Source of the DNA: Branchiostoma floridae
Taxonomy: Eukaryota > Chordata > Leptocardii > Amphioxiformes > Branchiostomatidae
NCBI RefSeq assembly: GCF_000003815.2
Contig: NC_049981.1
Span: 29,705,535 to 29,769,534 of the forward strand
Direction: 5' to 3'
Length of the DNA: 64,000 nt
Positions 1 through 64,000 of the stretch are shown here, in pieces. Numbering within the stretch: the stretch's first letter is position 1; the number at the start of each line of letters is the position of its first letter. The notes under the pieces were generated by a model. The model worked only from the letters and a program-made list of their open reading frames with translations, did no database searches and had not been told where the DNA came from. The translations under genes were made by a program, and so were the position numbers.

Positions 1-1095
1 TTGTCGGTCCCTTGGATTTTTCCCATTGACGTAATGATTAAGAAATAGGCTATAGCGGCCTCCTGTCCAACGCGGCCACGGCCACACAATTTCCAGTCCT
101 GTAGATACAGAAACACTGCCTATTGCGACCCGTATGTGACCCTGCGCTGAGTTTAAAATCGTAGTTTGCGAGGATTTTGAGTTCCCCGCAGGGTCATTTT
201 GGCGGTAGCGGAAGGTCCGCGTGTCTTGAGCGTTAAAGTGCAAGTCTTTGTCGGCGAATCTACCGATCAAAACTTCGTGAGAAAGAGTTAGTGGGAACTG
301 AAATCATGTGTAATTTGCTCTTGGTCAATTGATCAGCATTTTCTCTATAGTGGCCACCTGTCTATAGTGGCCATTATTTCTACAGTCCCTTGAGTGGCCG
401 CTATAGACAGGTTTGACAGTACAGCAGACCAGCAGATGTTGGGCAGGCCGCTTAGTTATCTACTGCAACATCAGGTTAATTGGCTAATAAAGGAAATGAA
501 TTTGCAATTAAAAAAAATACAAGTTGCTTATTGCTTATACACATGCAAAACAAAATCCAGAAGAAAATTTAGAACAAGCTGCCCTTTTAACCTCCTTGGT
601 CTTACCAGTCATACAGTTAATTATCTAAAAGGTGGCTCGCTAATATCAGTCCAACCTTTTTTTCTTTAAGGTAACATGTAAATGTGTCACATTTAACAGA
701 AATATACCAATTTCCTATTACTTTCAGTGAGTATAAAATATTATACATAACTTGCACCTCTGTATGTCCAACATGGACTAGACATTTTCCTTAATTCTTT
801 ACCTAGAGTATTCACAAAAAAAGAAGTTTTAAATCTACAATATAGTATTACCTTTAATAAGCATATTGTACTACATGCACATGCACCTGTATCAAAGTGG
901 CAAAACATACATAAATTTAGTTACGTTTTGCTATACATTCAAGAGCTACTAAATAGGCCTACTGATATTAGAGATAGTTCTGCTGTCATAATAGAATGTT
1001 GTAATAGTAATTATCAATCTCTCTATTTCTCTGGTGTAGATTATGTACATTTGACTCTATATATTCCCAATATTAGCAAATGGCAGATTCTGGGT
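1..1095. other. Spacer downstream of the STAMBP-like gene
   Basis: A/T-rich sequence with no coding region that I can support. Around 340-415 a short motif, GGCCACTATAGACAGG and its reverse complement, occurs several times, and the same motif recurs at about 43370, so it is a dispersed repeat. The 3' untranslated region of the minus-strand gene must lie here, but I could not fix its poly(A) site. Confidence 0.5.
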
Positions 1096-4000
1096 TTATT
1101 TCCTTAAGTCCACCATCACAACAGATTCAGTGGTCACCATTTTCACATGACAGCAGTCCTGTAAAAAATCAGGAAATATATCAGCACAAGAGAAAACAAG
1201 GACAAAAAGTTTTTAAAGTTTAACAAATATAATGCTCATTCACCTTTAACCAAGGGTAACCGAGGCCTATATCTGTAGTTTTTAGAAACAGGTTCTGGGC
1301 TAACAGATTGACGGACGGTGGTTTCAATTTGCTGTATAATTTGTAAATATTACAATTTAAAACCACCATCTGTCGACTTGACATCCCTAATTGTAACCCT
1401 AAATATACATAGATGTATCTACAGGCAGGTGTTCATGTCTTCATATAGTAATACTGTAGTACAATGTAATAGCTGTAGTGGTGGTGGTTTTCACAGCTTC
1501 ACAGTGCTCACAACTGGTGCATTGAATCAAAGTGGAAATACCATTGGTTTGATTAAATCATTTACAACGTCTAACTTTTTTATGTTATTTACAATGAATT
1601 GTACTCATACACAACATATACAAACATCTAAAATAATTATTGAGATAGAGAATTGTTATTAATTGGAAATAATGGTAAATATACATTATTACTTATACTA
1701 TCCTTAATTCTTGAGAGTGGCTTAATATATACATCCATGATCATTGTAATAAATCCATGTACACACCTCAAACAATGGTGGCTCCTTTGGATGGGGGTGG
1801 AATCCTTTCTGCCTGCAGCTGGCAACGAAGTTCAGGCCATGGTTTGGGGTAAGCATGAAAATTCCCGTCCTGAAAATATGATTCAGAACAGATTCATGTT
1901 AGTGTACTCCTCATATTTTTAGGGTTTTGAATAACAGCATCTGTACTGTGCCTCCTATATGTATCATTAATGGTTTTGATTTTTGTACATCGGTTTTAAC
2001 TCAATAGCAACAGTGTGATCGATATTCAAAATGTCTTCCTGTACATGTATCTTATTTTCTTTTAACACGAGGGGTGTTTAAAATGGAAGAGATAAAGCAA
2101 ACATAGCAAAATTATCCGGCCACTTACAGTCAGACTGCATACATTGTATGATGTACAGTAGAAGGCATTTAATTGTACAACAGATTTTTAACACACGTAC
2201 ACCACTATTAATTGCATGGTGTTCCAAAATCCAGTCCAGCTGGAAAATTTCCCATTGTCACACCACCCGGATAATTGCATGCAATATGCTGGCGACTGGG
2301 GCCTGTAATCAAATGGCTTCTTCTGTACTATCAGGAAGACTTGACAAATTGCAGTACTCACTGCTGGTGCTTGGGGGAGCACACGATTGCAATGGCCTCT
2401 GGCATCATGAGCTGGTAGGAGCAGTGCGTGTGGAGATCCACACTGGACAAGAAGGCTGTCTGAGTCGGATGAGTCTGTAGTTGTAAAAAAAAGGTAGAAA
2501 TCTTAATCAGGAACTACAGACTCAACTTCTTGATATGGTTTTAATCTAAGTCGAAGTGTGTCATTTCTTATCTTTATTAGGAACTACATCTTAAACTTTT
2601 TAAGTTCAACTAATCTAAATCAAATTCATCTCCTTGGTTCTCAGAAGACTTGCAGCAAGGATCTACCAACAAGTAAAGATGTAAATAGATGACTGGGAGA
2701 AAAACTTTCATCCGATGACATTTTCTCCCTAAAACTGTGTGTATCTACAAAATGTAGGCAATGCTACTTAACCTTTATTCGAGGGGGTAACCTATATCTG
2801 TTGCTTTTAAACCAGGGTATGTAGAGATAGTTAGTCAACAGACAGTGGTTTCAATTTACAATATCTTAAAAATATTCCAGTTTGAAAACACCATCCATCG
2901 AGTTGATATCGCTAAACACTGTTATTAAAAGCAACGGATAAAGGTTACCCCGCGGATAAAGGTGAACTAGTGTTACAGACTTTTCTGCTCAAACTCTGTT
3001 TTCCTGTTCCTGTATAAATTCAGAATCACATTTTGCAGATCTGATAATGAACAAATTAAATTTCTGTGGACTTGAAGTAAAATACTTTAAAAGATTGACA
3101 CGTATACTAACATGAATCCACCCAAGTGTGATGAGTTCATGTTTGTCCTGGAAGTCAAATAGTTCCTCCTCACTCAGAGTGGTGCAGGAGTCGGGAGTAC
3201 CGCTCTGCTTGGGGACCAGCACATGGGTGATGGTGAAACTGTTCTGTTTCTGGAGGGAGAAAGAAAAGAATAATCTTGTTATGGTCAACGTAACAAGAGT
3301 TTCAAGACCTGAATTGACTCAAAAAGGGAACTTTAACACTAGATCCTAGAATAAGTCAGCTTCACATACCAGTTTTCCAGCCAGAATACCACAAGTCTCA
3401 ATGTTCTGAGCCGTGTTCGGCTGGGCAAGGTTCAAAAACTTCAGCATGATCTCCTGAGGGACAACGACTTGTCTCAGGCCGTACTTGTTACTGCTGGGAA
3501 CATCTGTAATGTAGGAAATATACATGCTTGGCATCTCATAATGTTTATAACATAGAAATTGCTTTTAGATGTGTTGATTTAAGGCCATACACTTTATTAT
3601 TTTCTTGGTTATCAGACATTTTAAAGTAAAAAAATTAAAGCACGAAGGCAAGATGAAAACAGAGGGCTGGGAGGAAACTTGAATCTGACTACATTTCCTT
3701 CATGAAACTGTGTTTATTATGGCCTAACCTTGGCCCACAGACTCTGTTGTGTGTTGACCTGCAAAATTCAGCTCATCGCTTATTTTTAGTTCAAGCACAA
3801 ACAAATTGAAATGGTGTGGCGTTAACATACCATCCATAGTAGTAGTGTGAGATATTTGCTAAGAATGTGATGACTGAGCTAGAAATAATCAAGACTAAGC
3901 AAGAACATTCTGTATGATGTTCTTGACAGTGAGCTACAAGTTATCAACAAAAGCTCACCATGGAGACTGGTTGGCTTTGTGGACCGGTCCACTGTTGGTA

Positions 4001-7000
4001 CATATTTAGGGGGTGGCAGGTCGCCTGGAGGTGAATATGCTGGAGGCGGGGCTGAAGGAACGACAGGTTGCACCTGTTCTGGTTGCACCTGTCCATTCAC
4101 CTGTCCAGGTAGGGTGCCCAGGTTTGCAGCGGCTGGTCCCAACTTTGCTGTATCTGGTCCCAAGATCGTCGTGGTGATGACTCCGCCCTTCGTGTCGTCC
4201 CAAGACTGAGGCTTACTGAAGGGAACCACCCCGTCTAGTGGGAGGACACCAGGAGGAACTGCCTTCTCTTCCAAAGTCCTTTCTTTTTCTCTCTCCTGCT
4301 CTAGCCTCTTTTGTTCCTGCAGTCTTCTGTACTGTTCCTCCTGAGACTCTTTCCGTATTTCTTCCTTCTCCTCCTCCATTAGGCTTTCTGCCATGCGTCG
4401 ATCCTCCTCGATTTGACGCTGCCTCTCAGCTTCTTTCGCTCTCTCTATTGCAATCTGCTCCTCAATTTTTAGCTGGAAATAATTGTACATATTATAAAAA
4501 TGATGTTTCAGTCTATCTCTTACCTATACAAATTAAAATCCTCAGTTATACAAGAGTACGTTATGTGCTAAATATTCAACAGCTTCAAATAGCACCCGCA
4601 TACATATTCATAGATTGTACATTGATGATAATCCATGTTTTAATTGTTTTGTGATTACATGGAGTAGACTAGTTTATTTATTCGCTTCACAAATACAGCG
4701 ACAATCTTGCAGCTGAGGAGGCTGAATTGTGCAGCTTTACGGTCACATGTAGAGCAGCGTTTTTTTATGCAAACACAAATTATAACTAATTACGAATGCG
4801 AATTACAAGTGTACGGGCTACTACTAGATACATATGCATCATATACAAACTATGTGACATCTAAAAAATAATTTAAACTATCTACATTGATTTTATTACA
4901 TTATCCGAACATGTAGGTATCCACTGCCAACAGTCCCAAAAGGGAAAGAGAGTCTTTATCTAATGTCTAACCTTTTCAATCTCCCATTCCTTGAGATCAG
5001 TGGTGTATTTCTCTGTCAGTTTCTTCTTGCACTTTTCTGCCACAGGAAACACCATTTCCAGCTTCCGCTTGGTGGTCTGCTTCTCCTTGGCTGCTGCAGA
5101 CTTGTACTCGGGGTGCTTGGGAAGCTTCTCCACAAATAACCTGGAATCAAAGGTGAGAAACGTGTTTGAATCTTTCTCCTTTGCCTTAATATCTAACTTA
5201 CCCTGTGCATGCATACTTCAAATTATCTTTTTGGCCACATTACTTTTATTCTATTGATTCAAGATTCACTAAATTGCATGTTTGCAATTCAAATTGAACT
5301 TTAGCTCAAATGCTTTTTTCCTATCAAAGTCTGGGGACTTTTTACCTCAAAGTAAACTATATAAAAACTAATCTAAACATTTTCCTACATTCCTTTCCCA
5401 AAATGTTCATACTTTAGGTGAGATGAGTTTTCAAATATATTTCACACTACAATGTTTGCAAAGATCACCAGAAGTCCAACAAAAAGAAAGCTGATATTGA
5501 ATCATACAAACTCACGTGATGAACTTCATATAGAGAATAAAAGCTGCTTCCAGATTTCCTTCCTCGTGGTAGACTGTGGCCTGAATGGGTAAGGATACAA
5601 GATTACATATTACATAAATGTAGGTACATGTACAATGTATATATGGGTCTTTTAGTCATGTACATGTACTATCAAACACTGGTACACCACCCGACACTCA
5701 AATTACTGGAAAGGGTCACAGTCCTCATGATGGGAGCTAGGGGTGGGTACAGCACAGAAAATTCAGGTCCGGTTCAGGTCTAGAGGATCAGGTCCAGGTC
5801 CGGACCTGAACCTGGACCTGATTTAGTATGTGAAACCATATGAATGGACGATACTCAAAACAATGGTCCATTTTGCTACAAAAAAAGTATGTTTCACATT
5901 GTGGAGTATTTGACTCCCACTGGCGTTCTAAAATCCTGCAAGACTACCTGCCTCTGTACGATTGACTGCAAAACTTAGAAAAACTGTAGAAATGACTGTA
6001 CTCTGCTTCGCTCTTGTTATTTTCTTCGACCAGTAAGGCCCAAAATGCATGAATTCCTGATGATATAGTCTGTTCATTTTTGAATAGGTCCAACATCCGG
6101 TCCACCAAATTTTTTCAGGACCGGTTTTACCAGACCGGTACAATAAGAAAACACGGCCCTAATTAAAATAATGGTCACTTAACTTGTTCCACTGTTCATT
6201 ACACTGGTTGAATTTCCTCTGTAAAATGACCCTGTCAATACTCACAGTACATGGCGCCTGTCTTCTCTTTCATGATCAGTGGAAGTTCAAGAGTAGCTTT
6301 ACTATTCATTATTGAGCTAAGCTGTCACCTTATTGCTCAATGGACTGTTTGATTTCAGTCAACAATACTACTAGTCCTTGACATACTGTTACTGAATATG
6401 TCTGATTAAGATTATGCTCAACAATAACAGTATTATTCAATAAACATTCACTTCCTTACTTACTTAGTAACCTACTTACTCAATATATACCTTGCTTATA
6501 ATTACCTGAAATCACCCGAAATTATGTAAATTGATATACAAAATGTGACCACAACACCGTGAAAAAAGCCAATATTTCCGGTTTCCCCAGGCTGGTGCTC
6601 AGACCAAATATCTGATAATCATGTACCAAAAGTTAATTGTCTGGAAATGACATCACAGGGAAAATGGCAACCAGTGTGAAAAAAGGACCAAACAACTGTA
6701 CAGTTTCATAAAAAGAATCTTTTTATTCTACCACAGCCACGCTTTTGGGTAGGATTTTATCATAGGGGGTACAACAATAGTAGGGGGGTCTGGGGGCATC
6801 GACTTTCCATGGTGCAGAGTTTTCAAGAATTTTAACTTAAAATGGTGCATTCTAAGGACTATCCTGAGGGGCAAAATTATTGTCATAGAGGTCACAGTAG
6901 AAGACTGATAGAGACGAAATACTGGGTGCATGTGCACCCAGGTGCACCTAAAATTGGAAGATATCAAGTATACTAAGTGTTACTATACTAAAGATAATAA

Positions 7001-9227
7001 AAATGTCTGTCATGGTGTTTTTTTAAGAGTTTGAAAGCTTGTAACTAAGTTTTGTTATTAGGTTTTTCTGACATTTTACTTAAAGGACAGCATCAGAAAA
7101 TCCTGAAATCATTATTTTCCAGTAGTTTACTCATTAAAAAGTTGATGTACGTCAATTTTTACATTGATCCGCCTAATATGACCCTGTAGACACGTTTGAA
7201 CTTCGCGCTCTCCTCCTCTCTCCCGCCGCGCTGGGCCATGACGTAATGGCCCCGTGCTGATCGTCTGACGTCACGGATCCGAAACTTCTGGCCAGCCAAA
7301 CTCGGTGAACCTCGGTCCTCTCAGCGGTAAATAATCACTCCACCATTCTGGAGTTTAGTCCGCTGTTGTTGACAATTACCTTCGTGGACCTGTAAGTCGC
7401 GTTGTGAGCTGTCTACGAAGCCATAGTCCCCGGGAGACTGAACATGAATGAGTTTGTCTGCACGTAAACCGCGCGGCGACGGAACGAAATCAAAACAATG
7501 GTGGTGGGGGAGGTTCACGCACCGTGCCATTCTGGACTGTTACAGGAGCGAGTTCGAGTCAGTTCTTACCTTCTCCTTTCCGGACAGCACATCGATAATT
7601 ACACGTAAGCTTCCACGAATTAGGGTTGAATTTACAGTTGTCCAACTAACATTGACTTAAAAAAAACCCGAGTTTTCGTGACATTTTTCCTCTGACAACA
7701 TACCCTTGATCGCTACATATCGAACGATCCCGTTTTCGCGCCCAAACACCGTCATAACAACAGTCGGGTGAAAAATGGTCAGAGCAGATCCACGCGCCAC
7801 ATGGCAATTTTGACGAATTTTGTCAATTGTCCATGACGGCTTGATATGAAGCTTCACAGCGATTAGCCACTTATGTAGCCTGCGATCATCATTCTTCGGA
7901 AATCTGTAAAAACTTATTTATTTGCTCTCCGTGCTTCCATCGTACACAGGCCGGCATGGTGAATGGCCCGAAATGATCGGCTTTGTTTCAAAGTCCGTGA
8001 TTTGTTTTGATTGAACACCCAACAATCTCCGCCAAAGCTACAAGAAAAACCAGCCAGTCCAGATAATTTCCTCAGAAACAGAAAATAAAGTGAAAGGCGC
8101 GGCGTAAATCGCTCGAGTCTGTCAAGTTTTGGTGCTATCTGTTTGGGCACGAAAACGGGATCGTTCGATATGTAGCGATCAAGGGTATGTTGTCAGAGGA
8201 AAAATGTCACGAAAACTCGGGGTTTTTTTAAGTCAATGTTAGTTGGACAACTGTAAATTCAACCCTAATTCGTGGAAGCTTACGTGTAATTATCGATGTG
8301 CTGTCCGGAAAGGAGAAGGTAAGAACTGACTCGAACTCGCTCCTGTAACAGTCCAGAATGGCACGGTGCGTGAACCTCCACCATTGTTTTGATTTCGTTC
8401 CGTCGCCGCGCGGTTTACGTGCAGACAAACTCATTCATGTTCAGTCTCCCGGGGACTATGGCTTCGTAGACAGCTCACAACGCGACTTATAGGTCCACGA
8501 AGGTAATTGTCAACAACAGCGGACTAAACTCCAGAATGGTGGAGTGATTATTTACCGCTGAGAGGACCGAGGTTCACCGAGCAAAATGGCTGGCCAGAAG
8601 TTTCGGATCTGTGACGTCAGACGATCAGCACGGGGCCATTACGTCATGGCCCAGCGCGGCGGGAGAGAGGAGGAGAGCGCGAAGTTCAAACATGTCTACA
8701 GGGTCATATTAGGCGGATCAATGTAAAAATTGACGTACATCAACTTTTTAATGAGTAAACTACTGGAAAATAATGATTTCAGGATTTTCTGATGCTGTCC
8801 TTTAAATTTAAGTGGTGCACCCAAAAATGTTTTGGTGCACCCATTTTTTTGAGCTGGGTGCACCAGTGCACCTAATCCCAAAAATGAATTTCGAGCCCTG
8901 CAGTAGAAGAAAGTAACCACAGATGACCTATAGCTAGAGGCATCCCTGGTCAATCAGAATTTCATGCTTGTCAGAGGATCTGCTCCCCAGTGTAAGGGCG
9001 TCTAGTGCATCCTATTTCATGTTATTTTAAGAAAAGCGTGCCTCTCACTCAGGCTAAAAGCCTGATCCCAACTCCTGTGTACCCACCATCCTGACCATCT
9101 CCACCCCCGAGCGGAAGTACATCCTCGGTGCGATGGAGTCCTCCACCGATACCGTGGCAGCCTTTTCCGACAGCACGCGGACACGCTCCGACGGTTGCCC
9201 CGGCGATGGCGGCACTGACAACGGCAT
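1096..9227 (-). CDS. STAMBP: STAM-binding protein (AMSH), JAMM-family deubiquitinase
   Basis: AMSH is a zinc metalloprotease that cuts K63-linked ubiquitin chains at endosomes and binds STAM/ESCRT. The coding exons, in order on the minus strand, are 9227-9087, 5580-5516, 5140-4972, 4472-3959, 3503-3370, 3249-3112, 2474-2362, 1869-1767 and 1158-1096. All have AG/GT borders and join in frame to 479 residues (human AMSH has about 424). Residues 1-125 are the N-terminal MIT-like region ([13 protein letters not shown], then [15 protein letters not shown]). A charged coiled coil follows from 126. PTVDRSTKP (284-292) fits the PX(V/I)DRxxKP motif that binds the STAM SH3 domain. The MPN+ domain holds Glu332 in ETCGIL and the zinc ligands His387, His389 and Asp400 in [17 protein letters not shown], with Ser397. 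The structural ligands in [10 protein letters not shown] are also kept, so the enzyme should be active. The first ATG lies two bases after a 3' splice site, so a noncoding exon lies upstream. It could equally be the single ancestor of STAMBP and STAMBPL1. Confidence 0.95.
1240..1400. repeat. Diverged copy of a GGGTAACC inverted-repeat element
   Basis: The sequence from CACCTTTAACCAAGGGTAAC onward resembles the element at 2770-2965, including the GTGGTTTCAATTT word and the AAACCACCATC partner. Its right end is poorly kept. It lies in the last-but-one intron of the STAMBP-like gene. Confidence 0.5.
2770..2965. mobile_element. Short terminal-inverted-repeat element (MITE)
   Basis: A left end with ACCTTTATTCGAGGGGGTAA and TGTTGCTTTTAA mirrors a right end with TTAAAAGCAACGGATAAAGG and TTACCCC. 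The imperfect terminal repeats are about 40 bp in a ~196 bp element without coding capacity. It lies in an intron of the STAMBP-like gene, and a second copy sits at 1240-1400. Confidence 0.7.
5675..6310 (+). repeat. SINE fragment split by a later insertion
   Basis: The left part (GGAAAGGGTCACAGTCCTCA) and the right part (GTTCCACTGTTCATTACACT) match consecutive parts of the SINE at 23195-23470. They are separated by the TIR element at 5738-6159, so the SINE is older. The whole lies in the long intron after the second STAMBP coding exon. Confidence 0.6.
5738..6159. mobile_element. TAGGGGTGGG-type hAT-like MITE
   Basis: It starts TAGGGGTGGGTAC and ends near GGCCCTA. The interior holds palindromic runs of GGTCCGGACCTG and shares most of its sequence, in the opposite orientation, with the element at 14617-15039. 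The ends are more eroded than in that copy and I see no clean target duplication. It sits inside an older SINE. Confidence 0.65.
6905..8900. mobile_element. Foldback hAT-like element with ~660-bp inverted arms
   Basis: The segment 7078-7745 reappears as a nearly exact reverse complement at 8148-8808, leaving a ~400 bp loop. The arms carry small open frames on both strands, which are shadows of the repeat. The right end reads GAATTTCGAGCCCTG, the inverse of the CAGGGCTCGAAATTC ends seen in hAT elements; the left end (TAGAGACGAAATAC) is a degraded version. CAGTAGAAGA occurs directly outside both sides (6895-6904 and 8901-8910), an 8-10 bp target duplication. The flanks match consecutive parts of an older repeat whose uninterrupted copy is at about 61975-62110, which confirms the insertion. 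No transposase is visible, so it is non-autonomous. It lies in a STAMBP intron. Confidence 0.7.
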
Positions 9228-10196
9228 GGCTGAACACAAACAAAAAGTCACGAAAATTAACCTCACAAAACACACACACATAAAAGTGCAATATTTATTT
9301 TTGCATGATTCAATGTTACAAAATGTAGATGTTACATGCAGCCAATGATTATGTTATGGTTAGATAATAACTAACAGTACTGCCAGCAACATATATTTCT
9401 GTCTTGTGGGTTGGCACTTAAAGTTTAAAGGCATGTTGGCTCTGAGCGCCTTAAGCTGCAAACACAAGCCATGGCAAAGCCACAATGTAACGTTACATGT
9501 AATACAACATGTACTAGCCAAAGGGAAAACCTTTTATAATATGCTTCGCCTTTGATATCATGGTAACTAATAGGATGATCATGTTTATCTTCATGTACAT
9601 GTGATCTTGCTGGGTAAATATATCTATTACTATCTGGCTATTATCATCTTGTAAAGTTATAACATACCACTGTGTGCTATAAGTGTGAATTTACATAATG
9701 AGAAACACATTATAACACAGTGACTCTGTAGTGACATGAATAATAATAGTCGATGACCATACAATCGATCTACAAATAGGAACAAACTAGAGATGAAATA
9801 TATTATAGGGAATAATGAGGGCATACAAAAGTTTACGCAATTATTGAATATATCGACTGCATTTGATCTCATGATACTAAATCATGATTTCGATCAGGGG
9901 GTTCCCCTTACTCATCATAGCTGTTTATGATAGAGGGTATTAGAGGCTCTATTTAGGACGAAATGGAGAAATGTTTATTTAAAGCTCGTTTGCAGCCATT
10001 TTCTGAAAGGTTGATGCTTTCACCATAGTTAACGGTAATCACCTTAACCTAATGAAATATCATTATCAACATCATGTATCATTCGGTACCAGGACCGCAT
10101 ATTTCACTTCCGGGTCTCGAAATTTCGACTTGCTCAGTGAGCGTTTGCATTGCCTTGCTCTCACTATCAATCAAAGTCTAGGTTATAAGGACTTAC

Positions 10197-10260
10197 CTGT
10201 GAAATATCTGTGCACAAAAGTTGACAGAAATCAGGCGTAGCGACAAGAAACGGTCAGTAT
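10197..10260 (-). other. STAMBP: Probable noncoding first exon of the STAMBP-like gene
   Basis: On the minus strand, TTTCACAG is followed by the strong donor GTAAGT at 10196-10191. The next acceptor in the same direction is at 9230, two bases before the start codon, giving a plausible 5' UTR intron of about 970 bp. The upstream edge is a guess because no transcript evidence is available. Confidence 0.4.
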
Positions 10261-10304
10261 AATGACTAATACTTCGCACAGATGTTTGGATATAATCAAG
10301 ATGA

Positions 10305-10313
10305 CGCCATTTT
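10305..10313 (-). promoter_or_regulatory. YY1-like AAAATGGCG motif
   Basis: The minus strand reads AAAATGGCG, close to the YY1 core (AANATGGCG), about 50 bp upstream of the proposed first exon. Such sites are common at transcription starts of TATA-less housekeeping genes. A TGACTCA (AP-1-like) word lies just upstream on the same strand. This is position-based inference only. Confidence 0.25.
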
Positions 10314-10860
10314 TGGCTGTGAGTCAACGTAGAATGACTACGCTGGGAACAAGATGTTTCACCTTTGACCCCGCTCTCGTTTCCAGGTGAGCTACAGGAG
10401 TGACACCGGCCCCGTATATTATGATAAGACTGGTTTGAATGAATTATTGGATGGATGAAAAAATTAAGTTTTGATACTTCCGTAGGACTTTTAAAAAATG
10501 CTACCAACATTACCATAAGAAGGAAATGCTCATCTCTGTAGACAGACATAAAGTAACGGAGACACTCTGCGGACTTCTTATGAACTCCAATAACGTTAAC
10601 GTTGCAGGGTAACATTTTTCTTTTGCCTAGACAAAAGAGCCATCACCCAACTGCCTAGGAGTTTGTTTTCAATACGCAATATAGACTATGATCAGCTTGA
10701 TATACTAAAGGGACCAGACTGATTCATGGTCTTCATAGGCCAGCTCCGGGGCAGACATACCCTCGAAGTAAATTCTAGCACCCTACTCTGTAACTGTTAG
10801 GTGTCCATGTCCCTTGTTCAGAATACCACAATGGCACTGCTTCCTTATTTCTGGTGCTTA

Positions 10861-11545
10861 ATGGCATATCAACAACACTGGTGACCCTGTCCCTGGTGCA
10901 AAATGACACCAATAAGACTGGTGCCCCTGTCCCTGGTGCTGAATGATACACCAACAAAACTGGTGCCCCTGTCCCTGAATCTCACACCAACAAGACTGGT
11001 ACCCCAGTCCCTGGTGCTGAATGACACACCAACAAAACTGGTGTTTCTGCCCCTGGTGCTGAATAACACACCAACAAAACTGGTGCCCCTGTCTCTGGTG
11101 CTGAATGACACACCAACAAGACTGGTGTCCCTGTCCCTGGTGCTGAATCTCACACCAACAAGACTGGTGCCCCTGTCCCTGGTGCTGAATGACACACCAA
11201 CAAAACTGGTGTTTCTGTCCCTGGTGCTGGATGACACACCAACAAAACTGGTGTTTCTGTCCCTGGTGCTGAATGACACACCAACAAAACTGGTGCCTCT
11301 GTCTCTGGTGCTGAATGACACACCAACAAAACTGGTGCCCCTGTCTCTGGTGCTGAATGACACACCAACAAAACTGGTGTCCCTGTCCCTGGTGCTGAAT
11401 CTCACACTTACAAGACTGGTACCCCTGTCCCTAGTGCTGAATGACACACCAACAAAACTGGTGTTTCTGTCCCTGGTGCTGAATGACACACCAACAAAAC
11501 TGGTGTCCCTGTCCCTGGTGCTGAATGACACACCAACAAGATTTG
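10861..11545. repeat. 42-bp minisatellite, about 16 units
   Basis: Units of the type CTGGTGCCCCTGTCCCTGGT plus GCTGAATGACACACCAACAA repeat head to tail with point changes. Because 42 is a multiple of three and the unit lacks stop codons in some frames, both strands stay open for more than 200 codons. On the plus strand this gives a 14-residue repeat with VPLSLVLNDTPTK, on the minus strand one with SFSTRDRGTSFVGV. I see no start context, signal peptide or splice sites that argue for translation. Confidence 0.9.
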
Positions 11546-12685
11546 TTAAAGTTGAAAAGGGGGGCCCGACGGGTAGTTTAAGGACTTTTATTCACTTTGC
11601 GCTATTTATTCTAACGTCACATTTCCAAACCGGGACACGGCCACTGTTTGTGGAAACGAAAGATAGGAACTTATATGCAAAAATATAAACAAATAATGCC
11701 CATGACTATTCTCTTTGCGCCTTGTGTAGTTTGGTGTTTTTATATCATACTTTTCGTTCCCGAAAGGTGCCAGGTTTGGAAATGTGACGTAGGCCTACGT
11801 CAGGCTATTAGTGTTGAGTGCTTTCTTTAGCTGCATCCATCAGAGACATACGAAACTTTCCAAGAGACATCCAAAGCAAGATGCGGCTAAAATATTCTTG
11901 ATAAATAGCCATTTCCGTCCTTTATGGTTCATCTCAATTTCAAAACAGTTCCCTTTATTTCACAGTAAATGCAGGATAACAAGGGATGTGGGAGAAGGGA
12001 CGACAAAGAGCTCAACTTGCAAGGAAAATTATCTCTCACATCTAAATCAAAGACAAAATGACACAAAGTGTTTCTTGGCGTCTCTGACCAGCCTTGTACT
12101 TTTATCCATTTTCAGCCTGGCGCGTTGCAGCTTCCCCCAGTAGGTCCGGTTCTTTACATGTGTGATAATGGACTAGTCTTTCAAGGTGACCTTACTGCAC
12201 TGCTGGATCGAACAGCGGGTGGGTGGCAGAGAAAATATGTGGTCTTGATGTTGACTTTACGCGTCATAAATGGACCGAGCTGTGTGGCGATATCCTTGTG
12301 TTCCAGGAAATGGAGGAAGTGTAATGATAGTGTTCGGGGAAGGGAGACAGGGGGTGTACTAAACCACTGGTGAATATCGCCAATCACGAGGAAACCTGAT
12401 CGTAAATGAAGAGGTACATGTCAGACGTTTAAGTGCACTGTCAGACGTATGCCCTGGCAGAGCCACAGAGCCACCACCATGTTGTGAAAGAGTTGGAGAT
12501 ACCTCTGAAGCTCAGTGCGTAAGGCAAATAACGTTAGATACGCTGTCATTTAAAAATATAATAATGTTAGGAAAGTTATTGTTACATACTGCTTGCGGTA
12601 TCGAAATGTTGAGGAAAGATAGAATAGTTGCTTGTCTGGTTGTATTAGCTAGCTCTTATTATTTTTCGACAACCTTGAGATACCC

Positions 12686-13609
12686 TACTCTCCAAGCAGA
12701 GGTTAGGCTTTGGGTGGTTTTTTGGGTTTTTTTTGTTGTTTTTGTGGGGTTTTTGCTGTTGTGGTTTTTGTGGTTGGTGTTGGGGTGGTTGGTTTTGGGG
12801 GGGGTTGTGTTGTGTGGTTTGGGTGGGGGTGGTTGTGGGTGGGTGTTTTGTGGGGGGGGGGGTTGGGTGTTGTGGGGTGTGTTGTTGGGTTGTGGGGGTG
12901 GTGTTGTGGGTTGGTTGTGGTGGTTGGTGGTGTTGGTGTGGTGGGTTGTGTGGGGGGTTGGTTGGGTTTTTGTGTTTTGTGTGGTGGTGTGGGGTGTGTG
13001 GTGGTGTGGGGGGGGTTGGTGGTCGGGTGCTTGTGGTGTGGTTTGTTTGGTGGTGGGTTGGTTGGGTTGTGTTGTGGTGTGTGGGTGTGTGGTTTTGGTG
13101 TGGTGGTGTGGGGGTTTTTTGGGTTGGTTGGTGTGGGGTGGGGGGTGTTGGTGTTGGGTTTTGTTGTGGGGTGGGGGTTTTGGGGGTGTTGTTGTGGGTG
13201 TGGTTGGTTTGGTGTCTGGGGGGGGGGGTGTTTTGTTTGTGGGGGTGGTGGGGGGGTGGGGGTGGGGGGTTGTGGGGTTGGGTGGGGTGGGTGGGGGGTG
13301 TGGGTTTGGTGTGGTTGGTGGGTGGGGGGGGGTGGTGGAGGGGTTTTTTGGGGTGGGTGGGTTGTGTGGGGTTTTGGGGGGTTTTTTTTTGTGGGTGGGG
13401 GGTTTGGGGGGTTTTGGGGGGGGTTGTGGGTGGGGGGTTGGGGTGGGGGGTGTGTGGGGGTGTTGGGGGGGGTGGTGTGTGGTGGTGGGGGGGTTGTTGG
13501 GTTTGGGGGGGTGGGTATGGAAGATGTGAACGACAAAGGAGGCCGCGCGACGCACCCGGCACCCAAAACGTTGAAAACCAGCCAAAGCCTAACCTCTGCT
13601 TGGAGAATA
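12686..13609. mobile_element. Mutator-like TIR element filled with a G/T-only tract
   Basis: The ends are TACTCTCCAAGCAGAGGTTA and its inverse (CTAACCTCTGCTTGGAGAATA), followed inward by GGCTTTGG and its inverse. A perfect 9-bp direct repeat, GAGATACCC, flanks it at 12677-12685 and 13610-13618. TSDs of 9 bp are typical of Mutator-like elements. From about 12712 to 13516 the plus strand is almost only G and T, with one or two A and a handful of C. All three stop codons need an A, so plus frames are open by composition, and the complementary A/C strand is open too. The long overlapping ORFs here are therefore not genes. No transposase is present. Confidence 0.85.
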
Positions 13610-13618
13610 GAGATACCC

Positions 13619-14185
13619 GACATCTACAAATCTCAACTTAATGGTCAATACCCGCTACACGTACGTCCAAACGTTCCATCGGTGCTTACACGTTTGCACT
13701 GCACTGTTGCATTTTTCAAAACCTCCACAGGATTTAAACGTAATAGACGACAGAATTTCTCTGTATACAACTACGTGGGATGCGCGTCGACTTGACAATC
13801 GGAAAACATCAGGTAAACTTTCATCTGCTCTTAGAACCCTTTAGTGAATAGTAAAACTTTCTTTGAAAATACAACTTTCAAAAAGTGCATCTACGATGGT
13901 AAATTTACAATCCAAGTAACTTATTATTTTTCGATAATCTTAACTTAAGATAATTGCTTGACATCTACAAATCTCAACTTAAGGGCCAATGCTCGCTACA
14001 CGTACGTCCAAACGTTCCATCACTACTTACACTTTTGCACAGTTGCATTTTCAAAACCTCCACAGGTTTCCACCGTAATAGAAGACAAAATTACTGTTTA
14101 CAACTACGTTGGACTTGATAGCAGAGCCTTGACCTTTGGAAAACATCAGGTAAGCACTCTTCTGCTCTTAGAATGCTTTAGTAAT
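13619..14185 (+). repeat. Tandem ~340-bp segment duplication with splice-like borders
   Basis: GACATCTACAAATCTCAACT and the ~200 bp after it occur at 13619 and again at 13960. The similarity extends upstream too: TTATTATTTTTCGA before the second copy matches the DNA left of the Mutator-like element at about 12655, so that element landed inside the first copy. Each copy has CCTCCACAG and, about 90 bp later, AAACATCAGGTAA, resembling an acceptor and a donor. The second copy is open between them (VIEDKITVYNYVGLDSRAL); the first carries a 2-bp insertion that breaks the frame. This could be a duplicated exon or only a repeat. Confidence 0.5.
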
Positions 14186-14616
14186 ACTTTAGTGAGGTTG
14201 ATACAACTATAAAATGGTGCATTTACAATGGCCTTTTGACAAGATGCACACTCCCACTCCTACATAAGGAGTTCAGCAAGTGGTCACACACAGGGCATTA
14301 ACTCAGTCCCACACATCACGTCAGTTGAATCTTTCGTTGCGTGTCCTCTTGCCCCTATGACTGACTACAGGCTTTTAGAAGCTTTCAAAATACAACCATA
14401 TACGATTGAAAACTCATCACTTATCTGTGCAAACCATTCTATTTCGTCTCTTCGTGGAGGGTTGGAGCATGCTACTTTTAATCCGTTACGTTCAAAAATG
14501 TATGCTTAGTCATTTGATGCAAGAAAAATAGGCGTATATCTATTCTTTCACGACAACAAGAACCTTTCTGCATTCTATTACATCAAGTCATCTCCATCAT
14601 CGAAAATGAACAGTAC

Positions 14617-15039
14617 TAGGGGTGGGTACCGGTACAAAATCTGTTTTTCTTATTGGACCGGTCCGGAAAAAACGGACCTGAAAAAATTCGGTGTACCTAA
14701 TGCTGGACCTATTGGAAAATAAACAGATTGTATGATCAGGCATTCACACGTTTTGGGGCTTACCGATCGAAGAAAATGACAAGAGCGAAGTAGGATGGAG
14801 TCTATACTCACTTCTACCAGGTTTTACAGTCAATCGTACAGAGGCAGTTAGTCTTATAGCATGCCAAAACGCCAGTAGGAGCCGAATACTCCACAAAACA
14901 TATTTTTTTGTAGCGAAATGGACCATTCTTTTGAGTATCGTCCATTCACAAGTTTTCACAGACAATCAAGTCCAGGTTCAGGTCCGGACCTGGACCTGAT
15001 CCTCTGGACCTGAATTTTCTGTATCGGTACCCATCCCTA
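14617..15039. mobile_element. TAGGGGTGGG-type hAT-like MITE with target duplication
   Basis: The ends TAGGGGTGGGTACCGGTAC and GTATCGGTACCCATCCCTA are inverted repeats. Flanking 8-mers AACAGTAC (14609-14616) and AACAGCAC (15040-15047) differ at one base, fitting an hAT-type 8-bp target duplication. The interior is the same as in the copy at 5738-6159, and a fragment of the right end lies at 26560-26595. No protein is encoded. Confidence 0.75.
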
Positions 15040-15379
15040 AACAGCACATTTTTTTTATTTCTTGAAAAACGTTCGGCATCGGCTGATGCTAGTCATCACA
15101 AACTCAAAAGGGTGACACCAGGCTTTCATAGGACGATCAAATGTTCCTCTCGGTTAGAAATTACATCCCTCGCACACCGCCGGCTTAAGCTGTTCCTGAC
15201 ATCTTCACAGTTTTACGTCGACAGCCGCTCCCCGTGGTCAAACGTGTGTCGTATTCCCCTTCTTGTTTGCGGAGATAAGGCCGCATAATTGCGATGGGAC
15301 GACGCGGACCTTGTACAGGATTTATCTACAATGGCTCGGGGAATCTCTCACGCGCTGGCTAAAAGACACAGTCGCTCAC

Positions 15380-15594
15380 TTGTGATGAGACGATGTAATC
15401 CGTAATATAGACGAGCCCGTGCTTATCCATCATACATCTGTCACTGTGGGTTTTGTAGATACTTTTTGATGCCCCAGCTAACGCTTGGATGTTCCTCTTT
15501 TGAGAAGCCCGTGCTGGGTCCTTCATGACCTGTTCTGCACTCCTAAGATCGATGACGCCAATTTTTGTCATTAGCGTTCCTCTGACGTGACCCC
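15380..15594 (-). other. Possible orphan coding exon
   Basis: Between an acceptor-like GACTCAG and a donor-like CACAAGTGAGC on the minus strand, one frame stays open for about 71 codons and reads like ordinary protein, for example MMDKHGLVYITDYIVSSQ. I do not recognise the family, and no neighbouring exon could be linked to it. It may be an exon of an unplaced gene, a decayed transposon reading frame, or chance. Confidence 0.2.
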
Positions 15595-15811
15595 CTGAGT
15601 CTATCACGGATTAAAAAGTAAACATCGATGCTACTATGACGCAGTTGTAGATCACTACAATATCGTCAACAGAAAGAAGCGACATAATCTGAGAGATATG
15701 ATGCCCAAATATGTGCTTCGTATGACAGTGAATCTTTGAGGATCAAATGCGGACAATTGTAAAAAGACCGAGGACTGAGCTTTGAGAAAAAAAAACAGTT
15801 GGCGATAGCCT

Positions 15812-15990
15812 CCGTTCAACACTTCAGAAAACTCTGGTGATCACCCAACAATTTTCAATCCAACCTCCCACGACTGGATTTCCCAGTAGATATTGTCCTA
15901 TGGACCGTTCAACACTTCAGATAACTCTTGTGATCGCCAAACACATTTTCAATCCAACCTCCCACGACTGGATTCGCAAACAGCTATTTT
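15812..15990 (+). repeat. Tandem duplication, ~93-bp unit, two copies
   Basis: CCGTTCAACACTTCAG begins both units (15812 and 15905), and both contain CAACCTCCCACGACTGGATT. The copies differ at scattered positions, so the duplication is not very recent. Nothing coding is visible. Confidence 0.75.
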
Positions 15991-18479
15991 CCCAACCATT
16001 ATGGATAGAATTGCCTCCTAAGCTTGAAAACACATTGCAGTCGAATGTTACATAAACCGCAATCAAGTGCTCATTTTTCTTGTCCAGAAACAGCCAAGCA
16101 AGCCAACCTGAAGATGGCCGTTTGCATTCAAGCACATGAAAAGAATTTATCTGAAAATCAGACCCGAATGTATGTCACCGTAATCATGACGAACGATTGT
16201 TGGAGTCCCTTAGAGCAGATTAGTCCTAGACATTACGGAACTGCGATGCTGCTCGTCGATTCTTAGTTAAGATCCAATTCAGATAACAGAATGCTCTCTA
16301 CCGCGATCATCAAAAGTAAGTTAGAAACAACCGGCCAACAATTTCAAGATTTCAAAGTTTGAAACAATTCTTCATTAGGTCCCCCCAGAGTTAAGAATTG
16401 CCGATGACATTTACAAGACAGATAAGAATGCTTAAGTCTTCTACTTTGAGTTAATGCTTCAGGTTGGCATGTCGTACTTCGCAGCTTAAAGCCTAAGAAA
16501 TATAATGAAGCACACGTCAAACTAAAAGAATCATGACGATTTGTAATTAAGCTTGATCGAAGGATATGTAGTTACAAGAGCACACTTACGTCGTCTTAAA
16601 CCAGTCTCATATATTTCTTTGAATACACGGAACGTGCCTGAAACAGATTTCACTGTAGTGGTTACCTTTGTTCTGACATATACTTCAACCACCTAGATTT
16701 GCAGAATGGCCGAATGTAGTCAAATTGTCATTCGAGCCACGCAATGGTTATAAATGATAATGCTTATTTGAAATTAAGATTGACCTTGTATGTATTTTGC
16801 CAGGTATGCGGCGGTGTAGTAGACATGTGGGGGGCAATTACTACATACTCCGTAGCCCCTCTGCGATGAGATTCTCTGATAAGATTGACAGGCGGCCATC
16901 AAAATAAGGTCGCCGTTTCATCTGTCGCACATTCAACTTCGCTCTGTCTTAATAACGTTGTCGCTACTTCCGAAAGACCAGCGTTGAGTTCCTAATGGTT
17001 GCTATGAAACAAGGCTTCTCCGTAATTGATGAGCAGACGAATTCCTAGTCACCAACTAGGGTCCTGGCCACCCCGGTGCCATATTCCTGTATTTGGCGAT
17101 TTAGACGGATTTCGGTTCCCTGCGGTCGTTGTTATCAACCGTTGATTGATGCCAGTCAGAGCTTGTGGAGGCTAATGATAGTGTGACCGGAGTGAGTTCT
17201 GAATTAGTCATGTTGTTTTTGTATGGCGATAATGTCGCTGCTTGTTCTAGATACATATGTTCAGTTGTGGAACTTTATCGTGAGTAAACGTAGCAGGTTC
17301 TTCACTGTCCACGATACTTTTGCACTGAGGTAACCTTACATGCCGTCCGCTTGACTTGTTTGGAAGGTTATCAAACAGTTTGCAAGTGTTAACTGGTTGA
17401 CACTTTTACGTATGCGCGGACCCCAGTTTCTCCCAGATCACTTTAGTGTCATTGACGAAAGATGGTGGATGCCATCTGAAACATCTGACCGTTCCCAAAA
17501 TAGTATCCAGTTGCTTGAGTTATTGCTTTTTGGCTTATCTTATTACTTTTGTCTAATATTCTAGATACTTTCACCTTTCATCATCTAATTTGAATTGTTT
17601 GTGTTTCTTGTTGCCATGTTCTCTCTCGCAGTAGCCTTAAGAACGTTGCGGCATATCACAGGGATGATTTAGCACCAGTATCAATCGCATTAGACTAAAA
17701 TCACCCAAAGGACCAAAGTGATCCCGTGTGTACAACTTACCAAATTGGCTATGTTGCAGCGAGATCGTTATACTGACCAACCTTTTGAATGACTTTAAGC
17801 CGTTAAGCATTGAACACTCCTACTAGACTTCGTTTGAACAAAAACAAAATCAGGAAAGACTTTCACGTGTTTTAAAGGTTTCGAGACCCCGTTATGCGGA
17901 ACAGTAACTGGCGTGATATCGAGATCGTTATTGACCAATCTTTTGGTTGAAAAGTGTGTACGTAATGTAGAGAACACCACGTCTTTCTGTGTTCTTTACT
18001 GTGAGAATCCTGGCTACATGTGTTTTAAATTAAAGAGTCTATGCTGTCACGAAAGATTCTATCAGCCGTTTATAGAAAGTGTATTTAATTTTGCAAGCTC
18101 ATTCCCGGAGGCTAAATATAGAATACAACACGGTGTATTCCGTATCGCCCAAGGTATCAGCCCGACCGCGGGTCGGATCGCCCGACGGCTGACCTGATTT
18201 TATTTATGTTATACCCACCTGAGAAAACCCATGTTTTGATGCGAAATGCGCCAGAAGTTGAACAAATTTGGTGCCCTCGAAAAAAAAAGCGTTGCAACAG
18301 TAATGTTCCTACGTCCGAATCAGGCTATATTCGAACTTTCGATGGCGCCGTACTCGGCCCACTCGAAACAGTTCGATTTATTCGAATGGAGCCCGTGTGA
18401 TAAGCCCGGGCCGTACGGAAAGTTATCAGCCGGTCCGGAACACCCGTACCGAACGTTTTCGCGTCACAGGTATGACATA

Positions 18480-18660
18480 ATTGCAAGTACATGATGGAAA
18501 CATAGGAGACACAAATGTGACAACGAAGAATAATTGTATTATTGTTGTTGTAAAAAAAAGAGCCTACTCGAATCCTAGTGCTGACTTTTTTTAAACAGGC
18601 TGGGTTTGACGTCTTTTTTTTTAGAAGCAGAGGAAGACGAAAAGCCTAATTTATAAAGTA
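18480..18660 (+). repeat. Dispersed repeat, copy 1 of 3
   Basis: The block runs from GCAAGTACATGATGGAAACA to GAAGCAGAGGAAGACGAAAA. The same succession of words occurs at 27445-27640 in the same direction and at 62410-62580 reversed. No inverted ends or reading frame are visible. It could be part of a SINE or the tail of a LINE. Confidence 0.6.
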
Positions 18661-19221
18661 TGGCGGCGACGTGGAAATCTTAACGCTCACGTTGTATTGC
18701 ACGATGACCTGGACACGCTTTTCTCATGCCGGGCCACACGTAGCCCTTTTCAGGCTGCAACAATTAAGACAAGCCAGGTGGCGTCCGACCTTAAATTGGA
18801 CGTAATTGGCAAATCGCTTCTCATTCACTTACTCTCAACAGTTGTGGTCCACTCATTTTGCAGCATGTAGCCCATTGTACGCTCGAAACCATCGCGTTCT
18901 AAATATCCCAAAGGGTCCAATTTATTTCTTCTTTTTCATATAAGAAATGGAACGCTATTCTCTCTGCAGGTTGTTGCAGCGGAAGTGAAGACCTACCCGT
19001 GATCTTTTCCATAGATGCCCATTTGTACGCCATTTCTCGTTACGACAGTATTGAACAACTTTGATGTGACGACAAACCTCCGGATTATATGACTAGTCAT
19101 GTGACTAGAACTGTGTCATCACCGACGTAACAACTGCCCACTCTTCTCTCTGTCTTTCTTTATTGTGACATCCCACGCAGTTCCGAGCTGTTCGGCACAC
19201 ATAGGAGAGTGGTTCACCCTT

Positions 19222-19227
19222 TATAAG
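19222..19227 (+). promoter_or_regulatory. TATA box upstream of a spliced leader exon
   Basis: The word TTTATAAGG stands about 30 bp before the expected start of the exon at 19252-19340. A CRE-like half-site (GACGTAAC) lies about 100 bp upstream. TATA promoters with a short untranslated first exon are common for neuropeptide genes. The nearest downstream coding exon on this strand is the precursor at 23538. Confidence 0.4.
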
Positions 19228-19251
19228 GAGACGACACAGCATTGGCCCATT

Positions 19252-19340
19252 TAGTAACGAGGAGAAACTACGCCGAGAAGTACCGTTCTTCGTCCGACGT
19301 GTTGAGCTCCGAAGTGCGCCGTGACAGCTACGGAAAACAG
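19252..19340 (+). other. Candidate noncoding first exon of the neuropeptide gene
   Basis: The segment ends in CGGAAAACAG followed by the strong donor GTAAGG at 19341. It has no ATG-led frame of note. Joining it to the acceptor at 23524 would give a ~4.2 kb 5' UTR intron rich in SINEs. The link rests on strand, order and lack of other genes; a transcript is needed to prove it. Confidence 0.35.
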
Positions 19341-19914
19341 GTAAGGAGTCGACGATTTGTAAAGTACATGTGCATCATACTGCACACATGATTGTTTTTT
19401 TCTATGTTATGGTCACCAAATCTCATCTTTAGTAGGAGGCCTTAAGGACGCTGTTGTATGTCATTGGATTGGTTGTTGATACGACTATCAACTTATGTCT
19501 GTCTCTGGGAATCGTCATTCGCTGGGCAATGGGTTCCATAGTTTTGCTGTGGCCGGGAGGACGGTGCAATGACGGGATGTTGTCGACCATTTCACAGGTT
19601 TCAGAGCGATACAGGCGGCTTTCATGTCCATGTGAAAAGGGTTTAGGGAGTTTGGGGGTTTCATTTTAAGTCGGAAAAGTATGCTATGCTTGTATGCTGC
19701 CGCTTATTTGTGTTTGTAAAAAAACAACCGAATTCTTTCTTGGATTTTGAACCCGTGCGTCGACACAATGAACGCTTGATACGTCGACGAAGATTAGACA
19801 TCCAGAGAATCGAATAACGTTTACTCAACGAGCTGGATAGTTTAGTAGTGGATGTCACCTGAAACGTCTGGCCGTTAAAAAAATCTATTCATTGGCTTCA
19901 GTAATTCTTGGTTT

Positions 19915-20110
19915 ATGACCGAGTGCAATAGCCGAGTGGATAGAAAAGTGTGGTATGTTTGGGTAGAGTGTTCACCTTGCATTCGGTAGGCCGTGAGGTC
20001 GACCTCCGGTCGAGTCATGCCAAAGATGATACATGCATGCTGCTTTCTCTGCTTAGCACTCAGCACTAATGAAGAAGAGTACCTTGCTGTAGTGGCTTGC
20101 TCAAATGTGT
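19915..20110 (+). repeat. tRNA-derived SINE (same family as 57205-57420)
   Basis: The head has tRNA-like promoter words: an A-box-like stretch (CGAGTGGATAG) and a B-box-like GGTCGAGTC. The tail contains GCTTAGCACTCAGCA, GAAGAAGAGTAC and GTAGTGGCTTGC, matched by the copy at 57205. It is a SINE rather than a working tRNA because the cloverleaf is not kept. Confidence 0.6.
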
Positions 20111-20559
20111 GGCCCAAAGGCTACAGAAATGGACATTGGCGCCACCCCTAAGATTCTGTTACAGATGCACGGGCAACCGTTTTACAACATTTATCTCACG
20201 CATAGACGATGGGACATTCTTCTCTTTTATGCGAGAAGTGAACGGGATGGATCCTTTATACAGTACACATATGGTCTACTTAGACTACTCTGAAGACATA
20301 AGTGTCGAATGGTAAAGGCGCTCCCCAGGACGCCGCGACATCCAAGGCGGTGCTTCTGGCATTTTGATTAAGCAAATGTAGGTTTTTCGACCAAGTTTAA
20401 CGTGATAAGCCAAATGTTGGTGCTATTCCAGCAGTTTCAGATATTGGCTGCGGCTGAAATTGAGTGTTTGCAAATCATCTAGATAGTCCAATACGTCAGA
20501 CGCGACAAGCCATGCAGGGTTCTTGTCATTCTGAGATTGCTTGGCGTAATCGGCAGCGC

Positions 20560-20880
20560 TTTTGGCTTAGGCCCATGGCCAAGAGGTACCGAGTTCGAAA
20601 CCTGCCATGTCACTGATCTTGTGTTCTTGACTTTCCTCACTTCACTCAGGTGAAAAATGAGTACCTAGCTTCGGCTAGGGTCGTCCCTTGGATAGGACGT
20701 TAAATGGAAGTCCCGTGTCCGGGGAGAGCCATACTTCGAGCGTGTAACTTAAGAACCCACCACACTTATGGAAAAGAGTAGGGGTCCTTCCCTTTGTGAG
20801 TGGATCAAATTTTGTAATCCGGTCTCCGAGTTGACATCTTCCAACGGTGATAGTCACATGTTATGTCAATCCTTCCCAAA
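20560..20880 (+). repeat. tRNA-derived SINE with GTACCTAGCTTCGGCTAGG body
   Basis: The B-box-like GAGTTCGAAACC is followed by CTTTCCTCACTTCACTCAGG, a TGAGTACCTAGCTTCGG core and a tail with GACGTTAAATGGAAGTCCCG and AACCCACCACACTTATGGAA. Tail fragments recur at 28505-28600 and 50665-50790. No protein is encoded. Confidence 0.6.
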
Positions 20881-22869
20881 ATGTGGTTAAACTGGATAAA
20901 AATTCTACCGCCCAAGGACGACTGACCCACACCACTTGAGCAGTCTCTTCACAGACCACCTACTTGTATTTCAATATCAACTGAAACAGAAGGGTTTTTT
21001 TGTTTAACCTTGAGTTGGCCACTTCCTACATTTTATGCACTTTGAAATGTTGCCACACGTACAGTCATATAAATCTTTACTTGTTCCAGCGTGGTTAAGC
21101 GAGGAACGGTCGCTGATAAGATGTCGATCTTTCAAATCTCAACATTACTTAAGCTGCCAGATTCATACATATGGGTTCATCAGGTGTTAAATCTCTGCAT
21201 GTTAAAGACCCCAGCAGACTTGTGGATAAAATCCAAGGCTAGGGTTATCGGTCCGTAGTCTTGTGTTTGGTCATAGTTTCTATCCGAGCGGGAGCCGCAT
21301 TCCCGGCATTGCTCTGTTAGTCATCGAGAAGAATAATGAGGTAAGGCGCCGACTCGATGACCGATAGTGCAATGCGCGCTGAGTTAATGCATCTTTGTCC
21401 TTCCGCAAGACTAAACTCCCATTCCTAACGGTCTCTTATCTCGATCAGAATTTGGACCGTGGTAGTCTACAGGGCCACATTGCTGTAATCTCTTCAGATG
21501 GCTGCGATCTTAGCTCCTCGTTATAACATTATCTTCACCTCGGAGATCCACTGGCTTTGCAGCAATGATTAAGCCTCATACGAAATGAGCATAGGAGGCG
21601 TACGATCGTCGTGAAATGGACAGATCCCCAAAACCCGCCCCCTGTTCGATCATGGTTCTATTTCGAAAACCTGCGTCAAAATTACTACGTCAAATGAGCG
21701 CTAGTAGCTATAGGACAGAACTGGCCGCCGCCGCTATTTTAGCTGATAATACATGTGCCAACTAACTTCGGTTTAGCTTTTTTGGCCATCCTTTCGTGTT
21801 TAGACTTACGTGCCATGTTGGTCGTGCAATTGTAAACTGTGGTCACTGTTGGGATAGTTGTGCATGTGTACTGGCGTACAAAATTTAGCTGTATTGTTAC
21901 GAAGAAGTCTGTGTTAGGTTTATGAAGGTAAGCCATCCAGGTAAACAATATTCAAATACAATTAGAATGAACTGTACTTGAATCGGATTGTTCTGCCAGT
22001 TCATTCTAATGACGCTGAAGAAGAGTGATGGATGTCACTCGAGACGTCTGGACGTAAATCTCTGTTTTTTATCCAGGTGTAGGGATTGAATTGTATTTGA
22101 ATATCTTTTTAGATAGAGATTGAATTGTGTTTTAAGGCTCAGCTCAGACCCTTGTCGGTGGTTGAATCTGTCCCAACCTGCTTGAAAATTATCATGACAT
22201 GAACACCGTACAACGGCCTACAACGAATGCGACCGCGCTGTAACTTACTGTTTTCCAAAGATAGCCTGAGTACCATCCTCTGTGCTGACTACAAGCGAAA
22301 GGATCGAGCCAGCGGTCACTACGGAAGATGGTGCTCCGGCAATATTTGTGATGGTTCCCGTTTTGTAGTAGTAATGCACGCGCCTCAGTGGTACTAGATC
22401 TTATAGAACACATTGGCAAATCCCAAGACCAATATGTTAAAAGTAAAACAACACCAACGTCAAAACAACCTCTGTATAGAGTCTTCTATGAGCACAACTT
22501 GATGATAATGATGTCCAATATGTTATTGTCAAGCTATACATAACCATAAAGTCCCTTGTGAGTGACGTTAATAAATTGAAAGTTCAGTTTTCTAATATTT
22601 TCAAAAGTGCAGCTCCATGATATATGTTAGTGTCATGTACTACATTTACCTTTACTTTTCCCTAGTCCCATCCTCACGTACTACATACATATGATGTTTG
22701 ACAAAAACAAATTAAAATCGTAGTTTTCTATATACGCTGTTTCCAATTTAAGGTGCATCGCCACATTGAAGAGATGACAATGATTCATAACGACTCGAAC
22801 ATTTCCTAGGTTTTACGTCTATACTTGACTAACTACGTACCATGTTCCGGGGGAGTTATTGGGTTCATT

Positions 22870-23185
22870 GACCAGGTAGGGGAATGTTAACCTTCACACT
22901 TAACCTTCTCCTGGTCACAATGATTATTCCGCCTTTTCTGCCTAAGCAGGTATAAAAATGTAGTTAAAGGTATTCCCGTTGCCTTTTTCAAAGGCCATAG
23001 GGACAGTGAGTTGTCACCCACTGTGTCTTGAGTACGGATGGTGGAGCCCATCCCTCTCCTTACCCCCAAACGAAGTCAGGTACCCATTATTACACCTAGT
23101 GGTTAGAGTGAGGAAAGTCATGTGATGTGCCTTTCTCAAGGTCAAAACATCGATAACACGACTGGATTCGAATCCAGGACATCTG
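22870..23185 (-). repeat. tRNA-derived SINE, minus orientation
   Basis: Read on the minus strand it starts with the B-box-like CTGGATTCGAATCC, followed by AAAGGCACATCACATGAC, then GGTACCTGACTTCG and a tail. The core with GTACCTGACTTCGGTTGGGG recurs in copies near 38319, 39920, 45545 and 53285. Confidence 0.6.
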
Positions 23186-23194
23186 GGTACAGGT

Positions 23195-23470
23195 AGTGTG
23201 CGTAGTCCAGTGGTTAGCGGTCCTGCCTCTGGAACTAGACGCCGTGAGTTCTATTCCGGCTGTGTCCCTCAACTAACATGCACGCTACTGGAAAGGGTTG
23301 CAGTCCTTAAAACGGGACGTTAATCCTTGGTCCACTGTTCATTGTACTTGTCGAAAAGAGCTAGGGAAATTTCCCCGGTACAATTAACCTGTAAATACTG
23401 CACATAGCTTCTGTTTTCTCTGTCATGACCATTGGAAGACTATAGCTCTTCAGTGAGCTACAACTGGATC
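23195..23470 (+). repeat. tRNA-derived SINE with GTCCAGTGGTTAGCGG head
   Basis: The A-box-like GTCCAGTGGTTAGCGG and the B-box-like GAGTTCTATTCC are followed by CTGGAAAGGGTTGCAGTCC, GGTCCACTGTTCATTGTAC and GACCATTGGAAGACTATAGC. Other copies are the split one at 5675-6310 and a tail at about 57716-57850. It lies directly upstream of the neuropeptide exon. Confidence 0.65.
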
Positions 23471-23537
23471 CAGATCACTTTCTTCTTCTTTTTTGTAATA
23501 AAATATGGTCTTCTTTTATTTCAGATCAACGACAGGA

Positions 23538-24044
23538 ATGACTGGCCCACTGGCGTTCTCCCTCCTGGTGGCTCTGTCCTGTTCGGTACTGGTCAACTCG
23601 GCAACGCTGCCCGCCTACCGCCCCGACCTCTACCACACAGCAGCAGGAGACCCCGCCGTGGACTGGAGACAACTGTGGCGGGAGCTCCTGCAGTCCGGTA
23701 TCGTGCCCGACAGGACGGCGTCGACCCGGCACTACGACAGGCGGGCGCCCCTGGGTCTCCCCGGGAAGAGAGCCGAGCCGACGATGCGACCGTATGAGGG
23801 TGACGACGACGACCTGGCGATGATGGAGAGGTCCAACAGAAGAAGAGTTCCGCTGTTCGGCTTCCCCGGGAAGAGGATGTCTTCTTGGAACGTCCTGGAA
23901 AAGAAGGCACCGTTCGCTCTTCCGGGAAAGAGGGGTGGGGAGGAGACGCAGAACGTCGACCTTGTTCCAGAGGCGTGGGTTTTCCCGGACAAGCCCACCC
24001 TATCCAGAAGAGCCCCTTCTCTGGCACTACCTGGCAAACGGTAG
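23538..24044 (+). CDS. Neuropeptide precursor with four Pro-amide peptides, family not recognised
   Basis: A single exon encodes 168 residues. The start ATG lies 13 bases after a 3' splice site (TTTTATTTCAG ends at 23524), so a 5' UTR exon exists upstream. Residues 1-21 form a signal peptide (MTGPLAFSLLVALSCSVLVN). Four segments between dibasic sites end in Gly-Lys-Arg, the signal for cleavage and C-terminal amidation: APLGLP (70-75), VPLFGFP (104-110), APFALP (124-129) and APSLALP (159-165). They follow RR, RRR, KK and RR. The consensus is (A/V)P plus two to four residues plus (L/F)P-amide. The spacers are acidic (EGDDDD) or unrelated, and the last peptide abuts the stop codon. There are no cysteine-bridged peptides. 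Amidated proline ends are also known from TRH and calcitonin, but those have different lengths and motifs. The reading as a secreted peptide precursor is strong; receptor and role are unknown. Confidence 0.88.
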   Translation: MTGPLAFSLLVALSCSVLVNSATLPAYRPDLYHTAAGDPAVDWRQLWRELLQSGIVPDRTASTRHYDRRAPLGLPGKRAEPTMRPYEGDDDDLAMMERSNRRRVPLFGFPGKRMSSWNVLEKKAPFALPGKRGGEETQNVDLVPEAWVFPDKPTLSRRAPSLALPGKR

Positions 24045-24445
24045 ATGTACTGTCCGCTATGGGACGTCATATATAACGTTATATATCGTCCTTGGTCTGC
24101 AGAAGCTCAAGCAGAAATCGCGAAATGTACAGTATGACGAAGTCACTGAAGCGAAATTAAAAAAAAAAGAAAATCAGAAATGTATTTTCTTTTCTTCATA
24201 TGGCTTTTTTTTGTCGATTCGTGGTTAGACAACAATTGTATGATGATGACGTCCTGAACAACGGCATAGGATAAAAAGTAGGGACTGAATTTAGGAGTGA
24301 CGTTGAACTTGAAAGGGAATGTAAGCAGAACTGCAAAGTTTCAGGTAGAGCTACACAACATGGCTCAGGTAGAAAAAAAAGTCATCTGATGAAAATACAG
24401 AAAGCTAAAGAAACTAATGTGTTTAAATACAACATTCAGCAATTT

Positions 24446-24451
24446 AATAAA
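24446..24451 (+). other. AATAAA polyadenylation signal of the neuropeptide gene
   Basis: It is the first plus-strand AATAAA after the stop codon, about 400 bp downstream, followed by a T/G-rich stretch (TTTCGTTTTTTGTATCG). Those are the normal parts of an animal poly(A) site. Confidence 0.5.
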
Positions 24452-24880
24452 TGATGTGACAGAATATTGCACTGATTTCGTTTTTTGTATCGTTTCTTCC
24501 ATTGATGTTAACTGTCCACAGCGATCCATTAATACATTAACTCATTTACGTTAGTTCTTTGGTGAAGGGAGTAGAAGGGAGTCCTATTTGATAAGATCAA
24601 CACTCAACCCTCTTATGTTGTGGATACACGGAAACAGTATTTCAAATCCACCGAAACGACGCATTAACGGATTTGTACTTCTGAGATGCGACTGTCCCTC
24701 TTGATGTTCACTCAGTAACGTTAGCCGTTTGAAGTCTGTTTCTGATCACAAAAGCATATAAACTGTCCAAAGAAAAATTGCAGTTCACAAGACTTGGACC
24801 AGATGAAAGCTGTGGAAGTCCATTTGTCGCGTGACACGGGGCCATAGTTACTGAGACGACGCCGCTAAGGCCATAAGGTG

Positions 24881-25165
24881 GTAGCCTCCATTGCAGGCTT
24901 CGAACGGGACTGGTTTTCATCTTGGGTTGTTGGTTCGCGATTTTCAACTCGGTTCTCTTGTGCTTTCTCTCCAGGAAAAGGAATTTGCCGAGGAATGGAG
25001 TTTGCTGTGGAAGGGAGTTTTCCGTGAAAGCCAGACGGGACGAAACTCACTTCCTCAGCAAATTCCTCGTTTAAAAATCGCGAACCAAGCCCCCCTCCCC
25101 CCTCCACAAAAATAAGAACCAGCACCGTTCGAAGACTGCAAAGGAGGCTGATAAGGTGGTATCTC
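24881..25165. repeat. Inverted-repeat element (AGCCTCC...GGAGGCT)
   Basis: The left end holds AGCCTCCATTGCAGGCTTCG and the right end CGAAGACTGCAAAGGAGGCT, an imperfect inverse. Inner words TCGCGATTTT and AAAATCGCGA also mirror each other. Its ends resemble those of the elements at 26076 and 28606. No coding region is visible. Confidence 0.5.
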
Positions 25166-26075
25166 ACTGCACTTGGGGCACCAGTGCGACACTGCGGGGT
25201 TCGTTCATTGCGGCTCTGTTGTGTTATTTTTGCCTTTTTTTTATAATTTAGATATTGCTTAATAAGTAAAAGTAGAACTTAGAAGACCACAAAATACGCA
25301 AAACGTAAGAAAATTGGTTCTTTATCTCTAAAATTCGTTTGAGTAATCTTTCGATCCCCGCAGTGACCCAATTGCACTGAGATACCACCCATACTGATTG
25401 ACTACATGGATGACACTGCAATGAGCATCCAAAATTGATGCGAGCGTGCGAGAAAAGATACGCAAAAGTTGCCTTCGTTACCAAATCTTAAGTGGTCAGG
25501 AAGGTTGAACAAATGACTGAACAAAGAAACCATGGTATACCAAACAATGAATACTTCATTTTTGTTCTTTCACATCTTCTTCTTTCACTTTGGAGGAATT
25601 CGCTCATTAGTGTCCGTTTTCTTTTCTTTCTTTTTTTTTTTTGCAATTCACGGCATATATTTGCTCATTTCGCAGCTTCTTTGCACAATTTACATTATGG
25701 TGGTAAAGTACTTTTCGTTTTGAAAAATAAACTACGTTTTGAAAATTAATGTCATCCATGTAATCAAGATAGTGTGGCACTTTCTTCAATAAAAATCCAC
25801 TAAACCATTAGAGCCAACGATGGGGGAATTCTTTAAAGGCCACGTAACGAATAAATTCGCATTGTATGTATAGGGAATTTCACGGAGACTTAATGATCGT
25901 TTCAAAGCGTATCTTCATCAAAGACCAGATAAATCGTCAAAGCTAAAGAAAAGCCATTTGATATCAAATGCAGCATGTTTCTTTTCCCCGTGTAATTGTA
26001 AAAGTAAAGGCGTCCTGTTACGTGGAGTAAAATTTTGTTTTTACTCCACCACATTTTTTGCTACGTGGGGTAGTT

Positions 26076-26268
26076 TAGCCTCCATAGCAGGCTTTCTGAG
26101 CCTTTTTTTTGGTTATTGTTGTTTTTCGGGCTCATAATACACTTTTGCTAAACATTTTGTTTTGTATTGGGTCGTTTGTAGTACCGGTCAGTAGCAAACG
26201 ACCCAGTACAAAAAGAAATGGTCAGCATGCAACAAAAATAATCCCCAGAGAGCCTGCTATGGAGGCTA
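26076..26268. mobile_element. TAGCCTCCATAGCAGGC MITE, copy 1
   Basis: The terminal repeats TAGCCTCCATAGCAGGCT and AGCCTGCTATGGAGGCTA are exact inverses. The interior has GGCTCATAATACACTTTTGC and an inverted GGGTCGTTTG/CAAACGACCC pair. A telomere-like array begins about 20 bp to its right. Confidence 0.8.
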
Positions 26269-26290
26269 GTGCGCAAGCGTAGATTTGAGG

Positions 26291-26368
26291 CTAGGGTTAG
26301 GGTCAGGGTTAGGGGTAGAGTTAGGGTTAAGGTTAGGGTTTGGGTTGGGGTTGGGGTAGGGGTAGGGT
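26291..26368 (+). repeat. Interstitial telomere-like (TTAGGG) array
   Basis: About 13 units of TTAGGG and close variants (TCAGGG, TTGGGG, TAGGGG) occur in a row. The array is bounded by GTAGATTTGA (26279-26288) and its exact inverse TCAAATCTAC (26368-26377). A ~205-codon open frame runs over it but is a by-product of the repeat. Confidence 0.85.
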
Positions 26369-27444
26369 CAAATCTACACTTCTTTGGCCGCACCTGGCGA
26401 AATTACTGCCGTATTGAGGTCAATAGAGTTAGTGCAGAATGGCAGCTCGCTCCAGACCCTTGCGATTTAGCCCCACCTATTGTAAGCTCATTGCAATTCA
26501 GCCCCTGGCTGCGAAGAGAGAGTAGTCCCCCCGCCCCCACCCAAACAATAACTGATCATCTGGACCTGAATTTTCCGTACCGGTATCCACCCCTATTTTC
26601 TACTCTAAGTCTTTTTAATTACTCCTTAATTAAACTGCCAAACCTGGAAATATCCGGCACACATATGACTGCAAATGCAATTAGCCGTCGGGCATTTTGC
26701 AAATATAACAATTACATACATGCCCTCACTATAGAGGTAAGCAGGACCCCTCTAATTGTCCCATACCCTTATTGCAAACCTGGGAAAATCATTATTTTCT
26801 CCCCACACCTGACAATAATGACATTATCAGCTGTGTGCAGGGATGTAATGAGCGTGGAAACTTCACCGTTTCCTGTCCGCAGCTGATGATAGGAACTCAA
26901 ATAAAACGGCCCAAGAAAATATTTTCGGTTGAGCTCACTGGTCATCCACTTACTTTTGAAATGAACTTTGTTCCGAATAGAACACATTTCATACAAATAC
27001 AGGTCAAAGGTCTCCTATGACACTATCAACATGGTGCTATCAATTTGCACGAAAACCCAGAGGCAAAGGTAGCTGTCTTCCTCTACGAGAAAATCTTTTT
27101 TTTTTTCAGTGATTAGGGCGGTGCCCATCCCTAAAGGCCTTTGGCCAAACAGTTGTTTTCTTCACATATAAATCCGAACCATCAAATATTACGGAAACGT
27201 TTATACTAGTAGTCGTATCTACCTTGTGCACCTGGAAAGCACAAGGCCTTCACAAAGCTATTCATGTGAAAAGTAACGTGTGTATACCTAAACGTATACG
27301 TATAATGGCTATTTGGTGCCGCTCTTGGATATCTAATGTTGAATCGAATTGTCAACATCACACTGATGCAGTTCGTTTCTAATCCGCTTGATGACGCCCT
27401 TGACACACAGCGTTTAAAGTTTATTTGCAAGTTCATGCACGAAG

Positions 27445-27640
27445 ACTAATTGCAAGTACATGGTAGATAGAAGCAAAGGGAACATGCATATGACAATGGA
27501 TAGTGAGAAATATTATTGTAAAAAGAGACTACTAGGATGCTAGTGTTGGCTATTTCCAAACAAGTTGGTTTGACTTCTTTTTTAGAAGCTGAGGAAGACG
27601 AAAAGTCCCACTTTTTCCACAATTTTGGGATTCTGTGATT
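27445..27640 (+). repeat. Dispersed repeat, copy 2 of 3
   Basis: It shares GCAAGTACATGGTAGAT, TTGACTTCTTTTTTAGAAGC and GAGGAAGACGAAAA with the copies at 18480-18660 and 62410-62580. Confidence 0.6.
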
Positions 27641-28289
27641 CTAAGAGGAAATAGGCCTTCTGTTCGAACGGGAATGTTGGGAAGTTGGGTATGTCATTGT
27701 GACTTCTATAAACAAACTGAAATAGACAGAATCAACTTTTTCAGTGTTCACAAGCTTTCTAGCCTGTGTTTACACAATCTCTCGCTGACTGGGGTTAATG
27801 ACCCCCTCCCCTAGGTAGTGGCAACTGTAGGGCCGGCCGCTAGGAGCGCGATTTAAGTCAGGCCAACAAGATGTCCAAACTCAGTGACTTCACTTGACAA
27901 GGCTGGGTGCAAGAACTACCAAGAATTCAGCACGTAATTAGAAATAAATCACTGGTAATTTTCCTTCGTTGCCCCTGTTCTCTCCTTAAATCTGACAGAT
28001 AGTACACACAAAGCCAAACTACTTTACACTTTCCGAAAATGTTCATATTTCATTACTACTTTATGGAAGTCCATCTTTTTCACATTCCTTAAATTCTGAA
28101 ATTCTTACTTTGACCCAAAATTTTATTACAACATCTAAACGTTTTGTATCCTGATTTACACTTTTAGTTCTCTGTGAACTTGATCCTTTGTTACTGGTAG
28201 GGGATCCGGCATGCGCACATACCAACACATCATTTAATTTTTACTTGTTGTCAGTATTATTTATATCTTCCTTAAGTTTGTATTTCGCT

Positions 28290-28415
28290 TAGTTCAATTA
28301 TGTCTATGTCTTTGTATATATGTATAGTGGTGGCGTGAATATAAGTTGCCAACTTGAGTGCGCCACCTCTATGTCTGTCTTTCATACCAAAGGGAATAAA
28401 AAATATAAAAAAAAC
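28290..28415 (+). repeat. Possible 3' tail of a retroelement
   Basis: A stretch with TTGTATATATGTATAGTGG, then GGTGGCGTG, ends in GGGAATAAAAAATATAAAAA. That layout, a poly(A)-like end without nearby coding sequence, suggests the truncated tail of a non-LTR element. The family cannot be named. Confidence 0.3.
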
Positions 28416-28605
28416 TGTAGGGCCTTGAGGTTGATTACGAACCTGGAGGTACTAAGTTAAAATCCCTATTAAACAAGTCTCGGTATAATTTGCCATTGGA
28501 AAAAAACACTATACAACAATTGAGTACCTAACTTCGGCTAAGGACGACTCTCGGACAGAACGCTAAATGGAAGTCTTGTGTTTGAGGAGAGCGCTTTAAA
28601 GAGTA

Positions 28606-28722
28606 GACTCCATAGCAGGCTCTCTGGGACCTTGTTCGTCTTTTTTGGCTCATAATAAACTTTTGCTGGCCATTTCTTTTTGTACTGGGTCACGGGGTCC
28701 AGAAAGCTTGCTATGGAGGCTA
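28606..28722. mobile_element. CTCCATAGCAGGC MITE, copy 2 (shorter)
   Basis: The ends (GACTCCATAGCAGGCTCTC and GCTTGCTATGGAGGCTA) and the inner GGCTCATAATAAACTTTTGC match the element at 26076-26268. The copy is about 75 bp shorter. Confidence 0.7.
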
Positions 28723-29100
28723 ATTAAAGAACACAGTTATTGCTAAAAGTAATACAGCGAGTCCATACAGGTGTAAGCGAATAAAATAAATTCGTCTGGA
28801 TAAGAAGGCTGTGCTGTTCCGTACAGACCTAGCATATTTACACTGAGAGGTGTTAAAACGGGAATACAATAAAGACAAACATTGGCTGGGACGTGACAGT
28901 TCCTTTCCGCAGACGTGCGATCATTCGTAGGACCGCTAGGAGCGCTATTTTATCAAGCAAGTACATTGTACCTTTATTCATACAATATACCGCTTTGAAA
29001 TGTGATCACAAATGGCCGCCAGTCGGCATTCTTTCTTCCGTACGTCGTGCACGTGAGTGAATGGGTTCTAGTTTTCAGGGTCATTGCAAAGGTCAGGCGC

Positions 29101-29798
29101 AAACACCGCACATTGACAATAAGAGGTAAACATGTCTTTGAGTCCTATGTTTGGCAGGGATGATGCGATCTCTCAACTCTGACAGGTCGTCGCGGTCAAT
29201 GACTAGAAAAAAAAACACAAAGTAAACGATGATCTCATACTCACAAACGTTTGAAGCAAGCTATAGTGCCTTGAGCCCGGGAGCAAAGAAGTATGCTTCC
29301 GGAATAAACAAAGAGAAAAAAGACATGAAGTAAACACCGCGCATTGACCATAAGAGGTTAACACATATTTGCCGAGTCCTATGTTTGGCAGGGATGATGC
29401 GATCTCTCAACTCTTACAGGTTGTTGCGGTCAATAAGTAGAAAGAACACAAAGCAAACAAACGATGATCTCATAGTCATAAAAGTTTGAAGCAAGCTATA
29501 GTGTCTTGAGCCCGGGAGCAAAGAAGTATACTTCCGGAATTTAGCAAAGAGAAAAAAGACACGAAGTTAAACACCGCACATTGACCATAAAGGTAAACGC
29601 GTCTTTTCAATGATGCGATCTCTCAACTCTTACAGGTCGTCGCCGTCAACGACTAGAAAAAAACACAAAGTAAACGATGATCTCATAGTCACAAAAGTTT
29701 GAAGCGAGCTCTCTCGACCAATGGCGTCTTAAGCGCTGGAGCAAACAGGTATGCTTCCGGAGTTATACAAAGAGAAAAAGACATCAAGTAAACAAGGA
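29101..29798 (+). repeat. Three tandem ~235-bp units
   Basis: Units start at 29101, 29332 and 29569 with AAACACCGC(A/G)CATTGACC or close variants. Each contains GATGCGATCTCTCAACTCT, then GATGATCTCATA, then a GGAGCAAAGAAGTATGCTTCCGG-like word in two parts and AAAGAGAAAAA near the end. The third unit has lost part of its start. A fragment (GGAGCAAACAGGTATGCTTC) also stands alone at about 35089. Nothing coding is seen. Confidence 0.85.
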
Positions 29799-30558
29799 AA
29801 AAAGTTTGTAAGGTACGGCAGTTGAAGCGAGTCTGGTGGGCCATGGAAGATTCTTGAAATAGCGACTATGTTACATCATGATCACTGCGAGGGTTCTTTC
29901 GGATAGAATTCGCTGAACGATTGTCAAACAGTAGTTCAAACTTCACGCATACTCCGAAAACTGAGCCTTTTTATCAAAAAGCTCTTAAAAGATGATTGCG
30001 TTGTAGGATTGTTACATACAGAAATTGCGACGGTAGATGTACGGCTGAGCAAAATTTCTTTCCAGAAAATAACAATCAACGTTAGTAGTTATGTAGTTCT
30101 ATTTTCATAAATCTAACTTACTTTGCCATCCAAAGTTGCTATTTGTTGGCCAAATTTCATGGTCAAAGCAAGGAGCTTTAAAAGCTCCTTGGTCAAAGTA
30201 GATGTCTCAAATTGCAAAAAAAATTCAAACTCTTCAAACTTCATTGTATAGGTCTAAGTGAAAAAAATGTTTTTTTTTATTTCTAAAAAAATCGGACATA
30301 CTATTTTATTGACTCCCGCCGTTTCTTTCCAATTCTTGCAGATACACCATTCGATCTATTGTTTTATATACATAACTAACTAACCAACAAACCAACGGTC
30401 ACGCACGAACAAACCCGGTCCGCCCACACAAAGTGGCAGGAAGTTATGTCATTTATGGCCATGTATGAGAGCATCTTAACACAAGGGGAATCCCCTCTAC
30501 ACAACCCCCGCCCACATACCTGTTACTTCCGTTGTCTCAGCGTTACTTGGTACACCTT

Positions 30559-30868
30559 AAGGTGGGGTCACACATGCGTATATATTCAAGTCCGTTTTAG
30601 GTGCGTATGACGCCCTTAGTCTCTACCAGGCTCCACAGGTCGCGGGAAAAATAGTACAAATTGGACAAAAATAGATACATAACATACCAGATGAGTTAGC
30701 TGACCGAGAAGTATGGTTAGCGACCCAGCTAACTCGTCTGACATGTTACCTGTTTACGTTTGTCCAATTTCTATTATCTTTACAACGGCCTGTGGAGCCT
30801 GGTGGAGGTAAATACTCCCATGCGCGCCTCATACGGACTTAAATATATACGCATGTGTGACCCCACCT
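30559..30868. mobile_element. GGTGGGGTCACACATGCG MITE with a nested inverted repeat
   Basis: Terminal inverted repeats start AAGGTGGGGTCACACATGCG and run through GTATATATTCAAGTCCG. Inside is a second inverted pair (CTACCAGGCTCCACAGG and CCTGTGGAGCCTGGTGGAG) of the family seen at 38535-38670, so one element may have inserted into the other. Confidence 0.75.
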
Positions 30869-30871
30869 TTA

Positions 30872-31070
30872 GCCCCCCTTTCCACTAGACGGCGATCGCG
30901 CTGCGCTCTCACTGCGACCTAAATAGGATATGTGTATCCTTCGCTTTCTCACAGGGTATAAGTGTAAAAATATTTGTTTCTTTTCTATACAATTCGTTGA
31001 GCGATCTGTCAAATTTTAGGTCTCAGAGAGAGCGTGGTGAGAGCGCCGTCCTAGTGGAAAGGGGGTAGAA
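30872..31070. mobile_element. CCCCCTTTCCACTAG MITE, copy 1
   Basis: The ends CCCCCTTTCCACTAGACGGC and GCCGTCCTAGTGGAAAGGGG are inverse. The interior shares ATTCGTTGAGCGAT and CCTAAATAGGATATGTGTA with the copies at 47291-47497 and 50970-51210. It abuts the preceding MITE. Confidence 0.8.
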
Positions 31071-31396
31071 AGGTAAGGTAACTTACCACTTGTGAAAGTG
31101 ATGTCATCCTTTTCTAGACATCATGTTTATTACTAGCATTTCCTGACCGGACGCAAGTTGAGTATGCATATGTCATGTCAGCTTCCGCCCCATTGACCAA
31201 CAACTCAAATATGTGGCCATACTTGGCATTACACAATGGACAATGCAAACAATTCTTTTCCGGTCTTTGTTAGCTACAAGCGAGCTCACCTGTAAGGTAT
31301 GATCTCCAAGCAGAAGTACGGTTCGACTCGGCGTTTTGAAGGAGTTAACGAGATGAAGAGTGAAGGATGGCCTTTACCTAGTCTCCAAGCAGATCC

Positions 31397-33980
31397 TGAT
31401 GATGATGATGATTGGTTTATTTATTTCAAAATCGAGGATACCTGGCAGCCAAAGGCTGAATTGCGTATCTTCTTACAGGAATCACAAAAACAATCATTTA
31501 ACATTATACATTATACATCTCAAAAACAAACACTTCGGATTGAACTTACAGTACTAAATGCGGAGGAAACGAGTAAACTACTGTAACAGTTTTAAAATTC
31601 TGTCGTTACAGATAAAATTGATTAAAAATATATCTCTGCTATCTGTCAACTAGATATAGCTATAGACGTCATTTCCTGATAGCAAAAGTATCGTATCACA
31701 CAAAATAGAGAAATACATTGCTCTTGAAGCCGTAGTAATTACTTTCCATCATCGTTGAGAAGTCGAACCAAGTAGGGTATAGGGGAGTCCCTGTATCTAT
31801 TTGTTCTACATTTAACCGCTCTGAGTTTGTTAGAGTTTCTGGTGTTTCGTCCATGGAGCTGACCTGTCTTCTGTGGGAGCATGTCTGGGCCCAGTTTCTT
31901 TGCGAATTTTCTGCACAAGTCCTCGCGTCTTTGTTGCAGAGTGTGAAGGCCGGTGCGCTCCAGTGCCGCTTCATAGGACGTGTACTGTCCACCCAAGATG
32001 GTACGGAGAGCTCTCTTCTGAATTCTTTCCAACCGTGCAGTGTGTTCCTTGGTGAGTCCGGAATGCCATACAGGCACGCAGTATTCTACCACGGGTCTGA
32101 CATAGGATATGAATACTTGGAGCAAATCATTCACCGTAACATTGAACCTTTTCAGACTTCTAAGCATGAAGAGTCTTCCGTTAGCTTTGGAGATCATTTT
32201 TGATACATGCGTATCCCATTTTAAGTTTGACTGTAACCATATTCCCAAAAGACACGAGACTACCACGATCTCCAGCGGGGTGCCATTGATTTTGAGAACT
32301 GGAGGGGCAGGCGGAAGCTTCATGAAAGAGAAAATCATAACCTTGCACTTGTCTGCATTCAACAGCATGTGGTTTTGACTGGCCCACTGATTAAAGCCAT
32401 TGAGCTCTTCCTGCATGATAGATGGCGCATCATGTTGTCGCGTCTCTGCCAACGACAGGTCGTCAACAAATTTCCACTCACTGAGGGGAGACTCTCTAAC
32501 AGCGTCATCAAACACAGCCAGGAATATGAGGGGCCCAAGAAGTGTTCCCTGTGGTACTGAACAGGACAGCGTCTGCCACATAGAGAGCTCGTTTCGATAC
32601 CTGACGCGTTGACGGCGGTTGAGCAGGAAGTTAGCTATCCAAGGTATCAGACATGGTCGTGCACCGAGCTGTAGCAATTTGGAAATAGCAATGTTGTGGT
32701 CGATCCGATCGAATGCCTTTGAAAAGTCCGTCATAACAAGTGTAGTGATGTTGCCCAGTCTATCAGAGTTTCTCGCCACGTAGTCAGTCAAACTAACCAT
32801 GTAGTGTGCAGTTGACTTTCCCTTGAGACAGCCATACTGTTGTGGATCAAGTGAGGTTCTGATGTCTTGTAGCAGCCACTTGCTCACGAAAGATTCAGAG
32901 ACCTTGGCTAATTGTGACGTCAGGGAAACTGGTCGCAGTTTACTGATGCAGGGAGGTTGGCACTTGGGGAGGGGCACAACTATGGCATCCTTCCACTGCT
33001 GAGGTACGTATCCCTGTTTAAACGATGTATTTAAAATGTCAGCAACTGGTTGGCTGAATTCATAGGCGAATTCTTTTAACACTCTCGTGCTCAACTGATC
33101 AGGGCCCGGCGCTTTCCCAACTTTAAGCTTTTGCAGAATAGGGCACACATCCCAGGGGTGCACCTCTGGCGGTGGGGCCTCGCACGGCAGGTAAGCCGGG
33201 AGCTGTGCTGGGTCAAGACTGGGGCGTCCTTGTGCCACTGTTGCAAATTGATCATTTATGCAGTTGGCGATGAAAAGGCTGTCCGCTGACTCGTTATCCG
33301 GAATGCTGACAGAAAGTTCTTTGTGCTGCATGTTTAGTAGACCTCGGATTTCCCTGTACCAGCTGGCCGGGTTCTCCTTTTGTAGTTTTTCAATCCGGTC
33401 GCTGTAATAAGACCTCCGTGCCTTTTTCACCTCGCGGTTTACTTTGTTTCTGAGATACTTCCAAAGTAGAGCTTTACCTTCTTTAAAGGCTTTCTGTCTT
33501 CTGAGGATGAGGGCTTTCACCTCTGGATTGATCCATGGCTTGTCTGTAGCGTGCATTTTAATCTGGCGGGTGGGGAAAAACTGTTCAATAGCTTTTCCAA
33601 TTGTTTCGTAGAAGATGGCTGATTTGATCTCACATGAGGGTTCCTCGTACAGCTCTCGCCACTGATACGAACAAAGCCACTGTCCAAAGGCGCGGATATT
33701 TGAGTCTCGCATGGGGCGCACTGTTTTTGTTTTAGTTTCATGGTGTACGTGGTGTGACTTGGGTTTCCACAGAACCATGTTATGGTCACTGAGGCCGAGA
33801 GGACTAGTGATTTCTGGTATGTCATAGTATGACTGGAGGTCTGTTATAATAACATCAAGAATAACTTGTCCTCTGGTGGGCATTTCGACCACTTGAGTCA
33901 GTCCGTTTCCGCTGCAGATGTCCTTTGTGTCGAGTCTATTGAAGTCGCCCAATAGAACTATCCCTGCTTCTGGGTTTCGC
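31397..33980 (-). mobile_element. 5'-truncated non-LTR retrotransposon
   Basis: It runs from the endonuclease end of its reading frame, at the left-arm junction near 33980, to a short (ATC)n tail at 31397-31412. A microsatellite tail rather than poly(A) is typical of CR1/L2-type elements. About 340 bp of 3' untranslated sequence follow the stop codon. It is inserted in a Mutator-like MITE. Confidence 0.8.
31739..33979 (-). CDS. Endonuclease/reverse transcriptase ORF2, N-terminally truncated
   Basis: An open frame of about 745 codons begins at the truncation point, just after an in-frame stop in the flanking DNA, and has no frameshift. Counting from a TTG at 33952, it opens with the end of an APE-type endonuclease (GDFN at 2-5, then GLSDHNMV at 53-60). 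Reverse transcriptase blocks follow: GKAPGPDQLS (279-288), LRPVSLTSQLAKVSESFVSK (339-358), DFSKAFDRIDH (409-419), SVPQGTLLGP (465-474) and the catalytic KFVDD (494-498), which has FV where many elements have YA. A C-terminal thumb-like region ends at LLNDDGK. The native start and most of the endonuclease are missing, so it cannot be autonomous. The lack of stops points to recent insertion. The clade (CR1/L2-like) is inferred from motifs. Confidence 0.88.
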   Translation of the reverse strand, partial: RNPEAGIVLLGDFNRLDTKDICSGNGLTQVVEMPTRGQVILDVIITDLQSYYDIPEITSPLGLSDHNMVLWKPKSHHVHHETKTKTVRPMRDSNIRAFGQWLCSYQWRELYEEPSCEIKSAIFYETIGKAIEQFFPTRQIKMHATDKPWINPEVKALILRRQKAFKEGKALLWKYLRNKVNREVKKARRSYYSDRIEKLQKENPASWYREIRGLLNMQHKELSVSIPDNESADSLFIANCINDQFATVAQGRPSLDPAQLPAYLPCEAPPPEVHPWDVCPILQKLKVGKAPGPDQLSTRVLKEFAYEFSQPVADILNTSFKQGYVPQQWKDAIVVPLPKCQPPCISKLRPVSLTSQLAKVSESFVSKWLLQDIRTSLDPQQYGCLKGKSTAHYMVSLTDYVARNSDRLGNITTLVMTDFSKAFDRIDHNIAISKLLQLGARPCLIPWIANFLLNRRQRVRYRNELSMWQTLSCSVPQGTLLGPLIFLAVFDDAVRESPLSEWKFVDDLSLAETRQHDAPSIMQEELNGFNQWASQNHMLLNADKCKVMIFSFMKLPPAPPVLKINGTPLEIVVVSCLLGIWLQSNLKWDTHVSKMISKANGRLFMLRSLKRFNVTVNDLLQVFISYVRPVVEYCVPVWHSGLTKEHTARLERIQKRALRTILGGQYTSYEAALERTGLHTLQQRREDLCRKFAKKLGPDMLPQKTGQLHGRNTRNSNKLRAVKCRTNRYRDSPIPYLVRLLNDDGK

Positions 33981-34419
33981 TACGGTGCCATAAGATAGTA
34001 TCAAAGCTGGCCAAGGAGTATATCCAGCCAAAGGGAGTCAGACGGGCACCGTAACACTCCTAGGCCGCTCTCACTCCTCTGCCGGCTTTTGATACTATCT
34101 TATGCTACCGTAGGATCTGCTTGGAGATTAGCCTTTACCATCAAGTAGAGTTGAGAGATTCTCCAAGCAGACGTCAGGAGGGAAAATGTAACGTTTTTCT
34201 GTTATCCAGTTTTTTTTTTTCTGGCGAAGAAAATCTAATTGGATTTGAAAACAAAGGGGCAGTTAGATACTGTAACAGGGAACATGTTCGCGGTGTTTTT
34301 ATGTTGGATTTTTTAACGGGAAGCGCTTTACCGCGAACTTCAAAGCACCGCGAACTTTTTATTTTTGTATTGAAACCCTGCATTGTTGAAGTGTGAACAG
34401 CCAACTTAAAACCGCCGCG

Positions 34420-34700
34420 AATACTAGTCTCTACCAGACTCCTGCCTGGCCGAATAGTGATAGGGGACTATGGCTAAGTTAGGAATAAAAGCCTAGTAAG
34501 AGTTAATTGGCCTAGGAGTGAACTCAGCTCATGAGCTAGATCGTTCAGTCGTTCAGTCGAGGACATCAACAGATGCCAACACGGTATCTGCAAATAGACT
34601 GCAAAAGTCTGACAGAAATCCCATGGCAACTTATTTGTCCCTATTTTGCCAAATTCTTCTCTTTTGTCATCCAGCTGACACGTCTGCTTGGAGTCTACGC
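34420..34700 (+). repeat. CTACCAGACTCC dispersed repeat, copy 1
   Basis: It runs from GTCTCTACCAGACTCC through GAGTTAATTGGCCTAGGAGT to CATGGCAACTTATTTGTCCC. The same order of words occurs at 41510-41725, and the first ~110 bp recur at 45062-45165. A solitary Mutator-type end (TTCTCCAAGCAGACG) lies nearby at 34159. Confidence 0.65.
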
Positions 34701-35698
34701 GAACACTCCTTTTTCTCCATATACAGCGAGATTAATTCCCTCGAACATTCCTTCCTTTACACTACTGGTAACGTTATAGTCCTAGCCCGCAACATCTGCT
34801 TGAAGTTTGCCAACTTGACTCCCGCCATGCCGGAACATACAACCAATCAGCGTTGCCCGTTTCTTCAAGCCTCTCTCTCATTGGTCGAGAGGAAGGTAGT
34901 TCCCCGAACCGTGGTTTCGGGGCCGGGTAAAATTATACTACACAGAACAAATACACAGAACGAGTCACGGGAATCCCCCAAAATTTCAGCTCCGGATGTG
35001 GGACGCGTCCAGCTCCTTAATTCCCACCAACACGTTGGACCTTGGGCGTGAAATCACAGGTGTGACGACACCCTTAAGAGCGCGGGAGCAAACAGGTATG
35101 CTTCCGGAGAACAATAGATGGCGCTTAAGGGGCATTGTTGAGGGTTCAGGGGGTCAGAGTTAGACATATCTGCTATCCATTACACATTATCACTAGCGAT
35201 AGCCATTCGTACAGTAGACATTTTGGTCATCGAATAATTGGAGATGGCTGGCATTTTGCAAATACTAATAAGTGTTTAAAAGCGTATCGAAAAGGCATGG
35301 TTTGATGTACATTGTATCTGTGTATTGTTTTTAAAGCGCACATGTCGCCACAGGCAAGTCCATGTGTTTGTGAGCGGTGCGCGCGCGGGTCGGCTAGTTG
35401 TTTTGCTTTGTTGGCGGCCCGCGCCATGGTAGAATCATACTGTATACAATATCAAGGGCGTTATCGCGTAGATATAGCATCGTATTGTCGTTCAATCTCG
35501 TCGCATATTCAATGCTTTGGGTAGGGTGTATCAACTTGGATGTCAGATGTGGTCGTCTGCAACTACATGCATAGTTGGTTGACTAATAGGTGCAGCTTGT
35601 CTTCCTATTGTACCTAAATAGGAGGGCGGGTGGGGTTTTGTTCACCGGGACAGTTGTTGGTCGCAGACCTCTAGCAGCGGCGTCTTTTATTTCACGAG

Positions 35699-35825
35699 AG
35701 GAGCGCTGGTTCTGTTTTCTTCTTCTTCTTTTTTTTCAACATTGGCTAAATGTTCTCTTCTATAACTCCCTCTCAAAAAAAAAAAAAAAATGTAGCCAAT
35801 GTTGAAAATAGTGAACCAACGCTCC
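35699..35825. repeat. Hairpin element
   Basis: GAGCGCTGGTTC and TTCAACATTGGCTA on the left mirror TAGCCAATGTTGAA and GAACCAACGCTC on the right, with a 15-A run near the centre. It looks like a very short MITE. Confidence 0.55.
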
Positions 35826-35829
35826 ACCC

Positions 35830-37840
35830 ATAAGATGTTGCTAGGAGCGAATGAGTCTAGACCGTGCCGTGGTAGTGATAACGAACAAACGGACTGCACA
35901 GTTGACACTGTATTCCGTTGTATATTGCCGTTTTCGCTTGGACAAGCGCTCTGTCATACTGGCCTTTGGAGTCCTCAACATATGTTGACATGTAATTATG
36001 TTGTTCATTCATTAACTTCCATTGTTTATTGTGCATACATAGTCTGCTATGTCCAGACAGGTGCCATTTGGTAATTGCATGGGCTTCTCAGATGTCCGAG
36101 GCGGATTCAATTCGCGAAATTCTATCGATTCGTTTGCCGGTGCGCCGTTCTCATTGGTGACCTTTGACCGGCCGGCAAAGCGCGCGAATGTGACGTATAG
36201 AAACCGTTTTACGTGGAAGTGAGCGGGCCATCTCAGTATACCCCTCTGGTAGGCTGGGGGAGAATCACTATGTAACCTGTGTTGGGTCGGACAGGGTCGA
36301 GGACGATACTTGAACGCTATGACTAGAGAATAGGTAGCTTAGCTACGGCGTACCCTGTCGCATTGTCGTGGGGCAGAAATATATTGAATGCGTTCTTGCG
36401 ACAGTTGTTGAATGCATTGTCGAACAAAATACAGCTTTTACCAGCAGTGGTTGTCATACATCGCGAATATCGGCTATCGGTTTGTCATAATTCAAATCAA
36501 CCTGAAAATCATATGGAAGATTAAAAGGCTGTCACATGTAATAGTTGTAGGATTTTGTCATCGGCACCCTTCCATAATTGCATGAACAGGTCGAATCCCA
36601 CAGGCTCCCGTGATCTGACCGTGGCATCTATAATTTTGGCTACCCTCAAAATCGAATCAACATTTTTCCCAGGAACAAGTGCCTTGCTGTAGACGGGACA
36701 TGAAAGTGTGGAAAGACTTGAAATAGAACCGGTAATTCTGTTAGTCTTTTCCTGATTTTGTTTCTAAGGGGGCAAAATACGATTTGACGGGAATGATATC
36801 CTCTAATTATGCAATACATATTGCGGAAACTCGTACCAATGACGATATATAACGTCTTTGCTCATATTAAGAGAGAAGCATTGTTTCTAGTCGAAGGTTC
36901 ACTCCTACAAGTCGCGAACCGTCCCCAGCACAACTTCGCACTCGTTCGGAAACGTGCGCGATGTTTGTCCGTAAGTGACCAAATATGGCGTCGCCAACCA
37001 AATAAGGACATCGTCGGCAAAGACCGGAAGGCAAACGAGCAAACGAAGAACAATGCCACATGCTTGTATCTCCGGGCCTTGTTTTGGACAAACCGCCGGA
37101 GCCAATGTCGATCTATTGCAAAGTGGGCGGGGTGAAGTCATTCAGTATTTTGGGACAGGCCGTCTGCGTGGGACGATATTGCGAAAAAAGTAAACCCTTC
37201 GGCATACTTCGCGACTTTCTCGCCCAAGCAAGACAGGTGTGAGTCACGGGCCCCGAACTTTTACCAGGACACCGGCTGCGTGGTGGCAAAGAGAGAGAGT
37301 GAGTCATACACCGCAAGAGCGAAGGTAATTCCTCGCCGTGTGTTTGGAAACAATGCCGGATAGACGTGTACAGTACCCGTTTCTTGCGGTTGCTGGCACG
37401 CGTATGGCTGTTGTACTTTAAAGTGCAATTTTACGGTAGTGTGTTAGCGTTAGTTAGTTGTGTCTCCGTTTCTGTGTTACGGTGTGTGAGTTCGTGAGTT
37501 TGTATGTGCATGCGTGTGTGTGACAGAGAGGGGAGAGGAGGGAAAGAGAGGGAGAGGGAGAGTACTGGGCAATGCGATGAATAAAGGGGGCTAATTATTT
37601 TAGCCTAATATACTGAATGCTTGGGAATAGAACGGGTGGATGTTCTAGCCATCTGGTGTTTTCTGGTTTCCAAGTTCAAGACTGAATGGTAGCTTAGCCT
37701 GACTTGATCACTTGCTCTCTCTCTCTTTTTATATTAGATACTATTTATAGATTACAAGATTGATAGTAAGAATGCAACCATGTAATGTTGCCGATGTCTC
37801 GAGGCGCTTTGCAGAACGGGAACGATTCAGGGTTGTCGGG
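35830..37840. other. Spacer without a supported gene
   Basis: Short open frames here have no recognisable product. The stretch 36860-37280 is rather rich in CpG, so it might be a promoter region, but I could not identify an exon. A GA-rich run lies at 37525-37565. Confidence 0.4.
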
Positions 37841-37844
37841 CAAC

Positions 37845-38060
37845 CGGCCGATCGTGCCTCCATGTTGGCCTTCCTACGGGGGTGCAGGGATCGTAGAATT
37901 CGGGGGGAAAAATCGGGAAATTGGCCAGGGGAGTCAGTCCACGCTAAGATCTCATGTTTCCCCTCCGGGCTGCGCGGCGGACCAACTCCTCTGGTTGCAA
38001 AACTCCCCTGGCAAATTATCCTCCCTAATATAATGGCCAGCGTAGTCAGTCTGGTAGATA
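37845..38060. repeat. ACTGACTACGCTGG-type inverted-repeat element, copy 1
   Basis: It shares GGATCGTAGAATTCGG, GTCAGTCCACGCT, GTTTCCCCTCCGG and CCAGCGTAGTCAGTCTG with 46370-46570. The last word is partly inverse to the inner GTCAGTCCACGCT. No coding region is seen. Confidence 0.6.
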
Positions 38061-38318
38061 CTACAACCGTCCGTTCGCGCCATGTTGTCCACGCTGATCT
38101 CGGGTGAAATGTTTTGCGCTACAAATCTTCATCCAACGCGTCATCTACTTCATGATCCAAGCTATTGTTTCATGTGGCGCGTATTGTCAAATTCAAAAAT
38201 AAGACTAACCCAGCCCAGCGGACGCTCGTGTTGCATTAGTCTACTCGCTCTAACCGGGAAAGTATCTAAAGCTTAACACGAGTCTTGATATCATTTCTCT
38301 CTATATATGTATATCCGG

Positions 38319-38520
38319 CCGGGGTCGTGTGCGGCGGAACTGTAGGATGTTGGGACCAGAACCCAGAGGTCTTGGGTTCGAGTCCTGTCATGCTACGGCT
38401 CTTGTGTCCTTTGGAAAGGCACTTGACACGGCTTTTTCTGACTCCACCTAGGTGTAAAAATAGGTACCTGGCTTCGGTTCGGGGGTAGAGGGTGGTTGGA
38501 GGAGAGGGATGGGCTCACTG
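38319..38520 (+). repeat. tRNA-derived SINE with clear B box
   Basis: GGGTTCGAGTCC is a near-perfect polymerase III B box, and GCGGCGGAACTGTAGGATG upstream is an A-box-like region. The body AGGCACTTGACACGG, GGTGTAAAAATAGGTACCTG and GGCTTCGGTTCGG is that of the family at 22870, 39920, 45545 and 53285. Confidence 0.7.
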
Positions 38521-38534
38521 GGCTTCCGATACCG

Positions 38535-38670
38535 TAGCCTCTACCAGGCTCCGCAGATCGCTGGTCGTGGGACGCGCACTGACTCCTCTGGCCGGCCGTC
38601 CCCCCTATCATACAGTATTTGTCCAGTTTCTACTATTAAACCAGCGATCCGCGGAACCTGATAGAGGCTA
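38535..38670. mobile_element. TAGCCTCTACCAGGCTCCGC MITE
   Basis: The ends GTAGCCTCTACCAGGCTCCG and CGGAACCTGATAGAGGCTAC mirror each other, with inner GCAGATCGCTGG and CCAGCGATCCGC. Related ends occur inside 30559-30868 and at 45062-45270. Confidence 0.7.
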
Positions 38671-39210
38671 CCAATGTCGAGCCCTAGACATAGTGGATAA
38701 CAACCCAATGCTCTTAAGCCTTAACCTTTACCTTACAAATATATATATATATATATCCCAGATATATGAACCCGTATTGCATTAGCGTGTGTTCGGTTTG
38801 ATCGGGAAGATTTTGTGTAACCTTGCTATAACAGGACGCGATCTAAACGTGGTAACGCGCCACCGTGAAATCCAGCTCGCCCGGCGGGCCTACCTGCGCA
38901 GTCTGCCCGACAACTGCGCCGACGAGCCACCGCGCTATGGTCAAGGATACTCGGCAAACAAGCCCGCATCGTGTATTTTCTTTCTTTGGCCTTGATTTAA
39001 TCAAGCGTACTAAGGTGACAGTGCCCCCAGGGACGGCTTCCCCGGCCACGGTTTCTCAGTTGAGGTCCCCGGTGTAAAATTCCTGGAACTGTAGTACAAA
39101 TATGGCGGGGACTTGGCCCGCGTTCAAATCGCACCGGGCAGCAGTGACATTTACAATGCCCTGTTCCACGCAGCGATGGCGCGTGTTATAGATACACTGT
39201 ATTCATTTCC

Positions 39211-39231
39211 AGCTCTCTCTCTCTCTCTCTC
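39211..39231. repeat. (CT)n microsatellite
   Basis: Ten CT dinucleotides occur in a row between AG and AAGTAG. It is a simple repeat in the spacer. Confidence 0.9.
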
Positions 39232-39919
39232 AAGTAGGGGTCTAGGATAACCCATATCCACACAGGGCAATTAAATATCCTTGCCACAAATGCGAACTTG
39301 GTATTGAAGGAATATCCGGTGGCAAACGCGACGCAGTGTGCCAAGCCCTGTGAATGTAGCAAGCGACCGCAGTCGGTTAGAAGGCACCTTACGCTGGCCA
39401 GCGGCCTGGCGTTCTTCAAATACTTTGTGTAAACAGCGCTATGGACCTATGACACTGGGTCAGGGACGCCAACTGGTAGTAAAAGAAGGCTTTGGGTGAT
39501 TGGGTGGACCGAGTACTCTCGGCAGCGTGGCCGAATCGTAGGGGTCTGGAGTGGCTGCCATTCGGCGCTACTCAGGTAAACCTCAATATGATAGTAAATG
39601 CCCTAGGTACGACCATAGCGTTTTCAACCACTTACACCGGGAAGGACCCCTACTCTTTTCGATTAGTGTGGTGGGTTCTTTACCCCCAGCTTTACGTCCT
39701 ATTCGAGAGGACGCCTCTAAGGGGCTAGGTACTCACTGTCACCTTAGTCGAGTGTACTCTCCAAGCAGAGGTTGATGGGGAAAAAGTGACCTTTTCCGTA
39801 TATGACGTCTTTTTCTATCAGCAAAAAAAAGGCATATAAGGAACATGTGACACTGTACTCAAGTCAGTAACTCATTTTAAGAGTGTCACCTACAAAGTAT
39901 GTAACTTACAGACAGAACG

Positions 39920-40170
39920 TAAAGGTAGTCCCATGGCGTTTTGAAAGGGCAGCGGGTTGTTTTCCACCGTATCGAGGGCACGGTATTAGAAGACGGAACC
40001 CAACCCTCTCCTTCTACCGCCTTTTACCTCCCCAACCGAAGTCAGGTACCCATTTTTACACCTGAGTGAAGTGAGGAAAGTCGTTGTAAAGTGCCTTTCC
40101 CAAGGGCGGTAGCATCGGTAGCATGACAGAATTCCAACCCGGGACCTCCGAATTTTTGTGCCCCACGCCC
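39920..40170 (-). repeat. tRNA-derived SINE, minus orientation
   Basis: On the minus strand it has GGGTTGGAATTC (B-box-like), GAAAGGCACTTTACAACGAC, GGTGTAAAAATGGGTACC and GACTTCGGTTGGGGAGG, in the family order. Confidence 0.65.
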
Positions 40171-40393
40171 ACGACTTTCGCAAGAATGTTCTCAATTTGT
40201 TGTCGTAAATACATCGTACAACGGAATGTGTCTGGGCCCTTACCCAGGACAGGCAACGCCACACTGACTTCATGATTTCATGGATGACATCCGCGCGCAT
40301 TGCTTTTCGCCTGTTCTAAAAAGAATGTAGCCACATGGCACCCAATAGCATCCCTGGTCAATCAGGATTTTATGCTTGTCAGAGGATCTGCTC

Positions 40394-40499
40394 TAGCCTG
40401 GGTACCATCCTATTACTACCGGGGCTCCTTACGCTCACCTCTTAGGGGTAGCGAGTGTAAGGAGCCCCGGTAGAATATTCTAGATGGTACTCAGGCTAG
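40394..40499. mobile_element. TAGCCTGGGTACCATC MITE with 8-bp target duplication
   Basis: The 106-bp element starts TAGCCTGGGTACCATC and ends GATGGTACTCAGGCTAG. It is flanked by perfect ATCTGCTC copies (40386-40393 and 40500-40507). It lies in a repeat also present at 8940-9000, which shows the empty site. Its centre is a near-palindrome around CCGGGGCTCCTTAC. Confidence 0.85.
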
Positions 40500-40783
40500 A
40501 TCTGCTCTCCAGGTTAGGGTGGCACATGGTCACATGTTCCCCTCTTTGAACAAGTATTGCAAACAGAATTATTGAAATGGCGACGAATGTGTCTTAAATA
40601 AAATATTACAGTCTTACTGGAGGTGAACATAAGACAAACCAGGCCTGGGAAAGAATGGTCTGGATGTTTAGTCCTGTCAGGTTTAGCAGCATTTTTTGCT
40701 GGATTTTTCTTTTTTTTCGCCCTCGTTTGGGACCTCCGAATTTTTGTGCCGCACGATCGCGACGTTCCAAGAAATGTTGTCGT

Positions 40784-40995
40784 AATACCCCCCTCACATT
40801 AGGCGAAAATCGATCGGACGACGAGTCTGCGAGCTCTAAATTACGAGGAGGCAGGACCCTGACGAAAGGGGGGAACTCTGCCANNNNNNNNNNNNNNNNN
40901 NNNNNNNNNNNNNNNNNNNNNNNNNNNNNNNNNNNNNNNNNNNNNNNNNNNNNNNNNNNNNNNNNNNNNNNNNNNNNNNNNNNGAGGGGGGTATT
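40784..40995. mobile_element. AATACCCCCCTC inverted-repeat element containing the assembly gap
   Basis: AATACCCCCCTCACATTAGG on the left and GAGGGGGGTATT on the right are inverse. Between them, 40884-40983 is exactly 100 N, the usual code for a gap of unknown size. The true element is therefore longer or shorter than shown. Confidence 0.6.
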
Positions 40996-40999
40996 AATA

Positions 41000-43850
41000 C
41001 CATCGTCCCGGACGGAATGTGTCCGAGTTACTCAAGCTTTATTTCCTTGCGATGCGACATGTGAAGTACACGTAGTTTCGTCAACAAGACACATACACGA
41101 TTTACATGGCAGTGAGTCAGCAGACATATTGATAGCACATTGTTTATCGGTACAAATTGACTGTATAAAGCTATTTTTCAATCTACCATCTTCTACCATC
41201 TATATATAGGCCCAATCTAGACACAGTTTTCCCCGACATCTAGACACAAGAACAGTACGTAGTATGTGTGCACTTTTAGTAGCATGGTATTACCAGCCAA
41301 CCATGTCAGTAGTCTATCTTGCGGATAAAACATATTAGCCTACTTGATACACGCAAGTTGTGTTACACCGTGATACGCGAAAATGGACAACATACACACT
41401 CTTTCCGAAATTGCTTCGATCTATTAAATAAATGTCATGCCAAACAGAAAGTACACAAAACGAGGTTCGGACTTTTTTAAGGTGAAAATTTTACGGTGAA
41501 AGCACACAGGGCGTAGTCTATACCAGACCCCTGCCTGGGCGAATAGTAATGGGGTACTTTGAATGAAAGCCTAGTAGGAGTTAATTGGTCTAGGAGTGAA
41601 CTAGCTGGATAGACTGCAAAAGACTGACTGAAATCCCATGGCAACTTATTTGTCCCTATTTGGCAAACTTCGAAATTCTTCTCTATTTTTTCGTCCAGCT
41701 GACTCGTCTGCCTGGAGACTTCACATGACACACGTGCGCGCCGTTGTTGAATGTCGGGCACAAAGACCAGATTGCTCGCGCTCGCAAAATCGCGTCCCGC
41801 CCTTTCCCCTGTTTTGCTCACGTGGTTTTGCTACCCCTTGTGACCTCAGTTGTTCACTGTCTACGACTCAGACACTTTCTCCATACCCTCACGTATCAGG
41901 AGAACAGTTTTAACATACATTCTATGGTCACCTACTGCCGCGAAGTTTAACAAATGTCGTCGCATTCCCTCGCTGTTAGTTCACGACAACAATGGCGCTA
42001 GCGTCCTCCCCAACATGTACGTATTGTTCTCGCTCACCTTGGTTTTATTTTCGAAAATATGCAACAGTCGACACTACGTCAACGTGCAAAAACTATTCCG
42101 AACCAAACGCTTATATGCCATGCCCAAATATGGCACAGATTTGTGTTCATATTCTGTTTACATCGATACATGAGAACTATAAATGAAAAACGAAGAGGGG
42201 AACCGCGGCCATGACGCTATTTACCTAGTACCTCAGTCAACGGTTGTTGTTGTTGTTGTAAAGAAAAGCTCAAAGTGTTGAACGTTCACCAAACTGTACA
42301 ACCTTAGCTTTCTTACTCCATTTTAGAATCCCTAACCCCACCAACAGCATCCACAACATCTAAATCATGCAGCACTTCGATTTCTACAGTCTACTGCGTA
42401 CATTTTGGGCTACAAGGCCTGCTTTTCACGTAACGATTTTTGTGTGGTGGTAACATGTAGACGTTATGCCCTGGCTTGTTTTTGACGTCTGTTTAGGAGC
42501 TTTTGTCGGAATTCTGTTTCGTCCAATTCTCCTCTTGCCCACCAGCCAAACAAAATAAAACCTGACGAAATAGAAACCCCTGCAAAACCGCATAGAAGAT
42601 GTTAAAAACAAGTCGGAGTTTGGTTTAGTTTGGAGCTCAGGAAAGTCGCCAACATGGCGTCATATTTTTCACGGCCACGTTGTCGGCCATGACGTGTCCC
42701 GAATTGCGGCACCACCAGAAATCGTTTTCCTGTGAACTAAGACATCATATCACCGGTCCCGACGTCCGTAAACATTTTTTTAACACGTACGAAGCTGTCG
42801 ATTTTTTTTAAAGATTCTATAATGTCTTTTGCCCGTCCAGTCGCCGAACTGACCTAGTAAGCGTGGTGTCGGACGCGACGCTGGTGTCTGTTGTAGTGTG
42901 TAAGGGAAAGAATAGCGTTTTACTCCAAATGTTTCAAAATCTGTAAGTTCCATCTGTTTCATTTTCACATTCGGCGGATTGGTCTATGTTTTGCTGGCTT
43001 GTGTGGCTGTTTGCTTATGTTTTATTCCCGATAATTTGGACTGAAGTCTACTTTTTTGATCCCCCAAATTATTTTTGGTCCAGTACACTGAGGTGTGTGT
43101 GTGTGTCGGGTAGCTAGTATGGCGCGCGCCATAATCCAAACCTGCATATCGCGACAGTTTTGCTTAGTTGTGTACAAAATGCTTCATATTGACCACTTTT
43201 AGTTTTGGAATTGTCTAGTATGCCGAACATGATATTTGTTATACCAATAATTATCTTGGACACTGTGGCGCGACCGCTTGCCGTTTTTCTTTGCCATTCC
43301 ACATGTTTTTATGTGTGTATCGCGATCGACCACTCAGGGGATGTGAGGGAAATGGTCACACTAGACAGTTGGCCACTATAGACAGGATTCCTGATGCTGT
43401 GAGAATCATCTTAGAATCACTAAACAGCGACCAAAATAAACTGTGGCGTTGACGCGGTCTTTATGCAGAGGTAGCACCAGCACAGGTTCGACTCTACTGA
43501 CTCACGTCACCTGAGTCATACCTACGGTAGAGTCAAGTTTCGCCCACCCAAAATGTCAAATTGGTAGCAACACCTAGAAACTGAAAATCATTAGATTCCA
43601 GGGAATGTCGTAATGTAATCTTCCTACAACATGTGAACACAACAATTCTTTGTTTTTTACTTCTTTCTTTCCAACTAACGAAAATATCTTTTGGTATTTC
43701 TTAGTCGCACGCGCGTACGAGAGACTGTTTTTATTTTGCTGCAGTCGGAATAGACAACATTTGCTTCTGGACTCACTCATATTACAGGCGATGTCAAGCA
43801 TGTGGGATATGCTGAACACCGTTTCTTTCCTTCCCAGGCAATTTTGTGAT
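41000..43850. other. Spacer upstream of the IRF gene
   Basis: A copy of the CTACCAGACCCC repeat lies at 41510-41725 and a (TTG)n run at about 42241-42258. I see no supported gene. A 5' untranslated IRF exon and promoter probably lie in this stretch but could not be placed. Confidence 0.4.
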
Positions 43851-43853
43851 CCG

Positions 43854-46800
43854 ATGACGGTTTTTGACGACGCCGTGCCGAGCCCGGCCCACCCAGCCGA
43901 CATGTCCGCACAGGAAGAACAAGACGAGGGGCAGAAGTTGCGGATGCGGCCCTGGTTAGAACAGCAGCTCGACAGGGAAGAGTATCACGGCTTCTGCTGG
44001 CTGGACAAGAAGGAAAGAAAATTCAAGGTATCTACATCAATCTGGATTTTGTTTATCGTTATTTTTTCTGAAGAAAAAAGTTTTTTCTGTCTATTTTTCA
44101 ACGACGGTACGAACCACTCTTGTACCGAGTATGATTCATTCATGTTGTGATTTTATGGTTATTTTCTTCGCTTTCCTTCATCTGAGAGAATTTTACAACT
44201 CATTTCCCGGTGGCAAATCTTGATGTTGATGTCTTCATACAAGATATTGCTCATTTATACGTGGCTTCGGAAAAAACTACTGAAAAGTGTTGGGTCGGTC
44301 TACAATGTGTAGATGTATAAACTTCTACACATAAATCGTTGTTTCATAGCCGTTGATATGCGCAAATGTTTCGTCTGAACCTATCGAGTGTTCTAGTTTA
44401 GGTGAATACTAAACCCCATTTCCTACCCCAAATGTTTGTTCCCAAGTTTTCTGTTTGATTTTTAGGTTTAAAACGTATGGTAACGATTGCTGCACTCATT
44501 GACTTGTTGTTCACCGCAAATCATCAATATTTCGACCCTGCGTATATCAACACTGTAGCGTGCATAGACCCTCCCATTCTCTCAGCCACAACGTATGAAC
44601 CGAAGTTTATATCCTCAAGATTTTCAGTCTATATACTTTTCAGATATTATGCTATTAGCTACACGGTACCATAGTCACAGATTTTTCTTCTAAAGATGCA
44701 GAAACGTACCCGAATTCGGCGCGATCGTTGTTTTTTGTCGGAGTTATCGTCCGGACTTACGCCAGCGCAAAAACGTCAACTACATCATGCCATTGCGTTA
44801 CACGTACTGTTTAAAAATGCACATTGATCTTGAAATAAAATAATGCATCATCATTCTATAAAGAATATTAATTTTTTTCGTTGGAATGGGGTGGGTAGAT
44901 TGGCATTTCTTTCACCGTGTTCGACAGAAGTTGAAATATATTCCCAAGGACGTTATACAACGTTCTTGATCAAATGAAGACGAAAACGGCGACATATATA
45001 CATTCTCCCGTCTTTGTTTCAACCTCACCGTGAAAAATACTGCAGCAAGCACCACTTTCAGTTAGTCTCTACCAGACTCCCAACTGACCGAATAGAAATA
45101 GAGGACTATGGCCCAGTTAGGAATGAAATCTAAAAGTCTAATAGGAGTTAATTGGCCTAGAAGTGTTGGCCGGCCTGACGAAATATCTCCTCCGGCCGGC
45201 CGACTCCCCTCTTGACTCTGTTTGTCCAATTTCTACAATTAGACCACCGATCTGTGGAACCTGGTAGAGACTGACTTTCAGTAGTTGTTTATGTCGATGT
45301 GTTGATAGGAATATTAGTGGAATTATGAACATTCTAACACCTGTAACGTTGTGTGTTCTATGCACCTGTAGGTACCCTGGATCCATGCCTCCAGTCAGCA
45401 CTTTAACCACATGAAACACTCAGCAGTCTTCAAGGCTTGGGCCGTCCATACAGGTAAATATTTTCATTCATTTCTTTACCAATCTTGTAGGGTAGTAGTC
45501 CCTTCAATAAAAAAAATGATTTCCAAGGGAGCAAAGCAGCAAGGGAGTAAAGGTAGATTTTTCTTTTACCTCCCCGACCGAAGTCAGGTACCCATTTTTT
45601 ACACCTGGGTGAAGTGAGGAAGGTCGACGTCGTGTAAAATGTCTTTCCCAAGGGCACAACGTCGGGGACACGGCGAGTATCGAACTCGGCACATCTAGAC
45701 TCCGAGCCGAACGCTCTACCAGTTACGATGCACACGACGAAACGAACGTTTCTATATAGTTCACATACGTTATGTCGTCTGAAGACTATCATATAAGAAA
45801 TTTGTTTTGTCATGTTTCAAGAAGAGGGCAGAGACCCTGTAGTTTTGGATAGAATGTAACGTTGTTTTTTTCAACACTTCTACCTAAAGTGCATTTAGCC
45901 CATGTTGGGCATTGATATGCAATAAAGATCATTGTCATTATATTTTCTTCCCTTCTCACAGGCCGGTTCGACCCTGATAAATCCGACGAGTCCTACGAGA
46001 AGGTGAGCCTGTGGAAGACGTGGAAGGCGAACTTCCGCTGCGCGCTGAACTCCCTGCCTGACGTGGTGGAACTGAGGGGAGAGAACTGCAAGGCGAAGGG
46101 AGAGGCGGCCTACAAGGTGTACAGGATCGTCGACAGGAAACCCAAGCGCAGGAAGTCCAGAGGTAGGTAATCTTCGTGAGGGAAGTTACATTTTACGCCA
46201 AATGCTTCTTGAAACAAGACCTCTACTTACAGCAGGTGCACAGAGCCTTGACATACATGTACCTCTCTTAGCTCATCTAACCATTGTGTAACTATCTTTT
46301 TGTATATACCACTTGCTTGTTGAATGTATTGAAATAAAAGATTTTGAAAACGAAATCCAGAGGTAGGGTAAAGGCTTCCACCAGGCCTTCTTACGGGGGT
46401 ACGAGGATCGTAGAATTCGGGAAAAAAATCGGAAAATTTGCCTGGGTAGTCAGTCCACGCTTTATAATAGGTTCGTGTTTCCCCTCCGGAGCTCCTCGAG
46501 TAGCAAAAATCCCCTACTCGCAAATTTTTCTCCATATAATAACCAGCGTAGTCAGTCTGATAGAGGCTAGGGAAAAATGTGCTGTGTTAAACTGCCTCTC
46601 GCTGTGTCAGGGGTGCATTATCATAGGGCTAGTATCCAAGCAGATGTTCGGGAGACCAACTAAATCATTGATTTTTTTTTTTTTCATTTAGCCAAGCTGA
46701 AAAGCTAATTATAAGAATTCTGTAGCATTAACGTATTATGTACACTTATTATGTGCTTAGGATTTTGTATACTCCAAAAGACTTGCATTATTTCAAATTC

Positions 46801-48685
46801 CTTTGATCTTTCATGGCAATGCATCTGAAATATCTACTAGACAAGGCAGTTGTTGGCGGAAAACTTGGATAAAGAAATTAGATTAATTTGCTTGAAAGGT
46901 TTACTAAGAATCGCCGAAAGTTGCATGCAAGGATGCCATTTTATAGAGTGAATGAAGACCTTACATATATATTATATATACATTAACCATAGCCACTGCC
47001 TTCCAAGAAGAAGTCAAATCCAATAATAATAAATGCACCTTCAGTTTATTAGACATTAGTGTTATGTATTCTTTCGTTTTCTCCTGAGAATTGATGTTCG
47101 TGCAATTAGCCTTCGGGCATGATTTTGCACATAAATGACCGATGTATACTACTGGGTTAAGTACAGGTCACAACAAAAGGATTGATAGTTGGCAGATACA
47201 TGAAATGTATAATTTATAACCGCTATGCTGCTTTTGCCCTGGTAGGCGCCCAGTCTCGGACATCACAGTACATTTGTATACAACTGTTTTCCCCCTTTCC
47301 ACTAGGACGGCGCTCCTAGAATAATTGTGTAGAAAAGAAACGAATATTTGTACACTTTGTGTGTTTTTTTGTCTTTTCGGTCACGCTTTTACGTGTCGTA
47401 TGATATACCCAGTGACAGTGTAAAAGGGAAGGTTACACATATCCTATTTAGGTCGCAGTGAGAGGGCAGTGCGATCGCCGTCTAGTGGAAAGGGGGCCTA
47501 AGTACAGGTCGTGATGTTCAAAAGACTAGTTGACAGATACATGAAATAAATGATTTATAACCGCTATGTCGCCTTTACCCTACCAGGCGCCCAGTCTCGC
47601 CCATCGCAGCCGGCCGTGCACCACAAGACCGGGCGGGTCGAGAAGAGGAGATCAGCTCCCGTAAAAGTGGGTAGTTTTTCCCGCATGTGATTCTGAACAG
47701 TAAACACTTTGTTAAGTTTGTTTGTTTGTTTATCTAGATATCCATTAGAATGTACAAATTGCATGTAAATTCTATTCTTCATGAGTCCATATAAAAATCA
47801 AATACATAACATACAATACAAGTGTGAATCAAGAATAACATGAAGAAAAAAACATCGAAGTAAACTGAGATCTGTTAAGGGAAGCCGGCGTTGTTGTATT
47901 TTCTACTCCAACGGTATTTACGTTTTTGAAATATCATCGAAGAAAATCTTGTGATAGAATCGAATTATTCTTGCACCTTGAAATATTTTTTTTCATTAAC
48001 TGAAGTACGATAGAACTTCCGAAATGACAACATAGACTTCAAGATTCCAACATATATCTACTTGGTCATTCAAAATGACGAATGTGAATGAGTATTTCTT
48101 GCATCTTTCGTCGGTATTAAAATGAGAACTTTTGGGTGTGTACATAAGGATCTTTCTTCTTGCTATAATGAATTCTTGTTTTGAATACAATATCATGTTT
48201 GCAAATTTGACACGCACGATTGTAGGAATATATGTTTAACTAATAGTAAGGTTACTCTCCAAGCAGAGGTTAGGCTCCGGCTGTTTTTTGACGTTTTTTT
48301 CGGCGTTTTTATCGAGCTTTCTATTTTGCGGCCGCATCAAGTCGACATCAACAAAATAGTACGAAATAGAAAGCCCGATAAAAAACAAGCCTAAAAAACA
48401 AAAACAAAAAAACAAAAACAAAAAAACACCCGGAGCCTAGCCTCTGCTTGGAGAGTAAGTAAGGCAACTCTTAGCTTTTCTGTGCTTCTGACAACTTTAA
48501 TCGTATAAGGACTAGTCAGCGGCGCTGACCGCCCTGTCTTGATACTTCGCCTTTCCCTTAAAACAACATTGCACAAGTGGATAACATAGAGAACACTCAA
48601 CAAAACATGGGAGGGGCCAAAGAAATACCCTGTTCAAAGTGCAAATGTATTCTTCCACCTTGTAAAGACCGTGTTAATATATAGT

Positions 48686-48760
<75 letters not shown>

Positions 48761-51700
48761 AAGAGTGCGCATACGCGAAAACGAGAGAACGAGAGGCTGG
48801 AAGAGATCATAAGTGATTGAATAACAGCTATCATTATCATACCAGAATACCTATATGGCCTCCTTCGGTCAATATTGACCATGGTAGATATCAGTCGTAC
48901 AGCGTCGGCTGTGGCTAAAGAGTCCTATACGAGAATGACAGTCTCTGCCACACAGGGCACATCTGTAGGCTGACTCAGGTCTGTTGCAAAGTTCCTTTCT
49001 CAAGATGATCCGCTTTTTTTTCTGCCATGCGCATCAGTCTGATTTTAGCTGCCTGGACAGTGTGTCAAATTCCGTAAACAACAAAGTCAAACGGCCACAG
49101 TCTGTATACAAAAAAAATGCTTCATGATCAAAACAGAGCCTTGCTTAAAAAAAAAAAAACATTTCACCAGGCCACTAAACTCTGAGGTCGAGGGGACAAA
49201 GTCAAATTGACTTAGAAACCACGTGATGATTTTTTCCAGGAACAAGAACGTGCAATATAGGTACGGGCCTTCTCAGTAGCCCCTGCCACTCTCCAAGCAG
49301 AGGTTAGGCTCGGTCTGTTTTGGACATATATCGACAGGCATCAACACCACACTAATATAAACTCTCCTGCGCAGATATTGCCGATTCCTAAAAGTTTTGG
49401 AGAGTTCCTACCTGGACTTAACTAGATCTGATGTTTGGATGGTTCAATGATATGGTAGAGAGTCAAAGACTGTCCTTTAAAGGATCCTTGGAAAGTGGGA
49501 GTACCTGTAACAGTACTTGTTGACTTGAAGTAGATTGGTTTGAATGATTGGTCCTAACCAATAAAAGGATTTATGTTATTTAAGTCAATACGGTTTTATA
49601 CAATCTGTATGTACCAGTTATCGTAACTTAACTCGGGTTTGGTCAACTTTAGTTTGTAAGTTAGTTTGGTTTTGCAGAATTTTATGCATGACGTTTGTTC
49701 GGGGTTTACCCCTTGACCAAGGAACATTAAAAAAACGCCGTCGGGCGATATGTGTTTTTTACCCTCGTAAAATAACAATAAACAAACAAACAGACAAAAC
49801 TGGCGGTCACTTCGGAGGATGGCACTCAGACTTTTAGATGATTATGACGCCATTTACGTGGGATAGGTGTGTGGTTACAGATACGCGTCGCCTGGTACGG
49901 CCAGGAAGTCCTGTCTAGATTTCTTGCTTTAACAAGAAAAACTCACCGCACTTGTGCCACACCTTCTCAAGTAAAGTAAAATATCTGATTTACTTCCTTG
50001 TCTGCTTCCTTTTCCTTAAAGAACTTGAATACCCGACCACCGCACCCACCTAACTGTAAACATATTCATACCAGTGCCGTCACCAAGCGTGACGGCAGGT
50101 TGACACCTTTAAACATTTACTCTTCATTGAGGGATTGGAGATACTTGCGCATTATGCCATGTTGCAAGCCCCATCCAAGTTTGCGCAATGCCAGGTAATA
50201 TTTAGCTCTTGCAAGCCCCGCTCAAGTTTGCGCAATAGCAGGTATTGTTTAGCTGTTGCAAACCCCGTCCAAGTTTGCGCAATAGCAGGTAATGTTAACT
50301 TGTTGCAAGCCCTGCTGAACCTTGCGCAATGCCATGCTGATGTAAATCCTGAAGAGATCTGCGCAATATACCAAGTACAATAAGCCCATGGCTTTATTGT
50401 AAGCCCTCAGCTTTACTAAACCATGCAAATCCGTAGACGACTTCAACGATACTGTCGCTTTGTAAATCCGTCCCTTTCTTACTCAAGTTTTCCTTCAAAG
50501 GCAGTCGAGAAATTCATGCACACACGAAAATGCAGGGAAATATTTCATTTCTACGCACAAACGCGCTTCTATGTACTTTGAGGGCTTACGCTCGGTCAGT
50601 GACCTTTGACATCCAAACCTTGCACCTGTATATAAGTATAGAGTGTGGTTTAGGGTTCTGAACAAGGGAGGCTAGGAACGTTAAATAGAAGTCCCGTGTT
50701 TGAGGAGAGCCACACCTCGAGCATGTTAAAGAACCCACCACACTTATCGAAAAGAGTAGTGGTTCTACACATCTTGGTGTGAATGGGTCAAATCTGTTCA
50801 ATACAAACCTGGTGTGTTAACTACGTCATGAGGCGCTTTACTGGGCATGCAATACATAAAACATACAATACATACGTACAAATCATATCATACAACAAGG
50901 TCTCATCAAGACCTACCCACGTACCAAATACAAAGGCATTCTGGAGTTATACTAGTCAACTACTAAGGCCCCCTTTCCACTAGACGGCGATCGTGCTGCG
51001 CTCTCACTGCGACCTAAATAGGATATGTGTAATCTTTACTTTCACACTTGGTATATCATACAAAATGTAAAAGTGTGACTGAGAAGACAACAAAGCACAC
51101 AAGGTGTAAAAAGATTCGTTTCTTTTCTATAGAATTCGTTGAGCGATATGTCAAATTTTAGGTCGCAGAGAGAGCGCGGTGAGAGCGCCGTCCTAGTGGA
51201 AATGGGGTATTAGATACAAACACACGAACGCTACGGAAAACATAACCTTCTAGCGGAAGTAAAAATTCAATCCTCGTCTTTTATTACAGAACTGCCGACA
51301 GCACAGAGGGAAGCAGTTGGCTGCTCTCGAGAGGCAGACCCGTGAAGAAGCGCCATCTTTCGGAACCACCGACCAGTGCAAGTCGGAGAAATTACCTTCC
51401 GACCACGCGAACTACACCAAGTCAGATGGCGGTGAGTTGTTAAAAGCGCTTCGCTCACCAGAAAACTAAGAGTGGAACACTTATCCATTATAATAATAAC
51501 TTTAATAATTTTATTGCAAGATCACGCCCGAGTGCTTATTCCAAAGTAAAGACAGTGGTATACAGAACATGGACATCTACTTTAAATCTATGTCTTTTTA
51601 ATCTATATGAGGGGTTTGACTTCTTTTTCGTATGCAATTTGAGATGAATTGTCCAACATTTTCGAAAGTCCTCCTAGTTGAACGACTTAAGCAAGAAGAT

Positions 51701-54700
51701 TGTTTTTATACTGTTAAACCATCAAAGTGAATCACAAAGTATACAAGTGGAACAGACAATGAACCTAGTCTATGAAAAGATTCTGAATCTACGTTACCAA
51801 TGCGTTATAATTAGAAACTACAAAGATAGCACTTTACAGGGTATATGATGATCGAACTGCGACTTTTCCAATGACTCGCCGAAAATTTAGGAACAAAATA
51901 TGATTCATTATTTATTTGGATTCGTCATCTTCAGATACAAGGAAGTATATTTTGGTATAGATACTTACAACGGAAACAAAACTGTAGATGATTCAATCTT
52001 TCACATCTAGAAAACTTCCTAAAACAACACATTTCCACTAAAATCACAAAACCCACTGATCATTAAAAAGATTCCTTAGCCAGTGCCTCAAAAAAAAAAA
52101 ACACGTCAATCTCCCAGTAGTGTGCGTAAAATAATCAAATAGATCATTTTACCATTTTTATACTGTGCTGCATCGATGTGTACACTTTCAAGTAGCCTTC
52201 GGGCATTAGTTTGCAAATAAAGATTATTTAATAATTATGATATCCACGGGGCTTGTTGCAGAACTACCATTACCCGTTAAAGACCAAGGTTACTATAAAA
52301 CCACCCCATACATTCAGCTCACGTAAACTACCAGCCCTCAGTCTGGTCCCAACCACCATGGTGCTCACATCAGTGGTAGCAGGCTAAGACAGTTTAGCAA
52401 GTATTGGAGTTTCTCTCCAAAACAGTTTTGAAATGTACATAAGACAATTGTCATGAACAGATATAAGGAAGAACACATGCATGGTTACACATAAAGACTA
52501 TTCAACTTAGCTTCACAAGTCAGCTTACAAAGAAAGTATGAAGCATTTCTCTCCATGCTCTGATTGAAGGTGTGTCTTATTTCCCCGACAATCAATGAAA
52601 TACGGTTCTTGTCCCGTTTCAGCAGCCGAAGGTTTACTGCCCTTCCCTCCCAGCGCGCCGGAAGCCTGCCACCGTTCCCCCGGCCCTGGACAGCTCACGT
52701 GTCCCACCATCCCATCCAGCGCGCCCGATGCCTGTCACCATTCCCCCGGACAGCTCACCTGTCCCACCTTCAGCCCGCTAACCCGCATCAAGACAGAGTC
52801 TTCAAGTGACGACGGTACGGTACCGTTCAGAGCTTCAAAGTTCATTATTAGCCAGGCTTTACGCTTGCCGTAGTCTGTTTCTCTCTAACACTAAAGCTTC
52901 GTTAGTGTTAATAGAAATGTGTGTAAATGTGCAGAAGAATTGTCCTTCAGCTTCGCATGATCATGATGATAATAACATAGTGGAGGTGACTGATATTGAG
53001 TACAGTCGTCAGCCTACAAAGCAACCAAGAACGGACACTATCTGATTGTAACTCACAAGGCTCTCTAATATTATTTGATGTACTGACTTCACTTACGTTA
53101 TGTTCTTCACAGGACTGAGCGACAGTGATAGCAACAGTGACATCAGCGACAATGCGCCTACAGACGAAGAAGTAGTTGAGGTAAAGACAAAAACACTTTC
53201 TTTGCTTTGCTTAATCTCCACGCATGTCTTTCCTTCGTCTGTTTTGCACATGTCTTGAATGTGAAAAAGAAAAAAGTTAAGAGTAGTCCCATAAACTTTT
53301 TGAGGCCGTAGGGGTGTCGTTATCCACTGTGTCTAGGGCACGGTATTTGTGAGGCAGAGGTCATCCCTCTCCTTCAAATGCCTTTTACCTCCCCAACCGA
53401 AGTCAGATACCCATTTTTGCCCCCGAGGAAAGTCGTGTTAAGTGCCTTTCCGAAGGACAAAGCCTCTAGCCAGGTATCAGACCAAGGAGCTTCGCAAACT
53501 TGTGTTCGCTAGCCTACCCACTATGCCATTTGACGCCACGATTACAAAGAATCTGTCAGATGTAGAACTCGTCTTTAGACCAGAATTCGAACTACGCAAA
53601 TGAAAGTACATCTGAAAACGAAAGTGGATCTGAAATGGACTAAGTATGAAGCGGCCAGAAACTCGCTAGCCGGTACGAAACAAGCACAGGAGGTCCAGTT
53701 CTGGGAACGATACCGTTGCCATGGCGAACCTCCATCCCAGAAGGGTCGTTCCCAGAGCATTGTTCGTTTCACAGGAACGAAACTTGGCGATTGTTCACGT
53801 TCTGGGAAAAAGGTTTCGAACCTCGGCCATGTGGGATAAACACTCTAGTCGTCCAGGGCTTCCAAGAAGGCCAAGGGAAGGGGGACAAAACAAACCGGTC
53901 GTTAATAATAGCTTGTTTGAATCAGACGTTTGGTTGACCCAAACGATATTTCAATAGCGAGTGCAAAGAAATGTGCCCCACCCACACCTAAAGCACTCTG
54001 TTCAAATCGCATGCCATTTATTGCATGTATTATGAAGCCTTCGTGTATTTTGTCTACTTTTTCGTAATGTTTTTTTCTTTTTCTTTTTTCTTTTGTATTG
54101 TTGGGTTGCGTTCAGCTTTATTTGGTCCACTTTCTGGCATATGGAGTTGTATATTCAAGTGTGTTTTATTTTGGTCATATATTGTCAGATGCGTCTTTTG
54201 AGGGAACCACAACTAAGTTGTCTTCTATAATACATATCAGTACTCTATATCTATCGTTTTCTTTTTCCGTTTTTAACATGGTTTGGTTGCTACTTTCTGG
54301 TGTTGTATGTATCGTTATAAAAGTTTGTTTTGCATTTTCAGATGCTGTCATTCTAATACATGTAACGTTATATCAGTACTCTGTAATTACGTTTTTTCCC
54401 CACAGGACGTACTGGGACTTGAAGAAACCCACAGCAACAGGGGCAACAGTCCCGCCCGGGACGGCACAGATCTCGAAGACACGTCCTTTCCTCCTAACTC
54501 CGGCTTCCTCAGTCATTGGACCCCTAGCGGAAACATCGCGAACAACGGCTGGCTGGGATCGACTCCGCCCGAGCAGGCCTTCCAAAACACCGCGGTGTCT
54601 TGTGCGTCGTCCTCGGCCAACGTCGCTACCAACCCCGCCGTCGTTGTCCAGCCTGCCCGCTCGCTCGATCCCCTGACTCCGATCAACACCGACAGCTTGC

Positions 54701-55501
54701 TGACAACTTTGGGGATGGACGAATCCTCCATGAAGGAAATCATGAACATCCTGCTCAAAGCAAAGACGACACCTACCGGGCAGGCGGGGTACTCCACAGC
54801 GCTGACCACCACTGCCAGGTTGAGCGTACAACAGTCTGTGAGTTTTGGAGGAGTGCCCAACACGGTCCATATGAGCAACGCCCCAACAACAGGGCCCGCA
54901 CCCATGCAGACTTCAACCGCCTCTACGGTCCAAGCCCCACTGCCCAACTATTTCCACACCCAAGGTAAGAACGTGCTACTTATGATCAACCGTTTTTCTA
55001 GTTAGTAGCTGGACTTGGAAGTTGTATTGAATTGTCTTTCCACATTGATGAACTTTTTTTCTGAATCAAGTAAGTTTGGAATATCAAATTTGGATGATCG
55101 TACGTCCTTCGTTTCTGCATCAAGTTTAAAGTGTTATTCATCAACCAGGACGTTATATCTCATATAAAGACCTTGATATCAATAGAATGCCTGTGTGATT
55201 TTCTTTGCTATGGTATGAAATTCATTAAGAAGTGGAAACACACATGTATTATCAACCAAACTTGACATTTCAAACTTTTGCCATCTCTAATATGTAATCT
55301 TTCTCATTCTGAATCTAAACACTTCATATTTCAAAGGAAGTAATTCAAAATTGTTTTTTTACAGGTGTCTCGAGTACAATGAACCCCTTCAACGGTGTGG
55401 TTCCCGTAACGTCGGCCCCCACCCAGCCACAGTCACTTCTACACAGCCTTGTGCAGGGAGGTCCCACCAATATCATCACATCTACAACTGTTAGCGGGTG
55501 A
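43854..55501 (+). CDS. IRF: Interferon regulatory factor, IRF1/2-like
   Basis: IRFs are winged-helix transcription factors that bind GAAA repeats and control innate-immune genes in vertebrates. The coding exons are 43854-44027, 45372-45453, 45962-46162, 47587-47666, 51290-51431, 52623-52814, 53113-53180, 54406-54964 and 55365-55501. All have AG/GT borders and join in frame to 544 residues. The DNA-binding domain (about 29-145) has the five-tryptophan pattern: Trp34 (RMRPWLEQQ), Trp49 (FCWLDKK), Trp61 (VPWIHASS), Trp81 (FKAWAVHTG) and Trp106 (TWKANFRCALNSLPD). A basic stretch KPKRRKSRG follows it. Residues after 180 are low in complexity, rich in Ser, Pro and Thr, and contain IKTESSSDD, a possible SUMO and phosphorylation site. 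I see no IRF-association domain of the IRF3-9 kind, so an IRF1/2-like type is likeliest. The start is uncertain: ATGs at 43791 and 43902 are in the same frame, and an acceptor-like CCTTCCCAG at 43830-43838 favours 43854. Confidence 0.93.
45062..45270. repeat. CTCTACCAGACTCC repeat, copy 3, in IRF intron 1
   Basis: The left part repeats 34420-34530. The right end, CGATCTGTGGAACCTGGTAG, is the inverse end of the CTACCAGGCTCC family at 38535-38670. The stretch between holds GGCCGGCC palindromes. Confidence 0.6.
45545..45730 (-). repeat. tRNA-derived SINE, minus orientation, in IRF intron 2
   Basis: On the minus strand GAGTTCGATACTCG is the B-box-like word and is followed by GTGTAAAAAATGGGTACCTG and GACTTCGGTCGGGGAGG. 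Family as at 39920-40170. Confidence 0.65.
46370..46570. repeat. ACTGACTACGCTGG-type element, copy 2
   Basis: Shares GGATCGTAGAATTCGG, GTTTCCCCTCCGG and CCAGCGTAGTCAGTCTG with 37845-38060. It lies in the intron after the third IRF coding exon. Confidence 0.6.
47158..47270 (+). pseudogene. Partial copy of the acceptor side of IRF coding exon 4
   Basis: The intron end and exon start at 47499-47615 are repeated here. Both have TAAGTACAGG, GACAGATACATGAAAT or a close variant, TTTATAACCGCTATG, a pyrimidine-rich acceptor and GGCGCCCAGTCTCG as exon start. After about 20 exon bases this copy diverges (GACATCACAG in place of CCCATCGCAG) and has no matching donor, so it is probably not spliced as an exon. 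Confidence 0.7.
47291..47497. mobile_element. CCCCCTTTCCACTAG MITE, copy 2
   Basis: The ends CCCCCTTTCCACTAGGACGG and CGCCGTCTAGTGGAAAGGGG are inverse. It sits between the partial and the true acceptor of IRF coding exon 4, directly next to the true side. Confidence 0.8.
48253..48457. mobile_element. Mutator-like TIR MITE, ~205 bp
   Basis: The ends TACTCTCCAAGCAGAGGTTA and CTAGCCTCTGCTTGGAGAGTA are inverse, with inner GGCTCCGG and CCGGAGCC. The flanks AGTAAGGT and AGTAAGGC look like a target duplication with one change. The interior has T-rich left and A-rich right parts (CAAAAACAAAAAAAC), unlike the G/T tract of the copy at 12686. It lies in an IRF intron. Confidence 0.8.
48687..48758. repeat. 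(CA)n microsatellite
   Basis: About 36 uninterrupted CA dinucleotides within an IRF intron. It is likely to be length-variable. Confidence 0.95.
49288..49330. repeat. Solitary Mutator-type TIR end
   Basis: CTCTCCAAGCAGAGGTTAGG continues as CTCGGTCTGTTTTGGAC, as at the left end of the copy at 48253. I could not find the matching right end nearby. Similar single ends occur at 34159, 39757 and 46631. Confidence 0.5.
50160..50350 (+). repeat. ~47-bp tandem repeat, four degenerate units
   Basis: TTGCAAGCCCCGTCCAAG plus TTTGCGCAATAGCAGGTA repeats about four times with substitutions. The later units decay. It lies in the IRF intron before coding exon 5. Confidence 0.8.
50665..50790 (+). repeat. 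SINE tail fragment
   Basis: Carries AACGTTAAATAGAAGTCCCG, TGAGGAGAGCCACACC and AACCCACCACACTTATCGAA, the 3' part of the SINE at 20560-20880. Confidence 0.6.
50970..51210. mobile_element. CCCCCTTTCCACTAG MITE, copy 3
   Basis: The ends CCCCCTTTCCACTAGACGGC and GCCGTCCTAGTGGAAATGGG are inverse, and the interior matches 30872-31070. It lies about 80 bp upstream of the acceptor of IRF coding exon 5. Confidence 0.8.
53285..53525 (-). repeat. tRNA-derived SINE, minus orientation, in an IRF intron
   Basis: The minus strand shows GAAAGGCACTTAACACGAC, ATGGGTATCTGACTTCGG and TTGGGGAGGTAAAAGGC in family order. The tRNA-like head is poorly kept. Confidence 0.6.
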
Positions 55502-55828
55502 GCCCCTCCGAACCGAAATGGAATGAGCCACTATTGAGGAATTGAACAATACTCAGAACTGTATGATACCTGGGCGGTATCTACATTCCATATTGGTGCC
55601 CCTACCAGTCCGAATTCAACAGTACGGCCTGGGGCTCAATACTTAGATTTGAACAGTTTGAACTCGCTGCTGTCCAAAATTTGAACATGTACATGTAGCC
55701 GTTCAACTGTTTGCCCGGTTCTTTTGTTCTAACCGACGAATCAAGTTGTTGACGCAATGTGCATCTTTTGCTCTTTTAGCCATAAACTTGAGTTTGCTTG
55801 GGTTGGCATGATGTAAATAAATTACAAC

Positions 55829-55915
55829 ACGGTATTCCGTATATCGCCCTTGGTCCTGGCCCTAACTCCAAGTCAGGCCGCACCTCGGGCGATACGGAAT
55901 ACCCGGTGTTATATT
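55829..55915. mobile_element. TTCCGTATCGCC mini-MITE in the IRF 3' flank
   Basis: ACACGGTATTCCGTATATCG on the left and CGATACGGAATACCCGGTG on the right are near-inverse, over only about 87 bp. A related fragment lies at 18130-18195. It falls in the 3' untranslated region if the IRF transcript ends at 57007 or later. Confidence 0.65.
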
Positions 55916-57006
55916 CAAAATATACTTTCTGTACACAAAGTTTGTGATAAGACTTTAAAAGTCAGTAATAATTGTATTAGATATGGCCAGTCTCTTCTGT
56001 AAAACTGCCATTATTTTAAATACAGGCTTACATTACAGTCCGTTATGTATTTTTGTGTGTGCACTTTCTAAACTATTTGTTATAACGTTAAGAGCCTATG
56101 ACTATAACATAGCTGTTGCTACATGTATTTGATACATGTAGCCAAAGAAAACTACATACAAACATACAAGTTGGGCTAACTACTGTATAAAGTCCTGCAT
56201 GCTGCGATTGCATGAAGATAAGAGTGGTGGTGACAATATATGCAAGGAAAAACTACTCACAAAGTCTTGTGCCTAGATGCAACTTTCTGTAAGTACCATG
56301 TACAGCATGTATATCATTACGTTGTTATTGTTGATCAACTTAATGTACTATATATCTAACTGAACAGTGCCTATAGTATTTCATAGGCACCTTGTGTGTG
56401 ATGTTCAAAACGCTGACCACTGTGTGGCATGTACATGAGCTAAAGCATTGGTTCAAATGTACTTAATTTGAATATAAAAATCCTGATTCTTGTAGGATTA
56501 CGAGTTGATTGTTGATAGTGAACTTTAAACTTCATGAACTTATATTGGTTACAAACAACATGCATTCCAAAAAAATGACACTAAGTTGGAAGTCACAATT
56601 TTCTGTAATACATTTTTCAGCTACATCATACTATAGTTTATGCATGTATATACATTGTACAACTTACATCCTCTATAAGAAGCATTATTCCATGTTCTTG
56701 AATCTTGTAAATACATTGCAAGTCCATTTATGGAACAGACAACTGCTGCCTACCCATGTCGAGGACCCCAGCAGCAGTATAATCAAATACTGAATACTAC
56801 TAGCACTATGGGAGGTTTAGCTATTGTACATTTTCAATATCTTACAAAGATTTCAAAGCGTTCACAATATTTCAGGTGATAAAACTGGACTAAGTCAGAA
56901 AATCTAAATTTGAATCCTGTATATATCTATCTATCTACCTTGGTGGAGCTTGTGTTCATTGTATACTCAGGACTTGGTTGACTTCATTGTATTTTTCAAA
57001 GCACAG

Positions 57007-57012
57007 AATAAA
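57007..57012 (+). other. Candidate poly(A) signal of the IRF gene
   Basis: An AATAAA lies about 1.5 kb after the IRF stop codon. Other candidates are at 55816 and about 57493. The sequence alone cannot tell which one is used. Confidence 0.3.
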
Positions 57013-57204
57013 GTTCTCAATATCACATATTTTCCTGTGAAATAATTTGTGAATGTTAGTTTAATATTTTTCTGTCAGCTAGGTTGCAACTTCTTGCAGT
57101 ACATAGTGTACAGAATGCAATGTATTTACAGTGTTAATTGAACATTTGAACTGATTCAACATACTTAATTTTTCTATAAATAGATAAGTAAGACCCTATC
57201 TAAA

Positions 57205-57420
57205 CATTGGTGCAATGGCTAAGTGGTCGCCTTGCAATACCTGTTGGTAGGTCGTGAGTTTGATCCCCGGCTGCGACATACCTAAGACTTTTAAATTGTA
57301 CTTGCTACTTTCTGTGCTGAGCACTCAGCATTTGCAAAAAAAGTATGGTACTTGAACACACACTGACCACTACGATTGGACTAGCCCCTGCTGTAGTGAT
57401 TGCACAAAAGTTGAACATCT
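57205..57420 (+). repeat. tRNA-derived SINE, best-preserved head
   Basis: The A-box-like TGGCTAAGTGGTCGC and the B-box-like GAGTTTGATCCCC are spaced as in a tRNA gene. The tail has GTGCTGAGCACTCAGCA and GTAGTGATTGCACAAAAG, shared with 19915-20110. It lies between the convergent IRF and helicase genes. Confidence 0.7.
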
Positions 57421-57800
57421 GGTGCGGTGAGAGTTTTAACTTGTTAAATATCTAAACAAATGATTGTAATGTTGTAATACCTGAGAATCTAGTACAATAA
57501 AGAACCCAAGTTCCTCAATATCCCATGTGAAGCAACATCCTCAATGCCAAGATACCTCAAAACGACAAAATGTGACAAACATTACAGGCCACACCAATCT
57601 ATATCTTTCGTTCTTGGACATTCAAAAATGAATCAAGAAGTCAAGATGAGGAAAACTTGAATAGGACTCTTTCACTACCTGAAAATGTTTGCATCAAGGC
57701 TTTAAGTTTCTTTTATAGGTAGCGTGCATAGTCCTCATAGCTTGTCGAAAAGTGCTAAGGGAAGTTCCCTGGTACAATGTACATAGCCTCGGTCTTCCCT

Positions 57801-58016
57801 GTTACGACCAGTGGAAGAATAGCTCTTCATGGAGCTACGTGTAAACTTGGTCGATATCATCTTCACTATTCTAATCCAAGAAGCAGAAATTAAATTGGTG
57901 CGACAAATGTTACGACCAGTGGAAGAATAGCTCTTCATGGAGCTACGTGTAAACTTGGTCGATATCATCTTCACTATTCTAATCCAAGAAGCAGAAATTA
58001 AATTGGTGCGACAAAT
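57801..58016 (+). repeat. Two identical 108-bp tandem units
   Basis: The unit GTTACGACCAGTGGAAGAAT to GGTGCGACAAAT is present twice, without any difference that I can see. The left unit continues from a SINE tail starting at 57716. The identity points to a very recent duplication or an assembly artefact. Confidence 0.85.
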
Positions 58017-58270
58017 GTAGTACTCCTTGTTCACTTCTTCATAAACAAAAAAGAAGTCGTATGTGAATTTTAAAGACAACACATGTGCTGTTTTGACTCA
58101 ACGATCTCTCGTTTGTATACCTCTGTAAGGCCAGACAAGACTAGTTTGAGATCTGTCCAACAAGAAATACACCTTGAGCTGCCTTAAAACGACACATTCA
58201 CACTCGCATGTGGAAAAACTCTTCACCCCTATTGGTCATCCAACTGCGCCGTGCACAGTTAATGATGACA

Positions 58271-61200
58271 TCACCACTTTGTGTGTCTGCTGCTGCCACC
58301 TCTGCTTGCTCCAAATCCCCCCGCTCTGCCCCTACCCCCTCCACTGAACCTACCACCCCCTCCACCTCTCCCCCTGCTGAAGCCTCTTCTGTCTCCTCCC
58401 CCCCTGCCGAACCCCCTCCCCCCTCTCCTGCTGTCCATCCTCTGCTCCAGGTCGGGCAGCTCTGTAGCCACTTCCAGACGGGAATCGTAGGAACCTTGGA
58501 ATGTGTCCTGCGGAGAAACAAATTCCCAGTCAGAAACTCGGGTGAAAAATAGGTTAAGGTAAAGATAAAGTAGCCTTTATGGGCTGAGAGGGCATTGGTT
58601 GTTATCCACTGCAGGGTTGTAGCCAGCACCTGTCCTTGAGGCCTTTGAAGAAATTTTGCAGCAGGGGACTGAAAAAAAATTTCCCCATTCCGTCCCCTGG
58701 GACAGACAAAAATTGATATGTAAAGATATAAAAAAAACTGAAACCCATGTGTTCTTCTTCACTAAAACAGATGCCATTGAACATCTAAGTCTACAAGCAA
58801 AATTTGCACCTCAAAATGCAGGAAATAGTGGTTCAGAGGGTCTTGATTTAAAAAGTTTCCGGGACCCAGACCCCCTAGAAATGACGCGCAACGTGACGCC
58901 ATGCCTTCGGTGCTCGATAGGATTCCCATTCAAAATCAAGGGGACTGAAAATGATTTCAGGCTGGCTACAACCCTCATCCACTGTGTCTAGGGAACAGTA
59001 TTGGAGCCCATTTCTCTCTATCCATTGCCTTTTACCTCCCCAACCAGAAGTAGGGAGAGTTGTGTTGTTCATCTGTGTTGGTAGAATACGTAATAGAAAA
59101 ACGCTTTACAACCAACACTGGAATTAAACACTATAGGGACTTACCACTTTAAAATACGACGCAACAGAGTTCGTCCGAAAATTTATCATTAGAGGGGCAA
59201 GTCCCTACAGTGTTATTTCCAGTGTTGGATTTTTCTACAACAGGTGCTTCAAAGGCGTTGTTCAGTAGTTATTGTAGTAAAAACTATGTAGATGTGCTGC
59301 AGAACGAGGCACAATAGGTCTGTGCTCCGATCCAAGGCACAACATTTCCTCTGGCTGTATGTTAAACCCCACTGTCATCGATTCACACAATCAAGGGAGT
59401 CTGGGTGGGATAAACGAGATACAGCAACATAATCATACACAACTTAACGAAACTATAAAAATAACAAGCAAACTATATTATCAAGCATAATTCAGCATCA
59501 CATTTAAGTTTAAACAATAGTTTGAACTGAGAGTATACAGCAGAATATCTCATACAGAACTTAGAAAATAACAAGCAAAGTATATAAGTAAAAATCACTG
59601 TCAAGTAAGCGGTAAAAGAGTTTGAAGGGCAGAGTATTGAAACAAAATTGATGACGGCAGTAACCACAGTATAAAATGGGAAATTGAAACGTCAAAAGAA
59701 AGACAAAGCTCAATGATTGGGGGTTGCAACATTGATTGACCTACAGCACACTGAAGGTAGCAAGGAGAAGGTTGATAAGGCAAGGTAGGTATTAAGGTAC
59801 AAAAATGACTGTACATTTTTCCCCCGTCGAACTGGTTAGTTTTTTTAACAACAGAACTGTCTGGAATTTCAGCAATAGTAGTGATTATCTGTAATACACT
59901 CAGTGTACTAATAGCTAGGCAATCTAAACATTCAACGCTGTTAGTCTAACAGTGCTCTTTCTGAGAAGACTTACCACAAACTGGTCTTCCATGGATGATG
60001 GCACGTCAAAAGCAACTCCCTGTGAGTGGAAAAGAAGGGAAAACGACCTTACTCATCATAAATCATCACAACCCAGATATTAAGTATGAAAACCCACAAA
60101 TGTGGCTGGGAGAACTATAGATGATTTGGTTGATTACGTTACTGCCACTGAACGAAAGAGACATTTAAGGGTCTGCTCTAACAATGTCAGCTATGAAGGA
60201 TATAAGGATATAATGGAAAAACTTTATCAAATGCACCTCAATAGAAAAATTCCGAATGTATGATAATGGTTGGGAGAACTATAGTATTCCAGCCTTTCTT
60301 TTCAACATTGACACTGTCAGGTTCTTAGAGGGCTTTTTCAGAGATGATTTCTTGCAACACAGTCTCACCTTGTTGTTGGTAAACATGGTCATCCCCCTGA
60401 CGTTCTGGTCGATATCTTCTCCGAACCTCCGCTTTATCGCCGTCCAGAAGTAGCCCTTCCCGCGAACCGGGCGATCCGTGTGGAACAGCATCGTGGTGAA
60501 ACCCTGTGAAAGAGAAAAACGGTGTACACTCATTCTGGACAAGCCTTCCAAGGGAAAATACCAGCTGTAGTACATGAGGAAAATTGTAGCTAAAGGATGT
60601 TAGCCTGGGTACCATCTGGAAAGTAGTTCGCTCCAACGTTTATCATACACTATATACAGTTGCTTCTCTCCTGTTCTGTCTGGGAAGTTCGACATCTCTC
60701 ACATCTGGTATTAATTTTGGACGAGGGCGCTGATTGGTTCCTACACATGAGCGAATTAAGGAATGGGTTCAAGCGCTCGTTTGCACAGGCATTCCAACAC
60801 CCGAAATACCCTTGTTGTCATCGAACGAGCACTCTAGAACCCATTCCTTAATTCGCTCATTAACTGACGTCACTATAAAAGATTTGCATGTACAGTTCCC
60901 CAGACGGGTATCAGAAGCAAACATAGAAGCAAACCACTACCCGAATGGTACCCAGGCTAATAAAAGATATGGTTACAGTAAAAGAATTAATATGTAGCTG
61001 TGCTGCAGAACGAAACACAATAGGTCTGTGCTCCGATCCAAGGCACAACATTTCCTCTGGCTGTATGTTAAACCCCACTGTCATCGATTCACACAATCAA
61101 GGGAGTCTGGGTGGGATAAACGAGATACAGCAACATAGGTCATACACAACTGAATGAAATAACAAAAAATAAAAAATAACAAGCAACTATCAGTATATAT

Positions 61201-64000
61201 ATATGTGTGTAAACATAAGTGCAAATAGTGCAAAGATGCAATGTAAAATCATTTGATATATCGAAGCAAAGGGCAACAAAATCCATTTGAAAACTGAAGA
61301 AAGGTATCAAATGTTGAATCCAGCAAAATAAAAGTTGAGCAAGGAAAATGCTTTGGGAAGAAGAGCTAAAGAACAAAGTTGGGAAGGGGCCGGGGCTACA
61401 TTTCAACAGTAACTTTCAACATTCACAGCCGTTTCAGAAATGTGAATTTTTTATCATGGCACCTGAGCAACAACTTTTATGTACTATCTTAGCAATCTCA
61501 AATGTAAGTTCATCTGTGACAGTAATTAACATTAGGAAACAATTTTACCCTCACTCAAAGAGGCCATCTACATCAAAGCCATCAACCTTCCCTCAACCGA
61601 GACGGGAGCTGATACCGACTTCCAAGCACCTTTGCTGATGTCACACTTCCGGTCTAGATGTGACAACTTGAAAAGGATCAGAGGACTGATCGAAAGCTTG
61701 TTGTTAAGTGCTTTATTTTTTGCACGGTTACAAAGTTTAAAATTGTATCATAATATCTTACAATCGATAACAACAAACCATTACCTCATCTGCATTCAGC
61801 AGCGATCGTTTCTTGATCTCTGAGGACCCCGACATGACGGCCAGCGCCGCGGCAACCGCGTTGACCGCGCCCTTCTCCGCTATCAGCTTCTCCGCGGCCT
61901 CCTGGAAATGTGTCAGCATCTTGTCTGGGACTTCCTCGATGGCCCTGGGGGAAGGGAAAGGTTTGTTGTGATTCTATGGTATCCTGAGAGACAAAATTAC
62001 TGTCAGACAGGTCACAGTACAAGAGACTGTGACCACAAATGATCTAGTGGTATTCCTGCTTAATGGGAATTTCTTACTTGTCCCAGTGTAAGGGCATCTA
62101 GTGCGTCAAATTTCTTGTCATTTTAAGAAAAGCGTGTCAAAATGACACCTGGACACGTGCCTGGCTACAAGCCTGTCCTCTTTAGATAAATGCCTGATGA
62201 GTCAGCATCTCTGGGGGGAGGGGAAGGTTTGTTGTCATTGGGCGTAGGCTAGGTTTACACAGCATCTTGTCTGGGACCTCCTCAATGGTTCTGGGGATTT
62301 TATTTCCAAGATGTTCGTTTAACCAAACCGAAAGAATTTGTTTAAAGAAGCCACTAAGACATATCCTAACTTCCCCACATTCACAGAAGACATTTTTCTC
62401 TTAAAATTGCAGAACCCACAAATTGTAGAAAAAGTGGGGCTTTCTGTCTTCCTCTGCTTCCAAAAAAGAAGTCAAACCAGACCCGTTTAGGTTTCGAGTA
62501 GCCTCTATTTTCAATAATGTTTATCACTGTTTATTGTCACATATATGTCCCCTATGTTTCCATCATGTACTTGTAATTAGACCCCAGGCATGAATTAGAG
62601 CAGGGGGGTGGGGCGCCTTTCTTTTCCTCTGTAGAAAAACCTCTGATGATATGCCTAAGTCTGCCTTCACCTTGCCGAGTCATTGGCTGCTGCCTTCACG
62701 ATGTCGTCGGGCTGCGGAGCGTTGATCTGGCGGAACTTGATCCCCGCTCTCCTCTCCACAAACCGCAGGTCCTGCTCCCGGTTGGGCTTGTAGAAACAGA
62801 CGCAGACGCCGGTCCGACCGGCGCGGCCCGTACGCCCCGACCGGTGGATGTACGAGTCTACGTCCTGCAATTAAAACACAACATGAAGACATTAATGGGT
62901 GAATTTTGATATATCCTAGGACAGAAAGAAATCTTGAAACAGACACCGGTCCACCCCATGCAGCCTGTACGCCCCGACCGGTGGATGTACGAGTCTACGT
63001 CCTGCGCAAAAAAGACAACCAGGAGACATTGCTGGGTGGTACTTTTGATATTTTCTAGTACAGAAAGAAGTCTTGGATCTACATACACTAATCACACAGG
63101 TTGAATAACCCTTTGAAAATGAGTTTTCTTGTTAAGTAATATCCTGAATTGCTTCTCGGATTCTGCTGACTGTCCTATTTTTCCCAAATTTGAAAAAAAA
63201 ATATTGGCTACACCTCCAGTTGACAAATTTTCACTGCCTCTTCAGTCATCCAAATAATCTATGGGCCTCAAATTTCAGTGCCTGTATGTGGTATGTTTTG
63301 TATGTTTTCTGCACCTTTACAGTGTATGTTTTGTCTGTTATGACCTGTACTTGGCTTGGTTGGGCAAAAATGTATAATAAAGGCCTTCCTTCATTCCTTG
63401 TTCACTCACCGAGGGCGGTTCACACTGTACCACCAGATCCACCTCGGGGATGTCCAGCCCTCGTGCCGCCACGTCAGTTGCAACCAGAACCTGGATGTTA
63501 CCGTCACGGAAGCTCTGCAATGAGACACGCCATTGGTCAGGAAAGATGAAGGTTGGGCTTATGGTAAAGATAACAAATAAGACACCATGATCTGATGGTA
63601 ACACACAAGGCAAGTACTCCTACCGTATCCGGCAGTCAACCAGGACAAACAGGGTTGGAAGCATCGCTATGGGACTGGTCTGATATGTAAAGCTCAAGTC
63701 ATGGACAGACATCAAATTGCACCATAGGACAGCATGTACATGTTATTAAGTGACACACTCAACACGAACATAGCCAAATGTGACCGTGACCTCCAACCTT
63801 TAGAGTCAGCTCCCTCTGTGCCTGGGGGATGTCTCCATGAAGCACCTGAGCCTCCTGTTTCAGTACCCCCTCTAGGACCAATTGGTTGGCCTCCTTCTTG
63901 GTCTCGCAGAAGACCATGGCCCTGCCGTGCTGCCCGCTGTACATGGTGATGATGTCCGCTATAACCGGGGCGCGCGCCTGCCAGCCACATCGGATAGCAA
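58271..64000 (-). CDS. DDX21: DDX21/DDX50-type nucleolar DEAD-box RNA helicase, 3' part
   Basis: DDX21 unwinds RNA in the nucleolus and supports rRNA transcription and processing. Exons on the minus strand, from the cut right edge: >64000-63798, 63514-63410, 62864-62671, 61944-61785, 60503-60369, 60019-59975 and 58507-58271. All join in frame. The first two hold the second helicase domain: [29 protein letters not shown] and [18 protein letters not shown]. The third has motif [13 protein letters not shown]. Then follow [20 protein letters not shown] and [15 protein letters not shown], the GUCT domain that marks the DDX21/DDX50 group. The last exon is an RGG-rich tail ([17 protein letters not shown]) ending SRHTKW, expected to bind RNA. 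The DEAD-containing domain and the start lie outside the window. Two introns contain H/ACA snoRNA candidates. The gene converges on IRF, with 2.8 kb between the stop codons. Confidence 0.95.
58612..58976. mobile_element. CAGGGTTGTAGCCAGC hAT-like MITE
   Basis: The ends CAGGGTTGTAGCCAGC and GCTGGCTACAACCCTC are inverse except for the last base. The flanks are perfect 8-bp copies of ATCCACTG (58604-58611 and 58977-58984). It interrupts a minus-strand SINE whose parts lie at 58575-58611 and 58977-59060. It is in the last intron of the helicase gene and has no coding capacity. Confidence 0.85.
59284..59430 (-). ncRNA. Intronic H/ACA-box snoRNA candidate, copy 1
   Basis: On the helicase's coding strand this intron segment folds as hairpin-hinge-hairpin-tail. 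The 5' hairpin has the outer stem GCTGTAT (59425-59419) with ATACAGC (59360-59354) and the inner stem TCCCAC with GTGGGG. The bulges CTCGTTTA and TTTAAC between them would be the pseudouridylation pocket. The hinge AGAGGA (59352-59347) fits the H box ANANNA. The 3' hairpin pairs TGTGC with GCACA (outer) and GCACA with TGTGC (inner). ACA (59289-59287) is followed by exactly three bases. The length, about 147 nt, fits the class, and intronic location in a gene for a nucleolar protein is typical. The target uridines are not assigned. Confidence 0.7.
60602..60961. mobile_element. TTAGCCTGGGTACCATC MITE with inner long hairpin
   Basis: The ends TTAGCCTGGGTACCATC and GGTACCCAGGCTAA are inverse, as in the 106-bp copy at 40394. 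The flanks TAAAGGAT and TAAAAGAT may be a target duplication with one change. Inside, GAGCGAATTAAGGAATGGG (from about 60748) and CCCATTCCTTAATTCGCTC (to about 60859) form a perfect stem. Confidence 0.75.
60990..61137 (-). ncRNA. Intronic H/ACA-box snoRNA candidate, copy 2
   Basis: This is a near-identical copy of the candidate at 59284-59430, placed two introns upstream in the helicase gene. The 5' hairpin, the hinge AGAGGA and the stem words are unchanged. The differences gather in the 3' hairpin, for example TTTCGTTCTGC in place of CCTCGTTCTGC, and just before the tail, GCTACATAT in place of TCTACATAG. The ACA box (60995-60993) again stands three bases from the end. Conservation of the box elements while the surrounding intron differs supports function, although a recent duplication would look similar. 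Confidence 0.68.
61975..62205. repeat. Uninterrupted copy of the repeat split at 6857-9000
   Basis: ATCCTGAGAGACAAAATTAC, GGTCACAGTACAAGAGACTG and CCAGTGTAAGGGCATCTAGT occur here in a row. In the STAMBP intron the same words are separated by the 2-kb foldback element. A piece also lies at 40350-40393. Confidence 0.65.
62205..62300 (-). pseudogene. Partial copy of the acceptor side of helicase exon 61944-61785
   Basis: On the minus strand CCCCAGAACCATTGAGGAGG followed by TCCCAGACAAGATGCTG repeats the exon start that encodes [10 protein letters not shown], with a few changes, and is followed by similar neighbouring DNA (GGAAGGTTTGTTGT). It stops after about 35 exon bases and lacks a donor. Confidence 0.65.
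62410..62580 (-). repeat. Dispersed repeat, copy 3 of 3, reversed
   Basis: The inverse of the words at 18480-18660 and 27445-27640: TCTTCCTCTGCTTCC, AAAAAAGAAGTCAAACC and CCATCATGTACTTG occur in mirrored order. It lies in a helicase intron. Confidence 0.6.
62944..63085 (-). pseudogene. Partial duplicate of the helicase motif VI exon
   Basis: Minus-strand TTTTTTGCGCAG followed by GACGTAGACTCGTACATCCA repeats the acceptor and first ~60 bases of exon 62864-62671, together with the preceding intron. In this copy motif VI reads HRSGRTGC, losing the last arginine, then GWTGVCF, and the frame runs on into intron sequence without a good donor. If it were spliced in, the helicase would be damaged, so it is most likely a dead duplicate. 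Confidence 0.7.

What the first reader, a model, noticed from the sequence alone, without database searches (positions are those of the whole stretch)
23538..24044. Unassigned neuropeptide precursor giving four (L/F)P-amide peptides
The exon shows a signal peptide and four dibasic-flanked GKR sites that would release APLGLP, VPLFGFP, APFALP and APSLALP, all amidated on proline. It is established that Gly before Lys-Arg is the amide donor. The shared (A/V)P...(L/F)P-amide pattern is not one I can place in a known chordate family, since TRH and calcitonin share only the Pro-amide end. This is the strongest candidate for an undescribed signalling system in the window.
Basis: partly seen in the sequence, partly recalled or inferred. 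Interest (0 to 1): 0.85.

Follow-up and report, generated by a model that had tools for sequence, protein, structure and literature searches.

The report
Unassigned amphioxus amidated neuropeptide precursor
A single small gene in a lancelet genome looks like the precursor of four short, chemically capped signalling peptides ending in Leu-Pro or Phe-Pro that fit no peptide family checked here, which makes it a testable but still unproven new messenger.

Summary
Window 23538-24044 (+) encodes a 168-residue secreted precursor: signal peptide, spacers and four copies of [AV]P-(x)-[LF]-[GA]-[LF]-P-G-K-R, each after a basic site, the stop directly after the last GKR. None of 400 simulated 64-kb sequences held the full motif. 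The copies are not recent DNA duplicates: 18 of 24 PGKR codon pairs differ. The genome is almost certainly Branchiostoma floridae: size fits, and contig C5 carries the pQSP-amide TRH precursor published for it. One copy was found. No Pfam match; the peptide strings occur in no paper text held. It is not the TRH gene; tachykinin, allatostatin-A, kisspeptin/SALMFamide and calcitonin signatures are not met. Most likely it is a genuine multi-copy Pro-amide neuropeptide precursor acting on an unidentified class A receptor. Expression, peptides and receptor are untested; the 2013 surveys and gene annotation could not be consulted, so 'undescribed' stays open. The boldest reading, a ligand for amphioxus receptors whose ligand was unknown in 2019 (e.g. 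tachykinin-type), is not excluded but has little direct support.

The parts
23480..23524 (+). Putative 3' splice acceptor: pyrimidine-rich tract ending in TTTATTTCAG; implies an intron just upstream of the start codon
   Evidence: sequence, context printed; inferred, no transcript seen
23538..24044 (+). Complete coding sequence of the precursor, 168 aa, one exon, stop directly after the last GKR
   Evidence: one copy found in own genome
23538..23600 (+). Signal peptide MTGPLAFSLLVALSCSVLVNS (cut after VNS or VNSA)
   Evidence: hydrophobicity; cleavage site by the (-3,-1) rule (recalled), inferred
23601..23744 (+). N-terminal propeptide ATLPAYRPDLYHTAAGDPAVDWRQLWRELLQSGIVPDRTASTRHYDRR, ends in cleavage site RR
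23745..23771 (+). Peptide 1: APLGLP + G (amide donor) + KR
   Evidence: [M+H]+ 566.366 for APLGLP-NH2
23847..23876 (+). Peptide 2: VPLFGFP + G + KR, preceded by RRR
   Evidence: [M+H]+ 775.450
23907..23933 (+). Peptide 3: APFALP + G + KR, preceded by KK
   Evidence: [M+H]+ 614.366
24012..24041 (+). Peptide 4: APSLALP + G + KR, preceded by RR
   Evidence: [M+H]+ 667.414
24446..24451 (+). Possible polyadenylation signal AATAAA about 400 nt after the stop (an ATTAAA also at 24156)
   Evidence: consensus match only

Best explanation
A real cephalochordate neuropeptide precursor gene, found once in the genome. The signal peptide sends the precursor into the regulated secretory pathway; prohormone convertases cut at RR/RRR/KK and KR; a carboxypeptidase removes KR; the exposed Gly is converted to an amide. 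This releases APLGLP-NH2, VPLFGFP-NH2, APFALP-NH2 and APSLALP-NH2, four versions of one ligand, [AV]P-(x)-[LF]-[GA]-[LF]-P-NH2, acting on one or more class A GPCRs. The N-terminal X-Pro and C-terminal Pro-amide would resist ordinary exopeptidases. Shown: frame, hydrophobic leader, cleavage and amidation motifs, repetition of the unit, one copy found. Inferred: splicing, expression, processing, receptor, neural role.
For: Complete frame with Met, hydrophobic leader and stop directly after the last GKR. Four copies with the full basic-flanked motif in one frame, against 0 of 400 simulated windows. PGKR codon pairs between copies: 6 of 24 identical, 18 synonymous; that none is non-synonymous follows from choosing PGKR as the defining motif, so the informative part is that the copies are old at DNA level yet still share the motif and, outside it, the [LF]-[GA]-[LF] core. 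GC and GC3 rise over the CDS. The architecture fits the general description in PMC4772807 (passages) and resembles the TRH precursor of the same genome.
Against: No transcript, peptide or orthologue in a second amphioxus could be examined: no eukaryotic collection was available beyond the own genome, and scans of viral and prokaryotic contigs found no relative. The 5' exon was not found. KK before peptide 3 is a less usual convertase site (recalled). Constraint is inferred from within-gene repeats chosen for sharing PGKR, so it is not an independent test of selection. The leader is not unique by hydrophobicity: 1 other window frame scores higher.
Confidence: 0.83

Rival explanations
1. It is the amphioxus tachykinin-type precursor: the peptides are strongly diverged ligands of the tachykinin-type receptors, [LF]-[GA]-[LF]-P-amide in place of F-x-G-L-M-amide.
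For: PMC6880623 (passages) says tachykinin-like receptors exist in B. floridae but precursors had not been identified, possibly because of divergence. PF02202 finds no tachykinin over its cut-off in this genome (the one weak hit, 18.2 bits, E 3.0, has no GKR). APLGLP carries GLx-amide.
Against: F-x-G-L-M and F-x-G-x-R: 0 of 4 peptides; GLx-amide 1 of 4. The GLx-amide look-alike misled before: PMC9400282 (passages) reports that the Asterias 'tachykinin-like' peptide ArKP2.2 does not act on two tachykinin-type receptors but on a kisspeptin-type one. The PF02202 model has 11 positions, 17 candidates were scored, and at E<=10 it rings in 4 of 14 control genomes, so the absence of a canonical precursor is not proved.
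Confidence: 0.06
2. It is a TRH paralogue or descendant, since TRH also ends in Pro-amide followed by KR.
For: Same PGKR end; both precursors are multi-copy; both from the same genome.
Against: N-terminal Gln in 0 of 4; peptides of 6-7 residues instead of 3; the TRH gene is separate on C5 with 12 Q-x-P-G-K-R copies; BLASTP between the two gives 18.9 bits, E 0.049 for the single pair, with 27 identities of 84 mostly in PGKR stretches; the PF05438 search scored one candidate, which lies at the C5 gene and not here.
Confidence: 0.06
3. It is a diverged member of the galanin/allatostatin-A or kisspeptin/SALMFamide group; amphioxus has many kisspeptin-type receptors.
For: F-[GA]-L/F-like cores recall the FGL-amide of allatostatin-A (motif in PMC8514136, passages); [quoted passage not shown] floridae.
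Against: F[GA][LIV]-amide, SxLxF-amide and RF-amide endings: 0 of 4 each. Pfam reports no family at E<=1.
Confidence: 0.07
4. Real precursor, but already listed as a predicted amphioxus precursor in the 2013 surveys or annotated in RefSeq under a generic or other name.
For: PMC5818035 (passages) cites a survey that found most bilaterian neuropeptide systems in B. floridae; such surveys also list unnamed candidates (recalled).
Against: None of six strings (the four peptides and two amide names) occurs in the text of any of 5.39 million papers; among the 40 of 46 papers listed for LPGKR, FPGKR, LPamide and similar strings no title describes such a precursor. Figures and supplementary tables were not searchable.
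Confidence: 0.4
5. Not a neuropeptide: a secreted non-neural peptide (defence or skin peptide), a decaying pseudogene or a chance frame.
For: No expression data.
Against: The full motif is beyond chance; the frame is intact; peptides are short and uncharged, unlike most cationic antimicrobial peptides (recalled).
Confidence: 0.06

Closest known systems
TRH-type precursor of Branchiostoma floridae (pQSP-NH2; L003 in the own genome)
   Same: Multi-copy precursor, Pro-Gly-Lys-Arg ends giving Pro-amide, same genome
   Different: Tripeptides with N-terminal Gln in tandem; separate gene on C5; little similarity beyond PGKR
Tachykinin family (FxGLM-amide; FxGxR-amide in protostomes)
   Same: Amidated peptides, several per precursor; one peptide here ends in GLx-amide; amphioxus ligand had not been identified by 2019
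   Different: No F at -5, no M or R at -1, Pro-amide end
Allatostatin-A / galanin group
   Same: [LF]-[GA]-[LF] core is reminiscent of FGL-amide
   Different: An additional C-terminal Pro; no FGL-amide end
Cnidarian RPamides (Antho-RPamide)
   Same: Pro-amide end; described as N-terminally protected (reference title seen)
   Different: Arg before the final Pro; 0 of 4 here
'LFPamide' preprohormone named once for Hydra vulgaris (PMC8638164)
   Same: Name alone would fit an (L/F)P-amide end
   Different: Single mention, no sequence seen in the passages; the same paper treats Hydra-FRamides (LLFRamide), so it may be a misprint (inference)

Membership tests
Neuropeptide precursor (general kind) | N-terminal signal peptide | tested here: met
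   hydrophobic leader; no SignalP available
Neuropeptide precursor (general kind) | Repeated peptides bounded by basic cleavage sites with Gly amide donor | tested here: met
   4 of 4 copies
Neuropeptide precursor (general kind) | Expression in neurons or endocrine cells and presence of processed peptides | not testable with these tools
   no transcriptome or mass spectra
Tachykinin | C-terminal FxGLM-amide (chordates) or FxGxR-amide (protostomes) | tested here: not met
   0 of 4 for each; no Pfam family at E<=1
Tachykinin | Activates tachykinin-type receptors | not testable with these tools
   needs receptor assay
TRH | N-terminal Gln (pyroglutamate) tri- or tetrapeptide | tested here: not met
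   0 of 4
TRH | C-terminal Pro-amide (chordate TRH) | tested here: met
   PGKR in 4 of 4
TRH | Being the species' TRH gene | tested here: not met
   TRH gene is at G000:C5
Allatostatin-A / galanin | FGL-amide end (allatostatin-A) | tested here: not met
   0 of 4; galanin itself not tested beyond Pfam
Kisspeptin / SALMFamide | RF-amide, G[LI]F-amide or SxLxF-amide end | tested here: not met
   0 of 4 each
Calcitonin | N-terminal Cys pair in a peptide of about 30 residues | tested here: not met
   no Cys pair in any of the 4 peptides, 6-7 residues
GnRH, RPamide, APGWamide, bombesin | C-terminal signature PG, RP, APGW, [HF][LM]M | tested here: not met
   0 of 4 each; signatures recalled

The most novel reading that the evidence does not exclude
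A chordate neuropeptide family not yet in print, [AV]P-(x)-[LF]-[GA]-[LF]-P-NH2, present in cephalochordates and lost or unrecognised in vertebrates, whose receptor is one of the amphioxus receptors without a known ligand (tachykinin-type being the gap named in the literature I saw).
Probability: 0.3. Interest if true: 0.75.

Novelty: new member of a known kind. Interest (0 to 1): 0.52.

Why it matters
Amphioxus branches near the base of the chordates, and a 2019 review states that tachykinin-like receptors are present in B. floridae while their precursor had not been identified (PMC6880623, passages). A well-formed precursor with four related amidated peptides gives four exact masses and four synthetic peptides that can be tried on such receptors, which would show whether vertebrates lost a peptide system or carry it in a form that sequence comparison does not recognise.

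Tried and rejected
TRH orthology: rejected. Tachykinin by GLx-amide resemblance: not accepted, because the same argument failed in starfish. Synteny: the neighbours STAMBP-like, IRF-like and DDX21-like were identified, but I had no vertebrate gene map to use them with and draw no conclusion. Rfam and tRNA scans of the window: nothing. PDB search of the precursor: one match, E 0.47, to a bacterial enzyme subunit, taken as chance. Viral and prokaryotic contig scans: 3 and 92 stretches matched a pattern, none a relative. Bacterial-type promoter and terminator scan: no more than in shuffles. A structure prediction was not run, since a single unaligned, presumably disordered prohormone would tell little. 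Batch Pfam scans A1-A3 covered 266 of the 344 frames listed; further selected frames were scanned. Weak hits that I did not place: EAD6 0.00036, DUF4806 0.0018, NOB1 zinc ribbon 0.0011, DUF1106 0.0054, LMBR1 0.0069.

Full report
What is there. Window 23538-24044 on the plus strand reads as one complete frame of 168 codons and a stop. It opens with a hydrophobic leader, MTGPLAFSLLVALSCSVLVNS-A, runs through an N-terminal propeptide and spacers, one of them acidic, and holds four copies of a short unit: RR-APLGLP-GKR, RRR-VPLFGFP-GKR, KK-APFALP-GKR and RR-APSLALP-GKR, the stop codon following the last GKR directly.

Is it more than chance. In 400 first-order Markov sequences of the window's composition the full pattern (basic site, [AV]P, short gap, [LF]PG, basic pair) never occurred, while the window has four in one frame and none elsewhere. 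The looser [LF]PG[KR][KR] is not rare by itself: over all six frames 181 of the 400 had at least one and 2 had four, against 5 in the window. In 20,000 simulated sequences of the exon's own composition two copies of it in one frame occurred twice and more never. Between the four copies the PGKR codons differ in 18 of 24 pairwise comparisons, so the copies are not recent DNA duplicates; that all these differences are synonymous follows from using PGKR to define the copies and is not a test of selection. The coding stretch stands out in GC (63.1% against 43.1%; 1 of 1258 windows taken every 50 bases is as high; third positions 74.6%). The leader's best 12-residue hydrophobicity (2.48) is exceeded by one other of 107 ATG-started frames of the window; no signal-peptide predictor was at hand. 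A pyrimidine tract with AG ends at 23524, 13 bases of exon precede the ATG, and an in-frame stop lies at 23499; an intron just before the start codon is likely but not shown. If the transcript were unspliced, an in-frame ATG at 23505 would prefix the leader; that alternative cannot be excluded here.

Where it is. The window lies on contig C3 of a 513,431,437-base assembly. Two papers give the B. floridae assembly as 513.46 Mb, one of them with 474.79 Mb for B. lanceolatum and 426.12 Mb for B. belcheri (passages); the lengths of C3 (34.2 Mb) and C18 (18.6 Mb) lie within the 17.12-35.34 Mb given for B. floridae chromosomes. A search of the same genome with the TRH model found, on C5, a precursor with 11 QSPGKR and one QHPGKR, and PMC4772807 names pQSP-NH2 as the B. 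floridae TRH (passages). I take the organism to be Branchiostoma floridae; no tool named it. Neighbours are a STAMBP/AMSH-like gene on the minus strand (USP8_dimer 5.9e-07; PDB STAM-binding protein 1.9e-10; a JAB part at 0.00022, just under its Pfam cut-off, that matches AMSH-like protease in the PDB at 8.4e-09), a reverse transcriptase frame (RVT_1 2.7e-22), an IRF-like gene (Pfam IRF in 2 of 75 frames, best 1e-06; PDB IRF 1.4e-04 for the frame at 43614-44147) and a DDX21-like helicase (GUCT 2e-09; PDB nucleolar RNA helicase 2 8.4e-05; Helicase_C 1.6e-05). Searched against the whole assembly the precursor found only itself at E<=0.001 and again at E<=10, one candidate being scored each time.

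How it most likely works. Signal peptidase removes the leader, convertases cut at the basic sites, a carboxypeptidase trims KR and the Gly becomes an amide, giving APLGLP-NH2, VPLFGFP-NH2, APFALP-NH2 and APSLALP-NH2 with [M+H]+ 566.366, 775.450, 614.366 and 667.414. These steps are the general knowledge of neuropeptide processing applied to motifs seen here; none is shown by experiment. Four versions of one core suggest one receptor or a small receptor group, most likely a class A GPCR (inference). An X-Pro start and a Pro-amide end would make the peptides resistant to ordinary exopeptidases but open to X-Pro dipeptidyl peptidases (recalled).

Family membership. Pfam gives no family for the precursor at E<=1 and the PDB nothing meaningful. 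End-signature tests on the four peptides: tachykinin FxGLM and FxGxR 0 of 4; the looser GLx-amide 1 of 4; allatostatin-A 0; TRH N-terminal Gln 0; GnRH, SALMFamide, RFamide, RPamide, APGWamide, calcitonin cysteines, bombesin 0 of 4 each (signatures partly, otherwise recalled). It is not the TRH gene, which lies elsewhere; the single BLASTP comparison of the two proteins gives 18.9 bits, E 0.049, resting mostly on PGKR stretches.

The tachykinin question. PMC6880623 (passages) states that tachykinin-like receptors are present in B. floridae but precursors had not been identified there. A search of this genome with the Pfam tachykinin model scored 17 candidates and found none over the cut-off; its one weak hit (18.2 bits, E 3.0) lacks GKR, and at E<=10 the model also rings in 4 of 14 control genomes. 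The PF05438 search did find the known TRH precursor, which shows that the family search can find a neuropeptide gene in this assembly, although that model is far longer (221 positions) than the tachykinin one (11), so it is only a partial control. The gap is therefore open in what I could see, but nothing ties this precursor to it beyond one GLx-amide end. That kind of resemblance failed in the starfish: PMC9400282 (passages) found the supposed Asterias tachykinin ArKP2.2 inactive on two tachykinin-type receptors and active on a kisspeptin-type one. I keep it as a rival at 0.06.

Is it in print. The four peptide strings and two amide names occur in the text of 0 of 5.39 million papers held. 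LPGKR, FPGKR, LPamide and similar strings occur in 46, of which 40 were listed; judged by title none of the 40 describes such a precursor. A search for Pro-amide names with 'neuropeptide precursor' gave 15 papers, one of which names a Hydra 'LFPamide' once without a sequence in the passages seen. Searches on amphioxus or deuterostome neuropeptides listed 12 of 12, 30 of 35, 25 of 27, 40 of 318, 14 of 14 and 20 of 121 papers; by title none reports this precursor. Of 12 papers I saw passages only; none was read whole. Figures and supplements were not searchable. The 2013 surveys that catalogued amphioxus precursors were not seen, and gene annotation could not be consulted, so whether it has been listed as an unnamed candidate is open; I put that at about 0.4.

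Verdict. A well-formed, unassigned amphioxus Pro-amide neuropeptide precursor, very probably genuine: a new member of a known kind, of moderate interest, with clear experiments that would raise or lower it.

Noticed in passing
L003:925-1731 (G000:C5:29433156): The amphioxus TRH precursor carries 11 copies of QSPGKR and one QHPGKR, i.e. one copy of exactly the vertebrate TRH tripeptide, in one frame that contains a 142-base N run.
   Followed up: partly
26292-26368: Thirteen copies of a TTAGGG-type hexamer (TAGGGT, 80% matches), an interstitial telomere-like array.
   Followed up: no
57800-58018: Tandem duplication of a 108-bp unit (100% matches), i.e. very recent or an assembly effect.
   Followed up: no
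12717-13516: About 800 bp of extreme G/T-rich minisatellite on the plus strand, giving long open frames without likely meaning on both strands.
   Followed up: no
10851-11539: 42-bp minisatellite, about 16.6 copies, open in several frames.
   Followed up: no
31742-33979 (-): A 746-codon open frame with a reverse transcriptase domain (RVT_1 2.7e-22); I take it for a rather young non-LTR element (inference).
   Followed up: no
43614-44147 (+) and perhaps on to 55002 (+): Interferon regulatory factor-like exon (PDB IRF 1.4e-04); downstream Ser/Thr-rich frames at 54277-55002 may be its later exons (inference).
   Followed up: partly
46964-63998: A weak Effector-associated domain 6 match (E 0.00036) in one of 98 scanned frames, not located.
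   Followed up: no
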